From positions 1 to 37,280 of the forward strand of contig NZ_CANLEA010000036.1 of NCBI RefSeq assembly GCF_947489565.1: a stretch of 37,280 nt of DNA, in the 5' to 3' direction. Positions 1 to 37,280 of the stretch are shown here, one piece after another (the stretch's first letter is position 1; every line of letters starts with the position of its first letter). The notes beneath the pieces are model-generated. The model had not been told where the DNA came from, made no database searches, and was given only the letters and a program-made list of their open reading frames with translations. This DNA comes from an uncultured Kordia sp. (GTDB lineage: Bacteria > Bacteroidota > Bacteroidia > Flavobacteriales > Flavobacteriaceae). A program made the translations under genes and the position numbers.

Positions 1-65
1 CACATTGTTTTTGCTCTAATTAAAAATCAAAATTTTTATCAAAATCGTTTGATTTTGTCATAGAA

Positions 66-219
66 ATCGAAGTGACGCTCAGAATACTAAAATACTAAAA
101 GCAAGGCGTGTCTAAGAGCGAAGCGATACTAAAAGCAAGGCGTATCTAAGAGCAAAGCGATACTAAAAGCAAGGCAAGTCTAAGAGGCAAAGCCGATCTA
201 AAAGCAAAGCGTTTCTAAT
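66..219. repeat. Short direct repeats with a REP-like core
   Basis: Three and a half tandem units of about 34 bases (92-125, 126-159, 160-195, partial from 196) read ATACTAAAAGCAAGGCGT followed by a TCTAAGAGC(A/G)AAGCG half, so each unit is itself two diverged half-units. Bases 66-84 are the reverse complement of a TTCTGAGCGTCACTTCGA core that recurs in the right-hand repeat region (36.08, 36.23 and 36.86 kb). A TCTAATAATCTAACAATCTAA tail-like stretch runs up to the 3' end of the gamma-glutamyltransferase gene. No coding potential is seen in 1-230. Confidence 0.75.
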
Positions 220-230
220 AATCTAACAAT

Positions 231-1913
231 CTAATAACCAACCGCTTTATCATCCCCACGCGGATCTGCGCCGCCTTCCAATTTTCCATCAGGTAAGACT
301 AAAATTCCTTCTACCTTTCCAATCACAGGACTATTCGTTGCATCAATCGTATAACCAAGTTTGGTCAATGTTGCTTTCAATTCATCACTAAATCCTTTAG
401 GTTCCATCTTTACAGTATCTGGCAACCATTGATGATGAAAACGCGGCTGATTGATGGCTTCCTGCATGCCCATTTTGTACTCATGTACATTTAAAATAGT
501 TTGCAAAACACTGGTAATAATCGTTGATCCGCCAGGCGTTCCTACAACTATATATAATTTTCCGTCTTTTTCAACAATTGTTGGTGTCATAGAGCTTAAC
601 ATACGCTTTTCGGGCGCAATACTGTTCGCTTCAGCACCTACGAGTCCAAACATATTCGGAACACCAGGTTTTGCGCTAAAATCGTCCATTTCGTTGTTTA
701 AAAAGAAACCTAACTCCTCACAATACAATTTAGATCCGTACGCACCATTAATCGTTGTCGTAACAGAAACGGCATTTCCAAAGGAATCTACAATAGAGTA
801 GTGGGTAGTTTCATCGCTTTCTACAAACTCAATATTTCCGTGTGCAACTTCTGACGAAGGCGTGGCTTTTTCAAAAGAAAATGTAGACATACGTTCTTTG
901 ATGTATTTTTCGCTTAATAAAGTTTCTGTGGGAATAGTAACGAAATCAGGATCGCCTAAAAAGTGGTTTCGATCTGCATAGGCTCTACGTTCCGCTTCCG
1001 TAATCAATTGAATGGCTTTGGTAGTGTTATGTCCAAGTTCCGCCAAATCATACGGTTCAATCGCTTTCATAATTTCTGCCAAGCAAATTCCTCCACTTGA
1101 TGGTGGCGACATCGAAATAACGCGTAAATCATCATAGGTAAAGGTAATAGGCGTACGCCATTTTGCTTCGTATTTTGCCAAATCTTCCATCGTCATAATT
1201 CCGCCAGATTTTTGCATAAAATCAACCAATTTCTGCGCAGTTTCACCTTTGTAAAATTCATCACGTCCATTTTTCTGAATGCGTTCCAAGGTTTTTGCCA
1301 ATTGCAACCGTTTGATGGTATCTGTTGCTTTCCAATCTTTAGCAAATAAGAAATTTGGATTGTTTACTTTTAAAAAGGTTTCACGGTATTTTTCTAAACG
1401 TTCTTGCTGCTTTTTGGTCACAACCACTCCTTTTTTAGCGAGTTCAATCACAGGTGCAATAATTTCTTCCATAGCTAGTTTTCCATATTTTCCATGCGAA
1501 GCATAAATACCAGCAATATTCCCCGGAATTCCTACGGCCATGGAACCAAGCGTACTTTTATTTGGAATTACTTGATCGGTAATAGAATCGATATACATGT
1601 TTTTAGTTGCTGCCAATGGTGCTTTTTCACGAAAATCTAACGAACCAATACGACCATCTTCCAATCGATACACCATAAATCCGCCGCCGCCTAAACTTCC
1701 TGCATACGGATACGCAACTGCGAGTGCTAATTCGATTCCTGCCATGGCATCAAAAGCATTTCCACCTTTTTTAAGAATGATATTTCCAATTTCAGAAACT
1801 TCTTCACGCGCCGATACAACCATAGCATTTTCAGCGATTACACCTTTTACTTTCTCGGTTTTACAAGAAAAAAGAAGCAAGCAACAGAAGCCAAAAAGAA
1901 AAGATTTATTCAT
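231..1913 (-). CDS. ggt: Gamma-glutamyltransferase lipoprotein
   Basis: This is an N-terminal nucleophile hydrolase that cleaves or transfers the gamma-glutamyl group of glutathione and related peptides in the envelope. The 560 residues are full length for the family. A signal peptide ends in a lipobox (LLLFSC, Cys17), so it should be a lipoprotein. The glycine-rich GSLGGGGFM lies near residue 73. The autocatalytic site TTHYSIVD places the nucleophile at Thr369, which would become the first residue of the small subunit after self-cleavage. FLNNEMDDF and GTPGGSTI, which bind substrate and form the oxyanion pocket in the family, are present. The start lies 2 bases after the stop of the ACP phosphodiesterase gene, so the two are probably co-transcribed. 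Family assignment is firm; the physiological substrate is not shown by the sequence. Confidence 0.96.
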   Translation of the reverse strand: MNKSFLFGFCCLLLFSCKTEKVKGVIAENAMVVSAREEVSEIGNIILKKGGNAFDAMAGIELALAVAYPYAGSLGGGGFMVYRLEDGRIGSLDFREKAPLAATKNMYIDSITDQVIPNKSTLGSMAVGIPGNIAGIYASHGKYGKLAMEEIIAPVIELAKKGVVVTKKQQERLEKYRETFLKVNNPNFLFAKDWKATDTIKRLQLAKTLERIQKNGRDEFYKGETAQKLVDFMQKSGGIMTMEDLAKYEAKWRTPITFTYDDLRVISMSPPSSGGICLAEIMKAIEPYDLAELGHNTTKAIQLITEAERRAYADRNHFLGDPDFVTIPTETLLSEKYIKERMSTFSFEKATPSSEVAHGNIEFVESDETTHYSIVDSFGNAVSVTTTINGAYGSKLYCEELGFFLNNEMDDFSAKPGVPNMFGLVGAEANSIAPEKRMLSSMTPTIVEKDGKLYIVVGTPGGSTIITSVLQTILNVHEYKMGMQEAINQPRFHHQWLPDTVKMEPKGFSDELKATLTKLGYTIDATNSPVIGKVEGILVLPDGKLEGGADPRGDDKAVGY

Positions 1914-1915
1914 AA

Positions 1916-2500
1916 TTATAATTCGTTAAGTTTTTGTTTCGAAAATTCAATTAGTTCATCAAAAAACGATGTGAATTCAGCTTCAAATTCATCATAAAAC
2001 TCCTGAAGCTCCACAACGGCCAAGTTCATTTTTGAACGATTTTGGGTTCTACGGTTCATGCCTTCCAATACTTTGGTAATACCTTCAATAGAAGCATAAC
2101 TAAGCAACCAATTGTCATGAATCATATGTGGAAGTAAGCGTTTTACATTCTGCGGAAGTATTTCAAAATGGTCTTCTAACAAAAGATAAAAATCATTTAC
2201 ATAGGTTTCCAGCGGAATATCGGAATAGTTTTTCCAGTTTTTAGCCAAAAAATGATCGTATAAAATATCGACAATAACGCCGCTATAATGACTGTAATTT
2301 TTGTGCAAACGCTTCGTGCTCATTCGAACCGTAGGATGCGCATCTGTATACGTATCAATATGGCGATGGAGTAAAATTCCTTTTTGAATTTTTGGTGGAT
2401 ATTCTTGATGTTTTTTTCCACGAACGCTATCGGCAATAAAATTCCCGATTTTTATTTCGTCGTCGTTATGTGAAAGATAAATGTGTGCTAAGAAATTCAT
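1916..2500 (-). CDS. acpH: Acyl carrier protein phosphodiesterase
   Basis: This 194-residue protein matches the AcpH family (formerly DUF479), which removes the 4'-phosphopantetheine arm from acyl carrier protein to give apo-ACP. The N terminus MNFLAHIYLS, the IGNFIADSVRGK stretch and the HRHIDTYTDAHP segment are family hallmarks; the conserved His and Asp residues belong to an HD-like metal site. It is the first gene of a two-gene unit with ggt (2-base gap). A functional link between the two is not obvious, and the arrangement may be just lineage-specific. The upstream region is shared with the divergent acyltransferase gene. Confidence 0.9.
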   Translation of the reverse strand: MNFLAHIYLSHNDDEIKIGNFIADSVRGKKHQEYPPKIQKGILLHRHIDTYTDAHPTVRMSTKRLHKNYSHYSGVIVDILYDHFLAKNWKNYSDIPLETYVNDFYLLLEDHFEILPQNVKRLLPHMIHDNWLLSYASIEGITKVLEGMNRRTQNRSKMNLAVVELQEFYDEFEAEFTSFFDELIEFSKQKLNEL

Positions 2501-2536
2501 TTGTTAAATTTACTAAGAATATTTTTCTGAGAATAT

Positions 2537-2544
2537 TATATTTG
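2537..2544 (+). promoter_or_regulatory. -7 box of Bacteroidota promoter (acyltransferase)
   Basis: TATATTTG fits the TAnnTTTG -7 consensus used by the Bacteroidota primary sigma factor. It ends only 13 bases before the TTG start of the acyltransferase gene, so the transcript leader would be about 6-8 bases. No convincing -33 TTG was found at the usual spacing. Confidence 0.55.
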
Positions 2545-2557
2545 TAAAAAACATCGT

Positions 2558-3622
2558 TTGAAACTTCTCCCAAACCTTAATCCATTACGTTTCTTATTAA
2601 CAATACCTGTTATGCTCGTACATATTCCTGAGTTTTTTAGGAATAGAGGCTTGGCAGCATACAATGATGGCGTTATTTTTCATAAAGGTAGAGAAGCTGT
2701 ATATGTGTTTTTTACACTCAGCGGATTTTTAATCATCCGATTATTATACAGAGAAGTGATGCAAAAAGGAAAAATAGACCTTAAAAGCTTCTATATTCGG
2801 AGAATCTTGCGGATTTACCCACTATACTTTTTAATTCTTTTTGTCGGGTTTCTCTATTACAAAGTAATATTGTCGTACATGGGAATTCCTTACGAAGCAG
2901 ATTACGATTTGACAAATGCCCTGTTGTTATATGTTTTTTTTCTGCCCAATGTAGCTTCCACCTTATATCAACCTGGTGGCGCGATAGAAATACTCTGGTC
3001 TATTGGAATCGAAGAACAATTTTATTTGCTCATTCCGCCAATGTTAGCATTCATCAAAAAGAAATTCTTTATCATATTAATCCTGATTTTTACTTTAGTA
3101 TACTTTGCTATTTTTGCAAGTGATCTATTTCCGTTCTTGCGAAAATTTGATTTTTTATACTTTTACTTCTCAACAGGCGGATTAGTAGCAGTATTACATG
3201 AACGATACGATTTAGGAAATAAAATGCACAAATATCTCAAAGTGGTTATCTTGGTGTCATTTATCTTGTATTTCTTTACAGATTTGATCAAAGGAATTGA
3301 TCCAAATGCATACCACTTTATAAGTATGATATTGTTTAGTGTTGCAATAATGACTTTAAGTTACAGTCCCGTAATTATTATACGAAACAAGCCGTTAAAC
3401 TATTTAGGAAAAATATCGTACGGAATTTACATGTTTCATCCGTTAGTGATGCAACTTGTCGGGTTGATATTACTTAAATTGGTTTCAAAAGTAGAAATGT
3501 CGGATATAACCATTATTTTACTTTCATATGGACTTGTTTTTGGTATAACTTTTATAGTTTCGCACGTATCATATCAATACTTTGAAAAACCGTTTTTAAA
3601 ACTTAAAAATAAATTTAGATAA
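2558..3622 (+). CDS. Acyltransferase-3 family membrane protein
   Basis: A 354-residue polytopic membrane protein of the acyltransferase-3 family (OafA/YrhL-like), which O-acylates cell-surface sugars or lipids. Seen: LRFLLTIPVMLVH with the presumed catalytic His22, FFTLSGFLI near residue 52, RILRIYPLYF near 83, WSIGIEEQFYLL near 148 and LGKISYGIYMFHPL near the C terminus; about ten hydrophobic segments. The start is a TTG: the next Met (residue 19) would remove part of the conserved first helix, and an in-frame stop lies 27 bases upstream. The phosphoglucosamine mutase gene follows after 6 bases, so both are probably one transcript. The acceptor substrate cannot be told. Confidence 0.9.
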   Translation: MKLLPNLNPLRFLLTIPVMLVHIPEFFRNRGLAAYNDGVIFHKGREAVYVFFTLSGFLIIRLLYREVMQKGKIDLKSFYIRRILRIYPLYFLILFVGFLYYKVILSYMGIPYEADYDLTNALLLYVFFLPNVASTLYQPGGAIEILWSIGIEEQFYLLIPPMLAFIKKKFFIILILIFTLVYFAIFASDLFPFLRKFDFLYFYFSTGGLVAVLHERYDLGNKMHKYLKVVILVSFILYFFTDLIKGIDPNAYHFISMILFSVAIMTLSYSPVIIIRNKPLNYLGKISYGIYMFHPLVMQLVGLILLKLVSKVEMSDITIILLSYGLVFGITFIVSHVSYQYFEKPFLKLKNKFR

Positions 3623-3628
3623 TATATT

Positions 3629-5017
3629 ATGACATTAATCAAATCAATTTCAGGGATTCGTGGAACCATTGGAGGAAATGTTGGTGATAATTTAACACCA
3701 ATTGATGCAGTAAAATTTGCAAGTGCGTACGGAACTTGGTTGAAAAAAGAATATAAGAAAGAAAAGCTTACCGTTGTTATTGGTAGAGATGCGCGAATTT
3801 CTGGAGCTATGATTCAGAGTTTGGTTGTAAATACGTTAGTTGGCTTGGGAATCGATGTCATTGATCTTGGATTGTCAACAACACCAACGGTAGAAGTTGC
3901 AGTTCCTATAGAAAAAGCAGATGGAGGAATTATATTAACGGCAAGTCATAACCCAAAACAATGGAATGCCTTAAAACTTTTAAACCATAAAGGTGAATTT
4001 TTAAATGGAGCTGATGGCGCAGAAATCCTAGAAATTGCAGAAAGTGACGATTTCGATTTTGCAGAAGTAGACGATTTAGGAACGGTAACACCAAATGACA
4101 CGTATATAACCAAACATATAGAAGAAGTGTTAAACCTTCCATTAGTAGATGTTGAAGCCATCAAACAAGCAAATTTTAAAGTAGTGGTAGATGGTGTAAA
4201 TTCTACTGGAGGAATTGCCATTCCGCAGTTATTACGTGCTTTAAATGTTGATGTCGTAGAATTATATTGCGAACCAAACGGACACTTTCCACACAATCCT
4301 GAACCATTGAAAGAGAATTTAGGTGATATTTCTGAATTGGTCGTTAAAGAAAAAGCAGATTTTGGAGTTGTCGTTGATCCAGATGTAGATCGTTTGGCAT
4401 TTATTTGCGATGATGGAGAAATGTTTGGAGAAGAATATACCTTAGTTGCTTGCGCAGATTATGTATTAGGAAAAGTAAAAGGAAATACGGTTTCTAACTT
4501 ATCATCGTCAAGAGCTTTACGTGATGTGACAGAAAAACACGGCGGAAGCTACCAAGCAAGTGCCGTTGGAGAAGTAAACGTAGTGATAAAGATGAAAGAT
4601 ACCAATGCAGTTATTGGAGGAGAAGGAAATGGAGGAATCATTTATCCTGAATTGCATTACGGACGAGATTCATTGGTTGGAGTTGCTTTATTTTTAACAC
4701 ATTTGGCTGAAAAGAAAATGACCGTTCGCGAATTGCGTGATAGCTATCCAAGCTATTTTATGAGTAAAAATAAAATTCAATTAACGCCAGAATTAGACGT
4801 AGACGGAATTTTAAAAGCAATGGAAGAGAAGTATGCCAACGAAAATGTAACTACCATTGATGGTGTTAAAATTGATTTCCCAGAAAATTGGGTACACTTA
4901 CGTAAATCAAACACAGAACCTATCATTAGAATCTATACAGAAGCACAATCGCAACAAGAAGCCGATGATTTGGCACAACGCATTATGAAAGAGATTTCAG
5001 CGATTGCAAACTTATAG
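3629..5017 (+). CDS. glmM: Phosphoglucosamine mutase
   Basis: A 462-residue alpha-D-phosphohexomutase that should convert glucosamine-6-phosphate to glucosamine-1-phosphate for UDP-GlcNAc, hence peptidoglycan and lipid A. Domain landmarks in order: ISGIRGTIGG at the N terminus, the phosphoserine loop TASHNP (Ser106), the metal loop DPDVDR (250-255), the sugar loop GEGNGG near 332 and the phosphate-binding RKSNTEPIIRIYTEA near the C terminus. The EGNGG loop resembles the Bacteroidota GlmM type; phosphomannomutase or phosphoglucomutase activity cannot be excluded by sequence alone. It lies 6 bases after the acyltransferase gene and ends at a clear terminator. Confidence 0.9.
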   Translation: MTLIKSISGIRGTIGGNVGDNLTPIDAVKFASAYGTWLKKEYKKEKLTVVIGRDARISGAMIQSLVVNTLVGLGIDVIDLGLSTTPTVEVAVPIEKADGGIILTASHNPKQWNALKLLNHKGEFLNGADGAEILEIAESDDFDFAEVDDLGTVTPNDTYITKHIEEVLNLPLVDVEAIKQANFKVVVDGVNSTGGIAIPQLLRALNVDVVELYCEPNGHFPHNPEPLKENLGDISELVVKEKADFGVVVDPDVDRLAFICDDGEMFGEEYTLVACADYVLGKVKGNTVSNLSSSRALRDVTEKHGGSYQASAVGEVNVVIKMKDTNAVIGGEGNGGIIYPELHYGRDSLVGVALFLTHLAEKKMTVRELRDSYPSYFMSKNKIQLTPELDVDGILKAMEEKYANENVTTIDGVKIDFPENWVHLRKSNTEPIIRIYTEAQSQQEADDLAQRIMKEISAIANL

Positions 5018-5041
5018 AAGAGCAAAAAATATAAAACGAAA

Positions 5042-5067
5042 AGCTGTCCATTTGGATGGCTTTTTTT
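5042..5067 (+). terminator. Rho-independent terminator after glmM
   Basis: A stem of AGCTGTCC against GGATGGCT (two G-T wobbles) with an ATTT loop is followed by seven T. It sits 25 bases after the glmM stop codon. Confidence 0.85.
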
Positions 5068-5206
5068 ATCAAAATTCGTCAAAATACTGTTAATTAGTAT
5101 CCAAAATACGATATCCTCAATTTTGATCGTTATCTTTTAGAATGGTGTAACAAAAACAAAAAACTAGCTACTCATTCTATCGGATACAATTCAAATAAAA
5201 AAAGCT

Positions 5207-5677
5207 ATGGGACTTACATATACAGATTGGAAAAATACAACGCTTCATACATTACATGAAAAAACAGCTTCTTTTGACGAATCTTTACATAAAAAAGTAG
5301 AAACTGAATATTTTAAGCGATTGTTAGAAAAAATGGCAACGCATGCTGCTTCTCCAGAAGCTTTAGAAGCGTTTCAAACACAAATAGATGAGTATGTAGC
5401 CGCAATTCCTTATAAAACGGGTTTTGAAGACAAAGAAATTCGTCGCAACTTCTTAAAAAAGAAAGCAAAAATTAAAAGTGCCGCAATCACAAAACACAAA
5501 CTTGTCAACAAAGGTTTTTATGTAAGTCTATGGATGCCTTTAGGAATGGCGCTTGGAATGCCTTGGGGCGTTGCTTTTGGAAATATAGCATTTGGCTTAC
5601 CTATTGGATTGGCGCTTGGACTAGCTATTGGAAGTTGGTTGGACAGCAAAGCGATCAAAGAAGGTAGAGTAGTGTAA
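5207..5677 (+). CDS. Small membrane protein with glycine zipper
   Basis: Not recognised as a named family. The 156 residues divide into a charged, mostly helical N-terminal part (1-100) and a C-terminal hydrophobic stretch of about 40 residues with regularly spaced Gly (LGMPWGVAFG, GLPIGLALGLAIG). That pattern suggests one or two tightly packed membrane helices of glycine-zipper type. It has its own leader after the glmM terminator and is convergent with the next gene, with only 5 bases between stop codons. No catalytic motif is visible. Probably a real gene, since codon use and a clean ATG start agree with its neighbours; the role is unknown. Confidence 0.7.
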   Translation: MGLTYTDWKNTTLHTLHEKTASFDESLHKKVETEYFKRLLEKMATHAASPEALEAFQTQIDEYVAAIPYKTGFEDKEIRRNFLKKKAKIKSAAITKHKLVNKGFYVSLWMPLGMALGMPWGVAFGNIAFGLPIGLALGLAIGSWLDSKAIKEGRVV

Positions 5678-5682
5678 TACAA

Positions 5683-6171
5683 TCACGATCTACAATATTG
5701 GTCAATTTCTTGTTTTATTTTTTGTAAATCATGCTCAGATATTGGCAATACGTTTTCAATACGACTTTCCTTATTTTCAATGGAAAATAAACAAGTAGCT
5801 TCTTCTTTATTATGACGAGAAAACTGCACGTTTGGAGATTTAGGAACAATAATAGTACTTCCTTTAAAATATTTGTAATCAGATTTATAAGTGATTCCGT
5901 CTTCGGTGAATGTTAGAATTTCTTTTCCATATGTATTCCATAAAAACATTCGTAACATAAAATAAGCAGTTCCTAAAGTGATAAGTATAATAGGAACAAA
6001 TACAAAATGAAAGCCTAAGCCATCTACAGCACGATATATGATAACGCTTAAAGGAATTATGATAGCAATGATTGCTATAACTAAAAGTAGAATTCTAGTA
6101 AATAAAGGTGATTTATTTCCCGTAATTACAATTTGATCCTGAGAAAATGTAACAGTTGATGCTTTTTTCAT
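5683..6171 (-). CDS. Membrane protein, two helices, unknown function
   Basis: A 162-residue protein of unknown function. Two hydrophobic helices (about 23-47 and 56-76) follow a short N-terminal strand-rich part, and the soluble C-terminal half (about 85-162) has alternating hydrophobic residues resembling a small PH-like or bacterial photosynthesis-response fold. That fold is an inference from pattern only. It lies 18 bases downstream of the lysophospholipid acyltransferase-like gene on the same strand, so the two may share a transcript, although a TATATTTC sequence (one mismatch from the -7 box) lies just ahead of its start. Confidence 0.7.
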   Translation of the reverse strand: MKKASTVTFSQDQIVITGNKSPLFTRILLLVIAIIAIIIPLSVIIYRAVDGLGFHFVFVPIILITLGTAYFMLRMFLWNTYGKEILTFTEDGITYKSDYKYFKGSTIIVPKSPNVQFSRHNKEEATCLFSIENKESRIENVLPISEHDLQKIKQEIDQYCRS

Positions 6172-6189
6172 ACACGAAATATACTAATT

Positions 6190-7086
6190 TTATTTCAGAT
6201 GTTTTGGCGGTACTTTATCTCTGTGTTTCCAACGTTTGTGAACCCAATAATAATATTCAGGAACCTCTCTAATTTGTTTTTCCAGTTCTCTATAAAAAAA
6301 CTCGGTTGGTTCATGTTTTGCGTAATTTGAAATTCCTTTTGGAGTCAAATCGATAAATGATCCTTGATAATGACCGCGCTTTACTTTTTCTATTTTAAAA
6401 TAAATGAAAGGCATATCGGCTTTTCGTGCTAATATTTCCGGTCCATCAAAACAAGGAACGGTAACATTCATAAAATCAGTCCAATAATAATGCGGTAAAG
6501 GCTTTGGCGATTGATCACTTACCATATAGTAAATTCCTAAAACACCTGCATCTTGATTCTTTTTGATGACTTTAAAAGTTTCTTTGGTTGTAATTAAGGT
6601 AGAATCTCGTTTCTCACGAATATCACGCACTAATTTGTCAAAATACTTATTCGTCAATTTCTTATAAATTCCATATCCTTTAAAAGAAACATACTCTTTC
6701 ATCACATTCATCCATTCCCAATTGGCATAATGTCCAGAAATTAAAATGATACTATGTCCTTTCTTTTCATATTCATTAATCAGATCAATATTTGGAAACA
6801 CAAAACGCTTTCTCAGCGAAGCATCAGAAATTGTCAGGGATTTAATCATTTCCAGAAACATATCACACAAATGACTGTAATATTTCTTCTCAATCTTCAA
6901 ACGTTCTGCATCGCTTTTTTCAGGAAAAACCAAGGCTAAATTTCCGCGTACCACCTTTTTTCTATAACCAATAAGGCGATAAACAATAAAATAACAAAAG
7001 TCAGAAAATAAGTAGAGTACAGGAAATGGCAGAATAGAAATCAACCAAAGTATGGGATATATTAAAATGAACGCAATAAGCTGCAT
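6190..7086 (-). CDS. LpxL/HtrB-like lipid A acyltransferase
   Basis: This 298-residue protein belongs to the lysophospholipid/lipid A acyltransferase family, which adds a secondary acyl chain to the lipid A precursor at the inner membrane. An N-terminal hydrophobic anchor (about 1-35) is followed by YRKKVVRGNL, typical of LpxL proteins, and by the catalytic HX4E motif GHYANWEW (His119, Glu124). A later DQSPKP segment matches the family's second conserved block. The start lies just downstream of a palindrome that supplies a -7 box for this gene and for the divergent rhomboid gene. A metallophosphoesterase of LpxH type is encoded at 15.3 kb, but not in the same operon. The exact acyl chain and position are unknown. 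Confidence 0.88.
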   Translation of the reverse strand: MQLIAFILIYPILWLISILPFPVLYLFSDFCYFIVYRLIGYRKKVVRGNLALVFPEKSDAERLKIEKKYYSHLCDMFLEMIKSLTISDASLRKRFVFPNIDLINEYEKKGHSIILISGHYANWEWMNVMKEYVSFKGYGIYKKLTNKYFDKLVRDIREKRDSTLITTKETFKVIKKNQDAGVLGIYYMVSDQSPKPLPHYYWTDFMNVTVPCFDGPEILARKADMPFIYFKIEKVKRGHYQGSFIDLTPKGISNYAKHEPTEFFYRELEKQIREVPEYYYWVHKRWKHRDKVPPKHLK

Positions 7087-7104
7087 AAGTATACTAAATT
7101 TTCA

Positions 7105-7122
7105 CAAATATAGCTATATTTG
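7105..7122. promoter_or_regulatory. Palindromic divergent promoter pair
   Basis: CAAATATAGCTATATTTG is a perfect 18-base palindrome made of two head-to-head TATATTTG -7 boxes separated by GC. The plus-strand box (7115-7122) serves the rhomboid gene and the minus-strand box (7105-7112) the acyltransferase gene. A TTG on the minus strand (7137-7139) lies 24 bases from its box; no clear -33 element is seen for the plus strand. Confidence 0.65.
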
Positions 7123-7143
7123 ACACGTAATAAAGGCAATTTT

Positions 7144-7794
7144 ATGATGAATTTAGAACCCATAACGATTGGAATAATTTTGGCAAACGTTTTACCGTCA
7201 ATCAAAGGGTTTGAAGACGATTCATTTATAAGAAAATATTTATTCAACATCAGTGCCATTCAAAACGGTCAGCATTTCCGAATGATTACTTCCGGATTTC
7301 TACATGCAGACATCATGCATTTGGTATTTAACATGCTTACCTTATACTTTTTTGCGAATACGGTTATTTACAGTCTTGGACCACAATACTTTTTATTAAT
7401 CTATGTAGCGAGTTTGCTTTTTGGGAACGCACTTTCGTATTATTTTCATAAAAACGAACCACACTACAGTGCATTAGGCGCTAGTGGCGCTGTGTCAGGA
7501 GTACTATTTGCAGGTATTTTACTGAATCCTACAATGGACATGTATGTCATGTTTGTTCCGTTTGCAGTAAAAGGATATATCGTGGGAATATTTTACTTAG
7601 TCTTTTCTATTTATGGAATGAAAAAACAATTTGGGAATATTGGTCATGATGCCCATTTTGGTGGCGCTGTCGCGGGATTCATCCTAACATTAATACTTAG
7701 ACCAAGCATCCTTGTACAGGAGACACAAATCGTAATTTTATTGGCACTTCCTATTATTGCACTATTTGTTTTGATTAAATCAGGGAAGATTTAA
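7144..7794 (+). CDS. Rhomboid family intramembrane serine protease
   Basis: A 216-residue polytopic protein of the rhomboid family, which cleaves transmembrane substrates within the bilayer. Seen: HADIMHLVFNM (HxxxN-type loop and helix 2), the catalytic GASGAVSG (Ser114) and the HDAHFGG motif with His171 completing the dyad; six to seven hydrophobic segments. The reading frame is open back to a TTG at 7120, but that codon is inside the -7 promoter box, so the start is taken as ATG 7144 (ATG 7147 is equally possible). Divergent from the LpxL-like gene. Substrate unknown. Confidence 0.92.
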   Translation: MMNLEPITIGIILANVLPSIKGFEDDSFIRKYLFNISAIQNGQHFRMITSGFLHADIMHLVFNMLTLYFFANTVIYSLGPQYFLLIYVASLLFGNALSYYFHKNEPHYSALGASGAVSGVLFAGILLNPTMDMYVMFVPFAVKGYIVGIFYLVFSIYGMKKQFGNIGHDAHFGGAVAGFILTLILRPSILVQETQIVILLALPIIALFVLIKSGKI

Positions 7795-7812
7795 TAGAAA
7801 TATGCTAAATAT

Positions 7813-7837
7813 GGGGAATTTTCCCTTTGCAAAGGGA
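7813..7837. other. Overlapping palindromes between rhomboid and next gene
   Basis: GGGGAATTTTCCC runs directly into the perfect 16-base palindrome TCCCTTTGCAAAGGGA (7822-7837). There is no T-run after it on either strand, so it is not an obvious terminator; it could be an operator for the gene at 7871. No promoter box is clear in the 76-base gap. Confidence 0.4.
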
Positions 7838-7870
7838 TAAAAAAAGTATTTTATTTGTTCAAAACTGATT

Positions 7871-8803
7871 ATGATGAACATAAAGACTACACTTACCCTT
7901 ATTGCATGTATACTTTGTTATAGTATGTCTGCGCAAGTAATTACTAATGAACAAGATTCTACAATTCAATTTTTTCCAATTTTTAAAAAAGGACAAAAGT
8001 TGACCTATGAGGTGAATAGAATAAATCATACACCAGAGGGAAAAGACACTACAAACTATCATTTGAATTTCAAATTTGGCAAAACTGAAGGTGATTTTGT
8101 AAATGCTACGATTTATTTAGACAAGTTTGATAACAATAATTTGGAAAGTGTACTTCTAAATGATGTAAAAAGCGAGATTCACTTAAATATCGCTAAAGCA
8201 GAATTTAGTATTACTAATGAAGAAAAAGTGAATAAGAAAATTCAAAAAAATATAAAAAAGGCAAAACAAAAATTTTCAAATGACTCAGATTTATTAGAAT
8301 TAATTTCTTCATTAGAACAGCAATTAAATGAAGGTTCATTTTCTGTAACGCGTATTTATCAACAAGATATCAAGTCTATTTTTGGATTTTATAAAAAAGA
8401 AATTTCATATCAATATTATATTAAGGATACAATTCCTAAAAAAGATCCTATGGGACATGACACTAAAGTAGTGAGGAAGTATGGGGTTTTTAAAGTAGGA
8501 GAGAAGTATGAATTCACGCATTCATCAGAGACTCTGAATGATGGAATTAAAGCAGCGATGCGGAAGGATACAGAAAAGGCAATTAGAGAACAGTTCAAAG
8601 ATTCTCTTGATGTAGAAGGCAAACCTATCGAAATTGCTGAAATAATTTTAGAAGATCAGGATATAGATGTTGAAGTAAAAAAAGAGATACGAATTGTATA
8701 TACTAGTGAAAGTGGAATTGTAAGTTCTTTTTCTTTAGTAGATAAAAAAAACATTTTTGATTTAAAATTATTGTTGAAACGAACGCTTCGACTTTTAGAA
8801 TAA
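7871..8803 (+). CDS. Secreted protein of unknown function
   Basis: The 310 residues begin with a signal peptide (hydrophobic TLTLIACILCYS, cleavage probably after MSAQ around residue 22), so the protein is exported. No family is recognised. The mature part is lysine- and glutamate-rich with alternating strands; a helical, charged segment lies around 115-145. Most of it looks like a periplasmic beta-rich protein of the kind common in flavobacteria. It has no lipobox and no C-terminal type IX sorting domain. It appears to be a single-gene unit bounded by a palindrome upstream and a strong hairpin terminator downstream. Confidence 0.75.
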   Translation: MMNIKTTLTLIACILCYSMSAQVITNEQDSTIQFFPIFKKGQKLTYEVNRINHTPEGKDTTNYHLNFKFGKTEGDFVNATIYLDKFDNNNLESVLLNDVKSEIHLNIAKAEFSITNEEKVNKKIQKNIKKAKQKFSNDSDLLELISSLEQQLNEGSFSVTRIYQQDIKSIFGFYKKEISYQYYIKDTIPKKDPMGHDTKVVRKYGVFKVGEKYEFTHSSETLNDGIKAAMRKDTEKAIREQFKDSLDVEGKPIEIAEIILEDQDIDVEVKKEIRIVYTSESGIVSSFSLVDKKNIFDLKLLLKRTLRLLE

Positions 8804-8820
8804 AAAAAGATCTTTCTTAA

Positions 8821-8862
8821 AAAATATAAAACCACGTCAGTTGACGTGGTTTTATATTTTTG
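8821..8862 (+). terminator. Long perfect hairpin terminator
   Basis: AAAATATAAAACCACGTCA (8821-8839) pairs perfectly with its complement at 8842-8860, leaving only a GT centre, and ends in a T-run. The symmetric A and T flanks let it act in both directions. It lies 17 bases after the stop of the secreted protein gene. A diverged copy of the GC part recurs at 8994-9017. Confidence 0.85.
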
Positions 8863-8915
8863 TGGGCAGCGCAGGATTATTTGATGATCCTATTACACCA
8901 CTCCTGCAAATAAGA
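8861..8915 (-). other. Possible decayed tRNA 3' end
   Basis: GTGGGCAGCGCAGGATT (from 8863) closely resembles GTGGGGAGAGCAGGATT at the 3' end of tRNA-Tyr (from 9028), and both follow an AACCACGTCA hairpin. Beyond this the similarity to the T-arm is lost (TATTTGATGATCC instead of CGAACCTGC). The likely reading is a tandem duplication of hairpin plus tRNA 3' end, with the first copy decayed. A chance resemblance is possible, as the matching stretch is short. Confidence 0.4.
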
Positions 8916-8989
8916 AACCAACAGCTAACGCTGAATTATTTTTTTGTTTTACCTCAAAATACAAACTTTGTTTAGTTTTTCCATAAAAC

Positions 8990-9017
8990 AAAAAAACCAC
9001 GTCAAATGACATGGTTT
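8990..9017 (-). terminator. Terminator downstream of tRNA-Tyr
   Basis: Read on the minus strand, AAACCATGTCA pairs with TGACGTGGTTT (one G-T wobble, TT centre) and continues into a run of T. It starts 11 bases past the tRNA 3' end and so terminates that transcript. Confidence 0.75.
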
Positions 9018-9028
9018 CTTTTTTGATG

Positions 9029-9110
<82 letters not shown>

Positions 9111-9135
9111 AACGCTTTTTGCTTTATTGCGGTTG

Positions 9136-9166
9136 CAAATATACTATTGTTTTTGAACCGTGCAAA
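9136..9166 (-). promoter_or_regulatory. Promoter of tRNA-Tyr
   Basis: Minus strand: a -33 TTTG (9166-9163), a 19-base spacer and a -7 box TATATTTG (9143-9136), a near-ideal Bacteroidota promoter. It lies 25 bases ahead of the tRNA 5' end. Confidence 0.75.
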
Positions 9167-9238
9167 TAAAAAATATGCGTTTTTTTTGATAAAAAACTAA
9201 CTTATTGAAAATCAGTTTCTATCTAATTTAAATTATTT

Positions 9239-10396
9239 TTATTTTCCTAATAATTCTTTAATCTTTGCTTCTAAAGATGCGCCACGCAAGTTTCTATCTA
9301 CGATTTCACCTTTTTCATTTAAGATAAATGTAGCAGGAATAGAACGAACATTATATGTACGAGCAATAGCATCTCTAAATCCATCTAAGTTGGAAACTTG
9401 AGGCCATGTCAAACCATCCGTTTTAATAGCACGAAGCCAATCTTCTTTTGCATTATTTTGATTTGGACGACCATCTAAAGAAACTCCAATGATTTCCAAT
9501 CCATCTTTATGATATTTTTCGTAAATCTTTACAACATTCGGATTCTCTCTACGGCAAGGTCCACACCAAGCTGCCCAAAAATCGATGATCGTTACTTTTC
9601 CTTTGATATCATTTAATGCAATTGTTTTTCCTTCAGGATTTGGCGCAGAGAAATTTGGAGCTACCGAACCAAGTGATGAACGTAGTAATTCCGTTGATTT
9701 TGTATATAAGTTTTCGCCAACACGTGTCTTTTTCAAATCGTCTGGAAGTGCGTCAAAGAACTGTTTTGCCTTTTTTGGAGTTGTCAACTTATTGCGCAAC
9801 ATACGATCTACCAACATTACAGAAATATACGAATCTGGATGCTCTAGCACATATTTTTCTTGGTATTGAATAGCTTGTTTATCCAAACTAGCAACTTCAG
9901 CTTTAGCTGTATTAATAACAGCAGTATCTTTTGAAGCAATTGCTTTTTGATAACGCGCTCTTACAGTTTGTACTTTTTCAGCTAATACTTTCGATTCTTC
10001 AATAAAATTCACATACTCTTGATTGTGTTTTCCACCAGAAACTTTTGCTGCGGAAAGATTCTGTCTATCAGCTTCAATAGTTATATTTCCATTCTCTAAA
10101 AGTAAATTAATATTACCTTCAGCACCATTTACATAGATAAATCCTAATTCCGGATGCGTTACTTTTCCTGTAAAAGTAAATTTTCCATTTTGTATCACAG
10201 CGGTATCTTTTGGCTGTGGAACACCTTTTTCATTAGAAGTTTTCAAAAATGCACGTACACCATCAGGAAGTCCATTAATGGTAGTTTCTATGGTATATCC
10301 ATCTGTTGAATTTTGTGTCTTTTTATCACAAGAAGTAAACAGTAGTGTACCAATAACACTAGTAATCACAAATACTTTCTTCACGTTTAAATACAT
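9239..10396 (-). CDS. TlpA-like thiol-disulfide lipoprotein
   Basis: A 385-residue envelope lipoprotein. The lipobox LLFTSC puts the lipidated Cys at 23. Residues about 33-115 resemble the DUF4369 beta domain common in Bacteroidota, 125-235 form a helical linker, and 243-385 are a thioredoxin-like TlpA/AhpC-TSA domain with the redox motif WCGPC (Cys278, Cys281). The cis-Pro region RSIPATFIL is present. Such proteins reduce or exchange disulfides in periplasmic clients; the partner is unknown. The ATG start is used, but a GTG four codons in would give an equally good signal peptide. A TAAATTTG -7 box lies 32 bases upstream. Confidence 0.92.
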   Translation of the reverse strand: MYLNVKKVFVITSVIGTLLFTSCDKKTQNSTDGYTIETTINGLPDGVRAFLKTSNEKGVPQPKDTAVIQNGKFTFTGKVTHPELGFIYVNGAEGNINLLLENGNITIEADRQNLSAAKVSGGKHNQEYVNFIEESKVLAEKVQTVRARYQKAIASKDTAVINTAKAEVASLDKQAIQYQEKYVLEHPDSYISVMLVDRMLRNKLTTPKKAKQFFDALPDDLKKTRVGENLYTKSTELLRSSLGSVAPNFSAPNPEGKTIALNDIKGKVTIIDFWAAWCGPCRRENPNVVKIYEKYHKDGLEIIGVSLDGRPNQNNAKEDWLRAIKTDGLTWPQVSNLDGFRDAIARTYNVRSIPATFILNEKGEIVDRNLRGASLEAKIKELLGK

Positions 10397-10427
10397 TTTT
10401 ATTGAATAATTTTAAAAGTTAAACGCG

Positions 10428-10435
10428 CAAATTTA
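10428..10435 (-). promoter_or_regulatory. -7 box for the TlpA-like gene
   Basis: On the minus strand TAAATTTG matches TAnnTTTG and lies 32 bases upstream of the ATG. No -33 TTG at the expected distance was found. Confidence 0.45.
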
Positions 10436-10464
10436 ACCAAATGTGAAGAATTACCCTAGAAAAA

Positions 10465-10938
10465 TTAGAATTGATAGCGCACTCCAATGGCTAAGTCCAA
10501 ACCTAAATCATCATTAAAACCATCGTCAAAGCCAATTTCTGGACGCACATCTATAGAAAGCTGCAATGGGAAATCAAAATTATATTCAATACCTACATCA
10601 CCAGCTAAAAACGCATAAAAACCATCATTTGTTAAGTTTCTATTGCTATTCCAGCTTCCAATTCCGCCACCAGCACCAGCATACCAGTTAAATCCGCCAT
10701 CAATATTCCAAACCCATTGGTACAGTCCAGTTATCTTGTACGCATCGTACTCATCGCTGTCTTTCCAGCCTAAATCTAATTCCAAACGGTTATTATCCCA
10801 CAAAGCTCTTTGATACGAAATCTCAGTGCCAAATCCATCATTTCCACCAATTCGCAAACCAATGGCATTATCTGAAATTTGTTGAGCAGAAGCCGTATAT
10901 CCTAAAAATAAAATCCCTAAAATCAATAGTTTTTTCAT
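10465..10938 (-). CDS. Outer-membrane beta-barrel-like protein
   Basis: The 157-residue product has a clear signal peptide (MKKLLILGILFLGYTASAQ) and a mature part of alternating aromatic and polar residues, rich in Gly, Trp, Tyr and Asp. It ends in VRYQF, with the C-terminal aromatic typical of outer-membrane barrels. The length would allow about eight strands. Asp-rich turns (DDGFNDDLGLD) are near the C terminus. No enzyme motif is seen, and the role may be structural. It is separated from the large oxidoreductase by a 190-base divergent intergenic region, in which I saw no convincing promoter box. Confidence 0.8.
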   Translation of the reverse strand: MKKLLILGILFLGYTASAQQISDNAIGLRIGGNDGFGTEISYQRALWDNNRLELDLGWKDSDEYDAYKITGLYQWVWNIDGGFNWYAGAGGGIGSWNSNRNLTNDGFYAFLAGDVGIEYNFDFPLQLSIDVRPEIGFDDGFNDDLGLDLAIGVRYQF

Positions 10939-11130
10939 GTCTTACTAGTTTATGTTTTTAATTTTGTTTGATGAAATAAACCAACAACCGTACCATTTAT
11001 AAAAGAACCATTTTTTAATTAATTTCACATGTTAATATCTTATTGTGATACGTTGCTTGTTTGTTATTTATAACTAAAAAAATAAGTTTATATTGCTGCG
11101 AAAATTACACACAAGATCAATAATAGTGGC

Positions 11131-14049
11131 ATGAAGGCGAAATTGGAACAGTTGAAAAACACCTTTTCAGGAGCAATTTTTTATGATGATTTACACAGGA
11201 TTTTATATGCTACGGATGCATCTGTATATCGCAAACTCCCGCTAGCCGTTGCGTATCCTAAGCATATAGCCGATTTAAAACTATTGATCGATTTTGCTAA
11301 CACAAATAATACATCACTTATTCCAAGAACAGCAGGAACTTCATTGGCAGGACAATGTGTTGGTGAAGGAATTGTAGTAGATGTTTCAAAATATTTTACA
11401 GAAATTTTAACGATTGATGAAACTGCAAAAACGGTCACAGTACAACCTGGTGTTGTGCGTGATGCGCTAAACAATCATTTAAAAGCAACTCATTTATTTT
11501 TTGGACCCAATACTTCTACATCCAATCGTTGTATGATTGGTGGAATGGTAGGAAACAACTCTTCGGGAACGACTTCGATAAAATATGGCGTTACGCGCGA
11601 TAAAGTCATTGAAATGGACGTATTATTATCTGATGGAAGTGAAGTGACTTTTGGAGAAATCACGACCGAAGAATTCCATCAAAAACGAACTTTAAACACG
11701 CTTGAAGGCACTATTTATCAAAAAGTATATGACATGCTTTCTGATGAAGCAAACCAACAGGAAATCACGGCGCAATTCCCTAAAGAAGCCATTCACAGAC
11801 GAAATACAGGTTATGCCATTGACGAATTGCTCAAATCCAAACCATTTTCAGCAAATGGCGAGACCTTCAATATGTGTAAACTACTGTCAGGAAGTGAAGG
11901 AACCTTGGCATTTACAACACAAATAACGCTTCAGCTAGATGAATTGCCACCAACACAAAGTTGCGTAGTTGCAGCACATTATAAAAGTATTGAAGACTGT
12001 TTGCAATCGGTTTCATTGACCATGCAACATAATTTGTACACTTGCGAAATGATGGATAAGATCATTTTAGATTGTACAAAGTCAAATCTGGCACAAGCCA
12101 AAAACAGATTCTTTGTAAAAGGAGATCCACAAGCTATTTTATTGCTCGAATTACGATCAAATTCGGAAGAAGACTTACAAACACAAACAAAAGCCTTAAT
12201 CGCTTCGCTTGAAAACGAAAACAAAAGCTATCATTATCCTGTGTTAAAAGGTGATGAAATAAGCAAAGCAATGGAATTGCGCAAAGCAGGTTTAGGACTT
12301 TTAGGAAATATTATTGGAGACAAAAAAGCGGTGGCATGTATTGAAGATACTGCGGTAGCGCTAGAAGATTTGGCGGATTATATTGATGAATTCTCTCAGT
12401 TAATGGCAAAATATCAGCAAAAAGCGGTGTATTATGCACATGCAGGAGCAGGAGAATTGCATTTACGTCCCATATTGAACTTAAAAAAGAAAGCAGATGT
12501 CGTATTGTTCCGAAAAATAACACACGATGTTGCCAAATTGGTAAAAAAATACAACGGTTCGTTTAGTGGTGAACATGGTGACGGAATTGTGCGTGCGGAA
12601 TTCATTCCCATTATGATAGGAGCGAAGAACTACGAATTATTAAAAGAAGTGAAAGCTGTTTTTGACCCGAACAATATTTTCAATCCTGGAAAAATTGTTG
12701 ATGCAGCGAAAATGGACACTTCGTTACGCTATGAAATTGATCGGACTGAGCCAGAAATAGAGACTTTATACGATTTCTCAGATAGTGAAGGAATTTTGCG
12801 TGCTGCAGAAAAATGCAATGGTTCGGGCGATTGTAGAAAACCAGCTTCGTTTTCGGGCGCTATGTGTCCAAGTTACCGAGCTACAACCAATGAAAAAGAT
12901 ACCACGCGGGCAAGAGCTAATGCATTGCGAGAGTTTCTAACCGTCTCAGAAAAAGAGAATAAATTTGATCATAAAGAACTGAAAGAAGTTTTTGATTTGT
13001 GTTTAAGTTGTAAAGCCTGCGCTAGTGAATGTCCAAGTAATGTAGATGTGGCAGCATTAAAAGCAGAATTTTTACATCAATATTATAAATCAAACAAACC
13101 AACTTTTCGTGATAAAGCGTTTGCATTTTCTACCAAATCCAATCGTTTGGCAAGCAAGTTTCCGGGACTTTCTAACTTTGCAAAAACAAATCGTTTTACA
13201 TCAAAAATGATTAAAAATAGGCTAGGAGTTGCCCAAGAACGCACATTACCTATTAATTCAAGTAAAACTTTAGATAAAATAATTCAAAATTCATTAAATC
13301 AGTTAAATGCTAATATTTTAAAATCTAAAAAAATATATGTATTTAGTGATGAGTTTACCAATTATTTAGAATCTGACATTGGACAAGATGCTTTGATCGT
13401 TTTATCTAAATTAGGATATGAAATCAAGCATGTTTCGCATGAAGAAAGCGGACGTACATTTATATCAAAAGGGTTCTTAGCGGAAGCAAAAAAAGTAGCT
13501 AACAAAAATGTAAATATCTTTAAAGATTTGATCAATGAAAATGCTGTTTTGGTAGGAATTGAACCTTCTGCAATTCTCACATTTCGCGATGAATATATCC
13601 GTTTGGCAGATGATAAAGAGGCAGCTAAAAAGATTGCAAAGCATACATATTTATTGGAAGAATTCCTTGCGGCAGAAATCAAAGCAGGCGAAATTACTTC
13701 GGAATCCTTTACAGAAGAAGCTAAAAACATCAAAATTCATGTGCATTGCTATCAAAAAGCGCTTTCAAATCAAAAGTGTACGTATGATATCTTAAATCTT
13801 CCAAAAAATTACAAACCAACCATTATTGCTTCAGGTTGTTGTGGAATGGCAGGTTCATTTGGATATGAAAAAGAACACTATGAAGTCAGCATGAAAGTTG
13901 GCGAACAATCCTTATTTCCTGCGGTTAGAGCAGCAGAAGTAGATACCATAATTGCTGCCAATGGTACAAGTTGTCGTCATCAAATAAAAGATGGAACTGA
14001 TAAAGATGCTTTACATCCAATTACAGTGCTGAGACGCGCGCTGATTTAA
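11131..14049 (+). CDS. FAD/Fe-S oxidoreductase (GlcD-GlcF fusion, YdiJ-like)
   Basis: A 972-residue fusion of an FAD-linked oxidase with an iron-sulfur subunit, similar to YdiJ, D-2-hydroxyglutarate or D-lactate dehydrogenases that pass electrons toward the respiratory chain. In order: the FAD-binding PCMH domain with PRTAGTSLAGQCVGEG (about 63) and GGMVGNNSSGTTSIKYG (about 137), the C-terminal oxidase part with SGEHGDGIVR (about 476), CNGSGDCRKP (about 561), a ferredoxin-like CLSCKACASECPS cluster (about 624) and a CCG domain with SGCCGMAG (about 901). It stands alone on this strand with no obvious operon partner. The substrate, a 2-hydroxyacid, cannot be specified. Confidence 0.92.
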   Translation: MKAKLEQLKNTFSGAIFYDDLHRILYATDASVYRKLPLAVAYPKHIADLKLLIDFANTNNTSLIPRTAGTSLAGQCVGEGIVVDVSKYFTEILTIDETAKTVTVQPGVVRDALNNHLKATHLFFGPNTSTSNRCMIGGMVGNNSSGTTSIKYGVTRDKVIEMDVLLSDGSEVTFGEITTEEFHQKRTLNTLEGTIYQKVYDMLSDEANQQEITAQFPKEAIHRRNTGYAIDELLKSKPFSANGETFNMCKLLSGSEGTLAFTTQITLQLDELPPTQSCVVAAHYKSIEDCLQSVSLTMQHNLYTCEMMDKIILDCTKSNLAQAKNRFFVKGDPQAILLLELRSNSEEDLQTQTKALIASLENENKSYHYPVLKGDEISKAMELRKAGLGLLGNIIGDKKAVACIEDTAVALEDLADYIDEFSQLMAKYQQKAVYYAHAGAGELHLRPILNLKKKADVVLFRKITHDVAKLVKKYNGSFSGEHGDGIVRAEFIPIMIGAKNYELLKEVKAVFDPNNIFNPGKIVDAAKMDTSLRYEIDRTEPEIETLYDFSDSEGILRAAEKCNGSGDCRKPASFSGAMCPSYRATTNEKDTTRARANALREFLTVSEKENKFDHKELKEVFDLCLSCKACASECPSNVDVAALKAEFLHQYYKSNKPTFRDKAFAFSTKSNRLASKFPGLSNFAKTNRFTSKMIKNRLGVAQERTLPINSSKTLDKIIQNSLNQLNANILKSKKIYVFSDEFTNYLESDIGQDALIVLSKLGYEIKHVSHEESGRTFISKGFLAEAKKVANKNVNIFKDLINENAVLVGIEPSAILTFRDEYIRLADDKEAAKKIAKHTYLLEEFLAAEIKAGEITSESFTEEAKNIKIHVHCYQKALSNQKCTYDILNLPKNYKPTIIASGCCGMAGSFGYEKEHYEVSMKVGEQSLFPAVRAAEVDTIIAANGTSCRHQIKDGTDKDALHPITVLRRALI

Positions 14050-14138
14050 ATTAGCTGGTTTTACAAGGCTTTTGGACTCTTGTAACTACAATTTTTATAA
14101 TTTTTCACATTACTTTGATTAATTCTTTAAAAAACGAA

Positions 14139-14465
14139 ATGGCAATACCTCAAAAAAGACAAGGATTTAGAAAAATTACCGTTATGGGAATAATCTTTAA
14201 TTGGAAATTCTCAGGAGGAGTAGACGTAAGACCTGTCAGTAATAAAGATAATAAGCTATTTATTGATTATGGCTGGTATGATGATTGGTTGTATGTACAT
14301 AATAAAGAAAATAAACCTCCAGACTATGAGCCGCAAATAGTAACTCCAAACTTTGTTAGAAAATCGATAGAATTTGCAATTGAAAACGGTTGGAACACAG
14401 AAAATAAAACAGGAAAGTTTGACATAATGTATAAAGACGGTAAATATAAATTGAAACTATTTTAG
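14139..14465 (+). CDS. Small cytosolic protein of unknown function
   Basis: A protein of about 108 residues of unknown family. It has no signal peptide or membrane helix. It opens with basic residues (IPQKRQGFRK), is rich in Trp and Tyr (DYGWYDDWLYV) and ends with a Lys-rich strand. The frame is open from a TTG at 14115, but the ATG at 14139 is preferred because it is the first standard start with an A-rich leader. Its stop codon overlaps that of the convergent gene by 4 bases. Position and codon use suggest a real gene; no function can be inferred. Confidence 0.65.
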   Translation: MAIPQKRQGFRKITVMGIIFNWKFSGGVDVRPVSNKDNKLFIDYGWYDDWLYVHNKENKPPDYEPQIVTPNFVRKSIEFAIENGWNTENKTGKFDIMYKDGKYKLKLF

Positions 14466-15172
14466 TTCTGAATAGAATCAATGCGTCTGATTAATTTTTT
14501 AGCGCCATCTCTAGCCTTTGTATAAATCTCTTTCATTCGTTCTTCCCTTAAAATCGCCATATTGATATAATTTTTCCCTTCTTTTGAGCTTACAACGTTC
14601 AAAAGGTTTTTTCTATTTTCTTCTTTATTTGTCACAGAAGAAGTTGCGTCAATATATTCCAATTCATAATGATTTTGGTATATCCAAAAATCCATGTCCT
14701 TATCTACAGATTTTGCTTCCCAACTATTGAATTCATTCAAATAATTATTAAAAACGGAATAATAATTATTCAACTTTTCAAACAAAAACTCTTTCTCAGG
14801 TAATGTTACAATTCCCGATTCTACCATTTTTTTATAAGTTCCGTCATTGATAGAAATATTATTAGTTCCAGAAGTGACGAGGCTTTGTATGTTGCTTGTT
14901 GAAAACTTAGCTAAACTATCTGCATTGAATAAGCTTTTTTTGTAATCTATTTTTAAATCAATTCTTTTGATAGCGCTATTGAAATAGGTAGTATCTATTT
15001 CTAAATCTTTCTTGATTTTAGCAATATATGAGTTTGCTTTATTCAAAGAAATGCGATTCTCATTCCAATTATTAATATTCATAGCAATGAGAATACCTGC
15101 AATGATTAAAATCAATTCTCCGAATGAAAATAATACATATTGTTTAAAACTTTTCTTCTTTAAATTTTTCAT
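14462..15172 (-). CDS. DUF6090-like membrane-anchored protein
   Basis: A 236-residue protein with one N-terminal membrane helix directly after a basic start: MKNLKKKSFKQYVLFSFGE and then a helix ending in INNWNENR. This pattern is characteristic of the flavobacterial family DUF6090, whose function is unknown. The remaining 200 residues are helical and extracytoplasmic or cytoplasmic, with many Lys, Glu and Asn. The frame extends to 15229 with a non-ATG start, but the ATG at 15172 gives the family-typical N terminus. The 4-base stop overlap with the convergent small gene (14139-14465) means both transcripts must run into each other. Confidence 0.75.
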   Translation of the reverse strand: MKNLKKKSFKQYVLFSFGELILIIAGILIAMNINNWNENRISLNKANSYIAKIKKDLEIDTTYFNSAIKRIDLKIDYKKSLFNADSLAKFSTSNIQSLVTSGTNNISINDGTYKKMVESGIVTLPEKEFLFEKLNNYYSVFNNYLNEFNSWEAKSVDKDMDFWIYQNHYELEYIDATSSVTNKEENRKNLLNVVSSKEGKNYINMAILREERMKEIYTKARDGAKKLIRRIDSIQN

Positions 15173-15344
15173 GGGAATGTAGGGTAAATTACGCGTAGTC
15201 TTAATTATGCAACTATTAATCAGAGGCAAATTAATAATTATTTTCGGTTTAAAACAGACAGCACGTATTTCTGTTAAAATTCAGAAGAAATCAAGTTGCT
15301 TTATGAAGCAAACTAAATTCATCTAAGAAGTCTAACAATCTAAA

Positions 15345-16178
15345 CTATTTCGGATCTTCCACAATCGTAATAGCAGCAAGTAAATCCTTATAATCCATAG
15401 ATTTCAACTCTTCATCTGCATAAAAAGCGGTCAAACGATCTTCGTTGTGACGGTAGAGTTTCCAACGGTTCTTATGATATTCCAAAGCAGTCAAATTTTC
15501 AACCCAATCTCCAGAATTTAGATAGATACAAGAACCTTTTCTGTTAGTTTTCTTTTCCATTTGCGGTTGATGAATATGTCCGCAGACTACATATCCGTAA
15601 CCATTATCAATGGCTAAATCGGCAGCAACTTCTTCAAAATCATTGATGTATTTTACAGCTTTCTTTACGCTGTTTTTAATTTTTTTGGAAAGCGAGTATT
15701 TTTCACGTCCAAATTTTAACAAAACCCAGTTGACTACACGGTTGAAACGAATTAACAAATCATAACCCATTCCGCCTAATTTTGCAATCCATTTTGCATT
15801 TTGAATAGAAGCATCAAACACATCGCCATGAAAAAACCATGCTTTTTCACCATTCAACTCTAAAACAAGTTTATCAACCAATGAAAAATTGCCAAGTTTT
15901 GTATCTGAAAAACGACGTAATGATTCATCGTGATTTCCAGTAATATAAATAACTTCAACACCTTTGGTTGTAAAGTCAATCAGCTTTTTAATAATTTGCA
16001 AATGTGGTTTTGGGAAATAACGTTTTCTAAATTGCCAAATATCAATAATATCGCCATTCAAAATAACTTTTTTAGGATCAATACTATTCAAGTAGGCCAA
16101 TAATTCATTGGCATGACAGCCATACGTTCCTAAATGAACATCGGATATGACAACTAGATCTATTTTTCGCTTTTTCAT
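15345..16178 (-). CDS. LpxH-like UDP-2,3-diacylglucosamine diphosphatase
   Basis: A 277-residue calcineurin-type metallophosphoesterase. The metal ligands are present: SDVHLG (Asp13, His15), LNGDIID (Asp43), GNHDE (81-85), FHGDVFD (about 118) and GHIHQPQ (about 197-203). The length and the order of motifs fit the UDP-2,3-diacylglucosamine diphosphatase family (LpxH/LpxG-like) of lipid A synthesis, as usually annotated in Bacteroidota; other phosphoesterase substrates are possible. It is a stand-alone gene, and the TCTAACAATCTAA tail at its 3' end resembles the repeat tails at both window ends. Confidence 0.82.
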   Translation of the reverse strand: MKKRKIDLVVISDVHLGTYGCHANELLAYLNSIDPKKVILNGDIIDIWQFRKRYFPKPHLQIIKKLIDFTTKGVEVIYITGNHDESLRRFSDTKLGNFSLVDKLVLELNGEKAWFFHGDVFDASIQNAKWIAKLGGMGYDLLIRFNRVVNWVLLKFGREKYSLSKKIKNSVKKAVKYINDFEEVAADLAIDNGYGYVVCGHIHQPQMEKKTNRKGSCIYLNSGDWVENLTALEYHKNRWKLYRHNEDRLTAFYADEELKSMDYKDLLAAITIVEDPK

Positions 16179-16342
16179 GTACTATTCTTAGAACGCTACA
16201 AATAAAAAACAAACAAGAAAATTCTATGAAAAACTAGCGTTAAGCTTAGTTGTCTGAATGTTAATAATTTATCAATTGAATCCATCAAATGTTAAGTTAA
16301 TTTTAAGCATTTGTTGGGTTTTTAAATCTGTTAGTTTAAATT

Positions 16343-16350
16343 TACATTTG
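16343..16350 (+). promoter_or_regulatory. -7 box of aroC promoter
   Basis: TACATTTG fits the Bacteroidota -7 consensus and lies 13 bases upstream of the ATG. A TTG at 16314-16316 is 26 bases upstream, a slightly long spacer. Confidence 0.55.
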
Positions 16351-16363
16351 TTAAAAAAATAGG

Positions 16364-17428
16364 ATGGCAGGAAATACTTTTGGATCACTTTTTAAATTGA
16401 CCACTTTTGGAGAATCACATGGAAGAGCAATTGGAGGAGTTATTGATGGATGTCCCGCAGGATTGGAATTGGATTTAGAAATGATTCAACATGAGATGAA
16501 TCGTAGAAAACCTGGGCAATCAGCAATTGTGACGCAACGTAAAGAACCGGATACTGTTGAGTTTTATTCGGGCATTTTTGAAGGAAAAACTACAGGAGTT
16601 CCTATCGGATTTGCCATTCATAATACCAATCAGAAGTCACGCGATTATTCACATATCAAAGACTCGTATCGTCCATCGCATGCCGATTATGTATACGATC
16701 AAAAATACGGACATCGCGATTATAGAGGTGGCGGAAGAAGTTCGGCACGAGAAACCGCTTGTAGAGTGGTAGCTGGAGCGATTGCAAAACAATTACTCTC
16801 AAACATCAACATAAATGCTTTTGTATCTTCAGTAGGAGAAATTTCATTAGATACACCTTATCATGAATTGGATTTTTCGTTGACAGAAAGCAATCCTGTT
16901 CGTTGTCCCGATCCTGCGAAAGCAGCCGAAATGGAGGAACGAATTCGACAAATACGCAAAGAAGGCGATACTATTGGCGGAACTGTAATGTGTGTAATTC
17001 AAAATGTACCTATTGGATTAGGCGAACCTGTGTTTGATAAATTGCATGCAGAATTAGGAAAAGCCATGTTATCCATCAACGCTGTAAAAGGTTTTGAATA
17101 TGGAAGTGGTTTTGAAGGTGCCAAAATGAAAGGAAGTCAACACAACGATATATTTAATGCTGACGGAACTACGAAAACCAATCTTTCAGGAGGAATTCAA
17201 GGCGGAATCAGCAACGGAATGGATATTTACTTCAATGTAGCATTCAAACCTGTAGCAACCATTATGCAATCGCAAGATACCATCAACAAAGATGGTGAAA
17301 TTGTTGAAATGACAGGAAAAGGTCGTCACGATCCATGTGTCGTGCCAAGAGCTGTGCCTATTGTAGAAGCCATGGCAGCATTGGTATTAGCCGATTATTA
17401 TCTAATGAATAAAACGATCAAAATATGA
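16364..17428 (+). CDS. aroC: Chorismate synthase
   Basis: A 354-residue full-length chorismate synthase, which eliminates phosphate from 5-enolpyruvylshikimate-3-phosphate with reduced FMN as cofactor, the last step to chorismate. The three family signatures are present: [18 protein letters not shown] (16-33), [15 protein letters not shown] (about 116-130) and [20 protein letters not shown] (about 319-338). Its stop codon overlaps the ATG of the following membrane protein gene (ATGA), so the two are translationally coupled. No other shikimate genes are in the window. The start is supported by the -7 box 13 bases upstream. Confidence 0.98.
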
Positions 17429-17949
17429 CCGTAAAAGACTTTTTTGTAGTTGTAGTAAAAGTATTAGCATTGTATTTTTTCTTTAGTGGAATCATTCCAC
17501 TAGTCACACAATTAATTTTGTACAGAGAAATATATGACGCATCACAAATCATTGAGCTTGCAGGTATTATTTTGCTCTTTATAGCAATTATTTATTTCAT
17601 GCTTTCGCAAGCAACAACCATTGTGAAATTGCTAAAGTTAGACAAAGGATTTTCAACAGATCGTTTCGATTTCTCGGGGATGAACAGTAGGTATGTATTG
17701 GAAGCTACTATTTGTATTTTAGGGTTCTACATGGTGTTTTTTGTTGTACCCTATATTTTGATTGATGCTTATACGTTGATCAAATCAAACATCAATAGCC
17801 GAGTTTTTTCATTGGATGAAACTGCAGAAACACTACAAGCAAATTTAATCACCAATTTTTTATATATCTTAGTAGGATTGGTAATAATCTTTTTACGAAA
17901 ACCAATTTCAAAAGCATTTACGTCAACTAATTCAAAAACAACAACATAA
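17425..17949 (+). CDS. Four-helix membrane protein of unknown function
   Basis: A 174-residue hydrophobic protein with four predicted membrane helices (about 6-30, 42-64, 90-116 and 140-160) separated by short charged loops. It has no motif that I recognise. It is coupled to aroC through a 4-base ATGA overlap and sits 14 bases before the symporter gene, so aroC, this gene and the symporter probably form one transcript. It could help the symporter or act independently. Confidence 0.75.
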
Positions 17950-17963
17950 ATAAAACCCACTGC

Positions 17964-19415
17964 ATGAAAAAAATGGCATTACATTGGAAAATTTTGATAG
18001 GAATGGTCTTAGGCGTGCTTTTCGCTTTCATCCTATTATGGACTTCATGGGGAAGTGAAAAAGTAGTTCTAAAAGAAATTCCTGCTTCATACGAAATTGT
18101 CCAAGAGGTCATAAATGGAGAAATAGTGAGTTCGTTCAAAGAAATCAAAGCTAAAACTGTTGAAGTTACACGAGCTGAGCATTTTATAAGTCGTTGGGTA
18201 AAACCTTTCGGAACTATTTTTATCAATTTATTAAAATTGATTGCAGTTCCGTTAATTTTAGCTTCGCTCATTAAAGGTATTTCTGATTTAAAAGATATTG
18301 CCAAAATTAAAAAGATGGGATTACGAACCATAGGAATTTATGTGGTTACAACGCTCGTTGCGATTATCATCGGGTTGGGAATTGTAAATACGGTAAAACC
18401 AGGAGAAGGAATGCCGAAAGAAACGATTGAAAAAATTAAAGAAAAATATGTAAACTCTGATGGTGTCAAAGATAAAATGACCAAAGCGGCAGCGCAAAAA
18501 GATGCTGGACCATTACAAGCGTTGGTAGATATTTTTCCACAAAATATCTTTAAATCGTTAGGAGAAGCTAAAATGCTTCAAATCATCTTTTTTGCACTGT
18601 TTTTAGGAATTTGTTTATTACTCATTCCAGCAGAAAAAGCCAAACCCATGATTGATATATTCGATTCCTTGAATGAAATAGTCATGAAAATGGTGGATTT
18701 AATTATGTTATTTGCACCATACGCCGTTTTTGCACTCTTAGCAAATGTTATTGTCGCCTTTGATGATCCTGAGATATTAATGAAACTTTTATCCTATGGA
18801 TTGTGTGTTGTGGGCGGATTGATTTTAATGATTGTTTTTTATCTAATCATTGTCAGCGTATACACGAAAAAATCGCCATTATGGTTCCTAAAACAAATAA
18901 GTCCTGCGCAATTACTAGCTTTCTCAACAAGTTCCAGTGCGGCAACCTTGCCAGTTACGATGGAAAGAGTAGAAGAGCATATTGGAGTTGATAAAGAAGT
19001 CTCTGGATTTGTATTGCCAGTTGGTGCTACTGTAAATATGGACGGAACGAGTTTATATCAAGCAATTGCTGCCGTATTTATCATGCAAGTGCTCACACCA
19101 GAAGACATCAATTTTCAAGTACAATTAATCATCGTATTTACCGCATTATTGGCTTCTATTGGAAGTGCAGCTGTACCAAGTGCAGGAATGGTAATGTTGG
19201 TAATTGTGTTAGAATCTGTAGGATTTGATCCTGCATTACTACCAGTAGGATTGGCATTAATCTTTGCAATAGACAGACCGTTAGACATGTGTAGAACCGT
19301 TATCAATGTCACAGGAGATGCCACCGTTTCAATGGTTGTCGCCAAATCATTAGGGAAATTACACGATCCTAAACCTAAAAATTGGGACGATAATTATCAA
19401 CCTGAAGAATCATAG
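17964..19415 (+). CDS. Dicarboxylate/amino acid:cation symporter
   Basis: A 483-residue DAACS (GltP/DctA) secondary transporter of acidic amino acids or C4-dicarboxylates, driven by Na+ or H+. Seen: the serine-rich hairpin TSSSAATLPVTM (about 320-331), NMDGTS (about 358), a second hairpin AVPSAGMVMLV (about 398) and DRPLDMCRTVINVTGD (about 436), the substrate-site helix. A segment of about 120 residues after the first helix (KEIPASYEIV and onward) is a longer periplasmic insertion than in GltP. The gene follows the four-helix protein by 14 bases. The substrate cannot be decided between Glu/Asp and dicarboxylates. Confidence 0.92.
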   Translation: MKKMALHWKILIGMVLGVLFAFILLWTSWGSEKVVLKEIPASYEIVQEVINGEIVSSFKEIKAKTVEVTRAEHFISRWVKPFGTIFINLLKLIAVPLILASLIKGISDLKDIAKIKKMGLRTIGIYVVTTLVAIIIGLGIVNTVKPGEGMPKETIEKIKEKYVNSDGVKDKMTKAAAQKDAGPLQALVDIFPQNIFKSLGEAKMLQIIFFALFLGICLLLIPAEKAKPMIDIFDSLNEIVMKMVDLIMLFAPYAVFALLANVIVAFDDPEILMKLLSYGLCVVGGLILMIVFYLIIVSVYTKKSPLWFLKQISPAQLLAFSTSSSAATLPVTMERVEEHIGVDKEVSGFVLPVGATVNMDGTSLYQAIAAVFIMQVLTPEDINFQVQLIIVFTALLASIGSAAVPSAGMVMLVIVLESVGFDPALLPVGLALIFAIDRPLDMCRTVINVTGDATVSMVVAKSLGKLHDPKPKNWDDNYQPEES

Positions 19416-19479
19416 TATAAAAACCAACTATTTTATATATTTTTAAGAGAACCAAAAACCAACCAAAAAAATTACCTCA

Positions 19480-20511
19480 ATGAATATCTGTTTTTTAATG
19501 TATCCTTGGGAAGATATCGATCCAGAAAACGATACAAGTTTAGCTTTAATTAAAGAATGTGTAAAACGCGGACATGGCGTTGCTATGTGTACACCTTCTA
19601 ACTTAACCATTCGCGATAGTGTAACGAATGCTTTTTGTACTGTAATCAGTAGAATGGACAAAGTGCCCAGCACCTTAAAATCGTTTTATACAAAAGCACA
19701 GTTAAGAGAAGAAATGTTGCCATTAGCTGGTTTTGATGTAATTTTTATGCGTGCAAATCCGCCATTAGATCCAATTATGTTGAACTTCTTGGATTCTGTA
19801 AAAGATGATGTCTTTATTGTGAATTCGTTGCAAGGAATGCGAGAAGCTAACAATAAGTTATACACAGCGGCTTTTGGAGATGCGCACAGCAATATCATTC
19901 CAAATACGCATGTTTCTAAAAATAAAGACTATTTAGTAAAGCAAATCAAAGAATCGAAAGCAGATAAAATGATTTTGAAACCTTTGAATGGTTTTGGAGG
20001 TTCAGGTGTGATTTTAATTGAGAAATCCGCCATGAACAACATTAAATCCTTACTAGATTTTTATATCACAAGTGGTGATGGTTCTTCCAACTATGTCATT
20101 TTACAAGATTATATTGAAGGAGCTGATCAAGGTGATGTTCGTATTTTACTCTTAAATGGAGAACCTATCGGAGCCATGAAGCGTGTGCCAGGATCAGATG
20201 ATCACAGATCGAATGTAAGTGCTGGTGGAAGCGTTCAAAAACATACCTTAACCAAAGAAGAAAAAGCTTTGTGTAAGCAAATTGGTCCGAAATTAGTGAA
20301 TGACGGACTGTATTTTGTTGGAATTGATGTTATTGGAGGAAAACTAGTAGAAGTGAATGTAATGTCTCCAGGCGGAATTACCTACATTAACAAAGTATAT
20401 AAAGTGAAAATTCAGGAAAAAGTAATTGACTTCGTTGAAAGTAAAGTCACGGATAAATTACAGGCATTTGACAGACGTGTTCGATTACGTAAAGCTGTTG
20501 ACGAAGCCTAA
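19480..20511 (+). CDS. GshB-like ATP-grasp ligase
   Basis: A 343-residue ATP-grasp enzyme clearly related to glutathione synthetase GshB, which joins a carboxylate to an amine through an acyl-phosphate. Matches: MRANPPLD (90-97), GMREANNKLYTAAF (119-132), LKPLNGFGGSGV with the ATP Lys167, QGDVRILLLNGEPI (217-230), SAGGSVQKHTL (247-257) and EVNVMSPGG with the metal-binding Glu291 and Asn293. No gamma-glutamylcysteine ligase (gshA) lies nearby, so a glutathione role is not supported by context; it is followed by an NFGA-family hydrolase and a DUF1704 peptidase, and a different peptide or amine substrate is plausible. The stop overlaps the next start by one base (TAATG). Confidence 0.9.
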   Translation: MNICFLMYPWEDIDPENDTSLALIKECVKRGHGVAMCTPSNLTIRDSVTNAFCTVISRMDKVPSTLKSFYTKAQLREEMLPLAGFDVIFMRANPPLDPIMLNFLDSVKDDVFIVNSLQGMREANNKLYTAAFGDAHSNIIPNTHVSKNKDYLVKQIKESKADKMILKPLNGFGGSGVILIEKSAMNNIKSLLDFYITSGDGSSNYVILQDYIEGADQGDVRILLLNGEPIGAMKRVPGSDDHRSNVSAGGSVQKHTLTKEEKALCKQIGPKLVNDGLYFVGIDVIGGKLVEVNVMSPGGITYINKVYKVKIQEKVIDFVESKVTDKLQAFDRRVRLRKAVDEA

Positions 20512-21344
20512 TGAAAATACAAATTACAAACCCAATAATATCTACAGATTGGTTGCAGGAACATCTTCATGCAATCAATCTTGTTGTTTTAAATGGAACC
20601 ATTCCAAGAGTAGTAGATGCAGGTTCTAAAACGGAAACGACTCAAATTCCGAACGCACGTTTTTTTGATATCAAAAAAGTCTTTAGTGTGATTGATGCAC
20701 CTTTTCCAAACACCATGATTTCCGTAGAAGATTTCACTGCAAAAGCACAAACATTAGGCATCAATCAAAACAGTGCCATTGTTGTGTATGATGAGTTAGG
20801 GATTTATGCTTCACCAAGAGTTTGGTATATGTTCAAAGCTATGGGATTTGACAATATTGCAGTATTAAACGGCGGATTTCCTGCTTGGAAAGCTGCAAAC
20901 TATCAAGTAGAAAGCAAAACTTTATACAATGGAGATTTAGGAAATTTTCAAGGGAAAGATCGTTTGCATCTATTCAAAAATTATTACGGAATGCTTCAGG
21001 AGATAGAAACTTCAAACAGTTGTATTCTTGATGCGCGTTCCGAAGGAAGATTTACTGGCAACATTCCAGAACCGAGAAAAGGATTGCGCAGCGGGCAAAT
21101 TCCAAGCTCAAAAAATCTTCCATATACAAGCTTATTAAACAATCAGACATTTAAATCAAAAGCAGCACTTCAAGCAATATTTTCATCCTATCAAACCGAA
21201 AAAAAAGCATTCACGTTTTCATGCGGCACAGGAATTACAGCTTGTATTCTGGCTTTAGCAGCTGAACATGCAGGTTTTAAAGAATACAGTGTATATGATG
21301 GTTCATGGACAGAATGGGGAAACTTATACAAAGAAACTGAGTAA
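20511..21344 (+). CDS. Two-domain sulfurtransferase (rhodanese)
   Basis: A 277-residue protein of two rhodanese domains, similar to thiosulfate or 3-mercaptopyruvate sulfurtransferases (SseA/TST), which move sulfane sulfur to cyanide, thiols or proteins. The first domain has SPRVWYMFKAMGF and LNGGFPAWKAA (about 101-128); the second has the catalytic loop CGTGITAC with Cys238. CGTGITAC is close to the CGSGVTAC of mercaptopyruvate sulfurtransferases, but substrate choice is not certain. It overlaps the ATP-grasp gene by one base and is translationally coupled to it. This is unusual company for a GshB-like ligase and could mean a role in sulfur handling by the cluster. Confidence 0.92.
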   Translation: MKIQITNPIISTDWLQEHLHAINLVVLNGTIPRVVDAGSKTETTQIPNARFFDIKKVFSVIDAPFPNTMISVEDFTAKAQTLGINQNSAIVVYDELGIYASPRVWYMFKAMGFDNIAVLNGGFPAWKAANYQVESKTLYNGDLGNFQGKDRLHLFKNYYGMLQEIETSNSCILDARSEGRFTGNIPEPRKGLRSGQIPSSKNLPYTSLLNNQTFKSKAALQAIFSSYQTEKKAFTFSCGTGITACILALAAEHAGFKEYSVYDGSWTEWGNLYKETE

Positions 21345-21357
21345 ACAACCAAACATA

Positions 21358-21365
21358 TAAATTTG
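21358..21365 (+). promoter_or_regulatory. Possible -7 box
   Basis: TAAATTTG matches the Bacteroidota -7 consensus and lies 84 bases ahead of the ATG at 21450. There is no -33 TTG at a usual distance, so this is a weak call for an internal promoter of the small membrane protein gene. Confidence 0.3.
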
Positions 21366-21449
21366 CAAAAAAACTACTGTAGTTCTAATTTTGGTTATGA
21401 TGATATTGAATATAATATGCTGATTATCTATGTATTATAGATTACAATT

Positions 21450-21776
21450 ATGAAGGAAAAAGAAAATAAAGAATCTATCAGTATTGAAATAGACAATGAA
21501 TCGACAATTTTGAAAAAACTGAAGTTAAAACAAAAAAGTCTATTCAAACAAGCTAGCACCTTAGGAATTATTGCTCTTGGCGTTATTGGATTCGGTGCAT
21601 ATGCAAGTTTTTCTGAATGGGTAGAATTCCCAATATTTCAAGCGGCTATTGGTGCTGGAGGAATCTTGTTGGCAATTGCATTTAGACCTGTACAACAATG
21701 CAAAAAACAAATAGATATTCACGAAAAAAAACTCCGAGAATTGGAATCATTATTAAAAAAGAATAATTTAGAGTAA
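21450..21776 (+). CDS. Small two-helix membrane protein
   Basis: A 108-residue protein of unknown family. A charged N terminus (about 1-35) predicted to be helical is followed by two adjacent membrane helices (about 37-56 and 62-80) and a C-terminal amphipathic coiled-coil-like segment (QIDIHEKKLRELESLLKK). The same layout, with two helices between a charged N-terminal helix and a C-terminal coiled coil, appears in the next gene (21860-22378), and the two may be distant paralogues. It lies between the sulfurtransferase and the amidohydrolase genes. No catalytic residues are visible; an adaptor or anchor is possible. Confidence 0.7.
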   Translation: MKEKENKESISIEIDNESTILKKLKLKQKSLFKQASTLGIIALGVIGFGAYASFSEWVEFPIFQAAIGAGGILLAIAFRPVQQCKKQIDIHEKKLRELESLLKKNNLE

Positions 21777-21859
21777 GAATCAGATGTGCGAGTTTCTCAT
21801 TATAGAACAAGAGGATACATTGTAAAGTAATGTTTTAATTATTTTTAAATAAATTATTG

Positions 21860-22378
21860 ATGAATACTAAAGCACATTGTCATATTTGTGATCACAGAAT
21901 TTATGATTTCCAAACAGGATCCATATGTGGAATTACACAATAAGCACCTAGTTTTCAAAATAAGTGCGATGTGATAAAATTAGAACAGCAATTAGAAGCT
22001 AGAATTGTAGATGTGTATACAAAACTAGAATTGGTGACTAAAACTAAAAAAGATACAATCAGCCACTTTATTTTCTATTGTTTAGGGATTGTTGGCGTGT
22101 TTATAGTCGCTAATTTATTAAGTGCTTCAGAAACTTCTATAAGAGGTTATTCAATGTCTCCATTTGTCATATTTTTAGTCATATGCTTTGCAGCAGTAGC
22201 TATTGGTCCCATAAATAAATACAGAAGAGATTATAAAATTGCTAAAAAACAGCAAGAGGAGTTGGATGAACTTTTAAAAATCTATAAATTAGATTATAAA
22301 GTTTCTGTCAAAATTATAAATGAAGCTCATGGAGATTTTGATGTAGAAAAAGAAATAAAAATATTTAGAGTAGGATAG
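21860..22378 (+). pseudogene. Zinc-ribbon membrane protein split by an in-frame stop
   Basis: Reading from ATG 21860, the frame encodes CHICDHRIYDFQTGSICGIT, then a TAA at 21941, then in the same frame APSFQNKC and a two-helix membrane protein of 135 residues that begins at GTG 21971. Together these give a four-Cys pattern (CxxC ... CG ... C) of a small zinc-binding N-terminal domain, known to me from flavobacterial membrane proteins, followed by a charged helix, two membrane helices (about 35-80 of the downstream part) and a coiled-coil C terminus. The stop needs only a single-base change from a sense codon. Either the gene is broken, or the downstream part is made alone by reinitiation. Codon use does not suggest transfer. 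Confidence 0.65.
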
Positions 22379-22382
22379 CTAA

Positions 22383-23216
22383 ATGATTATGAAAAAACTA
22401 ACTATTGACCAAATTGTAACCAAGATTCAGCAAGAAGAACTATTTGAAGCTGTTTCTGCCGATTATTCTTTTACGATTAAAATTGACAAATACGTGCCAT
22501 ATGCTTGTGGTGCTGTGCATGACGGACATCAATTTAGACGCGAACTTTGGGAAAATTGCATTCATACCGAATATGAGCGTTGGTTTGAAGAAGATCCAGC
22601 CACGAAAGAAATGGTACAAACGCATCCAATTGTGATTGCCGGAATGGATTCTCGTTTTGAATACGATCTAAACCGTGCTCCAGAAAGCGCTATTTACGAA
22701 GATGCTTGGGGAAAACAATTGTGGCATTCGCCTTTGCCAGCAGCAATGAAGCAGAAGAGTTTGGACAAGCATGCTAATTTTTATAAAGTAGTACATGCGT
22801 TGATTGCCAAATTGGAAGAAAAATTTGGTGTATGTGTCGTGTATGATATGCACTCATACAATTGGAAACGTTGGGAGCGAGAAGTACCAACGTTTAATTT
22901 AGGCACAGGAAATGTTGATAATGAGCGTTTTGGTGATATTATAGAGTCTTGGCGTAACATGTTGTCCGAAATAAAATTACCCAATGGAATTGCTTCTACG
23001 TCAAAAATCAATGATACGTTTCAAGGAAACGGATACTTTTTAAAGTTCATAACACAGCATTTTAGCAATACCTTAGTTTTGGCAACTGAAGTAAAAAAGA
23101 TATATTGCGACGAAATTAATCAAATCATGTTCCCCGAAGTGGTTTCCGCATTAGAAAAAGCTTTAAAAACGCTTGTTCCGCAACATGCAAACGACTTTTA
23201 TCAAAAACATAGCTAA
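22383..23216 (+). CDS. N-formylglutamate amidohydrolase family protein
   Basis: A 277-residue member of the N-formylglutamate amidohydrolase (NFGA/HutG-like) family of zinc hydrolases that cleave amide bonds of N-formyl- or N-acyl-glutamate. Seen: YACGAVHDGHQFRREL (40-55), DSRFEYDLNRAP (89-100) and YDMHSYNW (154-161) with Asp155 and His157 as presumed metal or base residues. No histidine-degradation genes are present, so a role in histidine catabolism is not supported; the same context holds a GshB-like ligase and a DUF1704 peptidase. The start is ATG 22383 or ATG 22389, 4 or 10 bases after the previous stop. The DUF1704 gene follows after 18 bases. Confidence 0.88.
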   Translation: MIMKKLTIDQIVTKIQQEELFEAVSADYSFTIKIDKYVPYACGAVHDGHQFRRELWENCIHTEYERWFEEDPATKEMVQTHPIVIAGMDSRFEYDLNRAPESAIYEDAWGKQLWHSPLPAAMKQKSLDKHANFYKVVHALIAKLEEKFGVCVVYDMHSYNWKRWEREVPTFNLGTGNVDNERFGDIIESWRNMLSEIKLPNGIASTSKINDTFQGNGYFLKFITQHFSNTLVLATEVKKIYCDEINQIMFPEVVSALEKALKTLVPQHANDFYQKHS

Positions 23217-23234
23217 GAAAAGAACGTAGTACGA

Positions 23235-24392
23235 ATGAATGATATCAATGTAGCGAGCAAAGTGCTTTTTGAAATAGATAAAAATATTGACGATTTAGTA
23301 AAGAAAGTAGAATTACTAAGTTATGTCAACCCATTGAATATGGAAGAAGAAAAACAAAAATTCTTCCAATCAAAATACCTTACCGATCCTAAGTTTGTAT
23401 ATCCAAAAATTGACTTTGATCGTTTTCATTTGCATAGAGAGTTATTTGAACAACCTATAGAACAAATTGAAAATGAATCTACTAGAGCATTGTACGAAGA
23501 TATTATTTATGCATATTCTGGATTGATTCAATGTATAGAAACCATCGGAACAAAACATAAGTTTTATTACAATAGTTTGCGTTCTTTTGGAACACCAACA
23601 GAGCAAGATGTCGAAAATGCTAAGTTTATTCTGCATTTTGATGAAGAAGATGAAAATGAAGCGCAGTTTCAACCAAAATACAGTGCAGAAGAAACAGCAA
23701 AGTTATTCCGAGAATATTCATCACAATACGATTTTTCATATCAAATCAAGTTTTCAAAAGATATGAGCGCTATCGCCATGGTGTTAAACAACATCAAAAC
23801 GCTCGTGATTAATGAAAGACATACGTTTTCAGATAATGAAATTGCCGTATTGACCAATCATGAAATTGGTGTGCACATGGTAACAACGATGAACGGATTA
23901 TTGCATCCACTAAAAATATTCGCCAACGGTTTTCCAAATTATGAAGAAACTCAAGAAGGTTTGGCCGTTTTTTCAGAATATATGAGTAACAATTTAACGG
24001 TAAAACGTTTAAAAGAATTGGCATATAGAGTCATTGCAGTCGATAGTTTGGCGAAAGGATATTCGTTTTCTAAAACATTCCGATTGTTTGTAAATACGTA
24101 TGATTTAGATCGTGAAACAGCTTTTAATGTATCAACAAGAGCGCATCGTGGCGGCGGATTTACCAAAGACTATTTATATCTCACAGGATTAAAAAAAGTA
24201 TACGATTACTACAAATCAGGAAAAGATATGAAACCATTATTGCGTGGTAAAATTTCTTTGAATTACTTAGAAAGCATAGAATCGTTGGCAAAAAATGGTT
24301 GCGCATTGGATTCTAAGCACATTACAGATTCGTACATGCAAAACAACAATACGAATAAAACGGTAGACTTTATTTTAGAGAATTTGAAGTAA
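23235..24392 (+). CDS. DUF1704/QEGLA zinc carboxypeptidase-like protein
   Basis: A 385-residue protein of the DUF1704 family (the flavohemoglobin expression-modulating QEGLA group), which also includes the vertebrate tubulin tail carboxypeptidases MATCAP/TMCP. The metal site HEIGVH (His209, Glu210, His214) and downstream QEGLA (Gln240, Glu241) with AVFSEY are intact, and RAHRGGGFTKDYLYLTG (302-318) is conserved. It is probably a soluble metallopeptidase that trims C-terminal residues, but the substrate is unknown. It sits 18 bases after the NFGA-family gene, so the ligase, sulfurtransferase, hydrolase and peptidase genes form one long same-strand run. A lanthipeptide-like precursor gene begins 84 bases downstream. 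Confidence 0.88.
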   Translation: MNDINVASKVLFEIDKNIDDLVKKVELLSYVNPLNMEEEKQKFFQSKYLTDPKFVYPKIDFDRFHLHRELFEQPIEQIENESTRALYEDIIYAYSGLIQCIETIGTKHKFYYNSLRSFGTPTEQDVENAKFILHFDEEDENEAQFQPKYSAEETAKLFREYSSQYDFSYQIKFSKDMSAIAMVLNNIKTLVINERHTFSDNEIAVLTNHEIGVHMVTTMNGLLHPLKIFANGFPNYEETQEGLAVFSEYMSNNLTVKRLKELAYRVIAVDSLAKGYSFSKTFRLFVNTYDLDRETAFNVSTRAHRGGGFTKDYLYLTGLKKVYDYYKSGKDMKPLLRGKISLNYLESIESLAKNGCALDSKHITDSYMQNNNTNKTVDFILENLK

Positions 24393-24476
24393 CAATAAAA
24401 ATCAGATTCATGCGTATATACTATAGGAATTAGTAATAACAACAATTTCTATACTATAACATTAAAATCTACTCGT

Positions 24477-24644
24477 ATGAAAAAACGTAATGAATCATTA
24501 TTAAAATTGGGAAAGAAAAATATCGCAAGTTTCAAAAAACTACATACTATAGTTGGTGGAACTAATGATGGAACCTTAAAAACATGGAATCTAGGATCAT
24601 ATGCGCCTACGTGTGCTGAAAATTCAAACAATGAAGCCTGTTAA
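24477..24644 (+). CDS. Putative GG-leader RiPP precursor (short)
   Basis: A 55-residue peptide: basic leader MKKRNESLLKLGKKNIASFK, then a TIVGG processing site (Gly27-Gly28) and a 27-residue core rich in Thr, Ser and Asn with two Cys (46 and 55, the last residue). Leader and GG site match the flavobacterial class I lanthipeptide-like precursors, in which Cys thiols react with dehydrated Ser/Thr; no dehydratase or cyclase is in the window. Its 20-base 5' flank starts with TAACATTAAAAT, identical to the flank of the precursor at 26682, and it ends at its own terminator. Too short for most gene finders. The precursor nature is inferred from pattern. Confidence 0.7.
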   Translation: MKKRNESLLKLGKKNIASFKKLHTIVGGTNDGTLKTWNLGSYAPTCAENSNNEAC

Positions 24645-24662
24645 ATAACAACTATCAAAGAG

Positions 24663-24702
24663 AAAAAGCACTAATTATTAAGTATAGTTAGTGCTTTTTT
24701 TT
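24663..24702 (+). terminator. Terminator after the short precursor
   Basis: AAAAAGCACTAA pairs with TTAGTGCTTTTT and runs into eight T. The AAAAGCACTAA arm is shared with the terminator at 27310, which suggests duplicated cassettes. Confidence 0.88.
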
Positions 24703-24766
24703 ATCACTGTTTTATTAATCGTGTCTTTATGTTTACATTAGAGACTTTGCGAATGCAACCAATAAA

Positions 24767-24780
24767 AATATCTAGATATT
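24767..24780. promoter_or_regulatory. Palindrome upstream of the TPR-AraC regulator
   Basis: AATATCTAGATATT is a perfect 14-base palindrome 47 bases ahead of the regulator ATG. It could be an operator for this gene; no -7 box was found beside it. Confidence 0.3.
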
Positions 24781-24827
24781 CTAATTCAATATTATGTATC
24801 TTGTAAATCACACTTCAAAATTATACT

Positions 24828-26597
24828 ATGTTGAATTTCAAACAGTATTGCTGTTCCCCAATTTTCAAAATCTGTATTTTCTTTTTCTGCTTCTGCGGAA
24901 GTACAACGTTGTATAGTCAGGCTGATTCATTGGCTGTTAAATCGTATGATGAACTTGTACAATCTTTTTTTAAAACAATTAATAAAAATCCAGAGAAGGC
25001 AAATACCTACATTACAGCTGCGTATAAAAATGCTGTAAAAGAAAACGATACAAACAATATCATTGATGCTTTGTCAAAAAGTGCGTATAGTAAATCCTTA
25101 TTAACTAAAAATAAAGCAGCACTCCAAGACATTGAAAAAGCAATTTCTTTAGCAAGAACACTGAATAATGCACTTTTATTGAGTAGAATTTACAATCAGA
25201 AAGGATCGATTGTTTTAGATATGGGAAAACATTTAGATGCACTAGATGATTTCATAAAAGCAAAGGAATATGCTGTAGTAAGTAGAGACAGATCGTATGA
25301 AATTAGTCCTTCGGCTAATATTGCATTCATCAAGCAAATGAATCAAGCGTATGTGGAAGCCATTGCGATGTACAAAGAAAATCTTACCATTACCAATACG
25401 ATTAAAATAGATACTGCGTATAAGAATATAACTCAAATTTCATCCTATAGAAATTTAGTAGATATATATCTGAGAATGCAGGAAGTTAGTGAAGAAGAAG
25501 ATCATATCAAAAAAGCAATTTATTATAATGATTTAGGATTGAAAATATGCTCAAAGACTGAATATCCTATCTATTATTATGAATTAAAAATGAATCAAGC
25601 AATTATTCATTTTCAGGAACAAAAGTATGATAGTAGTATTGAACTAATAAACGAAATTACGGTCTTTGCCGAAGAAATTAAGGATGAAAAATTACGTGCT
25701 ACAGCATATTTTTATCTGGGGAAAAATTATGATGCTCTCGAAAACCATTCAGAAGCCATTCAAAGTTTAGAAAGATTTTATACGCTCTTAAAAAACTCCG
25801 AAAAAACATATTCGAATGAACGTGAACTACACGCTTTATTATCCTGGAATTATTCTAAAATAGAAGATAGGGAGCAATCAAAATTTCACTTTGAAGAACA
25901 AAATAGATTATTGCTACAAGAAAGAAAGAAAAACATAAAAGTAGTTTCAACAATTCATACCAAACATGATATTGCTGAAATTAACAAAAAAGTAAAAGTA
26001 TTAGAAGAAGAATTTCAAGCACAAGAAAAACGAAAAAAACTATTGTATGCATTGGCTGTTTTTCTTGTATTGTTATTAATAGGAAGTATTGTTTTTTACA
26101 AACTGAAAGTGAAACGCATTCAAAAAAAGGCTGCGGAAGTTTTGCAAAAAGTAATTGCTTTAGAAACTGCACAGGAAGCACAAAAAACATCAAAACAGAA
26201 AACGGTTTCCAGTATTTCGGATAAAGTGACGGACAAAAAAGCGGCACTATTATTGGAGAAACTAACAATGTTTGAGGAACGAGAAGAATTTTTGTCGTTG
26301 GAGTGTAGTTTGGGATATGTTGCTGAAAAATTAGCATCAAATACGTCGTATGTGTCGAATGTAATCAACAATTACAAACACAAAACCTTCAAAGCATATA
26401 TTACCGAATTGCGAATTAATGCAGCTTTGATACGATTAAAAAATGATGAAAAATTACGTTCATATACCATTAAAGCCATCGCAGAAGAATTTGGTTTCAA
26501 ACGTCAAGAAACCTTTTCAAAAGCATTTAAAGCACAAACGGGAATTTATCCATCTCAATACCTAAAAAAGCTACGTGACGACTTAGAAATTGATTGA
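24828..26597 (+). CDS. TPR-AraC membrane regulator
   Basis: A 589-residue one-component sensor-regulator. A signal peptide or anchor (about 1-32) precedes about 370 residues of TPR-like helical repeats that should lie in the periplasm. A single membrane helix follows (about 403-425, KKLLYALAVFLVLLLIGSIV), then a cytoplasmic coiled coil and an AraC-type DNA-binding domain (about 490-580) containing SLGYVAEKLASNTSYVS and FGFKRQETFSKAFKAQTG. This class is common in flavobacteria. Its gene lies between precursor peptide genes (24477 upstream; 26682 and 26991 downstream) on the same strand, so it probably controls them, perhaps by sensing an envelope signal. That link is inferred from position. 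Confidence 0.88.
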   Translation: MLNFKQYCCSPIFKICIFFFCFCGSTTLYSQADSLAVKSYDELVQSFFKTINKNPEKANTYITAAYKNAVKENDTNNIIDALSKSAYSKSLLTKNKAALQDIEKAISLARTLNNALLLSRIYNQKGSIVLDMGKHLDALDDFIKAKEYAVVSRDRSYEISPSANIAFIKQMNQAYVEAIAMYKENLTITNTIKIDTAYKNITQISSYRNLVDIYLRMQEVSEEEDHIKKAIYYNDLGLKICSKTEYPIYYYELKMNQAIIHFQEQKYDSSIELINEITVFAEEIKDEKLRATAYFYLGKNYDALENHSEAIQSLERFYTLLKNSEKTYSNERELHALLSWNYSKIEDREQSKFHFEEQNRLLLQERKKNIKVVSTIHTKHDIAEINKKVKVLEEEFQAQEKRKKLLYALAVFLVLLLIGSIVFYKLKVKRIQKKAAEVLQKVIALETAQEAQKTSKQKTVSSISDKVTDKKAALLLEKLTMFEEREEFLSLECSLGYVAEKLASNTSYVSNVINNYKHKTFKAYITELRINAALIRLKNDEKLRSYTIKAIAEEFGFKRQETFSKAFKAQTGIYPSQYLKKLRDDLEID

Positions 26598-26681
26598 TAG
26601 TTTATGAACTGTCAACGGTAAGCTCCTAAAAACACTCATATTTTTAGTTTCTTTACAGTATTAACATTAAAATATATTGTA

Positions 26682-26951
26682 ATGAAAAAGCGTAATATAT
26701 CAAATTTGAAATTAAGAAAAAGTAGAATTTCAAACCTAACTCTTCTACACGGAACCAAAGGAGGAACAGTTACAGGAGCTACTGAACAAGAACCATCGAA
26801 TGTAGTAACGGAAAATACAGATTGTGGTAGTTGTCAAGAATGTATTTCGGAGAATCCTACCGATTGTATTACTAACGATACTACCAAATCGTTACAGTCA
26901 CCTAGTATTGTAGTTGCGTGTAATGGATTTGGAACAATGGCAAATTGTTAA
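26682..26951 (+). CDS. Class I lanthipeptide-like precursor A
   Basis: An 89-residue precursor. The leader MKKRNISNLKLRKSRISNL carries the KxxISxL pattern of flavobacterial class I lanthipeptides; GTKGG (Gly27-Gly28) is the likely cleavage point. The 61-residue core has six Cys (48, 51, 54, 62, 80, 89) and many Ser and Thr, ending in ANC. Its C-terminal part NDTTKSLQSPS, followed by VACN and a terminal Cys, is nearly shared with the next precursor. It follows the TPR-AraC gene by 84 bases, with the same 5' flank as the gene at 24477. No lanthionine-forming enzyme is in the window. Confidence 0.78.
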   Translation: MKKRNISNLKLRKSRISNLTLLHGTKGGTVTGATEQEPSNVVTENTDCGSCQECISENPTDCITNDTTKSLQSPSIVVACNGFGTMANC

Positions 26952-26990
26952 TTATAAAAAGACAATAATTTTTACTAAAAAAAGATCATT

Positions 26991-27281
26991 ATGAAAAAGA
27001 AAAGTTTATCAACATTAAAATTAAAAAAAAGCAAAATTTCAAGTTTAAATTTGTCGAATCAACTTGGCGGATATAATTCAGGCGAAACAACTACTTTTAC
27101 AACGGATGCATCTGAAACAAATCCGAATTATACAATTACATGTTATACGCTATATTGTGGAGAAACAGAAACCTGTGAAACTGGATGCGGAGGCTGTAAT
27201 ACAAATGATACTACACGCAGTCAACAAAGTCCAAGTTTGCAAGTTGCATGCAATGCTTTGGGATCAATTCTTGGCTGTTAA
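26991..27281 (+). CDS. Class I lanthipeptide-like precursor B
   Basis: A 96-residue precursor paralogous to precursor A. Leader MKKKSLSTLKLKKSKISSL, probable cleavage after LGG (Gly26-Gly27), and a 69-residue core with seven Cys (51, 56, 62, 66, 69, 87, 96). The stretch NDTTRSQQSPS, then VACN and a final Cys, lines up with precursor A, while the middle is different (CGETETCETGCGGC). It lies 39 bases after precursor A and ends at a strong palindromic terminator. A second ORF in another frame (27064-27330) is a shadow. Processing and product are inferred. Confidence 0.78.
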   Translation: MKKKSLSTLKLKKSKISSLNLSNQLGGYNSGETTTFTTDASETNPNYTITCYTLYCGETETCETGCGGCNTNDTTRSQQSPSLQVACNALGSILGC

Positions 27282-27309
27282 GACATTAATTAGAATTCTT
27301 TATCATAAA

Positions 27310-27343
27310 AAAAGCACTAATCTTATATAAGATTAGTGCTTTT
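27310..27343. terminator. Perfect palindromic terminator
   Basis: A 34-base perfect palindrome built from AAAAGCACTAATCTTAT and its complement, A-run before and T-run after, able to work in both directions. It closes the precursor A/B unit 29 bases past the stop codon. Confidence 0.88.
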
Positions 27344-27388
27344 GTATTTTACTTTTCCTATCTTAAGACTTTAAAATCACACGCATAG

Positions 27389-28249
27389 ATGTCATACTGG
27401 GCAATTGGAATTGTAATTTTTATCATCGTTTATATTATTGCGAATGTAGTACTCTACTTTCTGCAAGAACGCTTTATCTTCAAAGCTGAAAAATTGCCAA
27501 GTGATTTTGAGTTTAATTATGAAAATCAACTTTTTGACGAATATAATATTGAAGTTGATCCTGGCGTCAATATCAACGGAATTCACTTTAAAGTCCGAAA
27601 ACCAAAAGGTGTCGTGCTATATTTAAAAGGAAACTCAAGAAGCATTAAAGGTTGGGGAAAGTTTGCAGTCGATTTTACACGTCATGGTTTTGATGTATTG
27701 ATGGTAGATTATCGCGGCTACGGAAAAAGTACTGGAAAACGCACGGAAGCAGGCATAAAAAAGGATTTACAATACGTATACGACCGTTTAAAGGAACAAG
27801 TAGACGAAAAGTATATCACTTTGTACGGAAGATCGTTAGGCTCCGGATTTGCTACGAAATTGGCTTCTAGCAATAATCCGCGTTTATTAATTCTTGATGC
27901 GCCATATTACAGCGTAAAGCATATTACAAAACGTTTTTTGCCCATTATGCCAATGTCGTTGATTTTACGATTTCCGGTAAAAACCTATCGTTGGATTGAA
28001 TATGTAAAATGTCCGATTAAAATTATTCATGGAACCAATGATAAGCTTATTCCGTTCAAAACCAGTGTGAAACTCTCTAAAATAAATCCGAAATGGGCAC
28101 GATTGTATCCTGTAATTGATGGCGGACATAATAATTTGCATACCTTTCCGCAATACCATCGTTTTTTAGAAGAGATTTTATATTCAGAATTACCGAAAGA
28201 AATAGATCCTAAAAACTCTAGTTTAAACTTTAGAAGGAAAAAAGCTTAG
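27389..28249 (+). CDS. Alpha/beta hydrolase, membrane-anchored (1 of 2)
   Basis: A 286-residue serine hydrolase of the BEM46/ABHD13-like type with an N-terminal membrane helix (about 4-26). The catalytic triad is visible: YGRSLGSG (Ser149), HGTNDKLI (Asp218) and GGHNNL (His247). The oxyanion segment, usually HGN, reads KGN here (Lys80). The gene is directly followed, without any gap, by a paralogue whose Ser and Asp fall at the same residue numbers. The substrate may be a lipid or peptide ester and is unknown. It begins 45 bases after the precursor terminator and is probably not co-transcribed with the precursors. Confidence 0.88.
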   Translation: MSYWAIGIVIFIIVYIIANVVLYFLQERFIFKAEKLPSDFEFNYENQLFDEYNIEVDPGVNINGIHFKVRKPKGVVLYLKGNSRSIKGWGKFAVDFTRHGFDVLMVDYRGYGKSTGKRTEAGIKKDLQYVYDRLKEQVDEKYITLYGRSLGSGFATKLASSNNPRLLILDAPYYSVKHITKRFLPIMPMSLILRFPVKTYRWIEYVKCPIKIIHGTNDKLIPFKTSVKLSKINPKWARLYPVIDGGHNNLHTFPQYHRFLEEILYSELPKEIDPKNSSLNFRRKKA

Positions 28250-29053
28250 ATGAAATTTTTGAAACGTATTGGGATTCCACTGATTGCTTTATATTTGCTT
28301 ATAATTTTTATGTTACTCGCTTTTCAAGAAAAAATAATATTCCAAAGTGAAACTTTGCCACAAGATCACGTATTTACGTCATCTATAGCTTTTGAGGAAC
28401 TCTACTTAAAAGCTTGGGATGATGCTATTTTACATGGATTGCACTATCAACAAGAAAACCCAAAAGGCGTCCTTTTATATTTCCATGGAAATGCACGTAC
28501 TTTAGAATATTGGGGGAAATGGGCAGAAGATTTATCCAAAACCTATAACTATGATGTCATTATTATGGATTATCGTGGTTATGGAAAAAGTCAAGGAAAA
28601 CGTAGTTATGACAGCATGTTAGCAGATGCTTTGTTGTTTTATGATTTTGCCAAAACAAAGTTTTCAGAAGAAGAAATTATCATATTTGGTCGCTCACTTG
28701 GTGGAGCTTTTGCAACACATACGGCCACACAACGCAATGCGAAATTACTATTGTTAGAATCCACGTTTACAAGTGTATACGAAGTCGCAAAAAAACGTTT
28801 TTGGTTTTTACCGCTGCAATGGTTGTTAAAATATCCTTTTCAGAATGTAAAAAACATTCAACAAATCTCAATACCAACGTATATGATTCACGGAACCAAT
28901 GATGCAGTCGTTCCTTATGAGCACGGACAAATATTACATGAAAAGTCGGGTAGTGGTGCCAAAAAGTTTTATACCATTCAAAATGGTGAACATAACAATT
29001 TGATCAATTTTCCTGAGTATTTTCAAGCTTTAGGTGAAATTTTGAATAATTAG
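28250..29053 (+). CDS. Alpha/beta hydrolase, membrane-anchored (2 of 2)
   Basis: A 267-residue paralogue of the preceding hydrolase with an N-terminal helix (about 6-25). The triad is FGRSLGGA (Ser149), HGTNDAVV (Asp218) and GEHNNL (His248); the oxyanion motif FHGNAR is intact here, unlike in the first copy. Its ATG immediately follows the TAG of copy 1, so translation is coupled. The two probably arose by tandem duplication and then diverged. Function unknown beyond serine hydrolase. It is convergent with the TerC-family gene. Confidence 0.88.
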   Translation: MKFLKRIGIPLIALYLLIIFMLLAFQEKIIFQSETLPQDHVFTSSIAFEELYLKAWDDAILHGLHYQQENPKGVLLYFHGNARTLEYWGKWAEDLSKTYNYDVIIMDYRGYGKSQGKRSYDSMLADALLFYDFAKTKFSEEEIIIFGRSLGGAFATHTATQRNAKLLLLESTFTSVYEVAKKRFWFLPLQWLLKYPFQNVKNIQQISIPTYMIHGTNDAVVPYEHGQILHEKSGSGAKKFYTIQNGEHNNLINFPEYFQALGEILNN

Positions 29054-29119
29054 GTTGAAGCTTAAAAGTTTATAAGTTTACTAGTTAAGTCTTTGAAATA
29101 AAGAATAGCGTATCATATT

Positions 29120-29146
29120 CAACAATCAACAATCAACAATCAACAA
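29120..29146. repeat. Seven-base tandem repeat
   Basis: CAACAAT repeated about four times, abutting the stop codon of the terC-like gene. Low-complexity tract at a convergent gene end; no hairpin. Confidence 0.85.
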
Positions 29147-29938
29147 CTACTGAGCCTTCTTCCTTGCCATACGTAAATTCAAGAATTCTACCATCAAAGA
29201 AAAAGCAATTGCAAAATACAAATAACCTTTAGGAATAGCGCCAACTTCTTGTCCAAACACTTTCAGGTGAGAAATATGTGCTGCTTCTGCAATCAGCATA
29301 AATCCTATCAAAATCAAAAATGACAATCCTAAAATCTGAATCGAAGGATTCTTATTCACAAAATTACCTACAGGATTTGCAAACAGCATCATAATAATCA
29401 CAGAAGCCACAACAGCAATGATCATCACAATTAAAGCGTCTGTTGGATTTGCAGAAATTCCGTTTGTCATACCAATCGCAGTTAAAATAGAGTCAAACGA
29501 AAATACAATATTAATCATGGTAATTTGAATAATTGCCTTTGTCAAAGTCGTAGAACGGTGATTTTTCACTTCACGTTCGTCATGCTCACGATCGACAACT
29601 TTTTCGTGAATTTCTTTGGTACTTTTATACAATAGAAAAATTCCACCAAAAAATAAAATCACAGCTTGCCAGCTAATACCGCCCGTAACCCAACTTTCGT
29701 TGATGAGCCAAAAAGGAGCTTTCATGGCTACCAACCACGAAATTCCAAACAGTAATATAATACGCATCGCCATAGCAAGTGCCAAACCTATGTTCGTTGC
29801 ACGTTTGCGAAGTTTATCAGGCAATTTTCCAGCAGCAATCGAAATAAAAATAATATTGTCAATTCCTAAAACAATTTCTAATAATGTCAGCGTTACAATC
29901 GCTGCCCAAACATCTGGATTTGAAAATAATTCGAACAT
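29147..29938 (-). CDS. TerC/Alx family membrane protein
   Basis: A 263-residue protein with about seven membrane helices of the TerC/Alx family, whose characterised bacterial members export manganese or protect against metal stress. GIDNIIFISI near residue 25 and FSFDSILTAIG near residue 125 carry the conserved acidic residues of the transport path; a charged loop (about 112-130) lies between helices. The gene starts 1 base after the stop of a small lipoprotein gene, so the two form one unit. Transport substrate is known only by analogy. Confidence 0.9.
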   Translation of the reverse strand: MFELFSNPDVWAAIVTLTLLEIVLGIDNIIFISIAAGKLPDKLRKRATNIGLALAMAMRIILLFGISWLVAMKAPFWLINESWVTGGISWQAVILFFGGIFLLYKSTKEIHEKVVDREHDEREVKNHRSTTLTKAIIQITMINIVFSFDSILTAIGMTNGISANPTDALIVMIIAVVASVIIMMLFANPVGNFVNKNPSIQILGLSFLILIGFMLIAEAAHISHLKVFGQEVGAIPKGYLYFAIAFSLMVEFLNLRMARKKAQ

Positions 29939-29939
29939 A

Positions 29940-30317
29940 TTATTTTAGTTTTTTAACAGTACCACGTTTTTTAGTAGATTGATCTTCAAGTAAGTTATAC
30001 TCTAACAAATACGAATCTTCCGTTGTAGAAATAATTTTCATCTGAATTGGTTTGCTGTCCGAATAATCGACAGGATGCAATTTCCTACCAATAAACTCAC
30101 ACTCCGTTACCCAACGAATGGTAAATGTGTCAATCTTATTTTCATAATAATCAACACTTAAGGTATCTGTACGAACTGATTTTCCTGTTTTTGTCTCACC
30201 ATTAATCTCATAGGTAAACTCAAAAGTTCCTGTTTTAAAATCTTTACAATTCACTTCTACATGATAACAAGAAGTTAGAAATAAGGCGGTACAAATGCTG
30301 AAAATGATTTTTTTCAC
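29940..30317 (-). CDS. Small lipoprotein
   Basis: A 125-residue putative lipoprotein. The signal ends in ALFLTSC (Cys17). The mature part is strand-rich (FEFTYEING, DTLSVDYYEN, FTIRWVTECEF) with no known motif. The start codon is GTG, accepted because it gives a normal MKKIIF signal and lies right after an in-frame stop. It is upstream of and nearly touches the terC-like gene (1-base gap), a recurrent type of pairing that hints at an envelope role with TerC. The function is unknown. Confidence 0.78.
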   Translation of the reverse strand: MKKIIFSICTALFLTSCYHVEVNCKDFKTGTFEFTYEINGETKTGKSVRTDTLSVDYYENKIDTFTIRWVTECEFIGRKLHPVDYSDSKPIQMKIISTTEDSYLLEYNLLEDQSTKKRGTVKKLK

Positions 30318-30472
30318 TAGAATATTATTTTGTGTGAATTCTTTACAAAGTAACTAAAAAATCAGCTGGTGATAAATAAAATAATGAACTAATAAATAAC
30401 GGTCGTAATTTATTACCTTTAATCCTGTCACAAATAATGAAGAGTTAAGTATTAGTGATTAGCTTAAAGAAT

Positions 30473-30877
30473 ATGAAAATAAATTATTATTCAACTTCAA
30501 TAGTATATTCCCTAATATCTCTAGGGAAATTAATATACATATTGATGTGGGCTATAGGCTTGGGTGAAAAAAATAAATTACCCTTAGAGTTAATAATATT
30601 GATGGCAACCGTAGTGATTACGATTACTTTGTTGATTTTATTTTCTTATGCAAAAAATAAATCTGATTCTTTAAAAACAAGAACTGGATTGTTTAGCATA
30701 ACCTTTGTTTTAGTAACACTTGTTTGGTTGGCTTATAGTTTCTTTCTTTCAGAATTATCTCTGTTGGGAATACTACTACTAATTACATACATAATCACTG
30801 GAATTCTATTACTACTAAATATAGTTAGAGAAATTACTTCTGATACGCTTCAAAAGTTCCATCCGTGTAAAAAATGA
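30473..30877 (+). CDS. Four-helix membrane protein
   Basis: A protein of about 134 residues with four hydrophobic helices (about 8-30, 38-58, 72-92 and 97-118) and a short Lys-rich tail; no recognisable family. The frame is open from a GTG at 30455, but ATG 30473 is preferred because an A-rich leader precedes it and the preceding six codons add nothing. Its 3' end overlaps the 3' end of the convergent XRE regulator gene by 44 bases (30834-30877), with both tails in coding frame. Function unknown. Confidence 0.65.
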   Translation: MKINYYSTSIVYSLISLGKLIYILMWAIGLGEKNKLPLELIILMATVVITITLLILFSYAKNKSDSLKTRTGLFSITFVLVTLVWLAYSFFLSELSLLGILLLITYIITGILLLLNIVREITSDTLQKFHPCKK

Positions 30878-31256
30878 CAATCTTATCAATTGTTTTTCCA
30901 TTAGACGAAATTTGAGTTGGAATAGAAGTTTGAATTTTTTCTTCCAAAGGCAATGATTGCTGAAAAGTAGTTTGTGGTGTATTTGGTTTTGAAATTGGAG
31001 GAGTAGGTTTTACAGTTTCAGGACTATCTGTTTTTGGAAAACTGCCTTTTCCATTCAACAACCAATACAATTCTACTTCAGGAAAACTACTCAAAATCTT
31101 CATCACAAATTCTAAACTCGGTTTGTTTCTTCCTGATAGAATATGTGAAATACTTGAACGCTGTACGCCCAATCGATCTGCAAATGCAGAAGCAGATAAA
31201 TCGTAATATTCAATAACTTTTCGAAGTCTTTTTGTAAAATCAGGAGTGTTTATCAT
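30834..31256 (-). CDS. XRE-family transcriptional repressor
   Basis: A 140-residue DNA-binding protein. The N-terminal helix-turn-helix of XRE (Cro/C1) type covers about 8-65 (AFADRLGVQRSSISHILSG). A proline- and glutamine-rich linker (about 75-110) leads to a short C-terminal strand motif, KIVIFYTDGTFEAY, that I know from flavobacterial regulators of this class. The frame starts with a TTG at 31265, but ATG 31256 is taken as start: a TTTATC-N2-TGTAAA operator copy lies on this ATG. Palindromic sites in the divergent region overlap this gene's own -7 box, suggesting autorepression and control of the M14 peptidase gene. Confidence 0.85.
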   Translation of the reverse strand: MINTPDFTKRLRKVIEYYDLSASAFADRLGVQRSSISHILSGRNKPSLEFVMKILSSFPEVELYWLLNGKGSFPKTDSPETVKPTPPISKPNTPQTTFQQSLPLEEKIQTSIPTQISSNGKTIDKIVIFYTDGTFEAYQK

Positions 31257-31334
31257 TGTAAACAAAGAGTTTTAAATACATGTGTTTACAAATGTAAATA
31301 GAATGTTTGAAATGTACAAGTATACAATGTTAAA
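31249..31334 (-). promoter_or_regulatory. XRE promoter with overlapping operators
   Basis: TTTACA-AA-TGTAAA (31285-31298) contains the minus-strand -7 box TACATTTG (31296-31289); a TTG at 31319-31317 gives a 20-base spacer, a good promoter for the XRE gene with about a 26-base leader. A second copy TTTATC-AT-TGTAAA (31249-31262) covers the start codon, and a degenerate TATACA-AT-GTTAAA copy lies at 31321-31334. Confidence 0.65.
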
Positions 31335-31474
31335 CAATAATTAAGACGTTAAAAATAACTTTAAGTGACAGATTATAAGTAATTGATTAATAATATTTTA
31401 AATTTTAATTAGCAATGTGAGATTTTTAATAGTTAACTGTGTAAACCAGTAATGATAGTTAACACAGATATCAG

Positions 31475-31547
31475 TTTACAATGCTAAACAAACCCATGTT
31501 GATTTACTGTTTACAATTGTAAAATATACAATGTTTACATTTGTAAC
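31475..31547 (+). promoter_or_regulatory. M14 gene promoter with operator array
   Basis: A perfect TTTACAATTGTAAA palindrome (31510-31523) and a near-perfect TTTACATTTGTAAC (31534-31547) flank or contain the -7 box TACATTTG (31536-31543), which is 20 bases ahead of the peptidase ATG. A degenerate copy TTTACA-AT-GCTAAA lies at 31475-31488. Spacing and half-sites match those in front of the XRE gene. Between the two arrays (31335-31474) there is only AT-rich DNA with one half-site near 31440 and no gene. Confidence 0.65.
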
Positions 31548-31563
31548 TTGTAACCAAACACAT

Positions 31564-32703
31564 ATGTATACACATCCATTAGCGAATTGGTATCGCTCAC
31601 ATTTTGAATCAACATTACAAGGTCGTTATATTACACTCAATGATATTTCTCCGTTGTTAAATACTGTTCCTTTAAATTTCAACATAAAAGAAATTGGACG
31701 CTCTGTGTTGAATCGTCCTATCTATTCCCTAACCATTGGACATGGAGATAAAAAAATACTCATGTGGTCACAGATGCACGGAAATGAATCTACCACAACA
31801 AAGGCTGTTTTTGACGTATTAAACGTATTAAAGCAATCTAGTGAAGTTTCAGAAACGATTTTAAAGACTTGTACTTTATGTATCATTCCGATGTTGAATC
31901 CAGATGGATCGCATGCATACACACGCTTAAATGCTAATGAAATTGATCTAAATCGTGATGCACAAACACTTTCACAGCCAGAAAGCGTCGTTTTAAAGAC
32001 TGTTTACGAAGCATTTCAACCTGATTTTTGCTTTAATCTACACGGACAACGAACAATGTACAGCGCTGGATATACAGATAAATCATCTATACTATCCTTT
32101 TTAACGCCTTCTGAAGATAAAGAGCGTTCCATTACAACGAATCGTCAAAAGAGCATGGAAATCATTGTAAAAATGAACGAAATGCTTCAAAAACTCATTC
32201 CAAACCATATTGGTCGCTATGATGATGGATTTAATATAAACTGTGTTGGAGATACCTTTCAGTCACTAGGAACACCAACTGTTTTGTTTGAAGCCGGACA
32301 TTTTCCGGATGATTATAAACGTGAAAAAGTGCGTGAATTGATCTTTTATGCACTTATAGAAGCAATTCAATACGTAAGTTCAACCGAAATTATAGGGCAA
32401 TACACGGACGCGTATTTTAAAATTCCAGAAAACGAAAAACAACATTATGATGTCATCTTAAAAAACGTTGAAACGGACCAAAATGAAACTTTCGATTTGG
32501 GAATTATGTACCAAGAAGTGCTCAAAAATGAAAAAATTCACTTTGAACCCTATATTGAGGATAAAAAAATGTTAAAAAAATCGTTCGCACACAAAATCAT
32601 TGATTTTCAGGAGGCAATCTCTGCGAAGCATATATTTCAATCGTTTTCGTTGGAAAGTGAGGTTATCCAATATTTAAGAAAATTCAATAAAATTGACAAT
32701 TAG
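31564..32703 (+). CDS. M14-family zinc carboxypeptidase
   Basis: A 379-residue cytosolic M14 metallopeptidase. Zinc ligands HGNE (His72, Glu75) and His160 in FNLHG are present, with DLNRD (Asn130, Arg131) for substrate carboxylate binding and LFEAGHFP holding the presumed catalytic Glu243. No signal peptide. The ORF extends to 31531, but those codons are the promoter and operator, so the first real start is ATG 31564. It is divergent from the XRE gene and a likely target of that repressor. Typical M14 enzymes remove C-terminal residues or act on amidated substrates; the exact specificity is unknown. Confidence 0.9.
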   Translation: MYTHPLANWYRSHFESTLQGRYITLNDISPLLNTVPLNFNIKEIGRSVLNRPIYSLTIGHGDKKILMWSQMHGNESTTTKAVFDVLNVLKQSSEVSETILKTCTLCIIPMLNPDGSHAYTRLNANEIDLNRDAQTLSQPESVVLKTVYEAFQPDFCFNLHGQRTMYSAGYTDKSSILSFLTPSEDKERSITTNRQKSMEIIVKMNEMLQKLIPNHIGRYDDGFNINCVGDTFQSLGTPTVLFEAGHFPDDYKREKVRELIFYALIEAIQYVSSTEIIGQYTDAYFKIPENEKQHYDVILKNVETDQNETFDLGIMYQEVLKNEKIHFEPYIEDKKMLKKSFAHKIIDFQEAISAKHIFQSFSLESEVIQYLRKFNKIDN

Positions 32704-32790
32704 TTAACATATCTAATGGTGTTTTATGCATTATTATTCGATTTTTTTTGGTTTTTTTGCATTATCTTTAAAAAATAATATAAGATAATC

Positions 32791-33270
32791 ATGGCAAAAT
32801 TTAGGTTAGATGAAGTGGATCATCAGATATTAGACATGCTGATTGAGAATACTAGAATTCCATTTACGGACATCGCAAAGAAATTATTAATCTCTGCAGG
32901 GACAGTTCACGTTCGTGTTAAAAAATTAGAAGAAGCAGGAATCATAAAAGGTTCTTCGCTAACATTAGACTATCAAAAACTAGGGTATTCATTTATAGCT
33001 TATGTAGGTATTTTTCTCGAAAAAACCTCACAGACGAAGTTTGTATTGAATAGAATACACGAAATTCCATATATCACGGTAGCACACATTACTACTGGAA
33101 AATTTAATATTTTCTGTAAAGTGCGTGCAAAGAATACAAAACACGCAAAAGACATCATTTTTATGATTGATGATATTGAAGGTGTTTCACGTACAGAAAC
33201 CATGATTTCGTTAGAAGAGAGCATCAATGACAAAAACCGCTTGATGCATTCAATTTTTAACGATTTATAA
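32791..33270 (+). CDS. Lrp/AsnC-family transcriptional regulator
   Basis: A 159-residue regulator: an N-terminal winged helix-turn-helix (about 8-60, IPFTDIAKKLLISAGTVHVR) and a RAM/effector-binding alpha-beta domain (about 68-142) typical of Lrp/AsnC proteins that respond to amino acids. Its ligand and targets are not shown; the neighbours are an M14 peptidase upstream and PEP carboxylase downstream. It is followed by its own terminator, so it is a separate transcript from ppc. Confidence 0.92.
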   Translation: MAKFRLDEVDHQILDMLIENTRIPFTDIAKKLLISAGTVHVRVKKLEEAGIIKGSSLTLDYQKLGYSFIAYVGIFLEKTSQTKFVLNRIHEIPYITVAHITTGKFNIFCKVRAKNTKHAKDIIFMIDDIEGVSRTETMISLEESINDKNRLMHSIFNDL

Positions 33271-33295
33271 GGAAAAAACGAAAAATATAGCATTT

Positions 33296-33329
33296 AAAAC
33301 CCTTGCGCTTTTCGTGTGAGGGTTTTTTT
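33296..33329 (+). terminator. Terminator after the Lrp/AsnC gene
   Basis: AAAACCCT pairs with AGGGTTTT across a TGCGC...GTGTG inner part, then seven T. It lies 25 bases after the stop codon. Confidence 0.85.
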
Positions 33330-33404
33330 ATTGAATGTAACTTGTTTATTAACAGGTGATAACCATACTTTTTATTAAAAAACCATCTTAAAATTTTAGA
33401 GCTT

Positions 33405-35993
33405 ATGTCTCGCAAACCAAAATTAGAACGCTTTAAAGAAAATGTTTCTTCCAAATATCAAATCTACAACAGTATTTTTATGACGTTACCTTTTGATGGA
33501 ATCTCAAATACAGGTGTTTTACTGCCTTTATTTAGTGAGATTTGTGAAGAAGGATACAAACGTGATAAAAATCCATCGCAAATCATGGATAAATTCTTTG
33601 AGCGTTATGTAGAAAAGGACAAAACAGAAAAAGAAAAAGTCCAATTGCTATTTCGTTTCATTCAATATATTGAGCGTCAGGTAGTTTTGTTTGATGCTGT
33701 AGAAGACGCTGCTTTTCCAATTGTAAACAATATGGACGGACGTGGAACGCTGCGAAACATCAAGGAAGAAGCACAAGAGAAGCATCAAATGGACGCGCTC
33801 AAAACCTATTTAAAACGTTTTAAAATTCGTCCGGTATTGACGGCGCATCCAACGCAGTTCTATCCTGGGCAAGTATTAGGAATCATTACAGACTTAGCAG
33901 AAGCTATTGAAAAAGATGATTTGCTGACTATCAAAAAGCTCTTGGCGCAGTTAGGAAAAACGCCTTTCTTCAAAAAGGAAAAGCCAACGCCTTACAATGA
34001 AGCAGTCAGCTTAATTTGGTACTTAGAGAACGTTTTTTACCATTCTGCAAGTAAAATATACAATTACATTCAGGACAATATCTTTAAAGATGAAGAATTA
34101 GATAATCAGGTGATTGATTTAGGTTTTTGGCCTGGCGGCGATCGAGATGGAAATCCGTTTGTAACGACAGAAATCACCTTGAAAGTTGCAGAACGCTTGC
34201 GTAGCACAATTCTACTGAATTATTATCGCGACATTCGTAAACTTAAGCGTAGACTCACGTTTGAAGGTGTAGAGAAGCGTTTGGCGCATTTAGAACGTAT
34301 GTTGTACGACAACGTATATTTGCGTAAAGAAGACGAAATGTTCTCTTTGGCTGAGTTTGAAGCGGAACTAAAAGCGATTAGAGATGTGATTGTTTCGGAT
34401 CATCAATCCTTATTCAGTGCGGAAATCAATGATTTGATCAATAAGGTGAAATTATTCGGGTTTCACTTTGCAATGTTAGACATTCGTCAAGATTCAAGAG
34501 TGCATCAAGGTGTGTTTGAAAACATTGTGGAAGTAATGGAAGCACGCGAAAACGGGTTGTTTTCTATTGATTATGCCAATGCTACCGAAGAAGAAAAAAT
34601 AAAAGCGCTTACAAATATCGATGCTGTAGTGGCATCTGAATATTTTGAAAACGAAATTACAAATGCTACCATTTCATCAATTTACGCAATGAAAACCATT
34701 CAGAGTAATAATGGTGAACGTGGAGCCAATCGTTATATCATTAGTAACAATCAGTCAGCATTGCATGTAATGGAAGCATTTAGTATGTTGCGTTTGTGCA
34801 ATTGGAAACAGCCAGATGTAGATGTTTCGCCATTGTTTGAAACCGTTCCAGACTTACAAGCAGCGCAAAGTGTCATGCGAACTTTGTATACAAACGAAGC
34901 GTATGCGGCACATTTAAAACGCAGAGGAAATAAGCAGTACATTATGTTAGGTTTCTCTGATGGAACCAAAGATGGTGGTTATTTGATGGCAAATTGGAGT
35001 ATTTTCAAAGCTAAAGAAGAATTAACTGCGATTTCACGAGAATTTGGAATCAAAGTAATTTTCTTTGATGGTAGAGGCGGACCGCCAGCGCGTGGAGGAG
35101 GAAAAACGCATCAATTCTATGCTTCTTTAGGAAACACCATTCAAGATGAAGAAATACAGCTAACAGTACAAGGGCAAACGATTAGTTCAAACTTTGGAAC
35201 TCCAGAATCGTGTCAGTACAATTTAGAGCAATTATTGAGTTCGGGAATTTCAAATGAAATATTTTCAAGTGCTACGGCAGAATTCTCAGACGAAGATAAA
35301 AAGACAATGGAAGCTTTAGCTTCCATAAGTTATGATACGTATGTAGCTTTCAAAAAACATCCATGCTTTTTAACATATTTAGAGCGTATGAGCACATTGA
35401 AGTATTATGCAAAAACGAATATTGGAAGTCGTCCGTCAAAGCGTTCAAAATCGAAAGAATTTAACTTTTCAGATTTACGAGCTATTCCGTTTGTGGGAAG
35501 TTGGAGTCAATTAAAACAAAACGTTCCTGGTTTTTATGGTGTTGGAACAGCGCTAGAATATATGGAGAAAAGTGGAAAGTTTGAAGCTGTAGAAGATCTA
35601 TATAAAAACTCTTCTTTTTTTAGAACATTGCTTGAAAATAGTATGATGAGTTTGACGAAGTCTTTCTTTAAGTTAACTGCGTATATGAAAGATAATGAGG
35701 AGTTTGGTGAATTTTGGAGTATAATTTTTGAAGAATTCAATCGCACAAAACGAATGCTCTTAAAACTAACAGGTTATGAAAGTTTAATGGAGAATGAACA
35801 AGCAGGAAAAGCTTCAATTCATGCGCGTGAAAAGATTGTTTTACCGTTACTTACGATTCAGCAATATGCATTGCGTAAGATTCAAGAATTGCAAAAAGAT
35901 CCTGAGGCTAACGAAAGTGAGTTAAAAATCTATGAAAAAATGGTGACGCGTTCGCTATTTGGAAACATTAATGCGAGTCGTAATTCGGCGTAG
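33405..35993 (+). CDS. ppc: Phosphoenolpyruvate carboxylase
   Basis: An 862-residue enzyme that makes oxaloacetate from phosphoenolpyruvate and bicarbonate (anaplerosis). Catalytic blocks: LTAHPTQ (His148), FWPGGDRDGNPFVT (about 243), LDIRQDSR (about 359) and FDGRGGPPARGGGKTH (about 555), with the essential Arg residues. It is slightly shorter than the usual 880-930 residues, as in other Bacteroidota. The ATG at 33405 is used; the N-terminal 40 residues are family-like. Repeat module A1 begins 7 bases after the stop codon. Confidence 0.96.
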   Translation: MSRKPKLERFKENVSSKYQIYNSIFMTLPFDGISNTGVLLPLFSEICEEGYKRDKNPSQIMDKFFERYVEKDKTEKEKVQLLFRFIQYIERQVVLFDAVEDAAFPIVNNMDGRGTLRNIKEEAQEKHQMDALKTYLKRFKIRPVLTAHPTQFYPGQVLGIITDLAEAIEKDDLLTIKKLLAQLGKTPFFKKEKPTPYNEAVSLIWYLENVFYHSASKIYNYIQDNIFKDEELDNQVIDLGFWPGGDRDGNPFVTTEITLKVAERLRSTILLNYYRDIRKLKRRLTFEGVEKRLAHLERMLYDNVYLRKEDEMFSLAEFEAELKAIRDVIVSDHQSLFSAEINDLINKVKLFGFHFAMLDIRQDSRVHQGVFENIVEVMEARENGLFSIDYANATEEEKIKALTNIDAVVASEYFENEITNATISSIYAMKTIQSNNGERGANRYIISNNQSALHVMEAFSMLRLCNWKQPDVDVSPLFETVPDLQAAQSVMRTLYTNEAYAAHLKRRGNKQYIMLGFSDGTKDGGYLMANWSIFKAKEELTAISREFGIKVIFFDGRGGPPARGGGKTHQFYASLGNTIQDEEIQLTVQGQTISSNFGTPESCQYNLEQLLSSGISNEIFSSATAEFSDEDKKTMEALASISYDTYVAFKKHPCFLTYLERMSTLKYYAKTNIGSRPSKRSKSKEFNFSDLRAIPFVGSWSQLKQNVPGFYGVGTALEYMEKSGKFEAVEDLYKNSSFFRTLLENSMMSLTKSFFKLTAYMKDNEEFGEFWSIIFEEFNRTKRMLLKLTGYESLMENEQAGKASIHAREKIVLPLLTIQQYALRKIQELQKDPEANESELKIYEKMVTRSLFGNINASRNSA

Positions 35994-36000
35994 CTTTGTT

Positions 36001-36135
36001 CTTAGATTTTTAGACGCGCTTTGCTTTTGGAATGTTAGAAACGCTTCGTTATTAGAGTGTTGGTTTTTTGGTTTTCTGAGCGTCATTTCGAGTGAATTTG
36101 CCTTAGCAAATTAGTATCGAGAAGTACTTTGAAAC
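36001..36135. repeat. Intergenic repeat module A, copy 1
   Basis: A 135-base module, 90-95% identical by eye to 36775-36909. It starts TTAGATTTTTAGACGCGC, contains the core CTGAGCGTCATTTCGAGTG, a hairpin AATTTGC-CTTA-GCAAATT and an ATCGAGAAGTACTTTG end. Its reverse complement resembles the left-end repeats at 66-219. No coding frame of interest. Confidence 0.85.
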
Positions 36136-36228
36136 TCGGTCTATTTCAATTTTTAGATGCAATGCCGCTTTTCGAATGTTGGAAGCAGTATCGCTTTTAA
36201 ATATTTAAACGAGTTCAGTTATTACAAA

Positions 36229-36291
36229 CGTCACTTCGAGTGGTTTTTCGTAATAAAATGAAGAAAAATTGTATCGAGAAGTACTTTGAAA
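36229..36291. repeat. REP-like core variant
   Basis: CGTCACTTCGAGTGG at the start and ATCGAGAAGTACTTTGAAA at the end match module A, but the middle is different (TTTTTCGTAATAAAATGAAG). The inverted copy at 37125-37178 shares this middle. Bases 36136-36228 between A1 and this copy hold AT-rich sequence with no gene. Confidence 0.8.
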
Positions 36292-36338
36292 TTCAGTTTA
36301 GTTGAATTTTCAGTAGAAATAAAATCTTTTCAAAAAAA
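36291..36338. repeat. Repeat module B, copy 1
   Basis: About 48 bases, TTTAGTTGAATTTTCAGTAG to the A-run, almost identical to 36909-36956. In copy 1 the GG-peptide cassette follows; in copy 2 module C follows directly. Confidence 0.75.
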
Positions 36339-36370
36339 ATGTTCGCACAAATTCAAAACTTGTGCGAACA
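36332..36370 (-). terminator. Terminator of the GG-peptide gene
   Basis: On the minus strand TGTTCGCACAA pairs perfectly with TTGTGCGAACA (9-base loop) followed by eight T. It lies 10 bases past the stop codon of the peptide gene. Confidence 0.88.
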
Positions 36371-36380
36371 TAAAATATTA

Positions 36381-36506
36381 TCAATCTCCTTCATTTGTAA
36401 TAGTACCTAAAGTAGTAATAATTTCTTCGTCTTCATTAGTTGTGTTTCCTCCAACTATTTTTGAAGTCATGATACTAGATGCTTTAAATTTTTCAAACAT
36501 TTCCAT
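36381..36506 (-). CDS. Small GG-leader peptide
   Basis: A 41-residue peptide with a short leader (MEMFEKFKASSIMTSKIVGG, Gly19-Gly20) and a 21-residue core of Thr, Glu, Asp, Asn and Ile without Cys. The GG site and a dedicated terminator argue for an exported or modified peptide; the absence of Cys rules out lanthionine. A Thr/acidic core would suit an ATP-grasp ester-forming (graspetide) product, but no diagnostic leader motif or partner ATP-grasp gene is adjacent. Met3 is an alternative start. The gene sits between repeat modules B1 and C1 and is absent from the second copy of this array. Existence is likely, function unknown. Confidence 0.6.
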   Translation of the reverse strand: MEMFEKFKASSIMTSKIVGGNTTNEDEEIITTLGTITNEGD

Positions 36507-36660
36507 AATTCAATATTTTTAAATTAATAATGATTCAAATATTAAGGATTAAAGCGATTCTACCTAGTAATGCTTGTCGCAATTCCTTGAATTATAGCAA
36601 TGTTGATAGCTTTTTTACAGCACATACATTGAGAATGACAAAAAATAACTTTCTAACAAG

Positions 36661-36763
36661 CCTAATTACGAAGTAATCTAAAGGCAAAGAGCGTTTAATA
36701 ATGAACGTTAGTGCGAGTTTGTAACTCGTGCTGACAAACAAGCTAAAAATAGATTCTAACCTT
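36661..36763. repeat. Repeat module C, copy 1
   Basis: A 103-base module nearly identical to 36957-37059, containing small inverted repeats (ATTAC-GAA-GTAAT and CGAGTT-TGT-AACTCG) of the kind seen in REP elements that are moved by IS200-like transposases. No transposase is in the window. Bases 36507-36660 upstream of the peptide gene hold only its AT-rich leader region, with a near -7 box (AATATTTG). Confidence 0.75.
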
Positions 36764-36774
36764 CTCAGCTTCGT

Positions 36775-37059
36775 CTTAGATTTTTAGACGCGCTTTGCTT
36801 TTGGAATGTTAGAAGCGTTATCGCTATTAGAGTGTTGGTTTTTTGGTTTTCTGAACGTCATTTCGAGTGAATTTGCCTTAGCAAATTAGTGTCGAGAAAT
36901 ACTTTGAAACTAAGTTTAGTTGAATTTTCAGTAGAGATAAAATCTTTTCAAAAAAATCTAATTACGAAGTAATCTAAAGGTAAAGCGCGTTTAACAATGA
37001 ACGTTAGTGCGAGTTTGTAACTCGTGCCGATAAACAAGCTAAAAATAAATTCTAACCTT
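36775..37059. repeat. Composite repeat A2-B2-C2
   Basis: A second, contiguous copy of modules A (36775-36909), B (36909-36956) and C (36957-37059). Compared with copy 1 there is no peptide cassette between B and C. No gene is seen from 36507 to 37280; this region is repeats, the peptide leader and AT-rich spacers. Confidence 0.85.
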
Positions 37060-37124
37060 TATAAGAATAACCAAGAAGAAAGATATTCGTGAATTCGCAG
37101 CAAGTAATAATTGGTATTCTAAGG

Positions 37125-37178
37125 ATTTCTCAATACAATTTTTCTTCATTTTATTACGAAAAACCACTCGAAATGACG
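37125..37178. repeat. Inverted copy of the REP-like core
   Basis: ATTTCTCAATAC at the start and CCACTCGAAATGACG at the end are the reverse complement of the core at 36229-36291, including its TAATAAAATGAAG middle. Confidence 0.8.
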
Positions 37179-37203
37179 TTTTTAAAATCCAAAATTTGTA
37201 GTT

Positions 37204-37280
37204 TCTAACAAGTCTAACAAGTCTAACAAGTCTAACAAGTCTAACAAGTCTAACAAGTCTAACAAGTCTAACAAGTCTAA
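37204..37280. repeat. Nine-base tandem repeat
   Basis: TCTAACAAG is repeated about 8.5 times and may continue beyond the window. Related TCTAACAATCTAA tails occur at 212-238 and 15330-15343, at gene 3' ends. There are no spacers, so it is not CRISPR. Confidence 0.95.

Follow-up and report, generated by a model that had tools for sequence, protein, structure and literature searches.

The stretch of DNA analyzed here (the window) comprises 37,280 nt from an uncultured marine Kordia sp. and contains six plus-strand open reading frames (ORFs) at positions 19480-24392 (table 1). One base is shared by the first two ORFs, spacers of 4 and 18 bases lie between the last three, and the gaps in the middle, calculated from the ORF coordinates, are wider (105 and 194 bases). 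The genes, spacings, and catalytic motifs listed in a preliminary description of this DNA all agree with the ORF list and motif positions, and the motifs for catalysis are intact in the three core enzymes.

Table 1. Coordinates and family matches of the genes discussed in the text
Feature	Position	Strand	Match
Gamma-glutamyltransferase gene	234-1913	−	
SDF (glutamate/dicarboxylate-type) symporter, upstream of the ligase gene	17964..19415	+	PF00375, 1.3e-119
GshB-like ATP-grasp ligase (type A), 343 aa; core gene	19480..20511	+	PF02955, 3e-55; PF02951, 2e-25
3-Mercaptopyruvate-sulfurtransferase-like protein; accessory in some relatives	20511..21344	+	PF00581, 1.5e-22; CGTGIT loop at 238-243
H1, small protein; not core	21450..21776	+	No Pfam/NCBIfam match at E 0.01
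H2, small protein, GTG start; not core	21971..22378	+	No Pfam match at E 0.01
NFGA type A, diverged N-formylglutamate amidohydrolase-fold hydrolase, 277 aa; core gene	22383..23216	+	PF05013, 3.2e-13
MATCAP/DUF1704 (QEGLA) zinc carboxypeptidase-like protein, 385 aa; core gene	23235..24392	+	PF08014, 4.8e-97

The ligase contains the motifs KPLNGFGGSG (residues 167-176), GDVR (218-221), and EVNVMSPGG (291-299), and the patterns KPLxGxGG, GDxR, RSN, and ExNVx(S/T)PG are kept in all 16 aligned ligases of types A and B. It exceeds the cut-offs of NF009110 (473 bits vs. 408) and of the glutathione synthase equivalog NF003573 (293 vs. 272) and falls below those of TIGR01380 glut_syn (246.6 vs. 299.05) and of the RimK family alpha-L-glutamate ligase model TIGR00768 (98.6 bits vs. 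143.4). It shares its fold family and most ATP-grasp motifs with Escherichia coli GshB, which phmmer aligns to it over nearly the full length (1gsa, E 1.5e-41), and it is 31% identical to the product of an E. coli gshB in plasmid record H50. The sulfurtransferase scores below the NF008557 cut-off (177.7 bits vs. 250), and all NCBIfam matches of H2 are below cut-off.

NFGA contains the motifs DSRFEYDLNR (89-98) and DMHSYN (155-160), matches PF05013 at 50.8 bits (cut-off 28.9), and has the elements SRxxxDLNR and DxHS in common with three canonical FGases, to which hhalign relates it at 92.7% over 125 columns. The best Foldseek match of its AF2 model (pLDDT 92.3) is 2q7s (E 9.8e-12). Although it shares PF05013 and the fold with the N-formylglutamate amidohydrolase HutG, it scores only 19.9 bits against the HutG deformylase equivalog TIGR02017 (cut-off 278.75) and, unlike HutG, is part of a diverged subfamily of its own that is tied to MATCAP.

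MATCAP carries HEIGVH (209-214) and QEGLA (240-244), and residues H209, E210, H214, and E241 are invariant in sets of 15 and of 44 sequences. It matches PF08014 at 325.6 bits (cut-off 27), as do all 15 members of set A1 at E 0.001, and is related to the QEGLA protein model TIGR02421, below whose cut-off it remains (305.2 bits vs. 338.65). The AF2 model (pLDDT 91.9) finds human MATCAP (7z5g) as its best Foldseek match (E 2.5e-9, probability 1.00, TM-score 0.59 by query length, about 20% identity). The tubulin carboxypeptidases (TMCPs) combine a zinc-binding HExxxH motif with an EG motif that provides the third ligand (PMC10499314), and this motif set is present in the protein encoded in the window. 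Its likeness to the animal enzymes MATCAP1/2 (TMCP1/2, KIAA0895L, KIAA0895) comprises PF08014, HExxxH with a downstream EG, KD..YL.G, and the overall fold, whereas the protein in the window is bacterial and is encoded together with a ligase and NFGA. Bacteria of this kind are not known to have tubulin, and the substrate of the bacterial MATCAP must therefore differ.

The preliminary description treated the six genes as one run, and it had named beforehand the lack of a conserved neighborhood across related genomes as a result that would refute its reading. We compared the 80 closest loci, which are the best 80 of at least 556 and are biased to close relatives. Among these Flavobacteriaceae loci, GshB is present in 76 and NFGA in 79 (of the four loci lacking GshB, three lie at a contig edge), whereas the sulfurtransferase is found in 39, H1 in one (L045, Kordia aestuariivivens), and H2 in none, two Kordia loci being among them. 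Because H1, H2, and the sulfurtransferase are this sparse in relatives, we reject the six-gene operon as a unit; the core consists of the three genes for the GshB-like ligase, NFGA, and MATCAP, and the sulfurtransferase is accessory. The neighborhood of the trio itself proved tight and spans phyla. At the order level, 18 of 20 loci have GshB, 16 have NFGA, and four have the sulfurtransferase, the window being counted and one of the 20 being a fragment without a usable MATCAP. Further Bacteroidota loci contain GshB in 7/8 and NFGA in 6/8 cases, and plasmid loci of Alpha- and Gammaproteobacteria in 6/7 and 7/7 cases, respectively (seven opened among 127 matching records).

The linkage is also evident when the search starts from the ligase. 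Of 246 Flavobacteriales genomes, 19 contain strong GSH-S_ATP matches (E ≤ 1e-49; 21 places in all), with 9e-23 as the next-best value among the 246, and in 18 of these 19 genomes, which are related and hence not 18 independent cases, a strong match lies within 3.5 kb of MATCAP. By simple arithmetic, a random position would fall that near in about 0.2% of 4-Mb genomes. This adjoining position sets the ligase apart from E. coli GshB. Exceptions exist. MATCAP occurs without the ligase in L122, L133, and L021, and a genome-wide search of L122 (Maribacter flavus) found no close GshB relative. At L037, L038, and L139, GshB is present, NFGA is absent, and an AstE/AspA-type gene lies nearby. We rejected AstE as a homologous substitute for NFGA because comparing the profiles revealed no relation, and its "replacement" of NFGA is therefore merely positional. 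In the open-licence literature we encountered neither an account of the GshB-NFGA-MATCAP linkage nor a reported activity, substrate, or mutant phenotype of any bacterial member; whether we are the first to describe the linkage is uncertain.

NFGA and MATCAP form one ORF in 10 of 35 further loci (L027, L028, L029, L031, L032, L033, L036, L134, L144, and L042, the last with no GshB within 3.5 kb) and in none of the 80 closest (best 80 of at least 556). In hhalign, the N-terminal domain of the long MATCAPs (11 sequences) and the fused NFGA domain (six sequences) match over 194 columns (E 4.9e-11), compared with 0.051 for the best of 40 permutations and 0.12 or weaker for six unrelated families. 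Matches to the profiles of separate NFGA-A and NFGA-B are weaker (E 0.0016 and 0.02), and canonical FGases are not matched (0.44). The fused NFGA profile thus suggests that a second MATCAP lineage probably carries a degenerate NFGA domain, so that a hydrolase domain, alive or apparently dead, is fused to some MATCAPs. The ligase and the peptidase sort into the same two identity groups (types A and B), and MATCAP and GshB distances correlate with r 0.87 across 24 chosen loci, a value uncorrected for shared ancestry. At L026 and L030, MATCAP and one GshB are of type B and stand next to NFGA and another GshB of type A, as though components of the module could be exchanged.

Most MATCAPs that we examined accompany a ligase and a second hydrolase, which turns the question of their function into a three-enzyme assay. 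We regard it as an evenly balanced proposition that the ligase and the two hydrolases make and break amide bonds in one pathway whose substrate is a peptide, or resembles one, and contains glutamate. Judging from its family, the GshB-like ligase would activate a carboxylate with ATP and join it to the amine of an amino acid; MATCAP, whose family and fold are those of a zinc carboxypeptidase, would remove the C-terminal residue; and NFGA may cut, in the same substrate, the acyl-amide bond at the amino side of a glutamate-like residue. NFGA and MATCAP would act in sequence or jointly, as is implied by their fusion in some loci. RimK/RimB and RloC/RloA are pairs of an ATP-grasp ligase and a retropepsin, and RimB reverses the product of RimK (PMC12239564). 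The module resembles RimK/RimB in that an ATP-grasp ligase is encoded with a peptidase, and differs in that the peptidase is a zinc enzyme of the MATCAP family, the ligase is GshB-like, and a third enzyme has the FGase fold. The add-and-remove cycle suggested in the preliminary description can fairly be inferred from this precedent and the enzyme classes, and the best reading is that the module would work like the RimK/RimB or TTL/MATCAP pairs.

Expression data from Photobacterium damselae bear on this reading. Neighboring gshB and QEGLA locus tags are induced 38.4-fold and 27.5-fold at low salt, alongside RimK (52-fold) and a dicarboxylate symporter (7.8-fold) (PMC10308900), and this strong induction suggests a role of the module in osmotic adaptation in this species. 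It is conceivable, if doubtful, that an ATP-grasp ligase, MATCAP, and an M14-like FGase, as distant relatives of the tubulin-code enzymes, cycle amino acids on one glutamate-rich tail or peptide and are switched on by low salinity; if so, such a cycle would be the setting in which bacterial MATCAPs natively work. Rather unlikely, in our judgment, is reversible editing of protein tails, in which the ligase would add a C-terminal amino acid to a cell protein and MATCAP would remove it, with NFGA as an accessory. Its models are TTL/MATCAP on tubulin and RimK/RimB on ribosomal protein S6, the latter a bacterial precedent, and the match of MATCAP to the tubulin enzyme in fold and motifs and the co-induction of RimK with the gshB/QEGLA pair are consistent with it. 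However, the nearest family of the ligase is GshB rather than RimK, the operon has no evident target protein, and the third partner, from a family of small-molecule hydrolases, points to a small substrate.

Another reading is salvage of glutathione or gamma-glutamyl compounds, in which the ligase would convert imported gamma-Glu-Cys to glutathione or an analogue while the hydrolases trim imported peptides. Because the ligase exceeds the NF003573 cut-off, glutathione-like chemistry is conceivable, and the near full-length alignment with E. coli GshB, the gamma-glutamyltransferase gene in the window, and another close to the L137 module agree with salvage. The preliminary description had argued that glutathione synthesis is unlikely to be the main task, and had named a gshA elsewhere in the genome, with glutathione made by this ligase, as a result that would refute its reading. 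The whole genome (G000, 99.99% complete) has no match to the gshA families PF04262 and PF04107, which were matched in 2/14 and 5/14 control genomes, respectively, a further difference from the setting of E. coli GshB. A search with PF08886 was likewise negative in G000 and is uninformative, because no control genome matched. Among 20 MATCAP genomes, PF04262 is found in none and PF04107 in two (G102 and G167, a GCS2-type gene that would favor salvage there), whereas BshC of bacillithiol synthesis is present in G000 and in all 26 MATCAP genomes searched. The absence of the two gshA families and the presence of BshC thus support the earlier argument, short of proof, and ordinary glutathione synthesis by the module appears unlikely. 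Salvage in turn appears quite improbable to us: besides these counts, the ligase misses the TIGR01380 cut-off, and the fixed linkage to MATCAP is left unexplained. Only 79% of gshB-bearing genomes were found to have gshA (PMC6282198). Our results suggest that some "glutathione synthase" genes in gshA-free bacteria may make another product, and such misannotation of gshB would affect the prediction of thiol metabolism from genomes.

Also improbable is a catabolic or osmolyte pathway, in which the hydrolases would degrade an N-acyl-glutamyl peptide serving as compatible solute and the ligase would make it or rebuild a related peptide, since the low-salt induction of both neighbors and of the dicarboxylate symporter, the NFGA fold, and the AstE/AspA-type gene near all three genome-set loci with GshB but without NFGA are set against a symporter that probably lies outside the module, the lack of any module gene known to make compatible solutes, and a ligase co-induced with hydrolases, which is unusual for pure breakdown.

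Bacterial MATCAP/DUF1704 proteins are named "flavohemoglobin expression-modulating QEGLA motif protein," and we found no reaction for them in the open-licence literature. The "flavohemoglobin" part of the name reportedly goes back to a Pseudomonas transposon study. Elsewhere, fhp is described as co-regulated by PA3697 (PMC8070244), and the passages of PMC12431658 and PMC8743541 that mention NFGA have no bearing on the module.

The SDF symporter gene is present in 61 of the 80 related loci (best 80 of at least 556). We considered the symporter and chorismate synthase (AroC) as partners of the module supplying glutamate or tyrosine and rejected them: the AroC-SDF pair is found in the MATCAP-free genome G133, and in G241 the pair and the module are on different contigs. 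The symporter is therefore probably part of the chromosomal backbone and outside the module. In some relatives the SDF and GshB genes are separated by other genes, which, by eye in ten loci, encode mostly unrelated surface proteins judging from their N-termini.

Six open reading frames on one strand of the window encode, in order, a GshB-like ATP-grasp ligase (GshB), a sulfurtransferase, two proteins designated H1 and H2, a diverged N-formylglutamate amidohydrolase (NFGA) and a DUF1704/QEGLA zinc carboxypeptidase-like protein (MATCAP), as the preliminary description had it, and the motif positions it listed agree with the sequence. The entire window is one contig of a 6.4-Mb Flavobacteriales genome. 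The nearest named loci among the best 80 of at least 556 MATCAP relatives are those of two Kordia species, with MATCAP identities of 84 and 88%, which makes a Kordia the most likely host of the window. H1 and H2 have hydrophobic stretches by eye and are weakly similar (25% over 89 H1 residues, E = 1.5e-5 with composition correction off), and may stem from an old duplication.

Coordinates of features in the window and in compared loci
Sequence	Feature	Coordinates	Strand	Remarks
Window	Tandem repeat	92-218		34-base unit, 3.7 copies; near contig end
Window	gamma-Glutamyltransferase	234-1913	-	TIGR00066, E = 5.7e-168; N-terminus lipoprotein-signal-like (by eye)
Window	Six-gene run	19480-24392	+	
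Window	GshB	19480-20511	+	
Window	Sulfurtransferase	20511-21344	+	
Window	H1	21450-21776	+	
Window	H2	21971-22378	+	
Window	NFGA	22383-23216	+	
Window	MATCAP	23235-24392	+	
Window	Short ORF	24477-24641	+	MKK start, lysine-rich leader, GG stretch before C-terminal part (by eye)
Window	Short ORF	26682-26948	+	MKK start, lysine-rich leader, GG stretch before C-terminal part (by eye)
Window	Short ORF	26991-27278	+	MKK start, lysine-rich leader, GG stretch before C-terminal part (by eye)
Window	Tandem repeat	37204-37280		9-base unit TCTAACAAG, 8.6 copies, 100%; near contig end
L021	Solo MATCAP	11722-12996		424 aa
L104	Split NFGA	6101-6933		
L133	Solo MATCAP	8931-10205		424 aa
L137	ATP-grasp protein	12617-14092		NF002378, E = 3e-24, under cut-off
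L137	gamma-Glutamyltransferase	14597-16399		Near type B module

A scan of one genome per species (84,980 species) for MATCAP gave at least 556 confirmed relatives, and the best 80 were taken; these belong to Bacteroidota, mostly to Flavobacteriaceae, and the sample is biased toward close kin. Among these best 80 of at least 556 loci, NFGA adjoins MATCAP as a separate gene in 79 and GshB does so in 76, and the sulfurtransferase is near in 39, H1 in one and H2 in none. Three of the four loci without GshB are contig edges (L068, L072, and L097); in the fourth, L122 of Maribacter flavus, MATCAP is retained with neither GshB nor NFGA adjoining, and no close relative of GshB is present in that genome (28% identity at best, across residues 110-322, E = 8.7e-13). 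When start codons are called mechanically, the median gap between NFGA and MATCAP in the best 80 is 3 bases (30 or less in 63 of 79), and GshB and NFGA, neighbours in 36 loci, overlap by a median of one base. A small TerB-like protein is encoded immediately 5' of NFGA in 25 of the 80; the copy tested, from L034, matched Pfam under the cut-off (E = 0.008). In Patiriisocius marinistellae (L104) the NFGA frame is split into two ORFs ahead of MATCAP, which points to a frameshift or an error in sequencing. The gene for a DCC1-type thiol-disulfide oxidoreductase (PF04134), with no copy in the window, lies 3' of the module in 51 of the 80 (L045-L124) and may be a mere marker of the chromosomal backbone.

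MATCAP was found in 20 of 246 Flavobacteriales genomes and in 19 of 395 Bacteroidota genomes, a sample that overlaps with the first. Of the 246, 19 have a strong GSH-S_ATP match (E <= 1e-49), with MATCAP no more than 3.5 kb away in 18; in G083, the nineteenth and 65% complete, the gene extends to the edge of a 3,451-base contig, and the best ATP-grasp match remaining after this set is 9e-23. The remaining two of the 20 MATCAP genomes (G203 and G233) have, between them, a solo-type MATCAP and a fragment at a contig edge.

The module occurs in two architectures that are also sequence groups. Type A, the form in the window, consists of GshB-A, NFGA-A and MATCAP, the latter two forming a single protein (662-681 aa) in 10 loci of a further 35 (L021-L039, L133-L140, L141, and seven on plasmids) and in no locus among the closest 80 of at least 556. 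A Photobacterium locus (L144) is of type A, its GshB being 61% identical to that of the window, and a Vibrio locus (L042) has the fusion with no GshB nearby. Type B, hosted by Bacteroidota and Alphaproteobacteria, consists of NFGA-B, a MATCAP (609-643 aa) that has an additional N-terminal domain, and GshB-B, which is about 30% identical to GshB-A; in L043, L142, and L143 its genes are annotated as NFGA, QEGLA and "glutathione synthase" or "synthetase". Two loci (L026 and L030) are mixtures, with GshB and NFGA of type A and MATCAP and GshB of type B. GshB-B is present and NFGA absent in L037, L038, and L139, where an AstE/AspA-type gene (Pfam assignment from the L038 copy) lies near the module, on the same strand except in L139, where it is on the opposite one. 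In L137 a D-Ala-D-Ala-ligase-like ATP-grasp protein is encoded directly upstream of type B NFGA and MATCAP. The solo MATCAPs of L133 and L021, the latter with HEAFVH in place of HEIGVH, have neither GshB nor NFGA within 3.5 kb and possibly represent a third MATCAP lineage.

MATCAP and GshB show the same A/B division by identity: A-B identities are 26-34% for both families, and identities within A and B are 34-91% and 35-86% for MATCAP and 39-97% and 35-88% for GshB. Across 24 chosen loci, taking the type B GshB of L026 and L030, the pairwise distances of the two proteins correlate at r = 0.87, and none of 9,999 permutations was as high, in statistics that ignore kinship.

The N-terminal domain of type B MATCAP (~230 aa) has no significant Pfam match in two proteins scanned whole. 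In hhalign, a set of 11 of these domains matches the NFGA domains from six type A fusions over the whole length (97.1%, E = 4.9e-11, 194 columns); the best of 40 column permutations gave 0.051, the reversed alignment 0.71, and six unrelated families of the region 0.12 or weaker. The separate NFGA-A and NFGA-B profiles match weakly (E = 0.0016 and 0.02, with probabilities of 16% and 2%; best of eight permutations each, 0.16 and 0.22) and three canonical N-formylglutamate amidohydrolases give no match (0.44), so the kinship depends on the fused proteins as intermediates. Because the alignments show other residues in place of DxHS and no SR..DLNR segment, the domain is probably a degenerate, dead NFGA. 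If so, the linkage of NFGA and MATCAP would be threefold: by adjacency of the genes, by fusion to a live NFGA, and by fusion to a degenerate one.

The model of the window MATCAP (pLDDT 91.9) best matches human MATCAP (E = 2.5e-9), followed by a putative lipoprotein of unknown function (3o0y, 1.2e-3) and bacterial carboxypeptidases of family M32 such as 3hq2 (2.6e-3). For NFGA (model pLDDT 92.3) the top structures are the N-formylglutamate amidohydrolase 2q7s (E = 9.8e-12) and 2odf; metallocarboxypeptidases of family M14, such as 4a37 (4.6e-4), come after them. GshB retains the ATP-grasp motifs and the arginines of GDxR and RSN, which bind substrate carboxylates in E. coli GshB. MATCAP residues H209, E210, H214, and E241 do not vary across 44 sequences. 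The animal enzymes are described as HExxxH metallocarboxypeptidases in a paper whose title adds deglutamylation (PMC10499314).

We give even odds to a ligase and two hydrolases that would act on a single glutamate-containing peptide-like substrate; RimK and RimB illustrate that a bacterial ligase and a peptidase undoing its work can share an operon (PMC12239564). Protein tail editing and osmolyte turnover are alternatives. So is gamma-glutamyl salvage: the window GshB exceeds the threshold of one of the glutathione synthase models and may therefore use imported gamma-Glu-Cys, but the window genome lacks two gshA families, PF04262 (found in none of 20 MATCAP genomes) and PF04107 (found in two). 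PF08886 matched neither the window genome nor any control. As far as gene content can tell, these two missing families support a function of the module ligase other than glutathione synthesis. According to one survey, only 79% of gshB-bearing genomes also have gshA, bacillithiol is predicted from genes in Bacteroidetes, and N-methyl-bacillithiol was detected in a Polaribacter (PMC6282198). BshC, of bacillithiol synthesis, is present in all 26 MATCAP genomes searched; it is quite possibly common to the whole group, and thus shows an alternative thiol rather than a link to the module. Gamma-glutamyltransferase genes lie in the window and in L137.

In Photobacterium damselae at 1% versus 3% NaCl, A0J47_RS17020 (GshB) rises 38.4-fold, A0J47_RS17025 (QEGLA protein) 27.5-fold, and RimK 52-fold, within a broad low-salt response in which 888 genes rise (PMC10308900). 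From the consecutive tags and the gene order of Photobacterium sp. DA100 (L144), we infer that the first two would form a type A module. The protein families of the module are already known; the literature searched, mostly papers outside subscription, yielded no description as such of a module of these three enzymes, of the degenerate NFGA domain or of the low-salt link.

Downstream of MATCAP in the window, three short ORFs with similar starts, two of them Cys-rich, resemble by eye precursors of peptide natural products; NCBIfam gave them no match over a cut-off. Tandem repeats lie near both contig ends, and the one at the 3' end is perhaps the point where the assembly stopped.
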